Positions 1 to 64,000 of a stretch of DNA of 64,000 nucleotides are shown piece after piece (positions within the stretch are counted from its first letter, which is position 1; every line of letters begins with the position of its first letter). Below the pieces are notes generated by a model, which saw only the letters and a program-made list of their open reading frames with translations, did no database searches and had not been told where the DNA came from. Source of the DNA: Sneathiella aquimaris (GTDB lineage Bacteria; Pseudomonadota; Alphaproteobacteria; Sneathiellales; Sneathiellaceae); assembly GCF_026409565.1 (NCBI RefSeq), contig NZ_CP112881.1, forward strand, positions 2,611,501 to 2,675,500. The letters are read 5' to 3'. Position numbers and translations under genes: made by a program.

Positions 1-1324
1 ATTCACCAGCCCCGCCAGACCCTTCATGAAGGGAATATTCTTCGAACAAAACAGGGTAATATTGTTCCATGACTTCAATAGGAGTCGTCTTAGAGATCCC
101 AATGGTCGAGCAGCCATTCGATAGACCGTCACCGCCCTGATAGCCACCATAACCGCCTCCTGAAATGACGTACATGACATAGGCTTTATCCCGTTCAGGA
201 TCATAACCGCCAACAGCCAGATTGCCTGATGTGCCCGCTGGCGCGGCAAATAATAGTTCCGGCATAACATCAACAAGCGCGTTAAATACAGCTTCGGCAA
301 TACGCTGGCTTACTTCAGCCGCACAGCCGGAAACCGGTCTTGGATATTTCGCATAGAGGAATGTTCCCTCCGGATCCGTTATTTTTAACGGCTCAAAGGT
401 ACCTGCATTAATCGGAACTTCTGGAAAAATATGCTTTATTGCCAAATAGATAGAAGACTTTGTTGTCGCAATAACTGAATTCATCGGACCCATGCAAGGG
501 TCACTGGACCCGGACATATCAAAATGAAGCTCGCCCCCTTTGGATGTAACCTTCATGTCAATTTTCAGGGGCTCATCCACAACACCATCAGAATCCACAT
601 AAGCGACCCCATGATAGTCGCCATCTGGAATATCCGCGATTTTCGAGCGCATCTGTTCTGATGCACGCGCCTTCAGTTCCTTGATTGACTGGCTGACAAC
701 ATCTTCGCCATAACGATCCAGCAGATCTGTAAGGCGCTGCTCTCCAATTGATAGAGCCGCGGCCTGTGCCTTGATATCACCAATTCTTTGATCTGCTATT
801 CGAATATTCGACAGAATAATCGACAGAATTTCCTCATCCAGCACACCTTCTTTAAACAGTTTAACGGGCGGCAGACGCAAGCCTTCCTGTTCAACCTCAG
901 TGGCATTTGCCGAAAAGCCTCCTGGAACTGAGCCCCCCAGATCAGGCCAGTGCCCTGTATTTGCCAGCCAGGACCACAGTTTTCCTTTATAGAAGAAGGG
1001 CCGAACAAATTTAACATCCATAAGATGCGTGCCGCCCAAATAGGGATCATTTACAATAAAAATGTCCCCAGGCTTTACATCTTTCGCGCGCTCAATCACT
1101 GCTTGCGTCGAAAACTGCATTGTCCCGACAAAGATGGGAAGGCCCAACTCACCCTGGGCAATCAACTCCCCCGTATCCGCAGCATAAATCCCGTCTGAAC
1201 GGTCGAGTGCTTCTGAAATCACCGGACTGAAAGCCGACCTGACAAATGCCAGATCCATTTCGTTGCAAACCTGAATAAGGCCGTTTTGAATCACGGCCAG
1301 CGTAATTGGATCAAGTTCTTTCAT
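1..1324 (-). CDS. hyuB: HyuB-type hydantoinase/oxoprolinase beta subunit, C-terminus beyond window
   Basis: Reading the minus strand from ATG at 1324 gives an open frame of about 441 residues to the window edge with no stop. It begins MKELDPITLAVIQNGL and contains the family-typical stretches SPVISEALDRSDGIYA, IFIVNDPYLGGTHL and GGYGGYQGGDGLSNGCS. It belongs to the hydantoinase B / 5-oxoprolinase family, which works with HyuA in ATP-dependent hydrolysis of cyclic amides. The start lies 1 bp after the hyuA stop codon, so the pair is translationally coupled. It is the last visible gene of the seven-gene operon. The substrate cannot be read from sequence; context suggests a reduced N-heterocyclic ring. 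Roughly 100 C-terminal residues are probably missing. Confidence 0.93.
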   Translation of the reverse strand, partial: MKELDPITLAVIQNGLIQVCNEMDLAFVRSAFSPVISEALDRSDGIYAADTGELIAQGELGLPIFVGTMQFSTQAVIERAKDVKPGDIFIVNDPYLGGTHLMDVKFVRPFFYKGKLWSWLANTGHWPDLGGSVPGGFSANATEVEQEGLRLPPVKLFKEGVLDEEILSIILSNIRIADQRIGDIKAQAAALSIGEQRLTDLLDRYGEDVVSQSIKELKARASEQMRSKIADIPDGDYHGVAYVDSDGVVDEPLKIDMKVTSKGGELHFDMSGSSDPCMGPMNSVIATTKSSIYLAIKHIFPEVPINAGTFEPLKITDPEGTFLYAKYPRPVSGCAAEVSQRIAEAVFNALVDVMPELLFAAPAGTSGNLAVGGYDPERDKAYVMYVISGGGYGGYQGGDGLSNGCSTIGISKTTPIEVMEQYYPVLFEEYSLHEGSGGAGE

Positions 1325-1325
1325 C

Positions 1326-3359
1326 TTACACCTCCACAATCAGGTTGCCGATAGGATCTGCCGTTACCTTGCAACCGGGCTCCACAATAATTGTGGTATC
1401 CAATTGCTCAATGATTGCGGGTCCCGCAAAGTCAAGCCGGCTTGGCAATGCATCCCTTTGATAAACCGGTGTGTCGAACAACGTGCCGTCAAACATCACA
1501 GGACGCCGTGTTCTTTCAGCCTCCTCCAGGGTTTTCTTTTGATTGCGACCGATCAAGACAGCAAGGTCAAGGCTTTCCCGACGACCAATAACCGCCGTAT
1601 GTAAATTCACCAGGACGGCCTTGATCTCCGGTAACTCCACCGCAAAGCGCGCCCAGTATACTTCATCAAAGCGCTTTTGGAGCTCTTCGAGAGTCACATC
1701 AGGCCCGCTGATTTCGACACTGAGCATATGGCTCTGTCCTTGGAATTGCATATCGGCGGTAAAAAGAAACACCAATTCCTCGGTTTTAACGCGGTCCCGC
1801 TCTATCATTTTTTTACCGTCTTCAATTTGCTGACGGATGATTTCCTGCACCTGATCTATATCAAGAGATGCAAGCGGCGTATTCACAGTGTTTACAAAAT
1901 CATGACGCAAGTCAGACACGACACACCCCAGTGCATTCGTGATGCCTGGCCGGGCGGGCATGACCACCCGCGGAATAGAAAGCTCTTTTGCAAGGGCAAC
2001 ACCATGCAATGGTCCCGCACCACCAAATGCAAACAAGGCAAAGTCACGTGGATCATGCCCCCGCGATAGACTGACCATGCGAATAGCGCCTGCCATTTTG
2101 TTATTGGCGACTTGAAGAATGGCCGTGGCCACCTCTTCCGCATTCATATTGAAATGCACACCAATTTCACTGACAAAAAGATCTTTAACTTCCTGAAGAG
2201 AAACCGGACTATCAACTGACAGGAGTTTCTCTGCGTCCAGACGCCCAAGAACCAGATTTGCATCTGTGATGGTGGGGCGTCGCCCGCCTCGACCGTAACA
2301 GATCGGGCCGGGTGTTGCGCCTGCGCTTTCCGGGCCTACCTGAAGCATTCCTGCCGCATTGACAAACGCAATCGAACCACCGCCAGCACCGATCGTATGA
2401 ACATCCACCATGGGTACGTGGATCGGCATACCATATTCCAGATCAAGCTCAGCCGTCACTTGCGGCACCCCATCCTGAACCAGACCAACATCAGAACTGG
2501 TCCCGCCCATATCATAGGTGATCACTTTATCAATACCCGCTGCCCGGCAGGTTGCCGCGGCAGCCATAACACCGGAGGCCGGACCGGACATCACCGTATT
2601 GACAGCGCTCTCAGCCACAATCCGCGAAGAAACACTTCCCCCGTTCCCTTGCATGACAAGCAGATCATGGGCAAAGCCCTGATTGGTCAATTCATCCTGA
2701 AGACGATTGATATACCGATCCAGAACCGGACGGATTGCCCCATTGATCGCCGCGGTCGTACCGCGTTCATATTCTCGATATTCGGATAATATCTCATGAC
2801 CCGCCGTCACAAACCGATTAGGCCACATCTCACGGGCAATTTCCAACGCCCGCGCTTCATGCGATCGGTTTTTATAGGAATGTAGAAAGTGAAGAACAAG
2901 GCTTTCCACATCCTGATCAATCAATTGCTGGATCGCCGTACGCAAGGCCGCTTCATCGAGCGGAATAACAACCTGACCATCCGCGTCAATCCGCTCAGGA
3001 ACCTCAAGACGGTATTCGCGGGAAATCAAGGGTTTAAACTGTCCCTTGAGCCCATAAGGCTGCGGACGGGTTCGACGTCCCAGTTCCAAAACATCGCGAA
3101 AGCCTTTGGTGGTGATCAGGCCAACCTTGGCGATCTTCCGCTCCAACAAAGCATTGGTTGTTGTCGTTGTCCCATGATTGATTGCAAAGACTTCGGAAAG
3201 CTTTGTACCAACATTTTCAATGGCGTTAATGACACCAAATGCCTGATTATCCAGTGTGGTTGGCACCTTTGTGACGGAAACTTCCCGTGTTTCCGTATCT
3301 ACGGAAATCAAGTCAGTGAAGGTACCACCAACATCCACCCCAATTACTCTGCCTGTCAT
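1326..3359 (-). CDS. hyuA: HyuA-type hydantoinase/oxoprolinase alpha subunit (ATP-binding)
   Basis: 677 residues, full length for HyuA. The N-terminus carries an ASKHA-type phosphate loop (GVDVGGTFTDLISVD, residues 7-21). The second half of the fold shows TYDMGGTSSDVGLV and HTIGAGGGSIA. This family (N-methylhydantoinase A, oxoprolinase, acetone carboxylase beta) phosphorylates a cyclic or carbonyl substrate with ATP before hydrolysis. No gamma or alpha carboxylase subunit is present, so a carboxylase role is unlikely. The gene follows the DUF1185 gene by 31 bp and precedes hyuB by 1 bp. Assigned as the ring-opening step of the operon by inference. Confidence 0.93.
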   Translation of the reverse strand: MTGRVIGVDVGGTFTDLISVDTETREVSVTKVPTTLDNQAFGVINAIENVGTKLSEVFAINHGTTTTTNALLERKIAKVGLITTKGFRDVLELGRRTRPQPYGLKGQFKPLISREYRLEVPERIDADGQVVIPLDEAALRTAIQQLIDQDVESLVLHFLHSYKNRSHEARALEIAREMWPNRFVTAGHEILSEYREYERGTTAAINGAIRPVLDRYINRLQDELTNQGFAHDLLVMQGNGGSVSSRIVAESAVNTVMSGPASGVMAAAATCRAAGIDKVITYDMGGTSSDVGLVQDGVPQVTAELDLEYGMPIHVPMVDVHTIGAGGGSIAFVNAAGMLQVGPESAGATPGPICYGRGGRRPTITDANLVLGRLDAEKLLSVDSPVSLQEVKDLFVSEIGVHFNMNAEEVATAILQVANNKMAGAIRMVSLSRGHDPRDFALFAFGGAGPLHGVALAKELSIPRVVMPARPGITNALGCVVSDLRHDFVNTVNTPLASLDIDQVQEIIRQQIEDGKKMIERDRVKTEELVFLFTADMQFQGQSHMLSVEISGPDVTLEELQKRFDEVYWARFAVELPEIKAVLVNLHTAVIGRRESLDLAVLIGRNQKKTLEEAERTRRPVMFDGTLFDTPVYQRDALPSRLDFAGPAIIEQLDTTIIVEPGCKVTADPIGNLIVEV

Positions 3360-3390
3360 ATGAAAATCCGTTATCGTTGATTTTTATTAA

Positions 3391-3978
3391 TTATCGAAGG
3401 CCGTCATTGGCGGAGATGTCATCAACCGTCAAACCGCCTAACCGTGCATGTGGACGGCCGCCTGTTGTCATGACCAGGGCAAAAACAATTTCTCCGCGCC
3501 GTGGACTATCGGGAAGGCCAACTTCCATTGCATCGAAATGGCTGCGAACGTAGGAAGCATCTTTATGGGTGATGGGTATTTCCATCCGTGCGCCCACACC
3601 TGCGACCTTTTTGGATGATGGAACAATGGCATATGCCTGACCAAGGGCTTCACGCATGGCGTAACCGCCGGCGACATGCCAGCAGGCACCATGTTCCATT
3701 TCGCCGTCTTCACCAACAATAGCACCTTTGCCGTAACTACAGATTTTCTCCGGATCACCGCCCAGCGCGTTTATCAGCTGCTTCGCAACCTTAAGTCCCA
3801 ATGGTTTCAGCGCTTCCATGAAGGGAGTGATATCCTCAACATATTTGCCCGCGTAAGGGTTATCAACAACCGCAATGATGGATCCTCGCAAAATGGGGTC
3901 CTCAAGAACCGGCCCGCCTTCATGGTAGACTTCTTCGATTTGTGTGGAAATTTTCCGCACTTTAACAAGATCTGTCAT
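3391..3978 (-). CDS. Amino acid synthesis family protein (DUF1185)
   Basis: 195 residues matching the DUF1185/AA_synth family, a small single-domain family of unknown reaction despite its name. Recognisable segments are HEGGPVLEDPILRGSIIAVV near the N-terminus, YGKGAIVGEDGEMEHGACWH in the middle and GGRPHARLGGLTVDDI at the C-terminus. Conserved His and Glu residues in the EHGA segment could be catalytic, but that is a guess. Its start overlaps the end of the UPF0280 gene by 4 bp (ATGA). Its place between the reductase/UPF0280 genes and HyuAB suggests that it processes an intermediate between ring reduction and ATP-dependent ring opening. Confidence 0.85.
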   Translation of the reverse strand: MTDLVKVRKISTQIEEVYHEGGPVLEDPILRGSIIAVVDNPYAGKYVEDITPFMEALKPLGLKVAKQLINALGGDPEKICSYGKGAIVGEDGEMEHGACWHVAGGYAMREALGQAYAIVPSSKKVAGVGARMEIPITHKDASYVRSHFDAMEVGLPDSPRRGEIVFALVMTTGGRPHARLGGLTVDDISANDGLR

Positions 3979-4844
3979 GCTATTTTCCTTACTTGAATTT
4001 TTTCATCTGATAACAGGCTACAGCTCTGCCCTTGCAACGCAAAATAAGCAGACTGAATGAGCCCAGCCTCCCTCATATTTTTTGCAACGCGCATCCCTTG
4101 GGCAAGCGCATTTTTCTTTTCCACTTCCGTCAGCGGTCCAACGTCGGTTGTCACCATCATATCGCCAAGATCCGTATCGTCTCGAACGTCAAAAGCGGGC
4201 TTTTGCATAACAGCAGGGCTTTTTACAAAAACATGACCCGCAATGACCGTGGCCGCCACATCCGCTGTCGCCGCACAATTTGCCAACACTGTCACAGCAT
4301 CAGCGATCCCCGGAGACAATGATCGACCTCGCCAGCCTGAAGTTGCTACGCCGCCAATCCCGTCCTGAGCCGAGATGGTAATTTTCGCATCAATCGAGGG
4401 GGCATCCTGATTATTGACAATCCCGCTTGTAAAAACAGAGCCCCTCCCCAAAAACAAAGCGATATCACCACCGTTATTCACATACAGTTTTTCCAGTCGG
4501 CGCCCCTTGAGCATGGCCGTTTTAACGTGATCAGCAACGGCTCCGGCAACCGCCGCCATTGCGGTAACAAAGTAATCATCTGAAAATTGACGGGCGGCAA
4601 TCCATAAAGTTTGAGAAAGACCGTTCATTGCGGGCGCAATCTGTCCTGAAACGGGCCGTTTCAGAACACTTAAATCCTCAACAAGTGTCGAAAGAATACT
4701 CGAAAAGGCGACCGCTCCCTGTTTATAGGCTGCCTCAATTTCCTCCCGTTTGCCAAAGGCTTCTGCGACAATGTCAATTGGGCCGTGCTGAAGATGCAAT
4801 CTTCGCCCGTCTACCATTAGCCTGACTGTCGCCTGACCGGTCAT
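3975..4844 (-). CDS. UPF0280 family protein with ApbE-like fold signatures
   Basis: 289 residues, matching UPF0280 (COG2122). Segments resembling ApbE flavin transferases are visible: NNGGDIALF at 123-131, an ATSG at 167-170, and ADAVTVLANCAATADVAAT at 181-199, where ApbE proteins carry their metal/FAD-binding and C-terminal motifs. The function of UPF0280 is not established. Because it lies 3 bp after the hydroxynicotinate-reductase-like gene, I infer it may mature that enzyme, for example by covalent flavin attachment, or act on a pathway intermediate. It overlaps the DUF1185 gene by 4 bp. Confidence 0.85.
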   Translation of the reverse strand: MTGQATVRLMVDGRRLHLQHGPIDIVAEAFGKREEIEAAYKQGAVAFSSILSTLVEDLSVLKRPVSGQIAPAMNGLSQTLWIAARQFSDDYFVTAMAAVAGAVADHVKTAMLKGRRLEKLYVNNGGDIALFLGRGSVFTSGIVNNQDAPSIDAKITISAQDGIGGVATSGWRGRSLSPGIADAVTVLANCAATADVAATVIAGHVFVKSPAVMQKPAFDVRDDTDLGDMMVTTDVGPLTEVEKKNALAQGMRVAKNMREAGLIQSAYFALQGQSCSLLSDEKIQVRKIA

Positions 4845-4847
4845 TTT

Positions 4848-6275
4848 TCAGTTTCCTGCAATTTTCACCAACCCGTCGCGGGTCAGCACATCTGAGATCG
4901 GAATGATACTGTCCTTATGGCCACCCAACGCCTCGAAATCTTCTCGCGACATTGAAAATTCAATTGGCGCAACCAAGGCCGGGGTCGGCACATATCCAAA
5001 CGAATTTTCAGGCATTGCCATCACATCAACAATGACTGTAATCCCGCCACCCGGCCAAATATAAGCCGGTGCGCCCCCACAGGTAACACGCGTCAAAGCC
5101 TCTTTCACCGACCGGGTCAATCGCACTGGATTTTCAGTGACCCCCGCACGCAAAGACCCACCTGCACCTGCCATGAACAGCACGGTGCACAAAGCAGGTT
5201 CACAATTTTCGGCAATCCGATCAACAACGAGTTTTATTTCATCCGGCATCGAGGCCGGAACCGGTTTCAGTTCCTCATCCAAAACGAAATATGCGCTATC
5301 CTGACCGGTTGTGGAAACCATCAGTAATGTCATGCCCGGACGGGCCTTTTTGGGATCGACTTTGTCAATAATATCCAGTGGATTGGTGATATCCGTTCCG
5401 CCCCATCCGGCGCCATGTTCGGCTACCTGAAAATACCGACCCGGCGTTGAACGTCTTCCCCGCACTTTTATCCCTGAAACAGGCATCTCTAGAAATTGTC
5501 CAGCCTGATGTTCGGTAAGGACGCCTGTAATATGATCATCGACAACGATGACCTCGTCCACTTTTCCATGCCATTGCGGCGCAAATATACCAATGGTCGC
5601 GGAGCCGCACCCGACACGCATCCGTTCTTCTTCATCCCCATCAATGATGGGCGGCTTCCCGGCCTGAACAGTTATTTTAGCGCCGCCCTCGACTTCGAGA
5701 TCAACAGCCTGTTTGTTGCAAAGCGCCAATAACGTATCACAAGTCACTCGTCCTTCTTTTTTGGACCCGCCAGTTAAATGACGGACGCCGCCGAGTGACA
5801 GCATCTGGCTGCCATATTCAGCCGTGGTAACATGGCCAACCTGCTCTCCATCGGCATATACAGCCGCCGTTTCTGGTCCAACATAACGGTCCGTATCGAT
5901 CTTTACTTTGACACCGCAATAGCTGAAAACACCTTCAGAAACCACTGTAACCGTGTCCACACCATCCGCTGTTGCGCCAACAATAAAGGGTGCAGGTTTA
6001 TAATCCGGATAGGTCGTTCCTGAACCGACACCCGTAACAAATGTATGCCCTTTCGGAACAAGATCGCCGTTCCACTGGCCACTGGTTTCAGTAAAAGGGA
6101 CCTGTTTTTCAGCATTTTCAAGAACGACCAACGGGTCGACACGGGTAAGAACACCGTCCACATTGGCATATCGATCACAGGCGCCGGAACGCCCCGTCCG
6201 AATTCGGCAAAGCACAGGACAGGCATCACATCGAATTAACCCATCATCTTTTGCTGCTGTTTTTGCATCACTCAT
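4848..6275 (-). CDS. 6-hydroxynicotinate reductase-like iron-sulfur enzyme
   Basis: 475 residues, matching the family annotated as 6-hydroxynicotinate reductase. In anaerobic nicotinate fermenters that enzyme uses reduced ferredoxin to reduce 6-hydroxynicotinate to its tetrahydro-6-oxo form. The N-terminus carries four cysteines (C16, C19, C23, C33: CDACPVLC then SGAC), a likely Fe-S site. The rest is a long conserved domain with many Gly-rich turns (FVTGVGSGTTYPDYK, LFMAGAGGSLRAGVTENP). The start overlaps the molybdenum hydroxylase stop by 4 bp. True substrate unknown; a reductase for a hydroxylated pyridine or pyrimidine ring is the natural reading. Confidence 0.85.
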   Translation of the reverse strand: MSDAKTAAKDDGLIRCDACPVLCRIRTGRSGACDRYANVDGVLTRVDPLVVLENAEKQVPFTETSGQWNGDLVPKGHTFVTGVGSGTTYPDYKPAPFIVGATADGVDTVTVVSEGVFSYCGVKVKIDTDRYVGPETAAVYADGEQVGHVTTAEYGSQMLSLGGVRHLTGGSKKEGRVTCDTLLALCNKQAVDLEVEGGAKITVQAGKPPIIDGDEEERMRVGCGSATIGIFAPQWHGKVDEVIVVDDHITGVLTEHQAGQFLEMPVSGIKVRGRRSTPGRYFQVAEHGAGWGGTDITNPLDIIDKVDPKKARPGMTLLMVSTTGQDSAYFVLDEELKPVPASMPDEIKLVVDRIAENCEPALCTVLFMAGAGGSLRAGVTENPVRLTRSVKEALTRVTCGGAPAYIWPGGGITVIVDVMAMPENSFGYVPTPALVAPIEFSMSREDFEALGGHKDSIIPISDVLTRDGLVKIAGN

Positions 6276-9010
6276 TGTGCGGCCTCCTTCTCGTTAAGGG
6301 CTGCCTTTAACCGATGGGGAAGAAGCGGCGCCTCAGTGACCCGCACTCCCGTTGCATGACGCACCGCGCCAAAAATAGCAGGCGCTGTTGGAACCAGTCC
6401 GGGTTCACCCACGCCCTTGGCCCCAAAAGGACCCAATGGTTCGGCATCTTCCACAATCAGTATTTCCATATCGGGCATATCCCCGAATGTCGGGATTAGA
6501 TAATCATGCAGGTTTTCGGTCACACCCGGTACGAACTCTTCCATCAAGGCAAGGCCCAGCCCCTGTGCAATCCCTCCGTGGATCTGACCCTCAACCAATT
6601 GTGGATTGATGGCCTGCCCCACATCATGGGCGGCAATAATTTTAATTACCTTTGTCGTTCCCAATTGTGTATCAACCTCAACAAGGGCGATCTGAGCTGC
6701 AAACCCGTAGGTCGCATACGGCACACCCTGCCCGTTTTCATCAAGCGGTGACGTCGGTGGATCAAAATTACCGGACCCAAAGAACACATTACCCTTCTTG
6801 ATTTCGGGAAGCGCTGTGAGATCAACCTCATGTTTCGCATTTTTATCGGTGATCGTGAGAATAGAGCCCTCTATTGCAAAGATGGCATCCTCACCGGCGT
6901 TCACGTGACGCAAGATCTGTTGCCGCAACTCAAGACCCGCGAGTTCCGAAGCTTTCCCAGAGACGAATGTTTGACGTGAGGCAGAGGTTTTACCCGCATC
7001 TTCCGTTAAATCGCTGTCTCCCATGATATAATGGAAATCAGAAACCGGAAGCCCGGCCGCATCGGCACAGATCTGCGGCATAATCGTATTCGAGCCCTGC
7101 CCAATATCAACGGCACCGTTATAAAGTGTAATTTTACCGTCTTTATTGATACCCACTTCCATCGTTGACGGATTGGAAAGCGATGTATTACCAATGCCGT
7201 ACCACATGGCACCGATCCCCACGCCCCGTCGCAAAACACCATCACTTTTTTCATTAAAAGCACGCGCAAGCGCGTTCATTTCGCCCCAGCCAGGTTTCAG
7301 TTCTTCCAGACAGGGCGCCATACCCGCACTGGCTTGCAAAACCTGACCGGTTGCCGTGGCCTCTCCAACCCGAATTGCATTTTTTAATCGGATTTCCAGC
7401 CGATCCATTCCAAGCTGTTCCGCCAAATCATCCATCATTGTTTCATGGGCAATAGCGGCTTGCGGAACGCCGAAGCCCCTAAACGCACCTGCTGGCGGTG
7501 CATTGGTAAACAGTCCGCGGCCCGTAATATGGACATTAGGAACAAAATAAGGACCGCTTCCGTGAACGGGAACCCGCCCGGCAACCGTAGGTCCCCAAGA
7601 TGCATATGCGCCAGTATCAAAGTCCGCAGTCATTTCCGCAACAACGAGTTTACCGTCCTTGTCCGCAGCAAAACGGCTTCTGACCTCCGACGGGTGACGT
7701 TTGGTGCTCGCCGCCATACTTTCCGGTCGCTCATAAACATAGGCAACAGGGCGATCATATTTCATGGCCGCGACAGCAAGAATGGGCTGTATGGACACAT
7801 CCAGCTTACCCCCGAAACCACCGCCGACAGCAGTTGGAATAACCCGGACCCGCTCTTTTTCAACTTGCAGAACGTTCGCAATCTCATCCAGATCGATATG
7901 GACGGCCTGTGTGGTTACCGTTACTTCAACCCGGTCCCCAACGCGTTGCGCCCAACCTGCCTCAGGTTCAATATAGGCATGTTCAACAAACCGTGTTTGA
8001 AAAGACCCTTCCGTGACGGCTGCCGCCTCGTTCAATCCCTGCTCAATGGATCCTTTCGCCACATGACCGGAAATCAGAACATTCTCTGGCTTATCTTCAT
8101 GCAGTTGCGCGGCGTTTTTTGACCGTGCTGCATCAAGTCCAATCACTGGCTCCTGCAACAGAAATTTTATCGGTAGATCATCCAGTCCTATTGACTGAAC
8201 CACATCTTTAGTACCGACAACAGCAACAACAGCATCGCCGCGATACCGAACAACACCGTCGGTTAAAACTGGCTGATCCTTACCCACTGGATAAATACCA
8301 AACCGGTTAAACGGGATATCCTTATAGGTCAGTATATCGTGAAGCCCGTTCCACGCATCAATAACCGATGACATATCACCAATCTCGACACTGGCCGATG
8401 GATAGGGTGAACGCAGAATCCTGACCCAGAACGCATTTTCTGGAATATTATCCGCCCCATATTTTTCAAGGCCGTTCAACTTTTCTTCAGCGTCCAGTTT
8501 CGCAATAGACGCACCAACCGCCTGACCGGCTTCTGGCTCAAGCGTCGAGTGCTCGCCCGCTGCGTCCATGACCGCATCGACAATTTTCTGATACCCTGTA
8601 CAACGACACAAAACCCCTCCCAACGCGTCTTCAACAGCGTCCCGGCTCGGCGCGTCATTTTCCGCCAACAAGCTACTTGCCGCCATCAGCATCCCCGGCG
8701 AACAAATACCGCATTGTGCTGCACCGTGGCGACTAAAGGCCTGCTGCAACTTGTTGAGAGAACCGGCCTGCGCCAACCCTTCAACTGTTGTTACAGATTT
8801 GCCTTCAGCCTGTATAACCGGCGTGAGGCAGGAACAGACCTGTTCCCCATCAAGGGTCACCGTACAAGCCCCGCAATCCCCGGCATTACAGCCTACTTTT
8901 GTGCCCGTTAGGCCCAATTTGTCCCGTAAAACCTCTGACAGGCGGGTAACGGGCTGCGTTTCAACCGATACTGTCTTTCCATTTACATTAAGTTCTATCG
9001 ATCTTGTCAT
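6272..9010 (-). CDS. Molybdenum hydroxylase, fused 2Fe-2S and Mo-binding subunits
   Basis: 912 residues from the ATG at 9010, whose ATGA overlaps the upstream stop; an in-frame start at 9025 is possible but less likely. The N-terminal ~155 residues are the two [2Fe-2S] domains of the xanthine dehydrogenase family (C41, C46, C49, C61 and C100, C103, C135, C137). Residues ~165-912 are the aldehyde oxidase/xanthine dehydrogenase large subunit, with GGGFGGKLD, a PPAGAFRGFGVPQ pterin motif, GQGSNTIMPQ and the catalytic-Glu segment GVGEPGLVPTAPA. Together with the FAD subunit it would hydroxylate an aromatic N-heterocycle using water. The small-large fusion with a separate FAD gene is less common than three separate subunits. 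Confidence 0.92.
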   Translation of the reverse strand: MTRSIELNVNGKTVSVETQPVTRLSEVLRDKLGLTGTKVGCNAGDCGACTVTLDGEQVCSCLTPVIQAEGKSVTTVEGLAQAGSLNKLQQAFSRHGAAQCGICSPGMLMAASSLLAENDAPSRDAVEDALGGVLCRCTGYQKIVDAVMDAAGEHSTLEPEAGQAVGASIAKLDAEEKLNGLEKYGADNIPENAFWVRILRSPYPSASVEIGDMSSVIDAWNGLHDILTYKDIPFNRFGIYPVGKDQPVLTDGVVRYRGDAVVAVVGTKDVVQSIGLDDLPIKFLLQEPVIGLDAARSKNAAQLHEDKPENVLISGHVAKGSIEQGLNEAAAVTEGSFQTRFVEHAYIEPEAGWAQRVGDRVEVTVTTQAVHIDLDEIANVLQVEKERVRVIPTAVGGGFGGKLDVSIQPILAVAAMKYDRPVAYVYERPESMAASTKRHPSEVRSRFAADKDGKLVVAEMTADFDTGAYASWGPTVAGRVPVHGSGPYFVPNVHITGRGLFTNAPPAGAFRGFGVPQAAIAHETMMDDLAEQLGMDRLEIRLKNAIRVGEATATGQVLQASAGMAPCLEELKPGWGEMNALARAFNEKSDGVLRRGVGIGAMWYGIGNTSLSNPSTMEVGINKDGKITLYNGAVDIGQGSNTIMPQICADAAGLPVSDFHYIMGDSDLTEDAGKTSASRQTFVSGKASELAGLELRQQILRHVNAGEDAIFAIEGSILTITDKNAKHEVDLTALPEIKKGNVFFGSGNFDPPTSPLDENGQGVPYATYGFAAQIALVEVDTQLGTTKVIKIIAAHDVGQAINPQLVEGQIHGGIAQGLGLALMEEFVPGVTENLHDYLIPTFGDMPDMEILIVEDAEPLGPFGAKGVGEPGLVPTAPAIFGAVRHATGVRVTEAPLLPHRLKAALNEKEAAQ

Positions 9011-9852
9011 GATGCTGTACCCCAACTGGAAACCATACGGCGAATGAGCGTTCTAGCCGCATCTTTTCTATAAACCGCCGTTGCACGGACATCATCAATC
9101 GGGTTGAGAGATGAAAAATGAGCGTCCTGTATATTTCTCGTAAGGGTGCTGTTTATTTGCTGACCAACAAGGATGTCTTCCAGTTCGGTCAATCGGACGG
9201 CCACTTCCGAGCAGGCCCCAACAGATAAACGACAATGCGTAATCGTGCCCGAGGCATCCCATTCGACCGTTCCTGCGACCATCGCCAGTGAAATCACCAG
9301 ATATTTCCGAGACCCAAGCTTCAAAAAAGAGCCCAGACTGTTCGCCGCCTGACGGACCGGAATATGTATTGCTTTCAAAATTTCTGTGGGCTGCAATGCC
9401 GTTTTTCGATTTCCCAGAACAAATTCGGATATTGACAACATACGGCTTCCTTCAGGCGAAAGGACCTCGACCGCGGCATCAAGACTTAGAAGAACGGGAA
9501 CGCCGTCAGCAGCAGGGGACGCATTGCATAGATTACCACCGATGGTCCCTGAATTTTGGATCTGACGCCCACCAACTTCTTTTGCTGCAAGCTTTAAACC
9601 ATCAAAGACAGGCGGCAGGTCAGCATTAACTATATCAGTCCAGCAAGTAGCTGCGCCGATGACCCAGTGATGATCAGTTTTTTCTATTCCGCGTAACTCT
9701 GAAATGGCACTAATGTCCAGAATATCGTCATCCAGCTTTCGTCCCACTTTCGCTGGATAATAATCAGTTCCACCGGCAAGAACCGTCAAATGACGACTTG
9801 GAAGCAGCGCCATTAGGTCAGACAGGTTATCCGGCCGAAAATATTCTCCCAT
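9007..9852 (-). CDS. Molybdenum hydroxylase FAD-binding subunit
   Basis: 281 residues of the FAD-binding family of molybdopterin dehydrogenases (CoxM/XdhB type). The two FAD loops are visible: TVLAGGTDYYP near residues 24-34 and NSGTIGGNLCNASPAAD near 103-119. A C-terminal CO-dehydrogenase-flavoprotein-like domain follows. It passes electrons from the Fe-S/Mo subunit to an acceptor. It is the first gene of the seven-gene operon; its start is 21 bp downstream of a 12-bp palindrome and a sigma70-like promoter. Confidence 0.92.
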   Translation of the reverse strand: MGEYFRPDNLSDLMALLPSRHLTVLAGGTDYYPAKVGRKLDDDILDISAISELRGIEKTDHHWVIGAATCWTDIVNADLPPVFDGLKLAAKEVGGRQIQNSGTIGGNLCNASPAADGVPVLLSLDAAVEVLSPEGSRMLSISEFVLGNRKTALQPTEILKAIHIPVRQAANSLGSFLKLGSRKYLVISLAMVAGTVEWDASGTITHCRLSVGACSEVAVRLTELEDILVGQQINSTLTRNIQDAHFSSLNPIDDVRATAVYRKDAARTLIRRMVSSWGTAS

Positions 9853-9873
9853 ATTTCTCGGACCTTCTTTTTG

Positions 9874-9885
9874 TATGTATACATA
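9874..9885. promoter_or_regulatory. 12-bp palindromic operator of the heterocycle operon
   Basis: TATGTATACATA is a perfect 12-bp palindrome. It sits just downstream of the putative -10 box on the minus strand and 21 bp before the FAD-subunit ATG, where a repressor would block initiation. The TGTATACA core resembles GntR-family operators. No regulator gene adjoins the operon in this window. Confidence 0.5.
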
Positions 9886-9886
9886 T

Positions 9887-9915
9887 GATAATGAAGTATT
9901 ATTCCACTATGTCAA
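9887..9915 (-). promoter_or_regulatory. Sigma70-like promoter of the heterocycle operon
   Basis: On the minus strand a perfect -35 box TTGACA (9915-9910) is followed after 17 bp by ATTATC (9892-9887), or after 16 bp by CATTAT. It fits a housekeeping promoter driving the FAD-subunit gene and its operon, with the palindrome at 9874-9885 over the start region. Confidence 0.5.
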
Positions 9916-10038
9916 GCGCTAGCCTCCTACAAAATTGAAATTATTGCTTCTTCTTTCTGTGACCCCATAATAAAACAGCAATAGTTCAACGGTAAAACGA
10001 AAAGCTGGAAGAGGTTCTTAAGTCAGGATGGTAGCCGG

Positions 10039-10749
10039 GTGCCCGAAATAATACTCGAAGAAAGTTGGAAAACAGAATTACAGGAAACGCTGAACCAACC
10101 TTTCATGAAAGATTTGTTTCGCTTTCTTATGACAGAGACACAACACGGAAAAACCATCTATCCCCAAAAGGACCAGGTCTTTTCGGCCTTCACCATGACT
10201 CCGTTTAACGCGGTGAAAGTGGTTATCCTGGGCCAGGATCCGTATCATGGCCCCGGACAAGCCCATGGGCTAAGTTTCTCGGTTCCTGAAACAGTTAAAA
10301 CACCCCCCTCACTTGCAAATATCTACAAAGAACTGAAACGGGACCTGTCTTTACCGATCCCGAAAAGCGGATGCCTGACCAGCTGGGCCGAACAAGGCGT
10401 CCTGCTATTAAACAGTGTCCTTACTGTCGAGCAGGGAAAAGCGGGATCTCACCAAGGTAAAGGCTGGGAAAAATTCACGGATGCTGCGATCGCCGCCCTT
10501 AATAACAACGCTGATCATCTGGTTTTTCTTCTATGGGGGGCTTATGCTCAGAAAAAGGGTAAAATCATCGACAGAAAAAGGCATCTCGTTTTAAACAGCC
10601 CCCATCCCTCACCCTTGTCGGCACATCGCGGTTTTATTGGAAATTCTCATTTCTCGCAGGCAAACGAATACTTAATCAAGCATTTTCAAACACCAATAGA
10701 CTGGTCCATAAAAGACCAGCAGGATAAACAGCAGGAGCTTCTGGTATGA
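10039..10749 (+). CDS. ung: Uracil-DNA glycosylase (family 1)
   Basis: 236 residues. Family 1 UDG signatures are clear: the catalytic water-activating loop [20 protein letters not shown] and the C-terminal [11 protein letters not shown] loop with the catalytic His. It excises uracil from DNA in base excision repair in the cytoplasm. The start is GTG at 10039, with AGGA about 11 bp upstream; the ATG at 10028 is out of frame and closes after 8 codons. Its end overlaps the following phosphodiesterase gene by 4 bp. It lies divergent from the heterocycle operon. Confidence 0.96.
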
Positions 10750-11492
10750 CATCCAATTATTTTTTTGACACAATGCCGCGTATCATTGGGCATCGTGGCG
10801 CAAAGGGATTGGCCCCGGAGAATACGCTGGCGTCCTTTAAAGCAGCAGCGAGAGCCGGTGCAAAATCCATTGAAATAGATGTTACCGTTACCAAAGACGA
10901 CAAAACCGTTATTCACCACGACACGAACCTTAACAGATGCACCAACGGTGACGGCCCAGTTTTGTTGAATAACTTTGAGGCAGTTCGTGCACTGGATGCC
11001 GGCTCCTGGTTTGCCCCTGAATTTTCTGGTGAAAAAATACCGACACTGGCAGAGGCTCTTGAATTAACATCCGAGTTGGGAATGAGCCTCAATCTTGAGG
11101 TAAAACCAGTTGATGGCTGGCAGCTCCCCACCGCCAATATTGTCGGGCAGCAATTAAAAGAAGATCTGCCCAAGGATTATCCCATGCTGATTTCGTCGTT
11201 TAGCGAAGAGGCGTTGGTTCGCACAGGCCACTATGTTCCGCATGTTCCATTAGGGTATCTGACAGATGCTATTCCGCCGGACTGGGAACGTCGGCTGATT
11301 GATACAGGGGCAGCAAGCCTTCACGTCTACCATCCTTTTGTAACCCGCGAAATTGTTCAAAAAGTGCAGGCTGCTGGTTATAAGTTTCTAGTCTATACAG
11401 TGAATGATGAAGACACAGCAGCCCGATTGCTGGATTGGAATGTTGATGCAATCATCACAGATTTTCCGGACCGATTAGGGCGCCTCGTGTAA
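10746..11492 (+). CDS. ugpQ: Glycerophosphodiester phosphodiesterase
   Basis: 248 residues of the GDPD family. The catalytic signature [19 protein letters not shown] is at about residues 13-31, followed by the metal-binding IEIDV and the HHDTNLNR segment. No signal peptide is visible, so it should act in the cytoplasm, hydrolysing glycerophosphodiesters to glycerol-3-phosphate and an alcohol, as UgpQ does. It overlaps ung by 4 bp (ATGA) and so is cotranscribed with it. The symbol is by family resemblance; no ugp transporter is nearby. Confidence 0.9.
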
Positions 11493-11541
11493 AAAGCCCT
11501 GCCCCTTCTGATTAATTCATTCAAACCGGGCGCTCGATATG

Positions 11542-11576
11542 TTTCTCAGGCTTCGCTCACCCAAAAGCCTGAGAAA
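11542..11576. repeat. 12-bp inverted repeat between convergent genes
   Basis: TTTCTCAGGCTT at 11542-11553 pairs perfectly with AAGCCTGAGAAA at 11565-11576 across an 11-nt loop. It lies at the 3' ends of the convergent ugpQ and GNAT genes and includes the GNAT stop codon. The T-rich side is on the 5' arm on both strands, so it is not a textbook Rho-independent terminator, though it may still stop or protect both transcripts. Confidence 0.6.
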
Positions 11577-12426
11577 TAATTGCATAAGCCTCTGATTGTA
11601 GATTTTTGAGAGGTCCCTTGCCGCGAACCATAACCGGCGATGTGCCTTCCAAACAGAAACCCTCCCGCTCCATCCCCGCGCAAAAGGCTTCCTGATGGCT
11701 TAATATGTCAATTCTGAAGTCTTCGGAACGCCCATAAATCAGCATCTGAACCAAAGCACAAGCGATGGACGGGTCTATTGCGACAACAGGCCCGATCACA
11801 GTCATTGATTTCCGTGGACCGGCCATGGCATATCCCAGGATTTGACGTGTTTTCTGATCAAAAACCGCCATCGTCCGATATCCAGCGTGAAACATGGCAG
11901 TAAGAACCTGACCACGATCCACTTGATTACACTTTCTGTCAAAATCAAGAACGCCTTCCCACAAGTCAGGTGAAACAGGGTCAAATCGGCAGCCTGGCAA
12001 AGAAGGAACGGAAACCTGCGTTGAGCCGTTCGGACGCACCAAGCGATGGCAGTCAGCGATACGACGGTAACCTCTAGACTGGTAAACAGGAAAGCCGTCT
12101 CTGGTTGCAATAAGCTGGACAATAGATCGGTTCAGGTCAAGACTGTCTTCAGCAGCATCCAGCACCCGCGAGGCCAGCCCCAATCCTCGAAAACGCTGTC
12201 TTACAATGACACTGCCAATAGACGCCAGATGATCACGATATCTAAATAAAGCGGCAGTAGCGGCAATTTCATTGGCCTCGTCAACCAGCAAAAAAATCTG
12301 TCCTGATGATAAAATGATACGCCAGTTTTCAGCACTAAATCCCCAGCCGACCTCATCGGTCATCTGGACCAGATTTTCAACTTCATTTCTATGGAGTTGC
12401 CGAAACCGAAAATCTGAGTAGGTCAT
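11557..12426 (-). CDS. GNAT family N-acetyltransferase (two-domain)
   Basis: 289 residues. The N-terminal half is a GNAT domain with the acetyl-CoA loop VIVRQRFRGLGLASRVLD at about residues 73-90. The C-terminal half resembles the second GNAT-like domain found in this subgroup (Acetyltransf_18 type). It follows the Na/Pi transporter by 11 bp on the same strand and is the last gene of the AEP operon. An acetyltransferase here might acetylate an aminophosphonate, but this is inference from position only. Confidence 0.8.
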   Translation of the reverse strand: MTYSDFRFRQLHRNEVENLVQMTDEVGWGFSAENWRIILSSGQIFLLVDEANEIAATAALFRYRDHLASIGSVIVRQRFRGLGLASRVLDAAEDSLDLNRSIVQLIATRDGFPVYQSRGYRRIADCHRLVRPNGSTQVSVPSLPGCRFDPVSPDLWEGVLDFDRKCNQVDRGQVLTAMFHAGYRTMAVFDQKTRQILGYAMAGPRKSMTVIGPVVAIDPSIACALVQMLIYGRSEDFRIDILSHQEAFCAGMEREGFCLEGTSPVMVRGKGPLKNLQSEAYAIISQAFG

Positions 12427-12437
12427 GGGTTTCCTTA

Positions 12438-14135
12438 TTAAAGGTTTTCAGGTTGCCCAACGTTTTTTCTTGATTTTTCCTTCTTCTTCGCCTTTTTCAT
12501 GTCTTTGAGGCGCTTCTCTTTTTCCTGAACAATGGGGTAAGCGACAGAAGAAATCAAAGAACTAACGCGCCTCAAATCACTGAGCAATCCAAGGTGAATA
12601 GCACTGGAACTTTCATCCATATTGCCATCTTTGCGCAACCGTTCCAGATGACCGTTCACCGCTTTCTGTTCGGCGTCTCGTAACGCTTGCTTCTGATGAA
12701 TGAGGCTGGCCGCCTGCATCTCCTCGCGTGTCAGGAAGACACTGAAAGACAGTTTGAGATTTGACAGAAGCATATCAAAGAGTTTTTTGTGATCGACGAT
12801 ATCTTCGCGAGAGAACGTAACCTGTTTACTGGCTGTTCGTTCGACCAGTTCAGCAAGGTTCAAAACAACGATATTGCCCACATTTTCCAGATTAGTGGTG
12901 AATGTCATGATTTCCGTGCAGCGTCGCTCGTCTTCATCTTCCAGCATTTCCCGGCCCAATTCTGTCAGATAAGCCTTGATGCCGGCGTTAAATTCCTTGA
13001 TGACCTCATCGGACTCGCGCACTTCGTTCAACAAGAAGTTATCATTCTGTGCAAACGCCACCTGTAGATCGCGGAACATTTTCTCCAGAACATCGCCCAT
13101 TCTTAACGTATCTCGAACGGCATTGGCCAGGGCAAGCTGGGGGCTGTCTAGTGCGGCCCGGTCCAGATGAATTGGACGGCGGGCGTTATCGCTACCTGTT
13201 GTTTTTGCCGGAATAAGCCGCTCTGTCAATTTTCCAAGAGGGCCGGTAAAGAAAATGAAAAATAGCGCCAGACCCAAATTAAACAGAGTGTGGAAGTTGA
13301 CAACCTGCCGCGCCGGATCGGCTTCAAGCTTGGCAAGCTCTGGCCCGACAAGCCCAAGGACTGGTAATAAGACAACGACACCTGTCAATCTGCACAGAAA
13401 ATTTCCAAGCGGTGGACGACGGGAGGCTTCATCCCCGTTTAAAGTTGCTAACACCGGGGGCAACGCGCCGCCAAGATTAGCCCCTAAAACCATCGCCAGT
13501 GCAACATTTTGCGGGATACCGCCTGTCGCCACTAACGTCAGGATAAACAGAACAGTTGCCAAACTGGAATGAGCGACAAAAGTAATCAGAGCTCCAATAA
13601 CAACGGTTAAGACAGGCTCGCCCGCCAGCGAGCTGAAGACAAATTGGGCAACTTCAGAATCTCGTATCGGACCAGACGCAACAACCAGTAATTTAAGAGC
13701 TGTCAGCATTATTCCTAAGCCAAGGAATATTCGGCCCAGGTTTTTAGCCCGCGTTGTTTTGGCTGTAGAATGGCGGATAAAGCCGATAAACAACAATGCC
13801 GGTGCCATCCAGGAAAGATCGAAACTAAGGGCTTGAGCAACCAGTGTTGTTCCCACATCAGCACCCAGCATAACGGCGATCCCGGCAGACGCGGTGACCA
13901 GGCCCCGCCCCGCAAAAGAGGCCGTCAACAAGGCCGTCGCCGTACTACTTTGTAGAAGCATGGTGACACCAAGCCCACCAAGGAAGGATTTAAACCTGTT
14001 TTTCAGACTGAAATTCAGTATTTTTCCAAGCTCCCGCCCAAATGCGCGGGTTACGCCCGTATTTACCATTCTCAGCCCCCACAAAAGCAGAGAAACTCCG
14101 CCCAGCAGGCTAATCAATACCGATGTTGCGTCCAA
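12438..14135 (-). CDS. Na/Pi cotransporter family protein with PhoU-like C-terminus
   Basis: 565 residues. Two Na/Pi-cotransporter repeats occupy the first ~310 residues, each with its signature loop (LLQSSTATALLTASFAGRG near residue 61 and FVAHSSLATVLFILTLVATG near 186). They are followed by a cytoplasmic helical PhoU-like domain and a very basic Lys-rich C-terminus. It lies 7 bp from phnW, within the AEP operon. The family moves phosphate across the inner membrane; bacterial members may work in export. In this context I infer disposal or balancing of phosphate released from phosphonate used as carbon or nitrogen source. Confidence 0.9.
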   Translation of the reverse strand: MDATSVLISLLGGVSLLLWGLRMVNTGVTRAFGRELGKILNFSLKNRFKSFLGGLGVTMLLQSSTATALLTASFAGRGLVTASAGIAVMLGADVGTTLVAQALSFDLSWMAPALLFIGFIRHSTAKTTRAKNLGRIFLGLGIMLTALKLLVVASGPIRDSEVAQFVFSSLAGEPVLTVVIGALITFVAHSSLATVLFILTLVATGGIPQNVALAMVLGANLGGALPPVLATLNGDEASRRPPLGNFLCRLTGVVVLLPVLGLVGPELAKLEADPARQVVNFHTLFNLGLALFFIFFTGPLGKLTERLIPAKTTGSDNARRPIHLDRAALDSPQLALANAVRDTLRMGDVLEKMFRDLQVAFAQNDNFLLNEVRESDEVIKEFNAGIKAYLTELGREMLEDEDERRCTEIMTFTTNLENVGNIVVLNLAELVERTASKQVTFSREDIVDHKKLFDMLLSNLKLSFSVFLTREEMQAASLIHQKQALRDAEQKAVNGHLERLRKDGNMDESSSAIHLGLLSDLRRVSSLISSVAYPIVQEKEKRLKDMKKAKKKEKSRKNVGQPENL

Positions 14136-14142
14136 TGCTTTT

Positions 14143-15327
14143 CTATTTCACTCCATCTGGTGGGGCAAAGTTTTTTACCCCCATAGCTTCACAGCTTTCT
14201 TTAATTGCCCTCAGCACTCCTTCCATCACGGTTTGATCAAGAAGGCCAATACACCCAACCCTGAAACTGTCAGCAACAGTCAGCTTGCCGGGATAAATAA
14301 TAAATCCTCTGGATTTAATTTCTTTGTAAAAGCGACCAAATTCAAAATTGGGATCGTTCGGGCTGAAAAAGGTGGTGATAATAGGGGATAACCACGCATC
14401 TTCCAAGAGGGTTTCAAACCCCATCGACCGCATTCCGGAAACCAAAACATTTCGATTGTTAGTATAACGGGCAAGGCGGCCCTGAACACCCCCTTCAGCC
14501 TCGTGTAAATGAAGGGCTTCCAGGAAAGCGACAACCGTGTGAGTAGGCGGTGTAAAACGCCACTGACCGGTCTTATTCATATAGACCCACTGATCATGAA
14601 CATCCAGACTAAGGGAATGACTATTACCTTTGGCCGCCTCCAAAGCATCCTTACGTGCAATCAGAAAACCAAAGCCGGGCACGCCTTCAATGCATTTGTT
14701 GGCAGAAGACACCATGACTTCAAACGGAATTTCAGAAACGTCCAACGGGACGGCGCCAAACGCGCTCATACTATCGATGATCAGCTTCCGGCCATGACGT
14801 CTGACAACGTCAGAAATTGCTTTGACCGGATTAAGGATGCCGGAACTGGTTTCACAGTGAACGACAACAACATGTGTCACGTCTTTATGTTCTGTGAGCA
14901 AAGCATCTACTTCTTCAGGCATTGGCGGCAGGTAATCGCCTTTATCAAGGGTTACATAAGCACGACCAATATAGTCCAGCGTTTTTGCGGACCGCTGCCC
15001 ATAGGCCCCGTTCATCAAAATTAAGGCTTTTCCGTCTTTTGGGATGAAGGAGGCAAGAGCGGCCTCCACAGAGAAAGTCCCACTTCCCTGCATTAAGACA
15101 CAATCATATTCTGCCTCACCGCCACACATCGCGACAAGACGGGTTCGGATTTCCTTGCTAACCGCTTTGAAATCATCATCCCAGGATCCCCAATCCTTCA
15201 ACATCGCCGTTTTCGTTGAAGCGGCGGTGGTCAGCGGGCCGGGTGTCAGCAAATATGGTTCTTCCCCCATCGGGAAGACGCCTTGACTGGTCAAGATTTC
15301 ATTTTTTGAAACGGCGTTCTGTGTCAC
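14143..15327 (-). CDS. phnW: 2-aminoethylphosphonate--pyruvate transaminase
   Basis: 394 residues from a GTG start at 15327, preceded by a strong AAGGAG six bases upstream. The open frame extends to 15387, but without a ribosome site, and the ATG one base away is out of frame and stops at once. Signatures: YLLTPGPLTTAASTKTAMLKDWGSWD at the N-terminus, MQGSGTFSVEAALASF and the PLP-lysine segment SSANKCIEGVPGFGF. PhnW moves the amino group of AEP to pyruvate, giving phosphonoacetaldehyde and alanine. The neighbours (AEP-type ABC transporter, PbfA-like lyase) support the call. Confidence 0.93.
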   Translation of the reverse strand: MTQNAVSKNEILTSQGVFPMGEEPYLLTPGPLTTAASTKTAMLKDWGSWDDDFKAVSKEIRTRLVAMCGGEAEYDCVLMQGSGTFSVEAALASFIPKDGKALILMNGAYGQRSAKTLDYIGRAYVTLDKGDYLPPMPEEVDALLTEHKDVTHVVVVHCETSSGILNPVKAISDVVRRHGRKLIIDSMSAFGAVPLDVSEIPFEVMVSSANKCIEGVPGFGFLIARKDALEAAKGNSHSLSLDVHDQWVYMNKTGQWRFTPPTHTVVAFLEALHLHEAEGGVQGRLARYTNNRNVLVSGMRSMGFETLLEDAWLSPIITTFFSPNDPNFEFGRFYKEIKSRGFIIYPGKLTVADSFRVGCIGLLDQTVMEGVLRAIKESCEAMGVKNFAPPDGVK

Positions 15328-15443
15328 ATTCCTTCTCCTTAGTTCAGAGGAATAATTGCCTATAGGTCCATATGGCCGAGCCGTCATCGATAAGTCAAAT
15401 TGCTATTTATAATCCAATATATAAGTTAAAACGATACAATGGC

Positions 15444-16847
15444 TTATGACACCTTTTTGATCGCTGCATCCAGAATATCCAGGGCAAAATCCATCTGATC
15501 CTGTGTCGTTATCAAAGGTGGCGTCAGCGTCAAAACATTCCCCATGGTCGTTTTAAAACTGAGGCCTTCATCAAAGGCGCGGTACAGAATTTCTTCAGCC
15601 GCGTCATTGGCACCTTCCTTTGTTGCCCTGTCCTGCACAAGGTCCAGACCCAACAAAAAACCACGCCCCCGAACATCGCCAATCAGCGAATATTTGGACT
15701 TCATATGTCGCATGCGATCCAAGGCGTAAGCCCCTATTTTCGCAGCATTTTCAACAAGCCCTTCGTCTTCAATAATCTGAATAGTGGTGAGCGCGGCGCG
15801 CGTCGTTACCGGGTTTTTCTCGTGGGTATAGTGACCAATGGCATAATCCCCTAAAACATCCAGATCAGGATGGCATAAAGTCGCGGCGATCGGCAGAATG
15901 CCTCCCCCTAATGCCTTGCCCATTACTAAAATATCAGGAACAACATCGTCATGATCACAGGCGAACATTCGCCCCGTTTTACCCAGCCCTGTCGGGATCT
16001 CATCAAAGATCAAAAGGGCACCAGCATCATTGCAGGCCTGTCGCACCATTTTCCAGAACCCTTCAGGCGGATTATAAGGAACCGCCCGGGCAGGCTCTGC
16101 GATAACGGCAGCAACATTGCCCTCTTTCTCCAGGACATACCGGATCATGTTGGCGCAGGTTGTTTTGCATAGGGACAGGTCCGGTTGGCCGTCCTCATTC
16201 ACTTCATATCCGTAAGGGCATCGATAACAGGCATAAGGTGCAACATGCTCTGTCCCTGGCAACAACGGACCAATCGCCTGACCGCGGAAAAGTTGCTCCC
16301 CTCCGATACTCGAGGCACCAAACCCGGCCCCGTGAAACGCATCCCAAAACGAGATTGTCTTAAATCGCCCGGTCTTGGCACGGGCTACTTTAAGCGCCAT
16401 TTCAATGGCATCGGACCCACCGGTCGCAAAAAGAACCTTGCCCAGATCCCCGGGAGAAATATCCCGGAGTTTTTCAGCAAGTTCAACAGCCGAATCACAG
16501 GTAAATCGCCGAGGAGCAAATGGCAGCTCATTCATTTGCTTGGTGATTGCCTCTTTCAATCGCGGATGCCCATAGCCGATGTGGTGGACATTATTGCCGT
16601 GAAAATCCAGAAGCTTCCGGCCCTGCCCGTCAATGATATATGCGCCGTCAGCCGCCTGAATGGTATTCAGGCATGGCGTGGAAACCGATTGATGCAGAAA
16701 AACCTGTGCGTCCCGGTCCAAAAGTTGTTTTGAGTGCGGATCAATATTTCGAGCCGCCCATTCCTGTCGCCGGGGAGAGGAATTGACATCCCCCTCCGAC
16801 TGGTGGGGCTTTAACGCATCCCGCGACCCCGAACTTCCTTCTGACAT
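15444..16847 (-). CDS. pbfA: Class III aminotransferase-fold (R)-1-hydroxy-2-aminoethylphosphonate ammonia-lyase (PbfA-like)
   Basis: 467 residues with a class III PLP-enzyme fold: FATGGSDAIEMALKVARA, LLIFDEIPTGLGKTGRMFA and the PLP-lysine segment MGKALGGGILPIAAT. A Cys-containing insert (YACYRCPYGYEV ... SLCKTTC) is characteristic of the subgroup found next to phnW. PbfA enzymes eliminate ammonia from (R)-1-hydroxy-AEP to give phosphonoacetaldehyde, which joins the PhnW route. It lies 3 bp after the permease and 116 bp before phnW. It could be an ordinary omega-aminotransferase, but the phnW and AEP-transporter context favours PbfA. Confidence 0.8.
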   Translation of the reverse strand: MSEGSSGSRDALKPHQSEGDVNSSPRRQEWAARNIDPHSKQLLDRDAQVFLHQSVSTPCLNTIQAADGAYIIDGQGRKLLDFHGNNVHHIGYGHPRLKEAITKQMNELPFAPRRFTCDSAVELAEKLRDISPGDLGKVLFATGGSDAIEMALKVARAKTGRFKTISFWDAFHGAGFGASSIGGEQLFRGQAIGPLLPGTEHVAPYACYRCPYGYEVNEDGQPDLSLCKTTCANMIRYVLEKEGNVAAVIAEPARAVPYNPPEGFWKMVRQACNDAGALLIFDEIPTGLGKTGRMFACDHDDVVPDILVMGKALGGGILPIAATLCHPDLDVLGDYAIGHYTHEKNPVTTRAALTTIQIIEDEGLVENAAKIGAYALDRMRHMKSKYSLIGDVRGRGFLLGLDLVQDRATKEGANDAAEEILYRAFDEGLSFKTTMGNVLTLTPPLITTQDQMDFALDILDAAIKKVS

Positions 16848-16850
16848 AGC

Positions 16851-18557
16851 TTAGCGCTTTCTCCAGGCCTGTGTTCTGGCAGCCAGTCCACGCGTTAGCA
16901 GCGCATGGAAAATACGAACAACAGCAGAGGTTGCAACAATCACCATACACATCGCGGCGGCAGGTGCGACATCTCCGGCATCATCCATATTAAGAGCGGC
17001 AATAGACGCCAGTGTCGTATCTGATGAATACAGAAATATGACAGCCGAAACAGTTGTCATTGCGTTGACGAACAGATAAATCGAAATATCCAGAATGGCG
17101 GGCATACAGACCGGGATTGTTACCCTTATGAATGTCCGGAAAAACGGCACTTTCAAAGAGGCCGACACCGTTTCAAATTCTGGATCCATTTGCTTCAATG
17201 CCGTCATCGCCGTTAAGTGGCTAACCGTATAAAAGTGGGCAATCGTGACGATCACAAGAATTGCCATGGTTCCATAGATCACTTCCAATGGATTGTCGGG
17301 ATGATTGAAGAAGAAAATATACGCCAGCCCAAGAACCATACCGGGCACAGCCATCGGGATCATGCACAGGAACTGAATGACCCCGCGCATAACTTTGGCA
17401 CCCTTGGCTTTCTCAACCATATACGCACCGGTAAAAATGATTATGGTTCCAAAAACAGCCGTATAAGCCGCCATTCTCAGGGAATTATAAAAAGACTCCC
17501 AGCCGCCGCCATCCATCACGTCGAAATTATAGTTATTAAGGGATAATTCGAGATTATAAGGCCAGAAGGTTACAAATGAGGCATATCCCGCCATTCCAAT
17601 AATGCCGATGATCATCAGGCTCACTGTCAGACAATATAGGAAGAAAATCTTATTCAGCAGGGAATGCGGTTTTGGCTGATAAGGTACGGCCCTCGCCGTC
17701 AGCATCGCCACCTGTTTTCTTTGAACGAACCTGTCCACCATAAAAGCGAGGATCGCCGGAACCAGCAGGACTACACTTACCACAGCCCCCATTTCAAAAT
17801 TCTGCTGTCCAATGACCTGCTTGTAAATATCGGTCGCCAGAACGTTATACTGCCCGCCGATCACCTTCGGAATACCGAAGTCTGTGATCACCAGCGTAAA
17901 AACCACAAAGATTGCGCTGATCAAACCGTATTTTATGCCCGGTAGCGTTACTGTAAAGAACGTGCGAACCCGGCTTGTTCGCAAAGCTTCAGCGGCTTCA
18001 TACAAACGCGCATCAGCAATTGAAAATGCGGCAATCAAAATCATCAAAGCGTGGGGAAAGGTGTAAAAAACCTCGCCCATAATAATCCCGATAGGACCAT
18101 AAATACTGTAATCGCCCATCAATCCTTTCAAAACCCCCTGTCGCCCGAAAAGGTATACAAAAGAAATACCGGGCAATAAGGAAGGCGCCAATAATGGAAG
18201 GAGTGCCGCCCCTTTGAACAAAGCCTTACCGGGTATGGTAGACCGAGACAGGATAAAGGCGAAAACTGAGGCCAGGCTGATCGTGATGATCGTTGAGATG
18301 ATCGCAATGAAGAAACTATTGTTGATCGAATAAAACAGAGCGGGCGTCGAAAAATAGTCGATATAATTGGCCAAGCCAATAAAAACACCGTCTTTGTTTT
18401 GCGTACTCTTTGACAACATGGCATAGAGCGGCATCAACAATGTAATAACCAGCCATAAGCCAATTCCCAGAATGAAGGCCCGCATGATCCAGTCATCGCG
18501 GCTCAATTTTGGTTTTACGATCGTCGGCTCTCGTTCGGATAAAGTGTGATCTGTCAT
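16851..18557 (-). CDS. 2-aminoethylphosphonate-type ABC transporter, fused permease
   Basis: 568 residues from ATG at 18557 (MTDHTLSEREPT), 4 bp after the ATPase stop and with an AAGG ribosome site; a longer frame to 18620 would overlap the ATPase gene. About twelve membrane segments fall in two halves, each with a binding-protein-dependent permease domain, as in FbpB-like Fe3+/AEP permeases. The EAA-type loops are at EAAEALRTSRVRTFFTVTLPG and VSASLKVPFFRTFIRVTIP. It would move AEP or a similar small phosphonate into the cytoplasm. Confidence 0.9.
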   Translation of the reverse strand: MTDHTLSEREPTIVKPKLSRDDWIMRAFILGIGLWLVITLLMPLYAMLSKSTQNKDGVFIGLANYIDYFSTPALFYSINNSFFIAIISTIITISLASVFAFILSRSTIPGKALFKGAALLPLLAPSLLPGISFVYLFGRQGVLKGLMGDYSIYGPIGIIMGEVFYTFPHALMILIAAFSIADARLYEAAEALRTSRVRTFFTVTLPGIKYGLISAIFVVFTLVITDFGIPKVIGGQYNVLATDIYKQVIGQQNFEMGAVVSVVLLVPAILAFMVDRFVQRKQVAMLTARAVPYQPKPHSLLNKIFFLYCLTVSLMIIGIIGMAGYASFVTFWPYNLELSLNNYNFDVMDGGGWESFYNSLRMAAYTAVFGTIIIFTGAYMVEKAKGAKVMRGVIQFLCMIPMAVPGMVLGLAYIFFFNHPDNPLEVIYGTMAILVIVTIAHFYTVSHLTAMTALKQMDPEFETVSASLKVPFFRTFIRVTIPVCMPAILDISIYLFVNAMTTVSAVIFLYSSDTTLASIAALNMDDAGDVAPAAAMCMVIVATSAVVRIFHALLTRGLAARTQAWRKR

Positions 18558-18561
18558 CGCC

Positions 18562-19662
18562 TTACCCTTGTGAGAAAATATGAATACGGTTCTTCGGCAA
18601 TGCGACGCGCACTGTTTCACCTACCGTAATCTTTTTATCGCGGATCAGGTTGATAGAGAAATCCGCTAAAATTTCACTATTCCCGTCGCCGTAATCCAAA
18701 GATGCCCGACAGAATGACCCCAAAAATTCCAGATCCTTCACACGTACATCGAACGAATTGTCGGTTGTCTCATCCAAGTCCCGAACAGCAATATCTTCAG
18801 GCCGGACGCAGGCGAGAACTTCATTGCCATCCAGCCGTTGTTTTTCCGCGTCAGATAGTGTCAGGGCGTGCCCGCCAAGCGAGACCGTGCCTTCATTACT
18901 TTTCTGCGCCTTGAGGAAATTCATGGTTCCCACAAACTCCGCCACAAAAGGAGAGGCAGGATGCCGGTAAATTTCCATTGGTGTACCAACCTGCTCGATG
19001 ACACCATCATTCATCACGACAATCCGATCCGCCATCGTTAAGGCTTCTTCCTGATCGTGAGTCACCATAATTGTTGTTACGCCAAGTCGGCGCTGCAATT
19101 CTTTCATCTCATGACGCAAATGCACACGCACCTTCGCATCAAGGGCCGATAAAGGTTCATCTAAAAGCAAGAGACCGGGGGACATGGCCAAGGCTCTGGC
19201 CAGCGCGACACGCTGCTGCTGCCCACCAGACAATTGGGCCGGAAACTTGTCTTCCTGTCCTTCAAGTCCAACCAGCGATAATAATTCTGATACCCGGGAT
19301 GCGACATCCGCTTTGGATGACCGCATATTCACCAGTCCATATCCAACATTGGCTGAAACGCTTAGATTTGGAAACAATGCATAGGACTGAAAAACAATAC
19401 CAAAATCACGTTCCGAAGCGGGCAAGGCCGAAATATCGGTACCGCCCTGAAAAATGCTGCCCGATGTCTGGATATCAAGACCGGCGATTGCACGTAACAT
19501 GGTTGTTTTTCCGCAACCGGACGGCCCAAGGAAGCACACGAATTCACCTTCGAAAACCTCTAAAGAAATATTCTTCAGGGCGGTAAAACTTCCAAATTTC
19601 TTGGTAATATTTTCTGCTTTCAGATAGGCGCTTTTCGCCGCATCGGTCCCACTACTTTTCAT
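18562..19662 (-). CDS. 2-aminoethylphosphonate-type ABC transporter, ATP-binding protein
   Basis: 366 residues. Walker A GPSGCGKTTML, signature LSGGQQQRVALARALA, Walker B LLLLDEPLSALDAK and the switch His (VTHDQEEAL) are all present, and a C-terminal TOBE-type domain follows. It belongs to the PotA/FbpC group and matches the putative AEP-transporter ATPase found with phnW. It is 108 bp downstream of the binding-protein gene, separated by a long hairpin, and 4 bp upstream of the permease gene. Confidence 0.92.
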   Translation of the reverse strand: MKSSGTDAAKSAYLKAENITKKFGSFTALKNISLEVFEGEFVCFLGPSGCGKTTMLRAIAGLDIQTSGSIFQGGTDISALPASERDFGIVFQSYALFPNLSVSANVGYGLVNMRSSKADVASRVSELLSLVGLEGQEDKFPAQLSGGQQQRVALARALAMSPGLLLLDEPLSALDAKVRVHLRHEMKELQRRLGVTTIMVTHDQEEALTMADRIVVMNDGVIEQVGTPMEIYRHPASPFVAEFVGTMNFLKAQKSNEGTVSLGGHALTLSDAEKQRLDGNEVLACVRPEDIAVRDLDETTDNSFDVRVKDLEFLGSFCRASLDYGDGNSEILADFSINLIRDKKITVGETVRVALPKNRIHIFSQG

Positions 19663-19716
19663 AAGGCTACTCGCATTCTCTCTTTTGACACTTTGCCAAT
19701 TTACAGCTTAACAGAT

Positions 19717-19748
19717 GGCATTCCCGCAATCTTGCGTGCGGGAATGCC
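19717..19748. repeat. 12-bp stem hairpin between binding-protein and ATPase genes
   Basis: GGCATTCCCGCA (19717-19728) pairs perfectly with TGCGGGAATGCC (19737-19748) across an 8-nt loop. No U-run follows on the minus strand, so it is more likely a 3'-end stabiliser or attenuator than a full terminator. Such a hairpin commonly raises binding-protein expression above that of the downstream transporter genes. Confidence 0.7.
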
Positions 19749-19770
19749 TGCAGTTCACAATAGGTACGAA

Positions 19771-20793
19771 CTATTTTGGATCTGATTTAGAATCGTAACG
19801 CTTCTGCCATTCAGCGAGAATGTTTTTGCGGTTTTTAGCCGCCCAGGCAAAGTCGTTTTTGATCATTGCTGTCGCAATCTGTGGTGGGAAATGCTCAACC
19901 GGTTTCGCAACTCCTGGATAAGCAACGACCGCATAACCTTCGTTATACATTTCGTTTGCCTTCTTGGAGACAGACCAGTCTGCCAGCGTTCTTGCCGCTT
20001 CCATATTCTTTGATCCTTTCAGGATCGCTGTCGCCTCCATATCCCAGCCGACGCCTTCGGTAGGAACAACAATTTCGAGCGGGGCGCCTTTTGCTTTGGA
20101 TTTAGCTCCGCGGAAAGCGAATGAAATACCGATTGGAATTTCGCCAGCAGCCGCAAGTTTACAAGGCTTGGAACCTGAATGGGTATAACGGGCAATATTT
20201 TCATGGAGCGAGTCCATGTATTTCCAGCCCCCCTCTTCGCCGAAAAGCTGCAGCCAGGAAGAAACGTCAAGGAAGCCGGTTCCGGACGAGTTCGGATTAG
20301 GCATAATGATCTGGTTTTTATAAACAGGCTTCGTCAGATCTTTCCAGGACGTTGGAATTGGAAGACCTGCTTTTCCAGCTTCAACCGTATTATAACAAAC
20401 AGAAGCAACCCAGGCATCCATGCCTGTCCACTTGGTTGGGTTTGCACTATCGCGGAATTTTGGATCTAGCTTTTCAACACCTTTTGGTGAATAAGCTTCC
20501 AGCATGCCTTCTTCACCCAGCAGCATCAGACTTGTTGCGGCCAGCCCCCAAACGATATCAGCTTTAGGATTGTTTTTTTCGGCCAGCAATTTGGCTGTAA
20601 TGATACCGGTCGAATCCCGAACCCAGTTAATCTTGATATCTGGGTGATCTTCATTAAATTTTGCCGCATATTTCTTAAGGTCTTCTGCTTCGACAGCTGT
20701 ATAGACAGTTAATTCTGCCGCCGCTGCTACAGATGACAAGGCAAGAATGCCTGCAACACTTCCAAGTATGGATTTGAGAATTTGTGACTTCAT
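19771..20793 (-). CDS. 2-aminoethylphosphonate-type ABC transporter substrate-binding protein
   Basis: 340 residues from ATG at 20793 (MKSQILKSILGS), with GGAG nine bases upstream; the frame opens at 20817 without a good ribosome site. A Sec signal peptide covers about residues 1-26, ending in AAAA. The mature protein starts ELTVYTAVEAEDL, typical of the FbpA/AEP-binding group of periplasmic proteins. It is first in the operon and would bind AEP in the periplasm. Confidence 0.92.
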   Translation of the reverse strand: MKSQILKSILGSVAGILALSSVAAAAELTVYTAVEAEDLKKYAAKFNEDHPDIKINWVRDSTGIITAKLLAEKNNPKADIVWGLAATSLMLLGEEGMLEAYSPKGVEKLDPKFRDSANPTKWTGMDAWVASVCYNTVEAGKAGLPIPTSWKDLTKPVYKNQIIMPNPNSSGTGFLDVSSWLQLFGEEGGWKYMDSLHENIARYTHSGSKPCKLAAAGEIPIGISFAFRGAKSKAKGAPLEIVVPTEGVGWDMEATAILKGSKNMEAARTLADWSVSKKANEMYNEGYAVVAYPGVAKPVEHFPPQIATAMIKNDFAWAAKNRKNILAEWQKRYDSKSDPK

Positions 20794-21125
20794 GGTTAGC
20801 TCCGTTCTGTTAGACACCCAATAATTTTATCGGCTCACACTTGTCACACAAAACTGTGAACCGAAAACACGCTGAACTAATGAAGGCTTATTGTTATAAA
20901 TTTATGACAACCCTCATAGAACGACTTTATTTGATTATAGTTTCAAAATCTTCCAAAATATTTCTGTCAAACGACACTTTTTAAGCCAATTTCCAAATTT
21001 ATGCTCAAAAATCCCACATTTTAGAATAAATGAACGAGATTCTCCCAAATCTCTTGACCAAACGATAACGCGTTTCTTAACATAATCAAAAGTTTTTTAT
21101 TTTATTAATCTTATAGGCTCAGGTT
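20794..21125. other. AT-rich divergent promoter region between AEP operon and LysR gene
   Basis: No gene is seen here. The stretch is AT-rich and separates two divergent genes, the usual place for LysR control. It holds the dyad at 20893-20908 and a weak sigma70-like candidate for the LysR gene (TTGACC at 21054-21059, 17 bp spacer, TTAACA at 21077-21082). Nothing else is recognisable. Confidence 0.6.
20893..20908. promoter_or_regulatory. Candidate LysR-type binding site (T-N11-A dyad)
   Basis: GTTATAAATTTATGAC is a 16-bp dyad with one mismatched pair around a perfect ATAAATTTAT core. It contains a T-N11-A arrangement typical of LysR sites. It lies about 100 bp upstream of the AEP binding-protein start. 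Confidence 0.4.
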
Positions 21126-22013
21126 ATGTATCATTCTCAGTTGCGGGCATTCCATGCTGTTGCAACCCAAGGCGGCTTCTCAAAAGCGGCCGCTCATCTT
21201 GGTCTAACTCAGCCTGCTTTATCCGATCAGGTGAAAAAACTTGAAGAGCGATTTAACGTCTTATTATTCCACAGACATAAGCGGGTTGTCAGGCTGACGC
21301 AACTGGGCGAACAATTGCTGGAAATCACTCAAAGAAAATTCACACTTGAGAAACAAGCCGTTGACCTGCTGTCCGCCCATCAGAAACTTGAAAAAGGGCA
21401 CTTGAATATCGCAGCGGACACGCCCCTTCATGTTATTCCGTTAATTGCCCGGTTCAAGCGCGACTTTGAAGGGATCACAATTTCACTCAGAATAGGTAAC
21501 GCAGAAGAAATTCTAAACGGCTTGCAGAATTTCTCTTACGATCTGGGAATCGTTGCCGATATGCAGGAAGACAGCCGCTTTCACTCTGTTACGCTATGCC
21601 GGGACCCACTGGTTGCTTTCGTCTCGAAAACCCATCCCTGGGCGACAAAGCAAGGCGTCACCCTGAAAGAGCTTGCAAACGAGACGGAACTCATACTCAG
21701 AGAACCCGGTTCGCGAACCCGCAATCATGTCGAAAGAGAATTTTCCATGGCTGGACTTAGCTTGAAAGTTGCACTGGAAGTTCAGGGAAGAGAAGCGGCC
21801 AAAGAAGCTGTTGCCTCCAACCTAGGAGTGGGAATTGTCAGCAAACCAGAATTTGGTCACGACTCGCGTCTGGTGGAGATTCCCTTATCTGATTGTTCAG
21901 CCACCATGACAGAGTCGCTTGTTTGCCTGCGCGAAAAACTGGAACTCCGGAGCGTTAAAGCTTTTCTAAATGCCAACAAAATTGTCGAAACAGTTGCGCC
22001 TTCTGTTCAGTAA
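21126..22013 (+). CDS. LysR family regulator of the AEP operon
   Basis: 295 residues. An N-terminal LysR winged helix-turn-helix (residues ~4-62: FHAVATQGGFSKAAAHLGLTQPALSDQVKKLEE) is followed by a type-2 periplasmic-binding-like effector domain from about residue 90. It is divergent from the AEP operon across 332 bp, the classic layout for a LysR activator of the facing operon. Substrate-induced rather than phosphate-starvation control is inferred; the effector is probably AEP or a product. Confidence 0.9.
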   Translation: MYHSQLRAFHAVATQGGFSKAAAHLGLTQPALSDQVKKLEERFNVLLFHRHKRVVRLTQLGEQLLEITQRKFTLEKQAVDLLSAHQKLEKGHLNIAADTPLHVIPLIARFKRDFEGITISLRIGNAEEILNGLQNFSYDLGIVADMQEDSRFHSVTLCRDPLVAFVSKTHPWATKQGVTLKELANETELILREPGSRTRNHVEREFSMAGLSLKVALEVQGREAAKEAVASNLGVGIVSKPEFGHDSRLVEIPLSDCSATMTESLVCLREKLELRSVKAFLNANKIVETVAPSVQ

Positions 22014-22022
22014 GTAAATATT

Positions 22023-22886
22023 TTGACCCTTACAATTATCCTCCTCGTTCTGTGTTCTGCTTTTTTGCATCCGTTATGGAACTTACTTGCAAAAAAAGAC
22101 AATGAACCTCAATTCGCTTTCATTACCCTGTCGTTTGGTATTGCGGTGGTTGGTCTTATCCATGGCTTGCTGATCGGTGCTGACTTCTGGCTTGACACAG
22201 ATCAATGGATGCTGATCTCTGCCTCGGTTGCCGGACAGCTTCTTTATAATCTGGCGCTGGCCGCAACGTTAAAACGTGGGGATCTTTCAGCCTATTACCC
22301 GATTATCAGAGCCTCTCCCGTTTTTATCGTTGCCTTCAGCTTTCTTGTTTTGGGAATTCACTATTCCCTTCTGGTTCTTGTCGGCATTACTCTTGTCTTG
22401 ATCGGAGCCATTCTTCTTCTGTATCGCCGCGGGCACAACCTGCTGGATGATGGGAAAACGCTAGGCCTTGCGACACTCGCCATGTGTGCCACTGGTATTT
22501 ATTCACTGGCGGATTCCCGCCTGATGCTCGGATTGGAACCGCCCGTTCTCTTTTTCTGGACACAACTTATTTGTTGGCCGTTGCTGGTAATAGCAAACTT
22601 TCTTATGGGGAACCGTCCGCCTCGATTTTTGGGGCTTTCGCGGTTCTTGGAAAAACCCCTCCTGAACGCTCAACTGATTGCCTGTGTCTACGGATCTTAT
22701 TGTCTGATTTTAATAGCCTATTCAATGGGGGGCGATGTTGCGATTGTCACAACCATTCGCCAAGCCTCTATTCCGCTCTCCGTTATTCTGGGGGGCTATT
22801 TTTTAAATGAAGGGGCGATTGCCCGCAGACTGATCGCCTCGGCGATATTATCTGCCGGAATTATTACCGTTATTCTGTACGGGTAA
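22023..22886 (+). CDS. EamA/DMT family transporter
   Basis: 287 residues, about ten hydrophobic segments in two EamA repeats, with characteristic YYPIIRASPVFIV and IRQASIPLSVILGGYFLNEG at equivalent positions of the two halves. The start is TTG at 22023, 9 bp after the LysR stop; no strong ribosome site is visible, suggesting translational coupling. The family exports small metabolites such as amino acids across the inner membrane. Cotranscription with the AEP regulator suggests a related substrate, but this is not shown. Confidence 0.85.
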   Translation: MTLTIILLVLCSAFLHPLWNLLAKKDNEPQFAFITLSFGIAVVGLIHGLLIGADFWLDTDQWMLISASVAGQLLYNLALAATLKRGDLSAYYPIIRASPVFIVAFSFLVLGIHYSLLVLVGITLVLIGAILLLYRRGHNLLDDGKTLGLATLAMCATGIYSLADSRLMLGLEPPVLFFWTQLICWPLLVIANFLMGNRPPRFLGLSRFLEKPLLNAQLIACVYGSYCLILIAYSMGGDVAIVTTIRQASIPLSVILGGYFLNEGAIARRLIASAILSAGIITVILYG

Positions 22887-22889
22887 GAT

Positions 22890-22922
22890 GAGGCAGGTCA
22901 TCATAACCTGCCTCTTTAACAT
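22890..22922 (+). terminator. Rho-independent terminator after the EamA gene
   Basis: GAGGCAGGT (22890-22898) pairs perfectly with ACCTGCCTC (22906-22914) over a 7-nt loop and is followed by TTTAACATTTT. It lies 3 bp after the EamA stop and before the convergent alcohol dehydrogenase gene. Confidence 0.75.
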
Positions 22923-22940
22923 TTTGGCTAGCTTTTAACG

Positions 22941-24119
22941 TCAGCTCAAATCACCTTTAACGGCTTTTAGAAACACGTCTTTATACTCATCCGCCGAAAG
23001 CTGTATGGGGTTTCCGCCAGCTGATGGATCTTCAGTTGCCATACGACCGACAAGATCGGCCTTGGCATCGTCGATGTTCAGGGCGCCTAGATCATTCGGG
23101 ATCTTTAGTTCCTGACGCAAGTCCAGAACCCAATTCAACACGCCATCAAAAGACGCATTTTCCAGCCCGACATAAGCTGCCAAACGGCTCATTCTGTCTT
23201 CAATGACAGAGCGGTTGCGGATCAGGACATACGGCATCAGAATTGCGTTCAGCAACCCATGATGAGCGTCATACAAAGCGCCGAGCGGATGAGCCAGGGC
23301 ATGCATGCCGCCCAAGCCACGCTGAAAAGCCGTCGCACCCATTGTTGATGAGATCATCATCTGACTTCTGGCAACCAAATCATTGCCATCCTTCACCGCT
23401 GCGGGCAAATACTCTTTCACCAACCGGATACCCTCTACCGCAATCCCTTCAGCCATGGGGTGGAAAAATGGCGAGCAATAAGCTTCCAGGTTATGCGATA
23501 AGGCATCCATTCCGGTTGCCGCCGTAATATGGGCAGGCAATCCGACAGTCAAGGCAGGGTCCGCCACCACAATAGACGGCATCATTTTCGGATGAAAAAT
23601 GATTTTCTTTACATGGTTGGCCTCATCGGTAATGACCGATGCGCGACCAACCTCCGAGCCAGTTCCGGACGTGGTCGGAACCGCAACAATTGGGGCTACG
23701 CCCTCTTCAATCACGCGGGTCCAGTTATCCCCTGCATCTTCAAAATCAAAAAGCGGACGGGTCTGCCCAACCAGCAAGGCAATTGCTTTGGCCGCATCCA
23801 GCCCCGAGCCACCGCCAAAAGCGATCACGCCATCATGATTTCCCGCTTTATAAGCATCTGCGCCATCGTCTACATTCTGGCCAACTGGATTTGGCTTGAT
23901 GTCGCTGAACACACCGCAGGTCAAACCAGCTTTTTCACAGCTGGTGACCGCATCGGCAATCATTGGAAGTCCTGCCAGTCCCGGATCCGTTACCAGCAAA
24001 GGGTTTCTCATACCCAAATCCCGGCATGCTTCTCCGATCCCGGCGGCTTTACCGACGCCAAAGCGAACGGCAGTTGGGTAGTTCCAGTTACCCTGTAAGT
24101 TTTCAATAGTATCAGACAT
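22941..24119 (-). CDS. Iron-containing (group III) alcohol dehydrogenase
   Basis: 392 residues. The NAD-binding segment FGGGSGLDAAKAIAL and the metal-binding segments GMDALSHNLEAY and GGMHALAHPLGALYDAHHG (metal-binding Asp and His residues) are intact. It would oxidise a primary alcohol to an aldehyde. It lies 9 bp downstream of the aldehyde dehydrogenase gene, so the two are one operon acting in sequence. Context (a glutamine-synthetase-like ligase and an amidotransferase nearby) suggests a gamma-glutamyl amino alcohol as substrate, by inference. Confidence 0.9.
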   Translation of the reverse strand: MSDTIENLQGNWNYPTAVRFGVGKAAGIGEACRDLGMRNPLLVTDPGLAGLPMIADAVTSCEKAGLTCGVFSDIKPNPVGQNVDDGADAYKAGNHDGVIAFGGGSGLDAAKAIALLVGQTRPLFDFEDAGDNWTRVIEEGVAPIVAVPTTSGTGSEVGRASVITDEANHVKKIIFHPKMMPSIVVADPALTVGLPAHITAATGMDALSHNLEAYCSPFFHPMAEGIAVEGIRLVKEYLPAAVKDGNDLVARSQMMISSTMGATAFQRGLGGMHALAHPLGALYDAHHGLLNAILMPYVLIRNRSVIEDRMSRLAAYVGLENASFDGVLNWVLDLRQELKIPNDLGALNIDDAKADLVGRMATEDPSAGGNPIQLSADEYKDVFLKAVKGDLS

Positions 24120-24128
24120 TGAACTTCC

Positions 24129-25520
24129 TTAAATCTTGGTACGCAAATGATAGGATTTTGGACGGGTCAGGCTTTCATAACCAACCGTGGATAATGTGCA
24201 CCCCCGACCAGAGTTTTTCACCCCTGTCCAAGCCAATGCAGGATCAAGATAATCACACCGGTTCATAAACCATGTTCCTGTATTTACCTGATCACCGATC
24301 GCGATGGCGGCAGCTTCGTCATTGGTCCAGACAGACGCTGTCAAACCAAATTCACTATCATTCATCAGGTTGATCGCTTCTTCATCGGAAGAAACTTTCA
24401 TAATACCAACAACAGGACCAAAGCTTTCCTCAGTCATCACGCGCATAGTGTGGTCCACATCTACCAAGACCTGTGGCGCCAGATACGGTGTTCCTTCCTT
24501 GTCTGCTTCGAAGGAAGCAGGATCAATCAAGGCTTTCGCCCCCGTAGCAACGGCGTCTTTGATTTGGCCCCGCACGAAATCAGCAGCCTTTGCATTCACA
24601 CAAGGGCCAAGGGTTGTCTCCGGATCCAGCGGATTACCAAGTACATAACCGTTTACCGTTTTTACGACAGCATCGACAAACGCATCATACACATCTTCAT
24701 GCACATAAATCCGTTCGATACCACAACAGGACTGACCGGAATTGAACATGGCGCCGTCGACAAGGTTCTCTGCTGCATAAGCGGGATCTGCATCTGCACG
24801 GACATAGGCCGGGTCTTTACCGCCAAGCTCCAGACCAACACCAATAAACTGGCCAGTCGCCGCTTTTTCCATTGCCGCGCCGCCAGGAACAGACCCTGTG
24901 AACGCCACATAATCAACTCGACCAGACTGAATAAGACTGGCAGCAAACTGATGGGTTGCCGTTACCAGTTGAAACAATCCGTTGGGCAAGCCCGCTTCTT
25001 CAAAAGCCTGCTGCATTGTTTCGCCGCATAAATGTGTCTGCGTTGCGTGTTTCAGAATAACGGCATTCCCAGCCATCAAAGCAGGAACGATCGAATTTAC
25101 TGCTGTCATGTAGGGGAAATTCCAAGGCGCAATTGTAAAGACCACCCCCAGTGGTTCCCGTTTGATATATCGGGTAAAGCCCTCTTTTTCATCAACGGCA
25201 ACTGGCTGCAATGCGTTTTCTGCAACTGAAATCATGTACGTTGCGCGCTCAACGAAGCCACCGACTTCCCCCGCGCCATATCTGACAGGGCGTCCCATCT
25301 GCCAAGCGAGTTCTTCGCCAATTTTGTCTTTCTTACTTTCAAAATTCGCGACGCAACGGGTCAAAATTTCTGCGCGCTCGGCAACCGACTTATTTTTCCA
25401 GTCGGCTTGTGCAGCAGTCGCCGTATCCAGTAAACCCGGGATTGCATCCTCAGACATATAGGGACGTTCAACATAAAGGGTCCCATCGACAGGGCTGTAG
25501 GTTTTCAAACTATCGGACAT
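24129..25520 (-). CDS. NAD(P)-dependent aldehyde dehydrogenase family protein
   Basis: 463 residues from ATG at 25520 (MSDSLKTYSPVDGT); a longer open frame to 25625 adds residues atypical for the family. Hallmarks: APWNFPYMTAVNSIVPAL, FTGSVPGG, the catalytic-Glu segment GLELGGKDPAYV and the catalytic-Cys segment NSGQSCCGIERIYV. It should oxidise the aldehyde made by the partner Fe-alcohol dehydrogenase to a carboxylate. Phosphonoacetaldehyde dehydrogenase (PhnY) is an alternative given the AEP operon next door, but the grouping with the DeoR cluster makes it less likely. Confidence 0.88.
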   Translation of the reverse strand: MSDSLKTYSPVDGTLYVERPYMSEDAIPGLLDTATAAQADWKNKSVAERAEILTRCVANFESKKDKIGEELAWQMGRPVRYGAGEVGGFVERATYMISVAENALQPVAVDEKEGFTRYIKREPLGVVFTIAPWNFPYMTAVNSIVPALMAGNAVILKHATQTHLCGETMQQAFEEAGLPNGLFQLVTATHQFAASLIQSGRVDYVAFTGSVPGGAAMEKAATGQFIGVGLELGGKDPAYVRADADPAYAAENLVDGAMFNSGQSCCGIERIYVHEDVYDAFVDAVVKTVNGYVLGNPLDPETTLGPCVNAKAADFVRGQIKDAVATGAKALIDPASFEADKEGTPYLAPQVLVDVDHTMRVMTEESFGPVVGIMKVSSDEEAINLMNDSEFGLTASVWTNDEAAAIAIGDQVNTGTWFMNRCDYLDPALAWTGVKNSGRGCTLSTVGYESLTRPKSYHLRTKI

Positions 25521-25802
25521 ATACGAAATCCCGTATCTGGCATGTGAAGAAATTAAAGAGAAGAGCAGCCATTTTTTAGCATCCATTCGCTCCTCAAAAA
25601 ACAAATCGTATTTACCCACTTTCACCCATATAGCTCAACTATTTTTTTCACATATTTTACTCAAAAATCTTGGCTTTATGACGAATACCTTCATTAACTC
25701 AACAAAATTTAATACACTTTTTTGGAATTCCACATTTTGTTTTCCGTTTTCCTCATTTTATGCTACCAATTTCACCCTATCCGAAAAAAAAGTCAGCACT
25801 CC
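25521..25802. promoter_or_regulatory. Divergent promoter region with TTTCAC repeats (candidate DeoR sites)
   Basis: This AT-rich region separates the aldehyde dehydrogenase operon from the DeoR regulator. TTTCAC occurs at 25620-25625, 25646-25651 and 25770-25775. The first and last extend to TTTCACCCATAT and TTTCACCCTAT. Short direct repeats of this kind fit DeoR-family operators. No small gene is convincing here. Confidence 0.35.
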
Positions 25803-26561
25803 ATGATAAAACAATCCAAACGCCAGCTTGAAATAATGAAGGTTTTGCAGGTTCGAAAGTCCTGCAGTGTCATAGAACTGGCAAGCCAACTCGATGTCTC
25901 GGACGAAACAATACGGCGAGATATCCGTCATCTTGCCTCTGCCGGCTCTGTTGAAAAAATTCATGGTGGTGTCATGCTGCCGCACAGCTCTTTAGAGCCG
26001 CCGTTTCTCAGTCGACTACAGGAACAACGGGACGAAAAGCTAAAGATCGCTAAGATGGCGTCTGAAATAATTCCAGACGGAACAACGTTGTTGATCGATA
26101 ATGGCAGCACTTCATGCTACTTCGCAAAAGAACTGATTGCCCATCGGAACCTCACTGTTGTGACCAATTCCACAGAAGTGGCTCGAGAGCTTTGCTCCCG
26201 CAACTACAACCGTGTGTTTATGGCCGGGGGTGAAATCCGCTCAGACGATAGTGCTGCCTATGGACCAACCGCCATTGAATTCGCCCGCCAATTCACAACA
26301 CAATATGCCATTATGTCAATTGGTGCCCTTCATCCGGCCCAAGGGTGTCTGGATTTCGATCTGGCAGAAGCCGAATTTAAACGGGCCGCCTTACCGATGA
26401 CGGAGAAACTGATCGTGACAGCCGATCACACCAAATTCCAGAAACCGGGCATCGTTAAGGTCTGTGATCTGGACCGGATTGATTTGTTACTGACGGACAA
26501 AATGCCCCCGGACGAGATTGTTGACCAGATCGGCGCCAGTAAAATTAAAGTCGCCCCTTAG
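25803..26561 (+). CDS. DeoR/GlpR family transcriptional regulator
   Basis: 252 residues from ATG at 25803 (MIKQSKRQLEIMKVLQ). The frame opens at 25722, but the extra residues are hydrophobic and unlike the family. The N-terminal DeoR helix-turn-helix is at ~5-58 (SVIELASQLDVSDETIRRDIRHLA), and the DeoRC sensor domain has VTNSTEVARELCSRNYNRVFMAGGEIR. It normally binds a phosphorylated or small polar effector and represses adjacent genes. It is divergent from the aldehyde/alcohol dehydrogenase operon and convergent with the amidotransferase gene. Confidence 0.9.
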   Translation: MIKQSKRQLEIMKVLQVRKSCSVIELASQLDVSDETIRRDIRHLASAGSVEKIHGGVMLPHSSLEPPFLSRLQEQRDEKLKIAKMASEIIPDGTTLLIDNGSTSCYFAKELIAHRNLTVVTNSTEVARELCSRNYNRVFMAGGEIRSDDSAAYGPTAIEFARQFTTQYAIMSIGALHPAQGCLDFDLAEAEFKRAALPMTEKLIVTADHTKFQKPGIVKVCDLDRIDLLLTDKMPPDEIVDQIGASKIKVAP

Positions 26562-26576
26562 CATCAACAGCGTTCT

Positions 26577-27443
26577 CTATTTATTCTTGATATTGGGCTT
26601 AATTTTGTAATCAAGCCAATTTCTCAGCTCCTGACAGCGGATATCTGGATTAAGCACATCCTGATCAACACCAAGCTGCCATCTCAAATCTTTGCGTTCT
26701 GGCGACAGATGAAGCGTTTCCATCTTTTCAATAAACAGATCAGCATCTGCAATTGAGGCAAAGTTCCCTTGAGCTGTCAGCCCTTCCCGGCGCCAGCGAC
26801 ACAAACTGGCAATTTCATGCAGGTCATATTCAGGATGATACTGAACCGCCCAGAAGGATCCACCTTTATACGTTACGTCGACGGCCTGAACCGATGTGAA
26901 GTCATTTGAGGCAAGCAAAACCCCACCCTCAGGCAAGTGAGTAATCTCGTCTTCATGACTGGTAAACCCGTCAAACACGCTTTTCTTACCACTGAACATC
27001 GGATGCCCACGCCCTGCCCCGGTCAGGCAGATTTTTCGAGCAAGACCGAATTCACGGCCTCGGGGATTTTTCGCACAAGTACCCCCTGCAGCCGTGACTG
27101 CCATCTGAGCGGCCCAGCAACTGCCAAACATGGGCATACCGTTTTCGAACACCGCTTGGGCAAATCGAATTTGCCTGATAACCCGTTCATCCTGTTCATC
27201 ATGAATGGTCAAGCTGGATCCGGTCCAAACAACTCCATCGTACGCCAACAGATCATCTCCTGACGGCAACATGCTGTCCAGATCAGCAGGAAATGCGATA
27301 TCAACCTGACATCCGGGAGCACAGTCGCGTATTAAAGTCGCATAAAGCTCACCTGCCAACGTTCCCTGATTATCGGCAAGAGGCCCCCGGTGTTCTTTCG
27401 GGTAGCCATCCAAAACCAGAAAACGTGCCTGTTTAAAATCCAT
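26577..27443 (-). CDS. Class I glutamine amidotransferase-like hydrolase
   Basis: 288 residues. The nucleophile elbow PMFGSCWAAQMAV (Cys near residue 107) and the VQYHPEYDL segment with catalytic His and Glu are intact. It resembles stand-alone GMP-synthase-like amidotransferase domains and PuuD-type gamma-glutamyl hydrolases. It carries no synthetase domain, so I infer hydrolysis of a gamma-glutamyl amide made by the glutamine-synthetase-like protein at 29962-31332. It lies 47 bp after the TauD gene on the same strand. Confidence 0.82.
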   Translation of the reverse strand: MDFKQARFLVLDGYPKEHRGPLADNQGTLAGELYATLIRDCAPGCQVDIAFPADLDSMLPSGDDLLAYDGVVWTGSSLTIHDEQDERVIRQIRFAQAVFENGMPMFGSCWAAQMAVTAAGGTCAKNPRGREFGLARKICLTGAGRGHPMFSGKKSVFDGFTSHEDEITHLPEGGVLLASNDFTSVQAVDVTYKGGSFWAVQYHPEYDLHEIASLCRWRREGLTAQGNFASIADADLFIEKMETLHLSPERKDLRWQLGVDQDVLNPDIRCQELRNWLDYKIKPNIKNK

Positions 27444-27490
27444 CCGTCATCCCCAAAACCCGCAAATCCACATCTGTTCTTTTTACCTGA

Positions 27491-28345
27491 TCAAACAGGC
27501 CGTTTATCACCACCAATTGTCACGCGGCGCATTAAACGGCGATATTGGACATAATCGTTCATCGCATAATGCTGGGTGCAGCGATTATCCCACATCGCCA
27601 CCGACTTATCTTCCCAACGAAAACGACAGGCGAATTCTGGCTGGGTAGAGAACTCATAAAGATATTGAAGGATCGGAGCGCTTTCTTTTTCAGTCATTCC
27701 CTTGATGCGAATTGTGAACATGGGATTGACGAAAATACTTTTCCTGCCGGAAACATCATGGGTCCGGATCAGCGGATGCTCGACTTCCTGTGTAACCGCA
27801 TCAGAGTACGTATATTTAAGAGAGTGTTTTCCTTCATATTTCTCTGCTGTAGTCCTTGGGTCAAAGGCCACTTTGGCAGAATGAACCGCGACCAGTCCAT
27901 CAAGAAGCTCTTTCATACCATCTGACAGATGATCATAGGCTTTTTCCATACTGGCCCACATGGTGTCCCCGCCGACGGGCGGTGTTTCAATGCCGTAAAG
28001 CATTGTGATCATGCTTGGCTTTTCAAAAAACGTGTTATCCGTATGCCACCCTGTCCCAAAGGATGCGCCTTCACCCGCAGGTTTTAACACTTCGATCAAT
28101 TCAGGATGATCATTTGACCCTGCTACAATCGGGTGTACTTCTGGCGTACCAAACCCACGCGCAAATTCCAGTTGGCGTTCCGGCGTCAGATCCTGATCCC
28201 GGAAAAAAACCACGGAATTATCAACAAGAGCATCGTGAACGTCCTGAAACTGTTCTTCAGACAGCGCCTTGGATAAATCGACACCGTGAATATAAGCCCC
28301 TAATGAGCTGGCTAACGGTTCAATCTCAATCGTACTTGATCCCAT
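27491..28345 (-). CDS. TauD/TfdA family Fe(II)/2-oxoglutarate dioxygenase
   Basis: 284 residues. The iron-binding HxD is in GTGWHTDNTFFEKP (about residues 97-110) and the distal His and 2-oxoglutarate Arg are in NRCTQHYAMNDYVQYRRLMRR near the C-terminus. Length and layout match taurine dioxygenase. These enzymes hydroxylate next to a leaving or polar group. Its substrate is unknown. It lies between MocR and the amidotransferase gene, so a nitrogen- or sulfonate/phosphonate-bearing amine is likely. Confidence 0.88.
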   Translation of the reverse strand: MGSSTIEIEPLASSLGAYIHGVDLSKALSEEQFQDVHDALVDNSVVFFRDQDLTPERQLEFARGFGTPEVHPIVAGSNDHPELIEVLKPAGEGASFGTGWHTDNTFFEKPSMITMLYGIETPPVGGDTMWASMEKAYDHLSDGMKELLDGLVAVHSAKVAFDPRTTAEKYEGKHSLKYTYSDAVTQEVEHPLIRTHDVSGRKSIFVNPMFTIRIKGMTEKESAPILQYLYEFSTQPEFACRFRWEDKSVAMWDNRCTQHYAMNDYVQYRRLMRRVTIGGDKRPV

Positions 28346-28475
28346 TGTCCAAACCTTTCCATCACAAAAAATTTCACGCCAGATTTCCGCGCGGTCCTGA
28401 TTACGCCATACCTTCTAGTTAGAGGATCAGGCTGCCGCTCGTTAGGTCCAATTCTAAATATTAGATAAGACCAGA

Positions 28476-29930
28476 TTATACGGTTGACATCAAGCTGGCA
28501 ATCGCGCGAATACCATCCGGAATTCGTGCCCCATCGATTGACGAAAAACCCAAGCGAAAGAAGTTACGGTTTTTCTCCGGTTCAAAAAAATGGAGATGCC
28601 CCGGCTCTATAACCACTTCTTTTTCCAATGCCCTGCGCGCAAGATTTTCAGCATCCATTACTTCATTGCCCTGCATCCAAAAGCTCGTTCCGCCGACATC
28701 TGGTATTCGACATAAACCGGGCAGATCTTTATCCAGGCAATCCTTCATGATTTCTCGGCGCTCTTTGTATATCCGATGGAGTTTTCGGATATAGGTGTCA
28801 TGGTACCCAAGAGCGATGAATAAAGAGGTAGTGCGCTGATTATTGCTGGGTGCATGCCGAAGCATTAATCGCCGAAAAGCCCGTAGCTCTGAAATGAGAA
28901 CCCGATCTGCCACAATGTATCCGAGGCGCAACCCTGGAAAAATCGACTTGGATAAACTTCCTACATAAATCACCCGGGCGGTTTGATCCAATGCCTTCAA
29001 GGCGAGAGACGGATTATCCTGAAAATGAATATCGCTTTCATAATCGTCCTCAATAATAATCTGGTCATGCAAAGACGCCATTTTCAGAAAGGCCGTTTTA
29101 CGTTCTTCCGACATCCGGATGTTTGTTGGAGAATGATGGCTGGGCGTTAAAAATAGGTAGTCACAGGCTTTCGCTTTTCCAAAAAGACAGGCCCCTTCCC
29201 GATCAAGCGGAATTGGTACAAGTTCAGCCCCTTGAATAGAGAAGATATTCCGAGCGTCCGGATACCCTGGATCCTCGACACCGACAACCGTTCCGCGGGC
29301 CATCAATTGAGCCGCAATCAAAAATAATGCATTTTGCGCCCCGGAGGTAATCAGGATCTCACTCTCGTCAGCATAGACACCCCGTTTTGGCAATAATTTC
29401 GTTCGAATTTCATTAACAAGCTGAGGATCATCCTGGGCAAACGCATCTGTTGTCCATTCCCGCATGGCCAATTCGCTCATTGCCTGACGAGAGCATTCAC
29501 GCCATGCGGCAAGCGGGAAAAGAACGGGGTCAGGCTGACCGTAAACAAAGGGATACTTATAATCTTGCCAATTGGCAGGTTTAACGATGTTGCTTTGTTG
29601 CCCCGGTTTTTTCTTGAACCGGGACTGCCAGTCGAGTGACGTCTTTTCAGAGCCGCCCTCCGGCATCACCCCACCGCGAGAAACACCGGGTAGTCCCTCC
29701 CGGACCCTGAAACCGGAACGATTGGCAGAAATCAGAAATCCGTCTTCAACGAGTTTTTCGTAAACAAGAACGACCGTTGTTCGGGAAACGCTTAGATCAA
29801 AGGAAAGACGGCGCGTTGAAGGGAGGCGAACACCGCCCTCAAGCTGTCCATTCAGGATCGCTGCGACAATTGTGTTTCGCAGCTGCTCCTGAATGCTGGT
29901 GTGACTGTTTTTGTTGATTGAGAAAAGCAT
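28476..29930 (-). CDS. MocR-type (GntR/aminotransferase) regulator
   Basis: 484 residues. An N-terminal GntR winged helix (residues ~10-75: LPSTRRLSFDLSVSRTTVVLVYEKL) is fused to a class I aminotransferase domain with the PLP-lysine segment VIYVGSLSKSIFPGLRLGY. MocR regulators use PLP to sense amines such as GABA or taurine. It sits 31 bp downstream of the glutamine-synthetase-like gene and 130 bp upstream of the TauD gene, all on the same strand, so it probably controls this amine cluster. It is unlikely to be a catalytic transaminase. Confidence 0.88.
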   Translation of the reverse strand: MLFSINKNSHTSIQEQLRNTIVAAILNGQLEGGVRLPSTRRLSFDLSVSRTTVVLVYEKLVEDGFLISANRSGFRVREGLPGVSRGGVMPEGGSEKTSLDWQSRFKKKPGQQSNIVKPANWQDYKYPFVYGQPDPVLFPLAAWRECSRQAMSELAMREWTTDAFAQDDPQLVNEIRTKLLPKRGVYADESEILITSGAQNALFLIAAQLMARGTVVGVEDPGYPDARNIFSIQGAELVPIPLDREGACLFGKAKACDYLFLTPSHHSPTNIRMSEERKTAFLKMASLHDQIIIEDDYESDIHFQDNPSLALKALDQTARVIYVGSLSKSIFPGLRLGYIVADRVLISELRAFRRLMLRHAPSNNQRTTSLFIALGYHDTYIRKLHRIYKERREIMKDCLDKDLPGLCRIPDVGGTSFWMQGNEVMDAENLARRALEKEVVIEPGHLHFFEPEKNRNFFRLGFSSIDGARIPDGIRAIASLMSTV

Positions 29931-29961
29931 GGGTTACCCAATCGCAAAAACAACAACAAGG

Positions 29962-31332
29962 CTAGATAATTTCAAAATACCGTTGCATTTCCCAATCAGT
30001 GATGGCTTTACGGAATTCCCGTTCTTCCCATTCACGTGTAATTGCATAGTGATCAACAAAGGCATCGCCGAACAATTCGCGGGCCGCGTCTGATTTTTTC
30101 AGGCGCTCTGCCGCATCCCATAACGTCTGCGGCAATGCCAGATGATCCGGGAATTCCTGATCATAGGCACTGCCCACAATCCCTTCGGTTGGTTCTACTT
30201 TATTTTCAATTCCCCAGAGACCGGAACCAAGCGCGGCGGCAATTGCAAGATAAGGGTTCATATCCGCGGCAGCGATCCGATATTCAACCCGCTGGGATTT
30301 GGCGTCGCCTGGAATGGCCCGCAAAGCGCAGGTTCTATTCTCAACACCCCAGCTGGCTTCCGTTGGTGCCCATGCGCCCGGAATAAGACGAGTGTAACTA
30401 TTAATTGTTGGAGAAACCATGGACAGCAATTCAGGCATCAGTTTCTGCTGTCCGCCTATGAAATACCGCATTTCATCGCTCATACTATCGGCTTTTGATG
30501 GATCAAAAAAGACGCTTTTTCCATCCAATCCAGCAAGCGATAGATGAATGTGACCACTTTGGCCCGGATATTCTGTAGACCATTTGGCCATAAAGGTTGC
30601 CATCAGATCGTTGCGCTGCGCCAGAACTTTTGTAAAGGTTTTAAACAAGGCGCCCTTGTCGGCCGCTGCCAACGCTTCATCATACCCGATCGCCGCTTCA
30701 AGAACCCCGGGGCCAGTTTCCGTGTGCAGCCCTTCCAGCTCCATATCCATCAAGGTACATAGTTCCAGAAGCTGCTCGTAAAAATCAGATTCGACCGACG
30801 CCCGCAACATGGAATACCCAAAGAAGCCAGGTGTAAAATTCTCAAGATCCTTATAATGTTTTTCGCGGACCGATTTCGGCGTTTCATTGAACATGAAAAA
30901 TTCGTATTCACAGGCAGCGGTTGCCTTAAACCCCATTGCTTCGGCTTTTCTCAGCACCTTGCGCAATGTACCACGCGGACAAACCGCTTCAGCACGGTCA
31001 CCAAATTCAAGCAGGAACAAAAGCATATTGTCTTCCATTGGAAGATCACGGCAACTGTCAATAACGGGAACAACGTGCGCGTCCGGATAACCTGTCTTCC
31101 AACCGGTATAACTTTCCTTGTCATAAAGTTGGTCGTTGGCATCCCAGCCCAGGACAACATCACAAAAGCCAAATCCTTTTTCCAGAATACCAAAAAACTT
31201 GGATTTACTGAGATATTTTCCCCGCATTACGCCGTCGATATCAAAAATACCGACTTTTACATAGTCAAGGCCACGCTCTTCGACAATTTTCTTTGCGTCC
31301 TCAACCGTTTTGACGTCTCTCGCTTCCATCAT
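29962..31332 (-). CDS. Glutamine synthetase family gamma-glutamyl-amine ligase
   Basis: 456 residues from ATG at 31332; the frame also opens with TTG at 31341, but the GGA ribosome site fits the ATG better. It shows GS beta-grasp and catalytic domains: EYEFFMFNE, GLHTETGPGVLEAA, GQSGHIHLSL (conserved His) and ENRTCALRAIPGDAKSQRVEYR. It lacks the housekeeping GlnA sequence pattern and is placed among amine-catabolism genes. I therefore infer an ATP-dependent gamma-glutamyl ligase of the PuuA/GmaS/IpuC type joining glutamate to an amine. First gene of the minus-strand group that continues with mocR, tauD and the amidotransferase. Confidence 0.85.
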   Translation of the reverse strand: MMEARDVKTVEDAKKIVEERGLDYVKVGIFDIDGVMRGKYLSKSKFFGILEKGFGFCDVVLGWDANDQLYDKESYTGWKTGYPDAHVVPVIDSCRDLPMEDNMLLFLLEFGDRAEAVCPRGTLRKVLRKAEAMGFKATAACEYEFFMFNETPKSVREKHYKDLENFTPGFFGYSMLRASVESDFYEQLLELCTLMDMELEGLHTETGPGVLEAAIGYDEALAAADKGALFKTFTKVLAQRNDLMATFMAKWSTEYPGQSGHIHLSLAGLDGKSVFFDPSKADSMSDEMRYFIGGQQKLMPELLSMVSPTINSYTRLIPGAWAPTEASWGVENRTCALRAIPGDAKSQRVEYRIAAADMNPYLAIAAALGSGLWGIENKVEPTEGIVGSAYDQEFPDHLALPQTLWDAAERLKKSDAARELFGDAFVDHYAITREWEEREFRKAITDWEMQRYFEII

Positions 31333-31719
31333 AATGTCCAACTACCTGAAATTTATTGTTCCGGCCCAATACTCAAATTTGAGCCATATAATTAGAATGG
31401 GGAGAGAATCTCTCAAAAGGACGTTAAAATCAACAAAATTGAAGGGCCTTTCACAACAAAATTCAAACATAAATTCACAAAATTCTGATATGTCCAAATT
31501 TTCCAGTCACTTTGCAACACGCACTTTATACCTTAAAAAAGGCGTTATATACGGGCAGTCTTTATCCTTACCTTATCGTCATAAGCGTGTTTTGAAGACT
31601 AAATGTCGTATCATGGATAGCGAGAAGCCCTCCAGCGACACACTCTGTTTAATAATTCAAGTCCACGAAGAGGGTATACCCTCTCACCAATGCCAATAAT
31701 CGATCAGTGGAAAAGCCAA
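31333..31719. other. Divergent intergenic region upstream of fhs
   Basis: This 387-bp AT-rich stretch lies between the divergent glutamine-synthetase-like gene and fhs. It contains a perfect 16-bp palindrome at 31669-31684. No convincing gene, tRNA or riboswitch is visible. A short open frame across 31310-31699 has no family resemblance and is probably not a gene. Confidence 0.6.
31669..31684. promoter_or_regulatory. 16-bp perfect palindrome upstream of fhs
   Basis: AGAGGGTATACCCTCT is perfectly self-complementary. It ends 35 bp before the fhs start codon, a typical operator or 5'-UTR position. Which regulator binds, if any, is unknown; the GTATAC core is shared with the palindrome at 9874-9885. 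Confidence 0.5.
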
Positions 31720-33414
31720 ATGACCTCACAGCACAGTAATCCTAAAAGCGATATTGAGATTGCAAACCAAGCCCGCATGAAGCCCGTTTTGGATATAGCA
31801 AAAGAGAGACTGGGCGTTGATGCCCAGAATCTAGAACCATATGGTCATTACAAAGCAAAAATCTCACTGGATTATATAAAAACCTTACAAGACAAACCGG
31901 ATGGCAAGCTGATTCTGGTGACGGCGATGACGCCGACCCCCGCTGGAGAAGGCAAAACAACCACAACTGTGGGGCTGGGAGACGCGCTGAACCGAATTGG
32001 CAAAAACACGATGATTTGTTTACGTGAACCTTCATTAGGACCGTGCTTTGGTATGAAGGGCGGTGCTGCAGGGGGGGGGTACGCGCAGGTCGTTCCGATG
32101 ACAGATATCAACCTGCATTTTACCGGTGATTTCCACGCCATTGGCGTTGCAAACAACCTTTTGGCGGCCATGATCGACAACCATATTTATTGGGGCAATA
32201 CGCTTGAGATTGATGAACGGCGCGTTACCTGGCGGCGTGTCGTGGACATGAACGATCGGGCGCTTCGAAATATCGTGAACAGTCTCGGCGGTGTCGCAAA
32301 TGGCTTTCCCCGTGAAGACCATTTTGATATTACCGTTGCCTCTGAAGTGATGGCGATTTTCTGTCTGGCATCCGATCTGAATGATCTAAAAAACCGCCTT
32401 GGCAACATCATTGTGGGTTATACCCGGACCCGCACGCCTGTGTTTGCCAAGGACCTGAACGCGCATGGTGCCATGACGGCTTTGCTGAAAGATGCGTTTC
32501 AACCCAATCTTGTACAGACACTGGAAAATAATCCGGCGTTCATCCACGGTGGGCCATTTGCCAATATTGCCCATGGATGCAATTCTGTACTCGCGACAAA
32601 AACAGCATTGAAGCTTGCTGATTATGTTGTCACAGAAGCAGGTTTCGGCGCGGATCTTGGTGCAGAAAAATTCCTCGATATCAAATGCAGAAAATCCGGC
32701 CTTCGCCCTGAAGTCGCAGTCATTGTTGCTACGATCCGCGCTTTGAAAATGCACGGCGGTGTCGGTAAAGAGGATCTTGGCAAAGAAAACGTGACGGCCG
32801 TTCGGGATGGCGCAAAGAACCTTATCCGGCATATTGAAAATATGAAGAAATTTAACCTGCCAGTTGTTGTTGCCGTCAATAAATTCTCAGCAGACACAGA
32901 AGCAGAAGTTTCTGCCGTAATTCAGATTTGTGCTGAAGTTGGTGTTGATGCGATCGTCTCGGATCATTGGGGAAATGGCGGAGCAGGCGCAGAAGCGCTG
33001 GCCCATGTGGTTGCCAATAAAATTGACGAAAATTCAAGCGCTCTTAACTTTATCTATGATGATGAAACAACCTTATGGAACAAGGTTAAATCCATTGCGC
33101 AAAACATCTATCGGGCAGATGACATAATGGCCAGCCAGAAAGTGCGCGACCAGTTTGACGATTTGCAAGCACAAGGATTTGGCCATTTTCCTGTTTGCAT
33201 TGCTAAAACCCAATACAGCTTTTCAACGGATCCAACCCTGAAAGGCGCTCCTTCAAATCACTCCGTTCCCATTCGTGAAATCAGGGTAGCAAGTGGCGCC
33301 GAATTTGTCGTTGTGGTTTGCGGTGATATCATGACCATGCCGGGCTTGCCCCGTGTCCCCGCAGCGGACAAAATTGATGTCGACGAAAATGGTCAAATCG
33401 TGGGTCTTTTTTAG
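31720..33414 (+). CDS. fhs: Formate--tetrahydrofolate ligase
   Basis: 564 residues from ATG at 31720 ([18 protein letters not shown]), preferred over 31690 because GGAAA precedes it; both are in frame. The ATP-binding loop [20 protein letters not shown] and [24 protein letters not shown] are diagnostic. It makes 10-formyl-THF from formate, ATP and THF in the cytoplasm. Formate could come from the histidine pathway (HutG) in this window or from C1 oxidation. The link with the corrinoid/folate island points to a shared tetrahydrofolate pool. A perfect palindrome lies just upstream. Confidence 0.97.
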
Positions 33415-33471
33415 CGCTTAAAAACAACAATTTAAGTTGCTGGAAAATCAGAGTTGAAGTAGCGTTTTTGT

Positions 33472-34473
33472 ATGAGTGACCTTGACCACACCTTCATTGA
33501 CCGACATCCGTTGGATGGGGCCGCAGAAGCCGAATATAAAATCGGTTTCTGCCTGCTGCCTGAATTTTCATCGATCGCCTTTATTTCGGCAATCGAGCCC
33601 TTGCGGTTGGCCAATCGGGTGCTGGGCCGCAAAGTCTATGATTGGACCTGCTATTCAGAAGATGGCGAACCCGTTGTCAGCAGTGCAGGCTTGTCCTTTC
33701 CTGTCGCCGGCAACCTTGCCGAGATGCCTCACCAGAATATCCTTTTTGTTTGTGGTGGCTTGAACATTAAAACCTATACCTCAACGGGCGTCGTTGCATC
33801 GTTACGCAAAGCTGCGTCTCGCGGCACCGCCATCGGGGCCATCTGCACCGCAACCTATATATTGGCCAAAGCTGGCATGCTGTCGGGCTACCGCAGCACA
33901 ATCCATTGGGAGAACACGTCCGGTATCCGCGAAGAATTCCCTAATCTGGATATAACGACCGAGTTATTCGAAATTGATCGAAACCGATATACTTGTGCGG
34001 GCGGAACAGCGTCTCTGGATATGATGCTAAGCCTCGTATCCGTACATACCAGCCATGAAACCGCCCTCGCAATTGCAGAGCAATTAATTCATCACAGAAT
34101 TCGGGACGGCCATGAACGCCAGCGTATGGAATTGAGGGCCCGCTTAGGAATTTCTCACCCCAAATTGCTGGCAGCTATTTCCTGTATGGAAGAAAATCTG
34201 GAAGAACCACTAAGCTGTAGCGATCTGGCGTCAAATGTTAACCTTTCAACGCGACAGCTAGAGAGATTATTTCAAAAATATCTGCACCGGTCGCCAACCC
34301 GATATTATCTCGGGCTTCGTCTGGATCGGGCTCGGTATCTCCTCACCCAAACCAGCTTACCAATCATTGAAGTCGCACTTGCCTGCGGCTTTGTCTCGGC
34401 CTCACATTTTTCCAAATGCCACCGGGAACATTTTGGCCATACCCCAAGCGAAGAACGTAAATTACCGCATTAA
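33472..34473 (+). CDS. GlxA/GbdR-like AraC family regulator
   Basis: 333 residues. A DJ-1/PfpI-like amidotransferase domain (residues ~20-190, with FVCGG and GAICTATYILAKAGMLSG) is joined to a C-terminal AraC DNA-binding domain (~225-333, CSDLASNVNLSTRQLERLFQKY and ALACGFVSASHFSKCHREHFG). This architecture is shared with GbdR and CdhR, which sense glycine betaine/dimethylglycine and carnitine derivatives. It faces the demethylation operon and overlaps its last gene by 4 bp, so it is the likely activator of that island. The effector is inferred. Confidence 0.88.
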   Translation: MSDLDHTFIDRHPLDGAAEAEYKIGFCLLPEFSSIAFISAIEPLRLANRVLGRKVYDWTCYSEDGEPVVSSAGLSFPVAGNLAEMPHQNILFVCGGLNIKTYTSTGVVASLRKAASRGTAIGAICTATYILAKAGMLSGYRSTIHWENTSGIREEFPNLDITTELFEIDRNRYTCAGGTASLDMMLSLVSVHTSHETALAIAEQLIHHRIRDGHERQRMELRARLGISHPKLLAAISCMEENLEEPLSCSDLASNVNLSTRQLERLFQKYLHRSPTRYYLGLRLDRARYLLTQTSLPIIEVALACGFVSASHFSKCHREHFGHTPSEERKLPH

Positions 34474-36512
34474 TCGCTTGCTGTTCTTCGCCGTCTGGTC
34501 CGTCGCCTGTTTTTATCAGCGCCATTCGATGGCTCTGTCTTTTCCGGCAGGCTGACGACTTTAGCCAGGTTGGTATAAGGTTCAGATTTGTGCGGCAAGG
34601 CCATCGCATCTACAAAATATTTCTGGAAATCAGGTTCTACCGCTGTTTCAACTTTTTCCACCTTGCTGATCAGTTCTTCTGCTTGAGAACGGGCCTGTTT
34701 ATTCAACAGCGCGATACGGGCCCCAATGCCAGCCGCATTGCCAATTGCCGACACTTCCGCGAGATCACAATCGGGGACCATCCCCAATATCATTGCATAC
34801 TTCGTATCGATATGACTACCAAAGGCACCGGTCAGTAAAACACGTTCCACCTCACTGACACCAAAACGGTCCATTAACAATTTGGCCCCGGCAAATAATG
34901 CGGCCTTAGCCAATTGAATGGCCCGCACATCCGTTTGATAAACTCTGATCGGATTGATCGGATCTTCGCGTAAAACATAGGCAAATGTACGCCCTTCCGC
35001 AATAATCCACTGAGACTGATCAACCAGATCTCCTTTAATCACACCATCTTCCGAAAGAATGCCAGCGAGGAACATTTCAGCCAATGCTTCAATGATACCG
35101 GATCCACAAATCCCTGTAACACCAAATCCATCGATAGCGTCTTCAAAACCCTCTTCGTTTGACCAAAGATCGCAACCGATGACTTTATACCGGGCCTGTT
35201 TTGTAACCAGGTCAATTCGGACCCTTTCTATCGCCCCCGCCGCAGCCCTCTGCCCACAGGCGATCTGCGCGCCTTCAAATGCCGGACCTGTCGGTGAGGA
35301 TGCAGCGAGCAGGCGACTGTTATTTCCCAAAACCAGCTCTGCATTTGTTCCGATATCAACGATCAGAGTTACCTTTTCCTGCAGATGAGGGGCTTCTGAC
35401 AGGATAACCGCTGTTGTATCCGCGCCGACATGCCCTGCAATACAGGGTAGGAAATAAACCCGACCATCCGGATTGCTGCACAGATCTATTTCTGTTGCCC
35501 ACAAGATCATCCCGGAATTTGAAGCCAGTGCAAAAGGAGCCCCGCCCAGCTCTGTTGGGTCAATTCCCAACAAAAGATGATGCATAATCGGATTTCCCAC
35601 GAACACTGCGCTCAAGACATTCATGGGGTCAATTTTTGTGTCTTCACAAAGTTCGGTCAGTAATTGATTAATGCCCGTTCGTATGGCGGATGTCAGAACT
35701 TTCTCGCCGCCTTCGTTCATCATGACATAAGAAACCCGGCTCATCAGGTCTTCGCCATACCGAATTTGCGGGTTCATCATCCCGTTAGATCCCATCACCT
35801 GCCCGGTCGACAGATTACAAAGATGCATGGCAATTGTAGTTGACCCCACATCCACCGCAATACCATATGCATCACTGTGAAAACCTGGCCAAAGAGCCAT
35901 AATCCGTGTATCCCGATGAACGGCGACGGTAACCGCCCACTCCCCTTTTCGGAGTTCTTTCTGAAGCTTTTGAAGAATTCTGAGATCGCATTCCAGATCC
36001 CTCAGGCCCCATTGTTGTTCCAGTGCAAGAGCCAGACGTTCAAAATCCCCGGTCGGATTATGCATGTCAGGCTCCTGAACAGTCACATAATGCAACCGAA
36101 CGGCAGGATCAATTTCAATGACCCGGTCTTCTGCCGCCTTTACAATGATCTGTTTATGCACCTGGCTGGACTGGGGCACATCAATGACTGTGTCCCCTTG
36201 CAACGTGACATGGCAACTCAGGCGCCGCCCGTCGCGAAGGCCTCTTCTTTCATCATATTTTTTTTCGTTTGCGGCAAGCGAACTGAGTGAATTCGAGGAT
36301 GATTTCACACCAAACTTTGGAAAATCCCCGACGACAGGTTCAATTTGACAGCGGCCACAAATCCCTCTGCCACCACAAACACTATCGATATCGACCCCCA
36401 GATCCCGGGCTGCTTTAAGCAAGGATGTGCCCTTTGGAAACCGACCCCGAATACCAGAGGGGGTAAAAACGACAAGATAATCTTCTGGATTGGTGTTAAT
36501 AATATCAGGCAT
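34470..36512 (-). CDS. ASKHA/DUF4445 corrinoid-activating ferredoxin (RACE protein)
   Basis: 680 residues from ATG at 36512, preceded by GGAGG; the frame runs to 36659, but that part belongs to the preceding gene. A 2Fe-2S ferredoxin domain (SVCGGRGICGRCQIEP plus a later Cys in RLSCHV) is followed by the ASKHA domain with GIAVDVGSTTIAMHL, LIVDIGTNAELVLG and LTGAFGSH. RACE proteins use ATP to reduce inactive Co(II) corrinoid back to Co(I). The C-terminus ends in an Arg-rich tail (seven Arg in residues 669-676). The gene overlaps the methyl-THF methyltransferase gene by 8 bp and the convergent regulator gene by 4 bp. Confidence 0.9.
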   Translation of the reverse strand: MPDIINTNPEDYLVVFTPSGIRGRFPKGTSLLKAARDLGVDIDSVCGGRGICGRCQIEPVVGDFPKFGVKSSSNSLSSLAANEKKYDERRGLRDGRRLSCHVTLQGDTVIDVPQSSQVHKQIIVKAAEDRVIEIDPAVRLHYVTVQEPDMHNPTGDFERLALALEQQWGLRDLECDLRILQKLQKELRKGEWAVTVAVHRDTRIMALWPGFHSDAYGIAVDVGSTTIAMHLCNLSTGQVMGSNGMMNPQIRYGEDLMSRVSYVMMNEGGEKVLTSAIRTGINQLLTELCEDTKIDPMNVLSAVFVGNPIMHHLLLGIDPTELGGAPFALASNSGMILWATEIDLCSNPDGRVYFLPCIAGHVGADTTAVILSEAPHLQEKVTLIVDIGTNAELVLGNNSRLLAASSPTGPAFEGAQIACGQRAAAGAIERVRIDLVTKQARYKVIGCDLWSNEEGFEDAIDGFGVTGICGSGIIEALAEMFLAGILSEDGVIKGDLVDQSQWIIAEGRTFAYVLREDPINPIRVYQTDVRAIQLAKAALFAGAKLLMDRFGVSEVERVLLTGAFGSHIDTKYAMILGMVPDCDLAEVSAIGNAAGIGARIALLNKQARSQAEELISKVEKVETAVEPDFQKYFVDAMALPHKSEPYTNLAKVVSLPEKTEPSNGADKNRRRTRRRRTASD

Positions 36513-37410
36513 TCCGCCGCCGCCTCCGTCCTCCGCGACGGCCTGCTCCTTCTTCTCCTTCCGCCGCGGGTTCCCGATATTTCTTAATCCACTGAGCACA
36601 GTTAGGGTCAACCCCCATAACCGCATTTGCGCCCATGACGGCAGCCATTTCAGGTTCATGCAATGGATTTGTAATCGCGGATGTCATCCCGGCACCAATG
36701 GCCATGGACAGAAACGATGCGTTCAAACCATGCCGGTTTGGAAGCCCGAAGCTGAAATTTGAAGCCCCGCATGTTGTGTTGACTTTCAGCTCTTCGCGCA
36801 ATCGGCGGATAAGCCTTAGAACCTGTTTGCCCGCATCATTGATTGCCCCAACCGGCATCACAAGGGGATCGACCACAACATCGGCCGGTGAAATACCATA
36901 GTCCTGCGCCCGCTGAACGATTTTCTTTGCCACCTCAAACCGCACATCCGGATCTTCCGAAATGCCGGTTTCATCATTTGAAATGGCAACGACGGCTGCA
37001 CCGTATTTTTTTACCAAGGGCAGAACCGTCTCAAGACGCTCTTCTTCGCCAGTGACCGAATTTACTAGAGCCTTGCCTTGATATACCCCCAGACCAGACT
37101 CCAGTGCGGCAACAATGGACGAGTCAATTGATAGCGGAACATCTGTTAGAGATTGCACCAATTGCACGACTTCAGCCAGCATACGCGGCTCATCCGCCAA
37201 TGGAATACCCGCATTCACGTCCAGCATTTGCGCCCCAGCCGCTACCTGCGCCAAAGTATCCGCTTCCACTCGGCTATAGTCACCAGCCATCATTTCAGCA
37301 GACAACAATTTTCGTCCCGTGGGATTTATTCTTTCCCCAATTATAACAAAAGGTCGGTCAAATCCTATTACGACCTCTTTGGTGGCGGAAGAAAGAACTG
37401 TATCTGTCAT
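36505..37410 (-). CDS. Methyltetrahydrofolate:corrinoid methyltransferase
   Basis: 301 residues of the pterin-binding (MtrH/AcsE/MetH-type) family: FVIIGERINPTGRK at about residues 21-34, MLDVNAGIP and SIDSSIVAALE. It exchanges the methyl group between methyl-corrinoid protein and THF, so methyl groups taken from a quaternary amine enter the folate pool. The C-terminus carries a striking Arg/Gly tail (seven Arg between 291 and 299). The coding sequence of this tail doubles as the ribosome site of the next gene, which it overlaps by 8 bp. Confidence 0.92.
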   Translation of the reverse strand: MTDTVLSSATKEVVIGFDRPFVIIGERINPTGRKLLSAEMMAGDYSRVEADTLAQVAAGAQMLDVNAGIPLADEPRMLAEVVQLVQSLTDVPLSIDSSIVAALESGLGVYQGKALVNSVTGEEERLETVLPLVKKYGAAVVAISNDETGISEDPDVRFEVAKKIVQRAQDYGISPADVVVDPLVMPVGAINDAGKQVLRLIRRLREELKVNTTCGASNFSFGLPNRHGLNASFLSMAIGAGMTSAITNPLHEPEMAAVMGANAVMGVDPNCAQWIKKYREPAAEGEEGAGRRGGRRRRRNA

Positions 37411-37480
37411 TTTCGAAACCCTTCGAACGGGAGTTGGTTATATTCTTACTAGACGATCAAATTACCCCAAGAACTAGCCT

Positions 37481-38581
37481 TCAAACGACATGCTCTTCAT
37501 CAGAAGCGGCAGCAACAGCCTCAGAGGGGTTAATTGTCTCTCCCAAATTCTCTTTCGTATTGTCCGTGGCTTCGACGACAGCCTCAAAGCCCGGATTGGC
37601 TTCTCGGGTCCAAGGTTTCCGCCCCTTCAGAACACCAGACTCATGAACAATTTCTGCAACCAGCTCTTCTTGCCGATATGCCATCACATGAGCCCCCGAA
37701 ACACCTTGCATTTCCCGGACCTGCTGGAGCATTTCAATACAGATTTTCTTTCCTTCAAGCTTTTGATCATCAGCCCCTTCCATCCGTTCGATAATACTAT
37801 CCGGAATATGGATTCCAGGAACGTTACTCCTGATCCAGCGCGCAGCCCGGGCAGAAGCAAGCGGTCCCACACCAATCAGAATAAAACATTTTTTGTCCAG
37901 CTCCCTGTCCCGAACATCCTGCATATAGCGCTCCAACATTGGTATATCGAAGCAATATTGGCTTTGAACGAATTGTGCGCCCGCCTCGATTTTTTTTGCC
38001 AAACGAAGGGGTCTAAAATCATAGGGAGGGGCAAACGGGTTGATCGCCGCCCCTAAAAACACCTGTGGCGGAGAGGTTATCGGTCGGCCAGAAAGAAAGC
38101 GGCCGTCATCGCGCATTTGACGAATAGTTTGCAACAGGGACATACAGTCCAGATCGAACACCGGTTTGGCACCCGGTTGGTCCCCGGCCTGTACGCCATC
38201 CCCGGTCAGACACAGGATATTATTCACACCCATCGCAGCAGCCCCCAAGACATTCCCCTGAATGGCAATTCGATTATGATCCCGGCAGGAAATCTGCATG
38301 ATGGGGGAATAGCCCACGCGCGTTAAAAGCGCACAAATGCTGACAGACGACATATGACAATTTGCTCCAGACCCATCCGTCGCATTGATCCCGTCTATCC
38401 AACCGTCAAAAATGGCGCCGCGCTCGAAGACTTCATTAGGGTCAGCACTATCCGGCGGGTTCAGTTCAGCAGTGATAGCGAACTCCCCTGCCCTTAGGAC
38501 CCTCTCCAGACGTCCTCTCGAAGTATGACCCGGCAAGGGTGGTAACTGCTTTTCGTTCTCATCAAGCGTCAGAAAGCCCAT
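37481..38581 (-). CDS. Methylenetetrahydrofolate reductase (MetF-type)
   Basis: 366 residues with the MTHFR TIM-barrel pattern: FAITAELNPPDSADPNEVF, NILCLTGDGVQAGDQPGAKPVFD and AGAQFVQSQYCFDIPMLERY. In this operon it likely runs in the oxidative direction, turning methyl-THF into methylene-THF. It overlaps the Cys-rich MTHFR_C gene by 20 bp and precedes the methyltransferase gene by 70 bp. The C-terminal ~40 residues are an acidic, Ala-rich tail. Confidence 0.9.
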   Translation of the reverse strand: MGFLTLDENEKQLPPLPGHTSRGRLERVLRAGEFAITAELNPPDSADPNEVFERGAIFDGWIDGINATDGSGANCHMSSVSICALLTRVGYSPIMQISCRDHNRIAIQGNVLGAAAMGVNNILCLTGDGVQAGDQPGAKPVFDLDCMSLLQTIRQMRDDGRFLSGRPITSPPQVFLGAAINPFAPPYDFRPLRLAKKIEAGAQFVQSQYCFDIPMLERYMQDVRDRELDKKCFILIGVGPLASARAARWIRSNVPGIHIPDSIIERMEGADDQKLEGKKICIEMLQQVREMQGVSGAHVMAYRQEELVAEIVHESGVLKGRKPWTREANPGFEAVVEATDNTKENLGETINPSEAVAAASDEEHVV

Positions 38582-39101
38582 TTGCCTGCCTTTCTTTTTC
38601 CTTGGCCGCTTCTGATGTGACCCGCAGCCAGGATGACGTCTCCCTCAGCGAATGATCAACTGGCTTTTGAACGTTCAAAATGGTGTTTCCCGCCCGCATA
38701 TTCTGGCTCCCCTTCCAGGCCTGAACCCATACGCAGGGCATGTCTGGTTCCACCTCACAATTCCCGTTCGCCCGCACACCTCCGCAAGGTCCATTTCTTA
38801 GGCTCTTCGGGCAATTCATAGGGCAAGACATACCGGTTTCACTCAACACACATTGTCCGCACATCCGACAATCAAACAAAAAGCCCTTCACAAGCTTTTC
38901 AGCCGATTTTACCGGTTTTTCAACCCGTTTATATCCTAGTAACTGCCAGACGGGATGAAGTTTTAAAAACACGTGGGCAAGCGCTTTGTAGAGGCTCTCT
39001 AACATCTTGGAGTGACGAACAGACCATAAACGCACTGTATAGAATGAACTGGATCGCGTAACCGGACTTCGCCGGGCGGGTTGATAAGCAGCTTTCGGCA
39101 T
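38562..39101 (-). CDS. Cysteine-rich MTHFR C-terminal domain protein (MTHFR_C)
   Basis: 179 residues from ATG at 39101 (MPKAAYQPARRSP), with a strong AAGGAGG site; the ORF also opens slightly upstream. It matches the MTHFR_C family found fused or adjacent to MetF-like proteins in corrinoid/folate clusters. Eight cysteines fall at 78, 81, 84, 93, 97, 106, 115 and 123 (CRMCGQC ... CPMNC ... PCGG ... NC ... PC), a likely zinc or Fe-S binding module. I infer an electron-transfer or structural partner of the neighbouring MetF. Its start shares one base with the preceding stop (TAATG). Confidence 0.85.
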   Translation of the reverse strand: MPKAAYQPARRSPVTRSSSFYTVRLWSVRHSKMLESLYKALAHVFLKLHPVWQLLGYKRVEKPVKSAEKLVKGFLFDCRMCGQCVLSETGMSCPMNCPKSLRNGPCGGVRANGNCEVEPDMPCVWVQAWKGSQNMRAGNTILNVQKPVDHSLRETSSWLRVTSEAAKEKERQANGLSDA

Positions 39102-39400
39102 TAAGCCTCCTTCCAACCGTTGTTTTTTACCAACGCACTCAATTCTGTTTCACCAATGCTGGCTTCCAACTCAGCGGCCTTTGCATCCGCCAAAGTCTGC
39201 AAGTCACCATCATAGTTCCCTAAAAGCACCCGGCGCCAGTCTTGCAGATAAGCGTCACTTTCATGTGCACCAGAACGCATCGCTGCCTGATCAATGGCCT
39301 CCTGAAACCGCTGTTCCAATAAAAGCTTGGCGGACCGCCGACCCTTTTGAACGGAAACTTGTGACGGGATATCACGCCAATAAATTATGTTAATCTGCAT
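39101..39400 (-). CDS. Small PF13769 'virulence factor' family protein
   Basis: 99 residues matching a small family labelled virulence factor, with no established function. It begins MQINIIYWRDIPSQVSVQKG and is mostly helical, with an RRxAKLLLEQRFQEAIDQAA helix. No signal or membrane segment is seen. It overlaps DUF1638 by 11 bp and MTHFR_C by 1 bp, so it is made in step with them. The name should not be taken as evidence of pathogenicity; position suggests an accessory role in folate/corrinoid C1 metabolism. Confidence 0.8.
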   Translation of the reverse strand: MQINIIYWRDIPSQVSVQKGRRSAKLLLEQRFQEAIDQAAMRSGAHESDAYLQDWRRVLLGNYDGDLQTLADAKAAELEASIGETELSALVKNNGWKEA

Positions 39401-40025
39401 TCACCTGTTCCCTTATGACTGTCTCGTCGAAAAACATCTCTAGCCCCAATAATCCTGTTCGATGATTTACGAATTCCAACTCCAGTCTAGCAGCCGCCTC
39501 CTTCGCCTGTTCGACAAGCACCGGCGTCGGATTTTGAGCCAAATAGACAAGGTTTTTGTAGTTTCCGAAATAGAGTGGCCGTAATTCCGGATGCCGGTCC
39601 ATTCCGAGACCCTTCCAAATCAGGCGATCAAAATGACGGACTAGAAAGTCGGTCAAATAGAACGTTCCCGGCTCCGTGTCTGACATTTTTTCAAACGTCT
39701 CACTTCCGGCATAAAATTCATAGCAATGGGCCCCGGCAATACGCTCAGCCCCCTCTTCCTCCAGAACCTCATCAATGCCACCGGCGGTCCCACAATCTCC
39801 GTATAGAACCAATATTTTTGAGTATTCTGCCTGATTGGCTCGTATTTTCCGGCGGAGCAATGCCGGTATTTTATGCGGTGTATTATGTAAATGAGCCGGT
39901 AAGCAGGTCAGCTTGATATGCCTCAGGCCGTCCTGCTCCAATACCTGTTTCGCTTCCGCTGCGAGAGCCCCGCAAGCGATGAGCAATGTTGGCGGTGTCG
40001 CAAAACCATTGCCCTTTGTTGTCAT
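39390..40025 (-). CDS. DUF1638 domain protein
   Basis: 211 residues of DUF1638, a family found next to corrinoid methyltransferase genes in bacteria and methanogens. Visible features: LLIACGALAAE at the N-terminus, LVLYGDCGTAGGIDEVLEE and RIAGAHCYEFYAG, with conserved Cys residues that may bind a metal or cofactor. The reaction is unknown. The gene overlaps the corrinoid protein gene by 1 bp (TGATG). It lies between the corrinoid protein and the MTHFR-related genes, so a role in corrinoid or folate handling is inferred. Confidence 0.85.
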   Translation of the reverse strand: MTTKGNGFATPPTLLIACGALAAEAKQVLEQDGLRHIKLTCLPAHLHNTPHKIPALLRRKIRANQAEYSKILVLYGDCGTAGGIDEVLEEEGAERIAGAHCYEFYAGSETFEKMSDTEPGTFYLTDFLVRHFDRLIWKGLGMDRHPELRPLYFGNYKNLVYLAQNPTPVLVEQAKEAAARLELEFVNHRTGLLGLEMFFDETVIREQVNAD

Positions 40026-40711
40026 CAGGCGGCCCTGCGTTCGAGCATCTTCTGCTTGGCAAGCTCGACGGTCATGGCGGCATCCCGACCGTAGGCATCC
40101 GCGCCCACATTATCCGCGAATTCTTCGTTCAAAGGCGCACCGCCAACCATAACAATATAGTCATCCCGGATACCCTTCTCGACCATGGCGTCAATCACGA
40201 CCTTCATATACGGCATGGTTGTCGTCAGCAAAGCGGACATGCCGATAATGTCCGGTTTGTGTTCTTCCAACGCCTCAAGATAATTTTCAACAGGGTTATT
40301 AATACCAATATCAATGACTTCAAACCCGGCCCCTTCCATCATCATGATGACCAGATTTTTGCCGATATCGTGAATATCACCTTTGACAGTGCCGATGACC
40401 ATTTTACCTGCTTTTGGGGCTCCCGTTTCTGCAAGAAGAGGCTTCAGGATTTCCATGCCCGCTTTCATCGAATTTGCAGAAAGCAGAACTTCCGGAACGA
40501 ATAATATGCCGTCCCTGAAATCCACGCCCACAATTCGCATTCCTTCGACCAGTGCATCGGTGAGAACCTGATAGGGCGCCCAGCCCCGATCAAGCAAAAT
40601 TCTGGTCCCTTCAACAATCTCGTCAGCCAAACCGTCATATAGATCGTCGTGCATTTGCTCGACCAGCTCTTGATCATTCAGGCTACTCAGATCAATTTCA
40701 TCTTCGTCCAT
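40025..40711 (-). CDS. Corrinoid (B12-binding) methyl-carrier protein
   Basis: 228 residues. An N-terminal helical cap domain (about 10-95) is followed by a Rossmann-like B12-binding domain with the DxHxxG motif at D112-H114-G117 (VKGDIHDIGKNL), where His is the lower axial cobalt ligand. It belongs to the MtbC/MttC/MtgC group. It accepts a methyl group from the MttB-type enzyme and passes it to THF through the methyltransferase at 36505-37410. It is 24 bp downstream of the GcvT-family gene. Confidence 0.94.
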   Translation of the reverse strand: MDEDEIDLSSLNDQELVEQMHDDLYDGLADEIVEGTRILLDRGWAPYQVLTDALVEGMRIVGVDFRDGILFVPEVLLSANSMKAGMEILKPLLAETGAPKAGKMVIGTVKGDIHDIGKNLVIMMMEGAGFEVIDIGINNPVENYLEALEEHKPDIIGMSALLTTTMPYMKVVIDAMVEKGIRDDYIVMVGGAPLNEEFADNVGADAYGRDAAMTVELAKQKMLERRAA

Positions 40712-40735
40712 ATACTTTCTCCCAAACCACCGTGA

Positions 40736-43174
40736 TCAACTACGCAAACTAATATTTTCGGGATCATAAGCAGATTCTTCGATCACCGTTGCTTCATATT
40801 TTTCTCCCAGAATATCAATTAGCAGGCTGCTTCCGATCTGGGTCGTTCCAGTTTTCACATAGCCCTGCGCTAAAGACTTCCCTGTCCAATGCCCGAAGGC
40901 ACCGGCTGTCGCGCGGCCAACAATATTTCCGTCACGGTCAAAAAGAGGTTCATTTCCAATGGCGTCCGCATCCTTGATGCCATGTATTTCAAGCGCAACA
41001 AACTGTTGAGGAACACCGTTTTCTTTCTGCAAAATCAACGCCTCCCGACCGATAAAGTCGCCTTTGTCCAAATGCACAAACCGATCGAGGCCAGCTTCAA
41101 AAACGGTGTATTCGCGGGTTAGATCCTGACCCCACATGCGGTAGTTTTTCTCCATGCGCAAACTATCCATTGCACGCATACCGCACATGCCAAGTCCAAA
41201 TTCTTCGCCAGCCTTCACCAAGGCATCAAAAATATGGTTTTGATATTCAATCGGATGATGTAATTCCCATCCAAGGTCACCCACAAAATTAACGCGCATC
41301 GCTCTACACGGTGCCAGACCGACGGTAATATGCTGACCCGTTAGCCACTTGAACGCTTCGTTCGACAAATCTGCATCTGTCACTTTTGACAGAATATCTC
41401 TCGCCCTCGGACCCGCAAGAACAAGCACACCATGCTGGGTTGTTACATTATCCAGACGCACGGAACCGTCCTCGGGCAGGTTTTTCAACAGATAGTCGTA
41501 ATCAAACCGCTCTGCCGCGCCGGAACTAACGGCATAATAGGCATTTGGGCCATCTTTCATGATCGTAAACTCTGACCGGATGCCGCCGCGTTTGTTGAGG
41601 GCATGAGCCAAATGAATACGGCCCGTCGCTTTTGGCAATTTCCGACAGACCAGGCGATCCAGATACGCTTCTGCGCCCGGTCCGGTTATTTGGAATTTTG
41701 AAAAACTTGTAATGTCGATCAATCCCGCATTTTTACGCGTATTGATCGCCTCATTCCCAACATGCTCAAAATAGTTGGATCGACGGAAGCTCCAGTCATC
41801 CACTTGTTCAACGCCTTCAGGAGCAAACCAATTGGGTCTTTCCCAGCCATAACGCTGACCGAAGACCGCGCCTTTTGCCGCCAAACGATCATGACAGGGG
41901 CTTTGTTTTAGCGGACGGCCCGCTGCCCTTTCTTCATCCGGATAATGGATAACAAAGACATGTTCGTAACATTCTTCGTTTTTAATCTTCGTATATGGTT
42001 TCGTTGCATAGGCACCAAATCGACGAGGATCCACATCCATCATGTCGATACCGGGTTCGCCCTCGGTAATCCATTCTGCTAACTGCCAACCAGATCCTCC
42101 GGCGGCCGTAACCCCAAAGCTATGGCCTTCGTTCATCCAGAAGTTTTTCAACCCCCAAGCCGGGCCAATCATGGGGCTCCCATCTGGTGTATAGGCAATC
42201 GGTCCGTTGACAATGTCTTTGATACCGGCGTCAGCAAAAGAAGGAACACGCTTAATAACGGCCTCTACATGAGGCAGTAACCGTTCCAGATCTCCCGGAA
42301 ACAAATCCTGCCCGAACGTATCTGGAACACCATCAACAAAGCACGCCGGCGCGCCTTTTTCATAGGGTCCCAAAATATACCCCTGACGTTCTTCACGCAG
42401 GTAATAAGAAGCATCGCTTTCCCTGAGGACAGCCATTTCCGGCAATCCGGCTTTTTTTCGCTCAACCAGTTCAGGCACTTCATCAGTAACAATATATTGG
42501 TGTTCAACCGGGATCACAGGAATATCCAGCCCAACCATGGACAGGGTTTGGCGGGCATAGTTGCCGGTACAGCTGACAACATGCTCTGCCGTTATGTCAC
42601 CTTTGTTGGTTCGGATCAGCCATTCACCATTTAACTGTTGTTCTATGGAAAGGACTTCTGTTTGCCGATAAATCGTGCCGCCATTCTGCCGCGCGCCCGC
42701 AGCCATAGCGTTGGTTACGTCAACCGGCGCAATATGACCATCATCCGGATGATAAAGCGCGCCAACCAACCCGTCTGTGTCCGCCAAAGGCCATAACTCT
42801 TTTACTTCTGAAGGCGTTATGATTTCAAACGGAACCCCAATCGTGTTCGCGGTCCCGCAATATTTAAGATACTCATCCATTCTCTCTTGGTTCGTTGCAA
42901 GCCGCAGATTTCCTGTAACATGGAAGCTGACATCCTGACCGGTCTCTGCCTCAAGCCGCTTGTACAGATCCACACTGTATTTATGGATCTTTCCAACCGC
43001 GTAACTCATATTAAAAAGAGGAAGCAAACCCGCCGCATGCCACGTCGAACCAGCGGTCAGCTCCGTTCTCTCCAACAGGACAACATCAGACCAGCCTTTT
43101 TTGGTCAGGTGGTACAAGGTACTCACGCCTACAACACCACCGCCAATTACCACTACGCGCGCATGCGATTTCAT
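40736..43174 (-). CDS. Dimethylglycine dehydrogenase-like GcvT family FAD enzyme
   Basis: 812 residues. An N-terminal DAO-type FAD domain (VVVIGGGVVGVSTLYHL; the LTAGSTWHAAGL segment holds the His that binds FAD covalently in dimethylglycine dehydrogenase) is followed by a FAO_M linker and C-terminal GcvT/GcvT_C folate-binding domains from about residue 430. Such enzymes oxidatively demethylate dimethylglycine or sarcosine and trap formaldehyde as methylene-THF. It starts the eight-gene minus-strand operon, directly divergent from the MttB gene. Sarcosine dehydrogenase activity is an alternative. Confidence 0.9.
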   Translation of the reverse strand: MKSHARVVVIGGGVVGVSTLYHLTKKGWSDVVLLERTELTAGSTWHAAGLLPLFNMSYAVGKIHKYSVDLYKRLEAETGQDVSFHVTGNLRLATNQERMDEYLKYCGTANTIGVPFEIITPSEVKELWPLADTDGLVGALYHPDDGHIAPVDVTNAMAAGARQNGGTIYRQTEVLSIEQQLNGEWLIRTNKGDITAEHVVSCTGNYARQTLSMVGLDIPVIPVEHQYIVTDEVPELVERKKAGLPEMAVLRESDASYYLREERQGYILGPYEKGAPACFVDGVPDTFGQDLFPGDLERLLPHVEAVIKRVPSFADAGIKDIVNGPIAYTPDGSPMIGPAWGLKNFWMNEGHSFGVTAAGGSGWQLAEWITEGEPGIDMMDVDPRRFGAYATKPYTKIKNEECYEHVFVIHYPDEERAAGRPLKQSPCHDRLAAKGAVFGQRYGWERPNWFAPEGVEQVDDWSFRRSNYFEHVGNEAINTRKNAGLIDITSFSKFQITGPGAEAYLDRLVCRKLPKATGRIHLAHALNKRGGIRSEFTIMKDGPNAYYAVSSGAAERFDYDYLLKNLPEDGSVRLDNVTTQHGVLVLAGPRARDILSKVTDADLSNEAFKWLTGQHITVGLAPCRAMRVNFVGDLGWELHHPIEYQNHIFDALVKAGEEFGLGMCGMRAMDSLRMEKNYRMWGQDLTREYTVFEAGLDRFVHLDKGDFIGREALILQKENGVPQQFVALEIHGIKDADAIGNEPLFDRDGNIVGRATAGAFGHWTGKSLAQGYVKTGTTQIGSSLLIDILGEKYEATVIEESAYDPENISLRS

Positions 43175-43430
43175 AATCCCACCTTCTGCCTGTCTAATTT
43201 ATTTTTATCTAAACAGGTTGACCTCGGCGTAGGGAGGCCGCTAATCAAACCGCGACATTCGCTGTTCCTGAAACGCCATCTTTGTTCTTCAGTCCTGATC
43301 CAGAAAATTCGACTATTCCAGAACCGCCAATCCGGGGCGCAAATAAGACGGCCCTGCGCTAGTCGCTAAAAATTGTTCTGATTAAATGAAAGAATGCAGG
43401 AGAAGGTCTTTAAAACAATGTGAGGCACCC

Positions 43431-44969
43431 ATGACGGAAACCACGACAAGAGGCAGCAGACGCGGCAGGAGCGCACGACGGGAGGCGCGGCAAAACCGGT
43501 CGGCTCATTCCATTCCCTATATCACCCGGAATATACCGGTCTCCAATTTAATGTCGGACGAGGCAATGGAAATCATCGAGGCCAATGCCGATACAATTCT
43601 GGAAGAGATCGGCATCAATTTCGTCGATGACCCGGAAAGTATTCAACTTTGGAAAGACGCAGGCGCTGACATTGACGGCGAGCGCGTTCGGTTTCCAAAA
43701 GGCCTTTGCCGCAATCTCATAAAAACAGCCCCTTCAGAATTTACTCAATTTGCCCGAAACTCTGCTCGCAACGTCCAAATTGGCGGCAAAAACATTGTCC
43801 TTGCGCCAGTCTATGGCCCACCCTTTGTGCATTGCCTGGATAAGGGCCGGCGTTATGGCACATTGGAAGATTTCCAGAATTTTGTGAAACTGGCTTATAT
43901 GGCACCTGCCATGCACCATTCGGGCGGCACCGTCTGCGAACCTGTAGACTTGCCCGTCAATAAGCGTCATTTCGATATGGTTTACAGTCATGTCAAATAT
44001 TCAGACAAACCGTTTATGGGCTCTGTAACCGCCCCGGAGCGGGCGCAAGACAGCGTCGATATGGCCTCTTTGGTCTTTGGCGAAGAATTTGTCCAGAATA
44101 ACTGCGTAATGTTAAATTTGATCAATGCAAACTCGCCTCTCACCTATGATGCGACAATGCTGGGAGCGCTTAAGGTATATGCGGCCAACAATCAGGCCGC
44201 GGTGGTCTCTCCGTTCATTCTTTCGGGCGCCATGAGCCCGGTGAGCCCCGCGGGCACACTGGCACAACTTCTGGCTGAAGCCATGGCAGGCATTGCCATG
44301 ACCCAATTGATAAAACCGGGAACGCCAGTTGTTTTTGGCACTTTCGTTAGTTCAATTTCCATGCAATCTGGTGCGCCAACGTTTGGAACCCCTGAATCAC
44401 TTCTCGTTTTGAGCGGGGCGGCCCAGCTTGCCCGCAGGCTCAATGTTCCGTTCCGGTCGGGTGGTGCGTTTACAGCATCAAAGCTTCCGGATGCACAAGC
44501 GGCCAATGAAGCAAGCCAAACGTTGCTAATGACGGTTATGTCCGGGGTCAACTTTGCCCTTCACTCAGCTGGCTGGCTGGAAGGCGGCCTTTGCTCTTCC
44601 TATGAAAAATTTGTGATGGATATGGACCAGTGCGCGATGATGGAAGTCTTGGCACGCGGTATTGCAACCGATGAAAACGGGCAAGCGATGGATGCTGTGC
44701 GTGAAGTTGGGCCCGGCGGACACTATCTTGGATGTGATCATACCCAACGCAATTTTGAGCAGGCATTTTATCGTTCAAAACTTGCCGACAACAACTCCGT
44801 AGAACAATGGGAGGCTGACGGGTCGCTGGATATGGCAATGCGGGCTAATCAGCTTTGGAAGAAAATGCTGGCAGAGTATGAAGCCCCTGCCCTGGATCCA
44901 GCTATCGATGAAGCCCTTATAGAGTTCATACAAAAACGCAAAAGCAGTTTCCCTGATTCAAACGTCTAA
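43431..44969 (+). CDS. MttB family (non-pyrrolysine) quaternary amine:corrinoid methyltransferase
   Basis: 512 residues from ATG at 43431 (GAGG upstream); the frame opens at 43386. It matches the trimethylamine methyltransferase superfamily in length and sequence ([52 protein letters not shown]). There is no in-frame TAG, so it lacks pyrrolysine, like the glycine betaine (MtgB) and proline betaine members. It would move a methyl group from a quaternary amine to the corrinoid protein encoded opposite. Residues 7-23 form an Arg-rich N-terminal extension (eight Arg). Glycine betaine is the favoured substrate given the dimethylglycine dehydrogenase-like neighbour. Confidence 0.9.
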
Positions 44970-47179
44970 GCTGCATCCAAATCTTCACGTTGATTGCTGG
45001 ACGATTTCTCCGGTAGGGTAACAAATATTGTTGTTCCCCTACCGAGTTCACTTTCGATAGAAATTGACCCTTTATGCATTTCAATCAATGCTTTCGAAAT
45101 GGACAGCCCCAATCCGGTTCCTTCTGTTGTTTTATTCATTGTGTTCTCAACCTGATTGAAGGCAATAAAGACATCATCAATTTTGTCTTTGGGAATGCCA
45201 ACGCCATTATCTTCAAATGACAAAAATACCTGACCATCCTTCCTCTGAATTCGGACGCAGATTTTGCATTTTTCGTGCGAAAATTTTACGGCATTTGTAA
45301 GAATATTGATCAACACCTGTCGGAAGCATTTTGGATCTACAAAAACACTCTTTACGTCGTCAGCATTGTCAAACTCAATGTCAATATTGCGGTCTTTAAA
45401 GCGCCCTTTGAGCATGCGGATCGCTGCCGAAAATTCATTTTTGATATCCACATCTTCGGGGAAAATTTCAAAACGCCCAGCCTCTGTCTTCGCAACATCC
45501 AGAATTTCATTAATCAGACTCAAAAGATGTCGGGCACTCATATTGATATCACTGACATAATCTTCATATCGTTCAGAGCCTAAATCACCATAAATTTTCT
45601 GAAGCATCAAATCCGAAAAACCGATCACAGCATTTAAGGGGGTCCTGAGTTCATGGCTCATATTCGCCAAAAACTCTGATTTGGCCAGGTTTGCCGCTTC
45701 AGCTTTGTTTTTTGCGACCCTAAGCTCCCGTTCAACCATGGCCCTTTCCTGAGCTTCCATCAGGAGATTAACAATATTGACGATAGACTGCATGAAGCGG
45801 ATTTCACTCTCTGACCACTGGTAATCGATATCCCACTTAGCGAAATGAACAACCCCTATCAGTTTTCCTCGTATAACAATCGGCTGCGCGAGTACAGAGG
45901 CGACTTCTCCCGGTGCCATCAACAGGTTTGCCAGATTTCTGACAAGCTTGTTTTGGTTAACGTTTGAAATAACAATTTTTTCTTTCATTGAGAGAAGTTG
46001 ATAAAGCTCAGGATAGTCAGAAATGTTAAGGGCAAGATTATCAAGAAACTTATTCTGTGAGGTATCATGACGGCAAAGTGACTCCAGTCGCCCCTCTTTC
46101 TGGTCCATTTTCCAAATCCCGATGCGGTCTACTTCTAATGTTTCAGCCACATTTTCAGCCAGTTTTTTGACGGCTTCCACAATCGAATTATCCTGACCAG
46201 AATCTCCCTTTACAAGGTCCGAGATCGCCTCTTCATAGTCTTTGTTCTTTCGGGCCTGCTCGCGGTTCTCCTGCAACTTGAAGTCAAGGTAATCCAGCAA
46301 CTTGATTGACCGAAATACTATAAAGCACAGCAAGATCAGGGAGACGATGATGGCTAACGCAATACTCTTCAAAGAAAGCGCAAAGAGCTCTTCTCCCTGC
46401 AACTCCGGACGCCATGAAATCCACAGCCCCCCATGTTTTTCCGGCGTTTCCAGTTTGACCACAGCCAATTCTTTTTCGCCAACGGGCTCTTCTCTGGATA
46501 TCTTTAAATCGGAAAAAGAAAACCTTTTGCTTAATGATTTCAAAAAAGCGACATCGAGCTTTTTTACCAGAACAAGATAATGCGGTTTCTGCAGGATTTC
46601 TTTTGCATCGGCTTCTTTTAATGAAGAATAATCTGGACGTATCTGAGCGACTGCTATTCGGTGTAAAACCCCGTCATCATCAAAAAGATAAGATGCCTTT
46701 CCTTGTCCATTATCTAAGAGCGCCGCGTCCTGATTAGCCTGAATAAATTTCTCGATCAGCGGGAAAATATCCAGCAAGTCAGTTGACGTCCGTTCGCCAT
46801 CCTCGGCAGCATAGACTGTATCAAGGCGCTGATTAACAACAAAGCTACCACTTATTTTAAAGGTTTCATGAAGGTAAGGACCGATATTACCATCCGCCCA
46901 GTCCCAATCAGGGTCGACGACAGTATTGATAAGCGAGGCGTCCCAATACGCATAGTCAAGAGCCAGAGCTCGAAGAGACTCATCATCATCCTCGAAAAGC
47001 GAGACCAGTAGTTTTTCGGATGCCAAGACCGCTTTTTTATCGACAATTTTAGTTGATTGCCAGATTCCAAGAAAAACCAGCCCAAATGTCCCAATTACAA
47101 AAAGTAATACGGGAAGTATTAAGTTTGCTATCTTGCGTCTGGTGACGGACTGTTCTTGCAACAGTTGATTATCAGTCAT
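44966..47179 (-). CDS. CHASE4-GAF sensor histidine kinase
   Basis: 737 residues from ATG at 47179. A membrane segment at about 20-42 and another near 285-305 bracket a periplasmic CHASE4 domain ([10 protein letters not shown] ... [13 protein letters not shown]). Inside the cell follow a GAF domain (~330-485), the HisKA H-box [23 protein letters not shown] and a HATPase domain with DNGVGIP and [12 protein letters not shown]. The kinase core resembles the alphaproteobacterial DivJ/PleC/PdhS group. No response regulator is adjacent, so it is an orphan. It is convergent with the MttB gene, their stop codons overlapping by 4 bp. Signal unknown. Confidence 0.92.
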
Positions 47180-47332
47180 TAAACAATAGCCCTTACAGTG
47201 ACTATACAATCACGACTTAAACGTACGAACTGTATTTTATTATAAATACAAACACCTAAATAGAATAGTCTCAATATTAAGATTTGTTAATAAAAAGACT
47301 TTTTATCGATGTTACAACTGACTTGGATTTCC

Positions 47333-48082
47333 TCAATTTCGATCTGGAATAAACGTCCCGGCAAATTCAAAACGACTGGACGGATGGTACAGGTTTACAA
47401 CTGTGATCACCCCCATCGAACAATAAGTCCTTCGTTGTAAGACGAGAACCGGTTCATGTTCCGATAATTCCAATCTGCTGCGCTGGTTCTTGGTCGCGAT
47501 GGCTGCACTGATTTTATGTTCTGCATGGGTGTAGGCAATATTGGACAGAAGGTATCCACCAGTTGTCTCTCGCGAAAAATCCTGATTGAGAAAATCCGGA
47601 ACCAACGTTTTATTCACATATCTGTCCTCCAACTGAACAGGTGTCCCGTTTTCCAAATGCAAACATACAGAATGATAGCTTTCTGAAGAAACCGGGCACC
47701 CCATCAATGTTGCCATTTCCTCTTGCAACGAAACTTCTTCCAGGACCAGAACCTTACAGGAATGTTCGTTTCCTCGGTTGACGATATCCTCTGCAATATT
47801 TCGAATTTCCAGTAATCCGGTCTCTAAACGGGCCGGCGAAACAAACGTCCCGGACCCTTGACGTCTAACCAGAATATTTTCCTGCGTCAGTTCCCTCAAC
47901 GCCCTGTTGACAGTCATGCGGGAGGCATTCAACTCTTTGACCAGGCGATGCTCTGTCGGAATTTTATCGCCCGGTTTCCATTGCCCACTATCAATGCGAC
48001 TGACAATCAGCCGTTTGATCTGTTTATACAATGGTTCCGATGGATCAGCGTCCGGACTAAAATTAAGTGCATTTGATGTCAT
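47333..48082 (-). CDS. hutC: Histidine utilisation repressor HutC (GntR family)
   Basis: 249 residues. An N-terminal GntR winged helix (~18-85: IPTEHRLVKELNASRMTVNRALRELT) is followed by a UTRA effector domain (LENGTPVQLEDRYVN, PVLVLQRRTYCSMGVITVVNL). This sequence is typical of HutC, which represses hut genes and is released by urocanate. It lies 11 bp downstream of hutF on the same strand, so it should be autoregulated from the divergent hutF/hutI promoter region. Confidence 0.95.
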   Translation of the reverse strand: MTSNALNFSPDADPSEPLYKQIKRLIVSRIDSGQWKPGDKIPTEHRLVKELNASRMTVNRALRELTQENILVRRQGSGTFVSPARLETGLLEIRNIAEDIVNRGNEHSCKVLVLEEVSLQEEMATLMGCPVSSESYHSVCLHLENGTPVQLEDRYVNKTLVPDFLNQDFSRETTGGYLLSNIAYTHAEHKISAAIATKNQRSRLELSEHEPVLVLQRRTYCSMGVITVVNLYHPSSRFEFAGTFIPDRN

Positions 48083-48093
48083 CTGGCTTACTC

Positions 48094-49464
48094 TTAGAGT
48101 TTTTCAGAAAGGTCAGTCATAACCCTTTGAAAGCGTTCTTTGATACTGTCTTCCTGTATATGATGTCCGGCGTTTACAACTTGCTTCCCACGCACAAACA
48201 CCTCTTTCACAACCTCATTATTGCCAGCGAATATCCAGCCATCCAAGATCTGTGAGGGCTTTTTGCCCAGTAAAGAAGGGTGATCGTCTTTCAGAATGAC
48301 AAAATCAGCGGCCGCGCCAATTTGCAAGCCTGCCTTTTGCCCCGGATTCAGGACTTTACGCCCCCCAGTACAGGCAGCATCGTAGAGATAATCCCCATTA
48401 GACCGGCCAGGTTCCGCAATCAGCGTTCTTTTTTGATGCAAAAGACGCTGGCCATATTCCAGTGTCCTTAACTCTTCCGCACTTGAAATATTGATATTAC
48501 TGTCTGAACCAACGCCCCAGCTTCCCTTTTCGTTCATAAACTGATTTACCGGGAACAACCCATCCCCCAGATTTGCCTCCGTTATTGGACACAGGCCAAC
48601 AACGGCACCTGCAGTTGCAATGGTCTTTATTTCCGAGTCCGTCACATGGGTTGCATGTACCAGACACCATCGTTCATCCAGTTCGACTTGATTTGCCAGC
48701 CATTCTACAGGCCGCTGTGCTGACCAAGCGATACAATCATCGACTTCTTTCATCTGTTCAGCGATATGAATATGTATGGGCATATCCGCGGAGACAACAT
48801 CTAGAACTGTTTTTATCTGTTCTTCTGATGTTGCCCTCAGTGAGTGGGGGGCAACACCAATACACACGCCCGCCTTTTCTTTGGACGCAGTGTTCAGCGC
48901 CTCAACCATTGCAAGATATTGATCAACATCATTGATAAATCTGCCCTGACCCGAATTAGGCGGCTGTGCCCCAAAACCGCTGTAGCTATACAAAACAGGT
49001 AGTAGCGTAAGCCCAATGCCTGTTTTTTCTGCTGCCGCCAAAACCCGATGGCTCATTTCCAGCCGATCCGAATAAGGGGCACCGCCGACCTGATGATGCA
49101 AATAGTGGAATTCGCCAACAGAAGTGAAGCCTGCTTTCAACATTTCCATGTAAAGCTGGTCGGCAATCGCTTGGAATTCATCTGGTCCTAGATGATGAAG
49201 AAAATCGTACATCACCCGCCGCCAACTCCAGAACGTATCATCTGATGGACCCGCAAGCTCGCCCAACCCGGCCATAGCCCGCTGAAATGCATGGGAATGC
49301 AGGTTCGGCATACCCGGCACCATATAGCCACGATGCTTGACCGCATCACCAGCAGGACTATTTGAAACTATATCATTTATTGTCCCGTCAGCCGAAATCG
49401 ACAGCAAAACATTCTGCGCCCATTTCCCCTGAACGAAGGCAAAGTCAAAAAAATGCTTGATCAT
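48094..49464 (-). CDS. hutF: Formimidoylglutamate deiminase
   Basis: 456 residues from ATG at 49464 (MIKHFFDFAFVQGKW); the open frame continues to 49578 but would overlap hutI and the operator. Amidohydrolase metal ligands appear in MPNLHSHAFQRAMAG and HIHIAEQMKEVDDC. HutF removes ammonia from N-formimidoyl-L-glutamate to give N-formyl-L-glutamate, which HutG then cleaves. The presence of both hutF and hutG shows the five-step pathway. Confidence 0.93.
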   Translation of the reverse strand: MIKHFFDFAFVQGKWAQNVLLSISADGTINDIVSNSPAGDAVKHRGYMVPGMPNLHSHAFQRAMAGLGELAGPSDDTFWSWRRVMYDFLHHLGPDEFQAIADQLYMEMLKAGFTSVGEFHYLHHQVGGAPYSDRLEMSHRVLAAAEKTGIGLTLLPVLYSYSGFGAQPPNSGQGRFINDVDQYLAMVEALNTASKEKAGVCIGVAPHSLRATSEEQIKTVLDVVSADMPIHIHIAEQMKEVDDCIAWSAQRPVEWLANQVELDERWCLVHATHVTDSEIKTIATAGAVVGLCPITEANLGDGLFPVNQFMNEKGSWGVGSDSNINISSAEELRTLEYGQRLLHQKRTLIAEPGRSNGDYLYDAACTGGRKVLNPGQKAGLQIGAAADFVILKDDHPSLLGKKPSQILDGWIFAGNNEVVKEVFVRGKQVVNAGHHIQEDSIKERFQRVMTDLSEKL

Positions 49465-49487
49465 CTCGTCATTCCTATCATAATAAT

Positions 49488-49499
49488 TTGTATATACAA
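49488..49499. promoter_or_regulatory. HutC-type operator between hutF and hutI
   Basis: TTGTATATACAA is a perfect 12-bp palindrome matching the TTGTAT-N-ATACAA form of HutC/GntR operators. It sits in the 61-bp gap between the divergent hutF and hutI starts, so one site could control both arms. Confidence 0.75.
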
Positions 49500-49525
49500 T
49501 TTTTAACGTTGCGAGGAAAGGGAAA

Positions 49526-50755
49526 ATGCAAACACCCAAATGGACAACTCTGTTCACCAATGCCCGTCTTGCTACCATGACAACAAATGGTAATCCCTAC
49601 GGCAGTATCGACGCCGATTGCCTTGCAATTTCTGACAATCGAATTGACTGGATTGGACTCAAATCCACCGTTCCCTTCAAGGATCTATCCGATGATTGTG
49701 AAGTGATTGATCTGGAAGGCCGCTGGATAACGCCGGGATTGGTGGATTGTCACACTCACCTGGTCTATGGCGGCAACCGGGCAGAAGAATTTGAAATGGC
49801 CCTGCAAGGTTTATCCTACGAAGAGATCGCTGCGCGAGGCGGCGGTATTGTCTCGACTGTCAACGCAACCCGCTCTGCAACAGAAGCTGAACTGCTGGCG
49901 GTCAGCCAACCAAGACTGGACGAGTCCCTCAAAGGTGGCGTGACAACCATCGAGATTAAATCAGGGTATGGTCTGGATACCGCCGATGAAATCAAGATGC
50001 TTGAAGTTGCAAAAAAACTGGAAGAAACAAATCCGGTTCGCGTCCGCAAAACCTTTCTGGGGGCCCATGCCTTACCAATAGAATTCAAAGACAACAGTGA
50101 CGGCTACATGCAGAAGGTGTGTCAAGAAATGCTCCCGACCGCGCATAGCTTGGGACTGGTCGATGCAGTAGATGCATTTTGCGAAAAAATTGCCTTTTCC
50201 ACAGAACAGGTCAGGCAACTATTCAAAAAAGCAGAAGCCCTCGGTCTTCCGATCAAGCTTCATGCTGAGCAGCTAAGCAATTTAAATGGGGCAGAACTGG
50301 CGGCTAACTTCCATGCCCTGTCAGCCGATCACCTTGAATATCTGGATGAAGCCGGGGTAAAGGCAATGGCCAAAAATGGGACCGTCGCTGTTCTGTTACC
50401 CGGTGCGTTCTATTTTCTTCGGGAAACAAAATTACCGCCCCTTGATTTGTTACGTAAGTATAATGTCCCGATTGCCATCGCAACCGATAGCAATCCAGGA
50501 TCCTCACCGGTCACAAGCCCTCAGCTTGTAATGAACATGGCAGCCATTCTATTTCGGATGACGCCAGAGGAAGCGTTGGCAGGCTTTACGCGGAACGGAG
50601 CCCAGGCCCTTGGCTTGCAAAACCAGATCGGTACGCTCGAAGCAGGAAAATATGCAGACCTTGCGATCTGGTCGATTGTGCATCCTGCAGAACTGACTTA
50701 TCGCATTGGAAGCACTCCCCTTTATCGCAGATATTTTTCAGGCCGTTTAGCTTAA
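49526..50755 (+). CDS. hutI: Imidazolonepropionase
   Basis: 409 residues, full length. Metal and substrate residues are in [18 protein letters not shown] and [21 protein letters not shown] holds the conserved Asp and Asn. It hydrolyses 4-imidazolone-5-propionate to N-formimidoylglutamate, the third step of histidine breakdown. A good AGGAAAGGG ribosome site precedes the ATG. First gene of the hutIHGU operon. Confidence 0.97.
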
Positions 50756-50786
50756 TGCTGACACTATTATTTTTGGAAATTTATAA

Positions 50787-52325
50787 ATGACTATAAAGAT
50801 TTTGACCGTTTCACCCGGCACTCTGACGCTTTCAGATCTCAGAACCCTTTACAACGAAACCTGCGCATTTTCTTTGGCGGATGGCTGGCAGGGCGATGTA
50901 CTGAAAAGTGCGGCAACCGTCCAGAAAATCATTGATGAAGACCGGACGGTTTACGGCATCAATACTGGGTTCGGGCGATTGGCACAGGAGGTTATCCCTA
51001 GCGACCAACTGGAAAAATTGCAGACAAATCTGGTCATGTCTCATTCCACTGGTACTGGTCCATTGCTGGAAAACAACATTGTCAGACTGATTATTGCAAC
51101 CAAGGCATGCAGCTTGGCGCGTGGCTTTTCAGGCGTCCGGCCGATCGTCATTGAAAGTCTTCTTGCCCTTCTGGAACACGAGATTTATCCGGCTATTCCA
51201 GCAAAAGGATCCGTTGGTGCATCCGGCGACTTAACCCCCCTTGCCCACATGACAGCGGCCTTGATGGGCGTGGGAATGGTTCGGCTGAACGGCGAGATCC
51301 TACCGGCGGCTGAGGCGTTAAAAAGTGAGGGCCTTGAACCATTAACGCTGGGACCTAAAGAAGGGCTGGCGTTACTCAATGGCACGCAAGTCTCTACCGC
51401 GCTCGCGCTGGCCGGTTTGTTTGAGGCCGAGAAACTCCTTGCCGCCGCCACGCTGGCGGGCAGTCTTTCATTGGATGCCGCCAAAGGAACAGATGCCCCG
51501 TTTGATGCGCGAATTCATGAAGTGCGCGGCCAACTCGGACAAATTGACATGGCCGCTGCCTACCGAAGCATAATCGAGGGAAGTGAGATCCGTAAATCGC
51601 ACGAAGATTGCGAAAAGGTTCAGGATCCATACTGCTTGCGATGCCAGCCACAAGTCATGGGCGCCTGTCTGGATCAATTGCGCAATAACGGAGATATTCT
51701 GTTACGAGAGGCAAATTCCGTTTCAGATAACCCTTTGGTTTTCACAGATACCGATGACGTTATTTCCGGCGGAAACTTCCATGCAGAACCTGTGGCGTTG
51801 GCAGCTGATAACCTTGCCCTGGTCATTGCGGAAATCGGATCCATGTCTGAACGCCGCGTCGCGATGCTCATCGATACTTCGATCAGTGGCCTGCCCGCCT
51901 TTCTTGTTAAAAACCCGGGCGTCAATTCGGGGTTCATGATTGCCCATGTAACCGCAGCGGCATTAGCCAGTGAGAACAAACAGCAGTCGCATCCGGCCTC
52001 GGTGGATTCTATCCCAACATCGGCCAATCAGGAAGACCATGTCAGCATGGCAACCCATGGGGCGCGGAGACTACTGAGAATGGCGGATAACACAGCGGCC
52101 ATTGTCGCTATCGAACTACTGGCCGCAGCACAGGGAATCGAGTTCCGTCATCCGTTAAAATCATCGTCGATACTGGAGACATTGTTCAACGTCATTCGTG
52201 AGAAAGTGCCAGCTTATGATGAAGACCGCTTTTTCGCACCTGACATAGACGCCATCAAGTCGCTGGTGAAAAGCGATGATCTGAGAAACCGGTTTAACGA
52301 CCATATTCCGTCAATAGGTGTCTAA
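50787..52325 (+). CDS. hutH: Histidine ammonia-lyase
   Basis: 512 residues. The Ala145-Ser146-Gly147 triad ([15 protein letters not shown]) forms the MIO cofactor. [11 protein letters not shown] and [12 protein letters not shown] are further family signatures. It converts L-histidine to trans-urocanate and ammonia, the committed step. It lies 31 bp after hutI and 5 bp before hutG. Confidence 0.98.
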
Positions 52326-52330
52326 AAAAC

Positions 52331-53140
52331 ATGTCTGAAATTTTTACCCTAACAGTCGGCACGTCCCCTCTTATTTTAAGTCAGCCTCATCCAGGGACGA
52401 AATTGATGGATGGCCTGCAAGACCGGTTGACGGATGACGCCAGGAAGTTGCCCGACACGGACTGGCATATTCCGCAGTTGTATCAGGAAATCGCGTCGGA
52501 TTTATCAGCAACGGTTCTCAGCGCCAGCTACTCGCGCTATGTGGTTGATCTCAATCGAGATCCAGAAGGTGCTTCTTTATATCCCGGACAAAGCGTAACA
52601 GGTCTTTGCCCGGTTGATTTGTTCGATGGATCACCACTTTATCTGGACCGGAAAGAGCCAGATGAACAGGAAGTTGAGCGCCGTCGCGACCAGTTTTGGC
52701 GTCCCTACCATGATGCGCTTCAGGAACAGATTAACAGGGTTCATCAGAAGTTTGGTTTTGCCCTTCTATATGATTGCCATTCCATTCGATCTGAAGTGCC
52801 CCGTTTCTTTGAAGGGACGTTACCGGACCTGAATCTAGGAACAGCCGATAATACCAGCGCATCAGCATCGCTCGTATCTCACTTGAAAGAAACCTTGGAA
52901 AACGGGTCTTTCAGCTATGTGCTTGATGGTCGCTTTAAAGGCGGCTACATCACCCGGCATTATGGAAATCCTGACCAGAATATTCACGCGGTTCAAATGG
53001 AAACCGCGCAATGCGCCTACATGGATGAGAGCTTTCCGTTCCAATTCGATCCACAGAAAGCTGCTCTTCTGAAACCACAACTAAAAACCCTACTGGAAGC
53101 CCTGCTGAACTGGGCCCAGAAAACATATAACCAAGCCTGA
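52331..53140 (+). CDS. hutG: N-formylglutamate deformylase
   Basis: 269 residues of the N-formylglutamate amidohydrolase family: [16 protein letters not shown] at the start, [18 protein letters not shown] and [16 protein letters not shown] with zinc-binding residues. It cleaves N-formylglutamate to glutamate and formate. The formate can be taken up by formate-THF ligase (fhs) in the same window. Confidence 0.94.
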
Positions 53141-53151
53141 GGAAATTGAAC

Positions 53152-54819
53152 ATGACCAATCGAATTGATAATTCCCGCATTATCAAATCCCCTACGGGAA
53201 CAGATTTGAATTGTAAAAGCTGGATGACAGAAGCCCCCCTTCGCATGCTCATGAACAATCTGGATCCGGAAGTTGCAGAACATCCGCATGAACTTGTTGT
53301 TTATGGCGGTATCGGCCGGGCCGCGCGTAATTGGGAAGCGTTTGATCAGATTACAAAAAGCCTCAAAGAACTGGAGGAAGACGAGACCCTTCTTGTGCAG
53401 TCAGGCAAGCCGGTTGGTGTTTTTAAAACCCATAGCAACGCACCGCGTGTCCTCATTGCCAATTCAAACATTGTTCCCCATTGGGCCACCTGGGAACATT
53501 TTAACGAGTTGGATAAAAAAGGCCTGATGATGTACGGCCAGATGACAGCAGGTTCGTGGATATATATTGGTAGTCAGGGCATCGTTCAGGGCACTTATGA
53601 AACCTTCGTAGAAGCGGGACGCCAACATTACGATGGTGATCTTTCAGGAAAGTGGATCCTGACCGCCGGTCTTGGTGGTATGGGCGGGGCTCAGCCTCTT
53701 GCTGCAACGATGGCCGGTGCGTCAATGCTGGCTGTTGAATGCCAGCCTAGCCGGATTGATTTCCGTATTCGTTCCGGATATCTCGACCGAAAAGCAGACA
53801 CCCTTGAAGAGGCCATGCAAATCATTCACGAAGCCGCAGCTGAAGGAAAGGCCGTTTCCGTTGGCTTGCTCGGCAATGCTGCAGATGTTTTCCCGCAGAT
53901 TTTTGAAAGCGGAGATCATCCGCATATTGTCACAGACCAAACCTCGGCGCATGATCCGATAAACGGCTACCTGCCGCGAAACTGGACCTTGGCCCAATGG
54001 GAAGAAAAGCGCGAACGTGCCCCTAAAGAAGTAGAACAGGCCGCGAGACAATCGATGGCCACACATGTAAAAGCAATGCTCGATTTTCACAAAGCAGGTG
54101 TTCCTACGGTCGACTACGGAAACAATATCCGGCAAATGGCCTTGGAAGAAGGTGTTGATAACGCTTTTGATTTCCCGGGGTTCGTGCCAGCCTATATCCG
54201 ACCGTTATTCTGCCGCGGCATTGGTCCTTTCCGCTGGGCTGCATTGTCCGGCGATCCTGAAGATATTTACAAAACCGACGCCAAGGTGAAGGAGCTTATC
54301 CCGGATGACCCACATCTGCATAACTGGCTGGACATGGCAAAAGAGCGGATCCAGTTCCAGGGTCTACCGTCCCGTATTTGCTGGGTCGGGTTGGGTCAAC
54401 GCCACCGCCTTGGACTGGCCTTTAACGAAATGGTGAGAACAGGCGAGTTGAAGGCCCCTATTGTTATTGGACGGGACCATCTTGATTCAGGATCGGTTGC
54501 CAGCCCGAACCGTGAAACAGAAGCCATGAAAGATGGCTCGGATACAGTATCTGACTGGCCATTGCTAAACGCGTTACTGAATACGGCAAGTGGCGCCACC
54601 TGGGTCAGCCTGCATCATGGCGGCGGCGTGGGAATGGGTTTCTCCCAGCATTCCGGCATGGTTATCGCCTGTGATGGCAGTGCCGACGCAGACGAGCGCA
54701 TTGGGCGCGTCTTGTTCAATGACCCGGCAACAGGCGTGATGCGCCATGCAGACGCGGGATATGATATTGCGATTGAATGCGCAAAAGAAAATGGCCTCAA
54801 CCTGCCGTCGCTAAAGTAA
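53152..54819 (+). CDS. hutU: Urocanate hydratase
   Basis: 555 residues from ATG at 53152, with GAGGAAA upstream; a TTG six bases earlier is in frame but less likely. Signatures: [38 protein letters not shown], the NAD+-binding [18 protein letters not shown] and [17 protein letters not shown]. It hydrates urocanate to imidazolonepropionate using tightly bound NAD+. Last gene of the hut operon; the convergent cupin gene ends 2 bp away. Confidence 0.98.
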
Positions 54820-54821
54820 GT

Positions 54822-55133
54822 CTAAACGCTGCCCGCCTGCTCAATGACGAGTATGCGGGCAATGCCTTGAGGGTGGGCAATATGCTCATCCCCTTCCTCT
54901 GCGTGAAAAATATCGCCGGGCTTAAGTTTCCAAAGTGTCTCTTCGCCGTTTTCACGGGTAAACATGTCAACATTTCCCTCCAACACAACAAAGACCTCTG
55001 GCCCATTATTGATATGCCATTTATATGGCTGGTCCGTCCAATGAAGGCGGACGGTCGCCTCTTTGATAAACTCGATATCCAGCGCATCCCACGCCAATTT
55101 TCCGGCAAATTCAGAGGGGACGATTTTTCGCAT
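54822..55133 (-). CDS. Small cupin domain protein
   Basis: About 103 residues from ATG at 55133; an ATG at 55142 and a GTG at 55151 are in-frame alternatives, and the ribosome site AAAGG best fits 55133. A single cupin barrel is visible: HINNGPEVFVVLEGNVDMF, then KLKPGDIFHAEEGDEHIAHP with metal-ligand-type His and Glu. Function unknown; small cupins bind metals or small ligands. It overlaps the end of the upstream TetR gene by 23 bp, so the two are coupled. Confidence 0.82.
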   Translation of the reverse strand: MRKIVPSEFAGKLAWDALDIEFIKEATVRLHWTDQPYKWHINNGPEVFVVLEGNVDMFTRENGEETLWKLKPGDIFHAEEGDEHIAHPQGIARILVIEQAGSV

Positions 55134-55779
55134 TGGTTTCATGCCTTTCACCGTAATCGATCATCGAGTTCATGGTTTGAGAACCGACCTCATTGCGCAA
55201 TAAATTATCGATCATTTCCTGATAAATGAGCACCAGGTCTGATATCTGGTAACGGCCGCCTGCTTTATACCAGGTCCCCACACTTGTCATCATACCAAGG
55301 ATCAATTTTGTTGCGACTTGCGGATCAGAAACTTTCCAGACCTGTTCCTGGTTCCCCCATTCCAGAATATGGCGAAATTGACCTTCATAGCGGTCCCGTA
55401 AGGTAACAATCTTCTGATAGTTTTCCTTATTCAGGCTTCGAAGCTCCATCGTACTGATAACAACTTCCTGCTTTCGCGAAGAGTGAAAGGAGACATGGCA
55501 GTCGACATAGGCCAGCATTGCTTTTCGAGGGGTCTCTGCCCCCTTAAGCTTTCCGTTCAACTCTTCAGACAGATCTTCCATAACGGTAAGAAGAACCTGA
55601 TATAAAAAATCCTGCTTATTCTGGAAATAATTATAGAGTGACCCTGCCTGAATACCAACATCACCAGCCAGTTCACGCAATGTCATTCCTGAAAATCCTT
55701 GCTGAGACAATCGGCGTAGCCCCGCTTCGCGGAGCGCACTGAGTGTCTTCTCCCCTTTTGATCCTGCTGTTCTTGTCAC
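55111..55779 (-). CDS. TetR/AcrR family transcriptional regulator
   Basis: 222 residues from GTG at 55779, which has GGGAGG five bases upstream; the frame opens at a TTG slightly earlier. The TetR helix-turn-helix is at about residues 15-60 (GMTLRELAGDVGIQAGSLYNYFQNKQDFLYQV). The C-terminal domain resembles acyl-CoA-responsive members (KstR2-like), compatible with the nearby SDR and MaoC genes, but the effector is unknown. Confidence 0.88.
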   Translation of the reverse strand: MTRTAGSKGEKTLSALREAGLRRLSQQGFSGMTLRELAGDVGIQAGSLYNYFQNKQDFLYQVLLTVMEDLSEELNGKLKGAETPRKAMLAYVDCHVSFHSSRKQEVVISTMELRSLNKENYQKIVTLRDRYEGQFRHILEWGNQEQVWKVSDPQVATKLILGMMTSVGTWYKAGGRYQISDLVLIYQEMIDNLLRNEVGSQTMNSMIDYGERHETNAKNRPL

Positions 55780-55860
55780 GTAGCCTCCCAACTTGTGATT
55801 CCAAATAGTATCCAGATGGTTGGGGAAACAACAAGTTTTATTATGCTGACAGGGAATATA

Positions 55861-56847
55861 TTACCGGCTTTTGACCATCCACATAGCGGTCACAAAGGGC
55901 GCTAGAACAAAAAGAATGAAAACAGGTGCAAAGCCTTTGAGAACCGCATACTGCACACTATCCTGAGATATTGGCAGATATTTAAGCCCGCTGGAAATCG
56001 CAAAGAATAAAGCGAAACCCAACAATGTACGAAAAACCCGGTGCCACAAACGACCCGAATCTAAGGGGCAGCCCGTCCAGATAAGCACAAACAAAGCCAG
56101 ATTTAGTGCTAGAAACGACGCGATACGACCAACATGGCCTTCGCCGCTGAAAAGCAACCCGATCGGTAAAACAAATCCAGCTACAAACAATACCCAACTG
56201 CTGCCGGAAATTGAAAAGTTAAAGCTGTCAGTTGCGAATAGCCGCCACCAGTCCAAACGATTGAGTAGCAAGGCGCTGATCAATAGAATAAACAATCCGA
56301 GACCCATTCCCGCCAAGACATCTGCCAGAAAATGCTGAGCCAGATACATACCCGAGATCATCATCAGTGTGACCATAACAACGGCTATGACCCCAAAGCG
56401 GTTCTTACGAAAGACAATTGCAAGCCCGCCCCATAGCGCAATCGCGGAACTGGTATGACCGGATGGCAATCCGAACTGATCGGAATGTGTGGCGACGGAT
56501 CGGTAAGCGTTGATGATGGTGTCGGGGAGCATTTCAAAAAAAGCAAGGGTCCCCACATCCCGCAAGGCTGCCAATCCATTCAAACCACCAAAATCGTTTA
56601 ATCTCTCATCTAAAAAGAAAGGTCTTGGCAAAGAAAAAACGGTCTTCAGAATATCGGTGGAAATGATGGTAATCAGGAAAATCTGGACCAGAATAAATCC
56701 TCGTTTCAAATCAACACCCAATGCGACCAAACACAAAAGGCCAACGATAAAGGTTTGATCTCCTGTCCAGGAAACCGCCTGCATAAAACTGTCGAGCCAA
56801 GGGGCCGAAAAACTTTGCAAGAACAGGTTTATATTTGTCTGAAACAT
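55861..56847 (-). CDS. Membrane PAP2-family phosphatase
   Basis: 328 residues from ATG at 56847, which has a GGGAGGGG ribosome site; the frame continues to 56904. Several membrane segments are present. The three acid-phosphatase motifs are visible: LKTVFSLPRPF, LPSGHTSSAIALWGG and YLAQHFLADVLAGMG (catalytic His and Asp). It likely dephosphorylates a lipid phosphate (phosphatidate or undecaprenyl pyrophosphate) at the membrane. Confidence 0.9.
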   Translation of the reverse strand: MFQTNINLFLQSFSAPWLDSFMQAVSWTGDQTFIVGLLCLVALGVDLKRGFILVQIFLITIISTDILKTVFSLPRPFFLDERLNDFGGLNGLAALRDVGTLAFFEMLPDTIINAYRSVATHSDQFGLPSGHTSSAIALWGGLAIVFRKNRFGVIAVVMVTLMMISGMYLAQHFLADVLAGMGLGLFILLISALLLNRLDWWRLFATDSFNFSISGSSWVLFVAGFVLPIGLLFSGEGHVGRIASFLALNLALFVLIWTGCPLDSGRLWHRVFRTLLGFALFFAISSGLKYLPISQDSVQYAVLKGFAPVFILFVLAPFVTAMWMVKSR

Positions 56848-56906
56848 CACCCCTCCCAGATTGCTCCTTGAAGAAAGGGTGTCATAAGGATTGACTATAT
56901 TCAAGT

Positions 56907-56942
56907 GAATACCGGACTATATCAATAAACAGTCCGGTATTC
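56907..56942. repeat. 12-bp perfect inverted repeat between SDR and PAP2 genes
   Basis: GAATACCGGACT (56907-56918) and AGTCCGGTATTC (56931-56942) pair perfectly across a 12-nt loop. It lies 8 bp past the end of the SDR gene and 59 bp upstream of the PAP2 start. It may end the SDR transcript, though no U-run follows, or bind a dimeric regulator. Confidence 0.6.
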
Positions 56943-56950
56943 TCAGTGGT

Positions 56951-57871
56951 CTATTGAAGCTTGATATTCAGGCCTTCAGCTGCTTTGGTCAGCATGTTCT
57001 GCGTCTGATCGTTGCCACTTGTATATTCTTTCTGCGTTTTGGCGTCAGAAATCGTATCCCAGTTCTCAGCAATTTTTTCAGGGGTTTGCTCATCTTCTGG
57101 CAACCACATTCCAGCCGTTTCGTTAATGATCGTCCGGGCATAGGTTCCCGCGCCAGCTGTAATAATCGTCCGGTTTGGCCCCTCTTCGCCGACGAGATAA
57201 AGCAACGCGGGCGTAACAGATTCCGGTTTCAACAAATCCAGTAAATTCTCAGGCATGAGATCTTCCGTCATCCGTGTTGCTGCACAAGGAGAAAGAGCGT
57301 TCACACGAATGCCATATTTTCCGCCCTCAAGAACAAGTGTGTTCATGAGCCCGATAACGCCCATCTTGGCGGCACCATAGTTGGTCTGCCCAAAGTTACC
57401 ATACAGACCACTGGAGGAAGTCGTCATGACAATGCGGCCATAATTCTGATCGCGCATCAGTGGCCATACAGCCTTGGTGCAATTCACCGCACCGTCCAGA
57501 TGAACGCCCAGAACAAAATCAAAATCTTCCAGTTCAACTTTACTAAATGATTTGTCTCGCAAGACGCCCGCATTGTTCACCAGAATGTCAACACGGCCCC
57601 ATTTATCCTTTGCTTCTTTCACCATTGCTTCGACCTGGGCGTAATTTGTAACGTCCGCTCCATTTGCAATAGCTTCACCGCCCATGGCCTCAATTTCAGC
57701 AACAACGGCTTTCGCAGCATCACTGGAAGCTCCGCTACCATCACGGTCTCCACCCAGATCGTTAACAACGACCTTCGCCCCGCGTTCCGCCAGCCCAAGC
57801 GCATGACACCGCCCAAGTCCGTTTCCTGCGCCTGTTACAATGGCGACTCTACCGTCAAATCGAATGCTCAT
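56951..57871 (-). CDS. SDR family 3-hydroxyacyl-CoA dehydrogenase-like protein
   Basis: 306 residues. The NAD-binding motif TGAGNGLGRCHALGL, NNAGVLRDKSFSK and the catalytic TSSSGLYGNFGQTNYGAAK (Ser, Tyr, Lys) match the HSD17B4/multifunctional-enzyme-2 branch of short-chain dehydrogenases. It probably oxidises a (3R)-hydroxyacyl-CoA. It is 30 bp downstream of the MaoC hydratase gene, consistent with hydration followed by oxidation of an acyl-CoA. Confidence 0.9.
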   Translation of the reverse strand: MSIRFDGRVAIVTGAGNGLGRCHALGLAERGAKVVVNDLGGDRDGSGASSDAAKAVVAEIEAMGGEAIANGADVTNYAQVEAMVKEAKDKWGRVDILVNNAGVLRDKSFSKVELEDFDFVLGVHLDGAVNCTKAVWPLMRDQNYGRIVMTTSSSGLYGNFGQTNYGAAKMGVIGLMNTLVLEGGKYGIRVNALSPCAATRMTEDLMPENLLDLLKPESVTPALLYLVGEEGPNRTIITAGAGTYARTIINETAGMWLPEDEQTPEKIAENWDTISDAKTQKEYTSGNDQTQNMLTKAAEGLNIKLQ

Positions 57872-57901
57872 TGTGTCTCCTGTTTCTTGTTTGTTTGTAT
57901 G

Positions 57902-58369
57902 TTATTCGTCTGCCAGGAACGTCATTCCCAGCCATTCGGCGATAAGAGCTGGTGTCTTCTCACCCTTGATTTCAAGCGTAACTTCGGTTGTCGTCAGATA
58001 TTGACCAGGTCGTTTTTCAACAACATCCAGCACCTTGCTTTTGACACGAATTTCCGAATTTACTTTTACCGGTGCCAAAAACCGCAGTTTATTCAAACCA
58101 TAATTTACGCCCATTTTCACGTTGTCAGGCTTCGGTGTAATTTGGCTGACCAGCGGCACCAGCAGCGAAAGTGACAAAAACCCGTGGGCAATGGTTGTTC
58201 CAAACGGGGTTTCTTTAGCCCCTTCCGGATCCACATGAATAAACTGATGGTCATCCGTCGCATCGGCAAATTTATTAATCCGGTCCTGATCAACCTTCAT
58301 CCACTCACTCGGGCCATATTCGGCTCCTTTTGAGGCAATAAATTCTTTTTCTGAAATTGTCGCGGGCAT
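57902..58369 (-). CDS. MaoC family (R)-hydratase
   Basis: 155 residues with a single hot-dog fold. The hydratase-2 motif is clear: DATDDHQFIHVDPEGAKETP followed by FGTTIAHGFLSLSL, with catalytic Asp and His. It hydrates trans-2-enoyl-CoA to (3R)-hydroxyacyl-CoA. The length fits stand-alone MaoC dehydratases. First gene of the pair with the SDR dehydrogenase. Confidence 0.92.
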   Translation of the reverse strand: MPATISEKEFIASKGAEYGPSEWMKVDQDRINKFADATDDHQFIHVDPEGAKETPFGTTIAHGFLSLSLLVPLVSQITPKPDNVKMGVNYGLNKLRFLAPVKVNSEIRVKSKVLDVVEKRPGQYLTTTEVTLEIKGEKTPALIAEWLGMTFLADE

Positions 58370-58504
58370 GTCTCTCTCCCTGGTTGGAGTTATTGTTTTT
58401 TTACCGGCCTTAGCCTCTTACGCGGGCAACGATAATCAATTTTGACAAAATATCAAAAAATAAAATCTTTGTTTCACTGCCTATCTCGTTAAACTACACA
58501 AAGA

Positions 58505-59395
58505 ATGCAGAACAGATTGGAATTATCGGTGATCGTTTACAAAGAATATGACCAAAGCAGTTTGGATGCTGAATATAACAATCAGGCCAAAGTCAGTAAT
58601 TTCATGTCATATGTCAAAGAGTGGAATGCCCTTTGTGATACCACCCTGCATGAATATCAAGACCATGTGACCTATTGCTATGACGAAGGCTCTGGGCAAA
58701 AGCTTGACCTGATCTACCCCAGCGATCGACCAAATAACCCCTGCCCGGTACAGATTTTCTTTCACGGCGGCTATTGGAAAGCCCTTTCAAAGGACAACTT
58801 TACGTTTGTGGCCCGCGCGTTTGCAGAACATGGAATAGCAACAGCAATTGTCGATTATGGGCTTATTCCAATGGTAACAATGCAGGAACTTGTCACACAG
58901 TGCCGTCGGTCTGTTGCCTTTCTTTATGCCCATTCAGAAGCTTTGGGTCTGGATGCGGATCAAATCCATGTCAGCGGACATTCCGCCGGGGGGCATTTGG
59001 CAGCCATGTGTCTTGCGACAGACTGGACGGACCTGGACGCTTCGCTTCCCGCGCAGATCATAAAGTCAGCGGTCGGTGTCAGTGGTCTTTATAACTTGCT
59101 GCCGATCAAATTATGCTTTCTGCAGGCTGATTTAAAACTTGATATGGAAACCGTTGCGCAAATGAGCCCGGTTAATAGAAACGAGCCAAAAAGCGGCCTG
59201 ATGCATCTTGTTGTTGGTAGCAAAGAAGGTGACGAATATCTGGCCCAAAGCAACGCAATGCACGATGCCTGGCCTGAAAAAAGCACAATGCCGCAGATCC
59301 TTTCCCCCTATAATCATTTTAGTATCATGTCCTCTTTGGCGGATCCGAGTAGCGAACTTGCGCGCCTTATCCGTCACTCAATGAATTTGGACTGA
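58505..59395 (+). CDS. Alpha/beta hydrolase, arylformamidase-like
   Basis: 296 residues. The HGGYW oxyanion-hole motif (IFFHGGYWKALSKDNF, near residues 87-102) and the nucleophile elbow VSGHSAGGHLAAMC are characteristic of the kynurenine formamidase/arylformamidase subgroup; a late His in SPYNHFSIMSSL completes the triad. Start assigned at ATG 58505; a GTG at 58529 is possible. No tryptophan-catabolism genes adjoin it, so the substrate is uncertain. It precedes the hydroxyacid dehydrogenase gene by 26 bp. Confidence 0.82.
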   Translation: MQNRLELSVIVYKEYDQSSLDAEYNNQAKVSNFMSYVKEWNALCDTTLHEYQDHVTYCYDEGSGQKLDLIYPSDRPNNPCPVQIFFHGGYWKALSKDNFTFVARAFAEHGIATAIVDYGLIPMVTMQELVTQCRRSVAFLYAHSEALGLDADQIHVSGHSAGGHLAAMCLATDWTDLDASLPAQIIKSAVGVSGLYNLLPIKLCFLQADLKLDMETVAQMSPVNRNEPKSGLMHLVVGSKEGDEYLAQSNAMHDAWPEKSTMPQILSPYNHFSIMSSLADPSSELARLIRHSMNLD

Positions 59396-59421
59396 CATAC
59401 CCTTAAATCACGGACAACACG

Positions 59422-60393
59422 ATGACAGCAAAACCCTGTATTCTGGTTACGAGAAAACTGCCTGACGATGTAATGGCGCGGCTCTCGGCTGGTTATAACG
59501 TCATTGAAAACGAAAATGATGAAACACTTTCCTCAGATGAAATTATCAGTCGGGCGTCGTCTGCTGATGCAATCCTGTGTGGTCCCACTGATCTCTTTAA
59601 CAAAGAAGTTCTGGACCAATTGCCAGACCGGCTGAAAATGATTACCACCTTTTCCGTTGGCTATGATCATATTGATGTGCCCGCGGCATTTAAAAACGGG
59701 ATCCAACTTGGCAACACCCCGGATGTATTAACTGACGCAACGGCCGATATCACGCTCCTGTGTCTATTAGGTGCGGCTCGGATGGCCCATTCATCCGCCA
59801 TGGCATTACGGGAAGGACGCTGGCAAAAATGGGCAACAACACAGTTTCTTGGCATTCATGTCAGCGGTAAAAGGCTTGGCATACTGGGAATGGGACGGAT
59901 CGGTCAGGCGGTGGCTCGGCGTGCGCGGGGCTTCGATATGGAAATCCATTATCATAACAGGAACCCGGTCACGGATGCCCGTGGTCTGGAAGATGCGATT
60001 TACCATGACAGCCTTGAAAGCCTTCTGGGGCAAAGTGACTTCTTTTCCATCAATTGCGGCCTTTCAGATCAGACCTTTCATCTGATCAACAATGAGACAA
60101 TTGATCTGCTTCCGAAGGGTGCCGTCATTGTAAATACTGCCAGAGGTCCGATTATTGATGATATTGCCCTTATCAACGCCCTGAAATCTGGCAGGATCGC
60201 CGCAGCGGGGCTTGATGTCTTTGAAAACGAGCCTACCCTGAACCCCGGCTATCTGGCACTGGAGAACCTTTTCGTTTTACCTCATATCGGCAGTGCGACG
60301 ATTGAAACCCGAAACGCGATGGGTTTTAAATGTATCGATAATCTGGATGCTTTTTTTTCGAATAAGCCCATTCCAAACCCGATTACACTTTAG
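59422..60393 (+). CDS. D-2-hydroxyacid dehydrogenase (glyoxylate/hydroxypyruvate reductase type)
   Basis: 323 residues. The NAD-binding motif GILGMGRIGQAVARRARG and the catalytic residues in NTARGPIIDD (Arg), DVFENEP (Glu) and LPHIGSATIETR (His) are intact. The pattern fits GyaR/GhrB-type D-glycerate dehydrogenases, which reduce glyoxylate and hydroxypyruvate. Cotranscription with the arylformamidase-like gene is likely. The stop overlaps the convergent hydrolase gene by 4 bp. Confidence 0.9.
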   Translation: MTAKPCILVTRKLPDDVMARLSAGYNVIENENDETLSSDEIISRASSADAILCGPTDLFNKEVLDQLPDRLKMITTFSVGYDHIDVPAAFKNGIQLGNTPDVLTDATADITLLCLLGAARMAHSSAMALREGRWQKWATTQFLGIHVSGKRLGILGMGRIGQAVARRARGFDMEIHYHNRNPVTDARGLEDAIYHDSLESLLGQSDFFSINCGLSDQTFHLINNETIDLLPKGAVIVNTARGPIIDDIALINALKSGRIAAAGLDVFENEPTLNPGYLALENLFVLPHIGSATIETRNAMGFKCIDNLDAFFSNKPIPNPITL

Positions 60394-61922
60394 GATGTTG
60401 GAGTAATCAAACCGTTCTTGGTTAGAAGATATTTGTCCAAAGCGCCATATTCGTTACTCATGCGCCAGGACAGAAGCTTTTGCGCATAATCCAGAACGAC
60501 CGCCTGATAGTCTGGTTCTTCGGCCAGATTATGCATCTCGTCCGGATCATTCTGCAAATCGAACAATAGCGGTGGCAAGGCTGCGAAATGGACATATTTA
60601 AAACTCTCATCCCGATAGACGAGAAGACTGCACTCTTCATGGCTGAGGCCCAGTTCTTTTTCAATTGCCCCTTTTTCCAGATCTCTGAAATCATACAACC
60701 AATGAACCGCATCCCGCCACTTGTCCGGGATTTCACCTTTTAGCCAAGAAGTCAAAGACCGGCCGTCACATTGTGCCGGAATTGGAAGCCCGATAAGATC
60801 AAGGATGGTCGGCGTCACATCGACTGATTCAGTGAACGCCTGAACAGAATGCCCTCGTATCCCGTTCCAACTTGCTGGCGGCTTGATGATTAAAGGGATA
60901 TGAAAACTTTGATCATAAAATCCCAGTTTTCCAAACAGGTGATGGTCTCCAAGCTGCTCACCGTGATCGGCTGTCACAACAATCAGAGTATCGTCATACT
61001 TACCTGTTTCTTTAAGTTCAAAAAGTAACGCTCCGATATTATTGTCCACCTCTGACACCAGCGCCGAATAGGTGGCCCGGATCTGTTGAACATCCGCTTT
61101 CTCTAGGTCTTTTGTCAGACCCGTTCCGGTCATATAAAAGGTACCTTGACGGATTGAATTAAGCGAACTTTGAAGGAACGGATGTGTTTGGGCGACATTA
61201 TCAACATCACCAAAATCAATAGGATCTTTCATATCCGATGGGCGATACATCAAATGGTAATCCGGGCTGGCGATAAACGGTGGATGCGGTCTTAAATAAC
61301 TGAGATGGCAAAAGAATTTATCCTGCCGATCAAAGGTCATATACTCCAGCGCCCGCTGGGTAAGCCAGGCTGTCTCGCTATGCTCTGACTTAAAAACCGT
61401 AGGCGCTTTTGTAACATGCTCACCGTCTTTCAACGAATAGGACGGATCAGGATGATAAATATCATACCCTGTTCTATTTACTGAATATCCCTGCTCTTTT
61501 AAGAATGATAGCCATGGCGTACCCTCTTCCGACAGACAAACCCCGACATCAAATCCCGGCAAAATACCTTCGTAACTTCGTAACGCAGGATCATCAGGGG
61601 CCCGATATCTTGGATCGGCTGATGTATCTGTGTAACCAAACAAAGTCGGGTTATAGCCCGCTTTTCGCGCTTCCAGAGCAATATTGGTAAGAGTCTCGTT
61701 TAGCGGGGTTCCGTTTCTGATGGACCGATGATTACTTGGATACATCCCCGTATGTAAGGTCGCCCGTGAAGGACCACAGGGCGCAGAGCTTGTATAATGA
61801 TGTCTAAATAACACGCCCTCTTTCGCTAGTGAATCCAAATGGGGTGTCCGGATAAAATCGCTTCCATTTGCACCAAGCCAGTCGGCGCGCCATTGATCGA
61901 TCGTAATAAACAATATGTTCAT
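60390..61922 (-). CDS. Sulfatase-fold phosphonate monoester hydrolase/phosphodiesterase-like enzyme
   Basis: 510 residues. The formylglycine site C49-G-P-S-R53 (SSAPCGPSRATLHTG) and the metal-binding segments FITIDQWRADWL and TADHGEQLGDHHLFGK are intact. Length and the C-terminal pattern (SFKYVHFAALPPLLFDL, YAQKLLSWRMS) match phosphonate monoester hydrolases such as those of Rhizobium and Burkholderia, rather than plain sulfatases. These promiscuous enzymes cleave phosphonate monoesters and phosphodiesters. It needs a formylglycine-generating enzyme, which is not in the window. The substrate in vivo is unknown; a link to phosphonate use is possible. Confidence 0.87.
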   Translation of the reverse strand: MNILFITIDQWRADWLGANGSDFIRTPHLDSLAKEGVLFRHHYTSSAPCGPSRATLHTGMYPSNHRSIRNGTPLNETLTNIALEARKAGYNPTLFGYTDTSADPRYRAPDDPALRSYEGILPGFDVGVCLSEEGTPWLSFLKEQGYSVNRTGYDIYHPDPSYSLKDGEHVTKAPTVFKSEHSETAWLTQRALEYMTFDRQDKFFCHLSYLRPHPPFIASPDYHLMYRPSDMKDPIDFGDVDNVAQTHPFLQSSLNSIRQGTFYMTGTGLTKDLEKADVQQIRATYSALVSEVDNNIGALLFELKETGKYDDTLIVVTADHGEQLGDHHLFGKLGFYDQSFHIPLIIKPPASWNGIRGHSVQAFTESVDVTPTILDLIGLPIPAQCDGRSLTSWLKGEIPDKWRDAVHWLYDFRDLEKGAIEKELGLSHEECSLLVYRDESFKYVHFAALPPLLFDLQNDPDEMHNLAEEPDYQAVVLDYAQKLLSWRMSNEYGALDKYLLTKNGLITPTS

Positions 61923-61928
61923 TTTATA

Positions 61929-62561
61929 TTATCCAACCGTCGCAGTCTGAATGGATTTTACGATTTCAACAGATAACTGACGCAACAATTTGCTCATATC
62001 GGCTGCGTAGGCGCTGTAATCATTGATGACAGATACCTTTTCGAAACGGGCCGCATCTCTACCCAAAAGTTTATTATCCAAAAGACGTTTAACATTCCAA
62101 CTGACAGTAAGCTTAGCCTTGCCTGTGTCATCTTGTATGAATTCACGGATTTCGATGGAAACCTGCAAACTGTTTTCTGATGGGTGAAAATTTGCTGGAT
62201 AGGCAAAAACCTGCTGCGGGCGAAGAAGCATCGATACATTTTCGATTAATACCCGTTTCACACTTTCCTGAACAGGTTCTGCCCAGTGATGAAGGTCCGC
62301 CACAACCAATGTATTACCCGAACCAATAGTGACCATTTGAGGCCGATCTACATATCCCGGAATTTCAACCGGTCCAATGCCAATTTGGATTTGAGCGGGC
62401 ACCTCCCCAACAGGTGCTTCATTGCTGGCTGGTGAGCCCCCGCTTAAAACATAAAACTGAGTCGGTGCCGATGGTGTAATCACACTGCATCCGGACACGC
62501 CAAATACCAGCAACGCAATCAGCAGATATTCTAAAGGAAGTTTTGAAACCAATTTAGTCAT
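61929..62561 (-). CDS. pqiC: PqiC-type outer-membrane lipoprotein of an MCE transport system
   Basis: 210 residues. A lipoprotein signal peptide with lipobox VSGC (acylated Cys25) is followed by TPSAPTQFYVLSGG, typical of PqiC/YmbA (ABC-type transport auxiliary lipoprotein). PqiC works with PqiA and PqiB in lipid traffic across the envelope and should sit on the periplasmic face of the outer membrane. It starts 2 bp after the pqiB stop. Confidence 0.88.
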   Translation of the reverse strand: MTKLVSKLPLEYLLIALLVFGVSGCSVITPSAPTQFYVLSGGSPASNEAPVGEVPAQIQIGIGPVEIPGYVDRPQMVTIGSGNTLVVADLHHWAEPVQESVKRVLIENVSMLLRPQQVFAYPANFHPSENSLQVSIEIREFIQDDTGKAKLTVSWNVKRLLDNKLLGRDAARFEKVSVINDYSAYAADMSKLLRQLSVEIVKSIQTATVG

Positions 62562-62563
62562 GA

Positions 62564-64000
62564 CTAGTTATTCTTTCCGCTCAGCAGAGAGCTAGGATTG
62601 CGTTCTAGAAAATCTGCGAGATTACGCACAGACCGACTGGCTGCGGCAAGCTCCCGAAGCATTATGGACAGGTCATATTTCAATGGGGACCCATCCTTCA
62701 ATAACGCATCAGCGTTCTTGAACAATGACGTTGCCGTGCCTAGAGTTTCATCCACCCTTTGCAACGCAACGCGAGTATCTCCGACAGTCGCTTCGATCGA
62801 AGGCAAGGTATTCTTGTCAATATTGTCGATCATCGATCGAACCGAAACGGCCAACTTACTGTAGTCTTTAATCGCCCGGTCCAGATCACCCGAATTTACA
62901 ATCCGCTCTAACCCCTCCGCTGTGTTCAGAAAAGACTGAGAAATACGATCGATGGGCAACCGTTCGATCTTTTCAACAAGATGTGTAAGCGATGTTGTGA
63001 TCTCTTCCAGTTCCATCGGCAATGTTGGGATTTCGTTGATCTCTTCGCCTCTGGCACGATAAAGGGCTGGTTTATTGGGAAACATATCCAGATCCACAAT
63101 CAATTGACCAGTCAGAAAATTAGCGGATTTCAACCTAGCCCTAAGACCCCGTTCAATAAGCAGTTGTAGAACTTCACCGCGTATCTTTTCTGCCTCCAAT
63201 ACCGAGTAAATTTTATTCTCGCTTCCCGCGATTTTCACCCGTTGAGGCTCAATATCAATAATTACGGGGAGAAAATAATCACCCGTATCCTGATTAAATT
63301 CCAGATTGATCTGGCGAACCGAACCAATTTTCATACCTTTAAATTCGACGGCAGCACCGACTTCCAAGCCGCTTACAGAACCATCGAAGTACAAAATGTA
63401 GCTCACACGTTCTGTATATTTTGCCTCCTCCATGGCATTGCGGCTTTTATAAAGGGCAAATTCGCGCCCTTCCTCTGCAACCCATGTGTCCTTAAACAAT
63501 TCAGGCGTTTCAAATTCAACCGCACCTGACAACAAGGTTTCAAAAGACTCTGATCCAACTTCAATACCCGATGTCGACAACGATACAGTCACCCCTCCGG
63601 CATCCCAGAAGCGGGACCCTTCTTGAACCAATTCATGATAAGGGGCCTCAACAAACGCATATAATTCAACCGACTGTTTATCCTCAGCCAATTTATGGCC
63701 CAGTATTTTACCAACCCGTATGCCGCGATAAATAATCGGAGTGCCCCGTTTACTATTCCCAAGGCGTTCGGTTCGCAAAAGAAATTCCCGGCCTGCTGTA
63801 CTGGAGGTAATAACCGGTGCCGTATCCAAGCCGACAAAATCAAATTTTTCCTCGCCCCCATCGCCTGGATCAATTTCCAGATAAGCCCCTGACAACAAGG
63901 TTTCCAATCCAGAGATACCCTCCAGACCAATTGCCGGAGCCACAACCCAGAACCGGGCTGTATCGGTCAAATATTTTTCCGCAAATTGCTGAACAGAAAC
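62564..64000 (-). CDS. pqiB: PqiB-like MCE protein, N-terminus beyond window
   Basis: The frame is open to the right edge (about 478 visible residues). A TTG at 63970 is not the start, as coding resemblance continues beyond it. It contains the end of one MCE domain (RFWVVAPAIGLEGISGLETLLSGAYLEI), a second (IIYRGIRVGKILGH ... FVEAPYHELV) and a third (VEFKGMKIGSVRQINLEF), then a helical C-terminal region. PqiB forms a hexameric tunnel spanning the periplasm for lipid transport. The N-terminal membrane anchor lies outside the window. Confidence 0.9.
   Translation of the reverse strand, partial: VSVQQFAEKYLTDTARFWVVAPAIGLEGISGLETLLSGAYLEIDPGDGGEEKFDFVGLDTAPVITSSTAGREFLLRTERLGNSKRGTPIIYRGIRVGKILGHKLAEDKQSVELYAFVEAPYHELVQEGSRFWDAGGVTVSLSTSGIEVGSESFETLLSGAVEFETPELFKDTWVAEEGREFALYKSRNAMEEAKYTERVSYILYFDGSVSGLEVGAAVEFKGMKIGSVRQINLEFNQDTGDYFLPVIIDIEPQRVKIAGSENKIYSVLEAEKIRGEVLQLLIERGLRARLKSANFLTGQLIVDLDMFPNKPALYRARGEEINEIPTLPMELEEITTSLTHLVEKIERLPIDRISQSFLNTAEGLERIVNSGDLDRAIKDYSKLAVSVRSMIDNIDKNTLPSIEATVGDTRVALQRVDETLGTATSLFKNADALLKDGSPLKYDLSIMLRELAAASRSVRNLADFLERNPSSLLSGKNN

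Follow-up and report, generated by a model that had tools for sequence, protein, structure and literature searches.

A probable variant of the bacterial nicotinate degradation operon with exchangeable enzymes in Sneathiella aquimaris

The window (the whole stretch of 64,000 nucleotides of Sneathiella aquimaris DNA that was analyzed) begins within an operon of seven genes on the minus strand (Table 1), which had been proposed in the first-pass annotation and is borne out by the open reading frame calls together with the Pfam and NCBIfam scans. Five of the six junctions are overlaps or 3-base gaps; the remaining one, between the DUF1185 gene and hyuA, is a gap of 31 bases. The hyuB gene extends past the left edge of the window and is complete at L003:9098-10840 (C1:2611097-2612839 in the genome). 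For the FeS/Mo subunit, the open reading frame spans 6272-9025 from a TTG, and the start was placed at the ATG at 9010; in the 917-residue translation of the frame, the cofactor motifs lie at residues 46, 105, 514 and 871.

Table 1. Genes and putative regulatory elements of the operon (window coordinates)
Feature	Position	Strand	Evidence
FAD subunit, molybdenum hydroxylase (xanthine-dehydrogenase family)	9007..9852	-	PF00941 3e-40, PF03450 5e-16
Fused 2x[2Fe-2S]/molybdopterin subunit, predicted nicotinate 6-hydroxylase	6272..9010	-	PF02738, PF20256, PF01799, PF00111
6-hydroxynicotinate reductase (Hnr)	4848..6275	-	Similarity to plasmid-encoded Hnr records; 7 invariant Cys
UPF0280 / COG2122-type, ApbE fold (predicted), Hnr partner	3975..4844	-	NCBIfam NF003322 313 bits, cut-off 290
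DUF1185 (PF06684, 'AA_synth'), type A	3391..3978	-	PF06684 9e-70
HyuA, predicted ATP-dependent lactamase subunit	1326..3359	-	PF01968, PF05378
HyuB, lactamase subunit	1..1339, extends past the left edge of the window	-	PF02538 5e-162
Promoter-like TTGACA-16-CATTAT	9888..9915 (9915-9888)	-	Motif scan; CTTGAC in 5/6 congeneric upstream regions
Operator-like 12-base palindrome TATGTATACATA	9874..9885	.	Immediately downstream of -10

The promoter and operator that the annotation had assigned to the operon correspond to a promoter-like and an operator-like site, to which related sites, judged by sequence, are present in congeneric operons. By itself, the promoter call is weak because three such matches occur in 400 bases compared to 0.7 expected. 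Among the six congeneric upstream regions, inspected by eye, five contain CTTGAC and all contain a GTRYRC-centered site near the start codon. The palindrome TATGTATACATA is found in one place only in the 3.94 Mb genome, and no exact copy was detected among the other 150 loci.

The reductase is named Hnr because 26 plasmid records match it at 63-68% identity over 95-98% of its length, and 17 of these carry the annotation 6-hydroxynicotinate reductase; no model in the Pfam and NCBIfam scans names the protein. Judging by this similarity, the operon appears to include the Hnr gene of a cluster of the type that proceeds via 1,4,5,6-tetrahydro-6-oxonicotinate (THON). Hnr is said to hold a covalent flavin, and seven cysteines are invariant in all 62 rows of the Hnr alignment. 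The predicted structure (pLDDT 77.6) yielded no fold match at E <= 0.001, the comparison of the Hnr profile with PDB sequences gave a single, chance-level match, and no Hnr relatives were found in viral contigs. The gene is common, given that at least 593 genome contig stretches encode Hnr relatives. The FeS/Mo subunit of the Mo hydroxylase shares 51% identity with the enzyme from an Hnr cluster of Sulfitobacter; the best NicB matches in the S. aquimaris genome are partial, with 29-43% identity, and the Mo hydroxylase of the operon is not of the NicB type.

Our main reading, with a probability of about 0.78, is that these genes form a reductive, THON-type nicotinate operon that consists of a xanthine dehydrogenase (XDH)-like Mo hydroxylase, Hnr, HyuAB, a UPF0280 protein serving Hnr, and DUF1185, and is probably a variant of the known bacterial operon for the degradation of nicotinate (vitamin B3). 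The reactions that we infer are as follows. The Mo hydroxylase would convert nicotinate to 6-hydroxynicotinate, which Hnr would reduce to THON with low-potential electrons; HyuAB, in place of an enamidase, would open the lactam, probably with consumption of ATP, to yield 2-(aminomethylene)glutarate, and hydrolysis of the latter would release ammonia and 2-formylglutarate, leading onward to glutarate. UPF0280 would most likely be an Hnr maturation factor that handles or attaches the Hnr flavin, and DUF1185 may take part in ring opening or in a later step, with the enamine as a possible substrate. The proposed chemistry fits because PMC3511419 already gives such a cluster and a nicotinate route: a cluster found in Azorhizobium, Bradyrhizobium and Rhodopseudomonas that comprises Hnr, an ABC transporter and two unknown proteins, and a pathway from nicotinate via 6-hydroxynicotinate and THON to glutarate, of which the cluster covers the first three nicotinate steps. 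Strain SG-6C, which has the Hnr cluster, can use nicotinate or 6-hydroxynicotinate as the sole carbon source (PMC3511419), and the THON and enamidase route is called anaerobic in both Eubacterium barkeri and Azorhizobium in PMC9304392. The sequence of hydroxylation, reductive dearomatization and ring opening suggested in the first-pass annotation is thus the best reading and matches this published route. The same annotation had left the N-heterocycle unnamed, and it is very probably nicotinate; it also knew of no fully described pathway, but the THON route had already been published, including that in the aerobe Azorhizobium (PMC3511419). What looked like an operon for an unspecified heterocycle can now be read as a defined nicotinate pathway built of interchangeable modules.

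The exchangeability is apparent from 99 Hnr loci, namely, 80 contig loci (the best 80 of at least 593, and therefore skewed to close relatives), 8 plasmid loci, the S. aquimaris locus and 10 loci of its relatives, all scored with HMMs built from the same loci. Step 1 is represented by an XDH-type enzyme in 74 loci and by a NicB-type enzyme in 18, with neither seen in 7, and the ring opener is HyuAB in 38 loci and an amidohydrolase in 27. Within the score limits, the two openers are never found together (the amidohydrolase locus L011 has at its edge a distant HyuA with 40% identity and 430 bits, below the limit of 900); neither was seen in 34 loci, 15 of which were read for at least 8 kb on both sides. 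The best Hnr tree, a quick reconstruction with 28 of the 95 inner branches open, covers 98 rows, one locus with a broken Hnr frame being omitted; it requires a minimum of 4 switches for step 1 and 7 for step 3, as expected of enzymes doing the same job. New here, along with the UPF0280 co-occurrence and the DUF1185 split described below, is that, across the 99 loci, step 1 is XDH-like or NicB-like and the opener is HyuAB or an enamidase-like amidohydrolase, and that the S. aquimaris genome has no close copies of the alternative enzymes. Co-conservation of all seven genes, the test set in the first-pass annotation, holds for the Hnr-UPF0280 core and fails for the Mo enzyme, HyuAB and DUF1185, which are replaced or missing in some loci.

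The Mo hydroxylase may attack a different position or a different ring, and if the substrates of the XDH-type and NicB-type enzymes differ, the same chemistry would be applied to some other heterocycle, such as a substituted nicotinate or a different pyridine carboxylate. The similarity of the Mo hydroxylase in the window to NicB is indeed weak (43% over 147 residues), and Rieske oxygenase genes adjoin some of the XDH-type clusters. However, Hnr from the window is 63-71% identical to Hnr of the NicB-type loci, the Hnr-tree neighbors L008 and L010 (support 92) differ in step 1, and a nicotinamidase-like gene is linked to the operon across the genus, which makes such a different substrate improbable. 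The latter gene, P0007 (L003:3589-4317), encodes a protein that matches PncA (PDB 3pl1) with an E-value of 8e-6, scores 29.5 bits with the NCBIfam nicotinamidase model, under the cut-off of 174, and presumably resembles plant nicotinamidases. It is found near the operon in all 5 congeneric loci read that far and ABC genes are in all 6, a linkage retained within the genus. In 4 of the 5 loci, the nicotinamidase-like gene is followed by genes for phosphonoacetaldehyde dehydrogenase and phosphonoacetate hydrolase; in the fifth (L104 of G020), neither of the two was detected. As an aldehyde dehydrogenase and a phosphodiesterase, these left-flank proteins had been considered for the glutarate-semialdehyde steps; they were dropped from the pathway because their NCBIfam phosphonate identities are over the cut-offs and the genes were not detected in L104.

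The caprolactamase alpha and beta subunits are the best NCBIfam matches of HyuA and HyuB, respectively, a likeness to CapAB and OplBA; the scores of 513 and 349 bits are, however, far under the equivalog cut-offs of 1000. We take OplBA to belong to the HyuAB family. It is a valerolactam hydrolase (PMC11879879). An enamidase of the amidohydrolase family is not encoded in the operon, where HyuAB is found instead, and the best amidohydrolase match in the genome is partial, with 32% identity. HyuAB might act on a different lactam or imide, with an unlinked enzyme opening the ring, as could fit the 34 loci with neither opener in the stretch read and at least 3 loci in which the HyuAB genes lie on the opposite strand or past the transporter. 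Against this, the two openers are mutually exclusive within the score limits, apart from the distant HyuA in one amidohydrolase locus, and replace each other repeatedly on the best Hnr tree, so that we consider a role of HyuAB elsewhere decidedly improbable. A literature search, mostly outside subscription journals, returned no paper joining hydantoinase with 6-hydroxynicotin or nicotinic acid.

The 93 DUF1185 sequences from Hnr clusters show a deep split into types A and B. Type B is present in all 27 amidohydrolase loci compared to 3 of the 38 HyuAB loci (Fisher test, 3e-15), and in 11 of the latter DUF1185 was not seen. A tree-aware test found 4 independent pairs on supported branches, with 3-4 changing in the same direction and none in the opposite one (p 0.125 at best). 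The association of type B with the amidohydrolase is a lead only because 13 of the 27 loci come from Bradyrhizobium and there are only 4 independent pairs.

The closest companion of Hnr is UPF0280. The genomes that encode one are those that encode the other, 18 among 239 from the phylum and 13 among 60 from relatives (co-occurrence by Fisher test, 2e-27 with relatedness ignored; by genus, 8 of 127). In the 99 loci, the UPF0280 gene is no more than 250 bases from Hnr in 91, more distant in 7, and absent in one, L057, for about 10 kb on either side. All of the 40 top-ranking matches to the predicted UPF0280 fold are UPF0280 or ApbE family proteins, with ApbE-family chains at ranks 3-40 (E-values 2e-5 to 1e-2), suggesting that the modeled protein adopts the ApbE fold; the TM-scores with ApbE are 0.31-0.50, the profile match is at 96%, and ApbE-like GGD, ATSG and AD..AT motifs are present, although the Pfam scan of UPF0280 (P0002) gave no PF02424 match over the cut-off. 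UPF0280 thus shares the predicted fold and several motifs with the FMN transferases ApbE, Ftp and FmnB, but is only 10-16% identical to ApbE and has a gap, with no counterpart, at the catalytic His in the profile alignment, which by our reading is His257 of PMC12052999; His17, which is not that residue, is conserved in 58 of 64 rows. The ApbE target motif D-x-x-[ST]-G-A-[ST] (PMC12052999) is found in none of the 62 Hnr rows. On the side of a maturase role for UPF0280, PF02424 ApbE is missing from 4 of the 12 Hnr-bearing genomes, one of them 86% complete.

That UPF0280 is a flavin-handling maturase is a testable guess. Alternatively, UPF0280 would be no flavin transferase and would aid Hnr in its sulfur or Fe-S chemistry, a role like that proposed for COG2122 in homocysteine synthesis. 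According to PMC5764234, Desulfovibrio needs COG2122, along with DUF39 and NIL/ferredoxin proteins, to make homocysteine, a persulfide role has been proposed, and the homology seemingly stops short of the ApbE flavin site; the missing catalytic His and target motif and the seven invariant Hnr cysteines agree with such a role. Nevertheless, the fold and the motifs are those of ApbE, and we regard the sulfur role as quite conceivable, with odds below even. In its most specific form, the maturase reading has UPF0280 as a cytosolic ApbE-superfamily enzyme that is dedicated to Hnr and attaches its flavin outside the ApbE motif, with DUF1185 as the enamine hydrolase or tautomerase of ring opening, type A with HyuAB and type B with enamidase. 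This conjunction is unlikely to be right in full; if true, it would provide the first reactions for two widespread families. The annotation described two members as lacking a known reaction, which still stands, with the addition of the Desulfovibrio requirement for COG2122 (PMC5764234), and the Hnr operon offers a tractable test for the UPF0280/COG2122 family. Our literature search, mostly outside subscription journals, found no paper on UPF0280 or on ApbE with 6-hydroxynicotin.

The nicotinate fermentation of E. barkeri, which involves Ndh and its cofactors, shares Hnr and the THON intermediate with the proposed pathway. Between SG-6C and E. barkeri, the identity of Hnr is 42% (PMC3511419); the ring opener in E. 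barkeri is an enamidase (PMC9304392), in contrast to HyuAB in the Sneathiella operon. The likeness to the clusters of other alphaproteobacteria, Azorhizobium caulinodans, Bradyrhizobium and SG-6C, includes Hnr, an ABC transporter and two conserved unknown proteins (PMC3511419), matched here by UPF0280 and DUF1185 within the operon and ABC genes convergent to it. From the Bradyrhizobium loci, we infer that UPF0280 and DUF1185 are the two unknown proteins of that paper: 13 of the 15 loci encompass NicB, Hnr, UPF0280, DUF1185, ABC genes, MarR, an amidohydrolase and FNR, the other two being shorter stretches. The Bradyrhizobium loci combine a NicB-type step 1 enzyme with an amidohydrolase as the opener and carry FNR and MarR genes, whereas the Sneathiella operon combines an XDH-type enzyme with HyuAB and contains neither of these two genes.

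All seven genes of the operon described in the first-pass annotation were confirmed at the left end of the window (positions 2611501-2675500 in a genome of 3.94 Mb assembled as one contig); HyuB runs across the window edge, and its remainder was taken from the overlapping stretch L003. The genes overlap or nearly touch throughout, except for a 31-base gap ahead of HyuA, and upstream of the first gene lie a palindrome that occurs nowhere else in the genome and a promoter-like site. Inspection by eye revealed a related upstream site in all six congeneric operons, with CTTGAC in five. The operon is accessory: 6-hydroxynicotinate reductase (Hnr) is encoded in 9 of 24 genomes from the genus, a set that includes several incomplete ones.

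According to one study (PMC3511419), a cluster with Hnr is common to A. caulinodans, Bradyrhizobium and Rhodopseudomonas and encompasses the first three nicotinate-degradation steps, an ABC transporter and two conserved proteins of unknown function; strain SG-6C uses nicotinate or 6-hydroxynicotinate as the sole carbon source. A. caulinodans is termed aerobic there, a published precedent for the aerobic host that appeared surprising at first pass; another paper (PMC9304392) terms the same route, with 1,4,5,6-tetrahydro-6-oxonicotinate and 2-formylglutarate as intermediates, anaerobic. The Hnr of the operon is 63-68% identical, across 95-98% of its length, to those in 26 plasmid records, 17 of which are annotated as 6-hydroxynicotinate reductase. 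The operon is probably a variant of this known reductive nicotinate cluster, and its reactions are predicted.

We annotated 99 Hnr loci (80 from genome_contigs, the best 80 of at least 593, with 8 from plasmids, our own and 10 from relatives) using HMMs built from those very loci. At limits of >900 bits for HyuA or HyuB, >250 for the amidohydrolase, >800 for XDH-type and >1000 for NicB, the predicted nicotinate hydroxylation (step 1) is represented by an XDH-type enzyme in 74 loci and a NicB-type enzyme in 18 (none seen in 7), and ring opening (step 3) by HyuAB in 38 and an amidohydrolase in 27 (none seen in 34, both in 0); one amidohydrolase locus, L011, has a distant HyuA (430 bits) at the stretch edge. 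All four combinations are represented, and the best Hnr tree (98 rows) implies at least four changes of step 1 and at least seven of step 3. Flanking sequence of at least 8 kb on each side was available for 69 loci, and 15 of these showed no ring opener. Our genome contains no more than partial and distant matches to NicB and the amidohydrolase. An FNR-like protein, a possible electron source for Hnr, is encoded in 20 of the 99 loci, including 15 of the 18 NicB-type ones; the gene is absent from the operon of the window. The single frame in Bosea (see the table) could be either a natural fusion or the product of a lost stop codon.

Across 239 genomes of the phylum, DUF1185 is present in 34, namely 17 of the 18 with Hnr and 17 of the 221 without, and is therefore linked to Hnr, yet used elsewhere too. 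The 93 cluster sequences form two types, A and B. Because type B tracks the amidohydrolase loci (27 of 27, versus 3 of 38 HyuAB loci), a role near ring opening is suggested, although the relatedness of the loci weakens the statistics. Within the stretch read, DUF1185 was not seen in 11 of the 38 HyuAB loci. Solved relatives adopt a chorismate-mutase-like fold, and the authors who described these proteins connected them with amino-acid metabolism (PMC2954203).

Hnr and UPF0280 are confined to the identical 13 of 60 relatives and the identical 18 of 239 phylum genomes, our own included, with no case of either gene without the other in these two sets. Elsewhere, locus L057 encodes Hnr with UPF0280 absent within about 10 kb on each side, and plasmid NZ_CP044550 carries UPF0280 without Hnr. 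On a Hydrogenophaga plasmid (L012) that lacks Hnr, UPF0280 occurs at four places, interspersed with a Rieske oxygenase gene and copies of IS1071. The UPF0280 family, COG2122, is required for Desulfovibrio homocysteine synthesis, and others have proposed a persulfide role (PMC5764234). The AlphaFold model of UPF0280 (pLDDT 94.8) best matches 2o34, itself a UPF0280 protein, followed to rank 40 exclusively by chains of the ApbE (FMN transferase) family, with TM-scores of 0.31-0.50; hhalign of its profile with 20 ApbE sequences from our genome and relatives gave 96%, one of the 21 loci considered having no usable reading frame. UPF0280 has the motifs GGD, ATSG and AD..AT; the profile alignment revealed no counterpart of the ApbE histidine, and a different histidine, at residue 17, is conserved in 58 of 64 rows. 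The ApbE target motif is found in none of 62 Hnr rows, and among the 45 genomes searched, 4 of the 12 with Hnr have no PF02424 match; the completeness of one of these 4 genomes is 86%. The flavin in E. barkeri Hnr is reportedly bound covalently, and because of this and the UPF0280 fold, a flavin role is placed slightly above a sulfur role.

On its left, the operon is flanked by convergent branched-chain-type ABC genes, followed by genes for an UrtA-like binding protein, a nicotinamidase-like hydrolase, phosphonoacetate hydrolase and phosphonoacetaldehyde dehydrogenase. The ABC genes adjoin the operon in all six congeneric loci; among the five read far enough, the binding protein and nicotinamidase-like hydrolase are nearby in all and the phosphonate genes in four. 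In genome G009, the hydrolase has a short reading frame and both phosphonate genes are broken; in G020 (L104), only the nicotinamidase-like gene of these three was detected. In G024, of the same family, the nicotinamidase-like hydrolase (69%) lies past the Hnr cluster's ABC genes. The corrinoid cluster elsewhere in the window is perhaps involved in betaine demethylation.

Coordinates of features in the window and in stretches with or near Hnr clusters
Stretch	Positions	Feature
Window	31690-47209	Corrinoid-dependent one-carbon cluster (several assignments below their cut-offs): MttB-family methyltransferase, MtgC-like corrinoid protein, RACo reductive activator, pterin methyltransferase, MTHFR with DUF5981, DUF1638, formate-THF ligase, GbdR-like regulator
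L003	722-4317	Nicotinamidase-like gene, then the two phosphonate genes
L058 (Bosea sp. Leaf344)	6944-11464	Mo hydroxylase subunit and Hnr in a single open frame
L004	16055-17122	Rieske (aromatic ring-hydroxylating) dioxygenase alpha gene adjoining Hnr cluster
L010	15523-16593	Same
L011	15795-16865	Same

Compared to the known reductive nicotinate cluster, the operon differs in its step-1 and step-3 enzymes, which are unrelated or distant; it carries the constant Hnr partner with the predicted ApbE fold.
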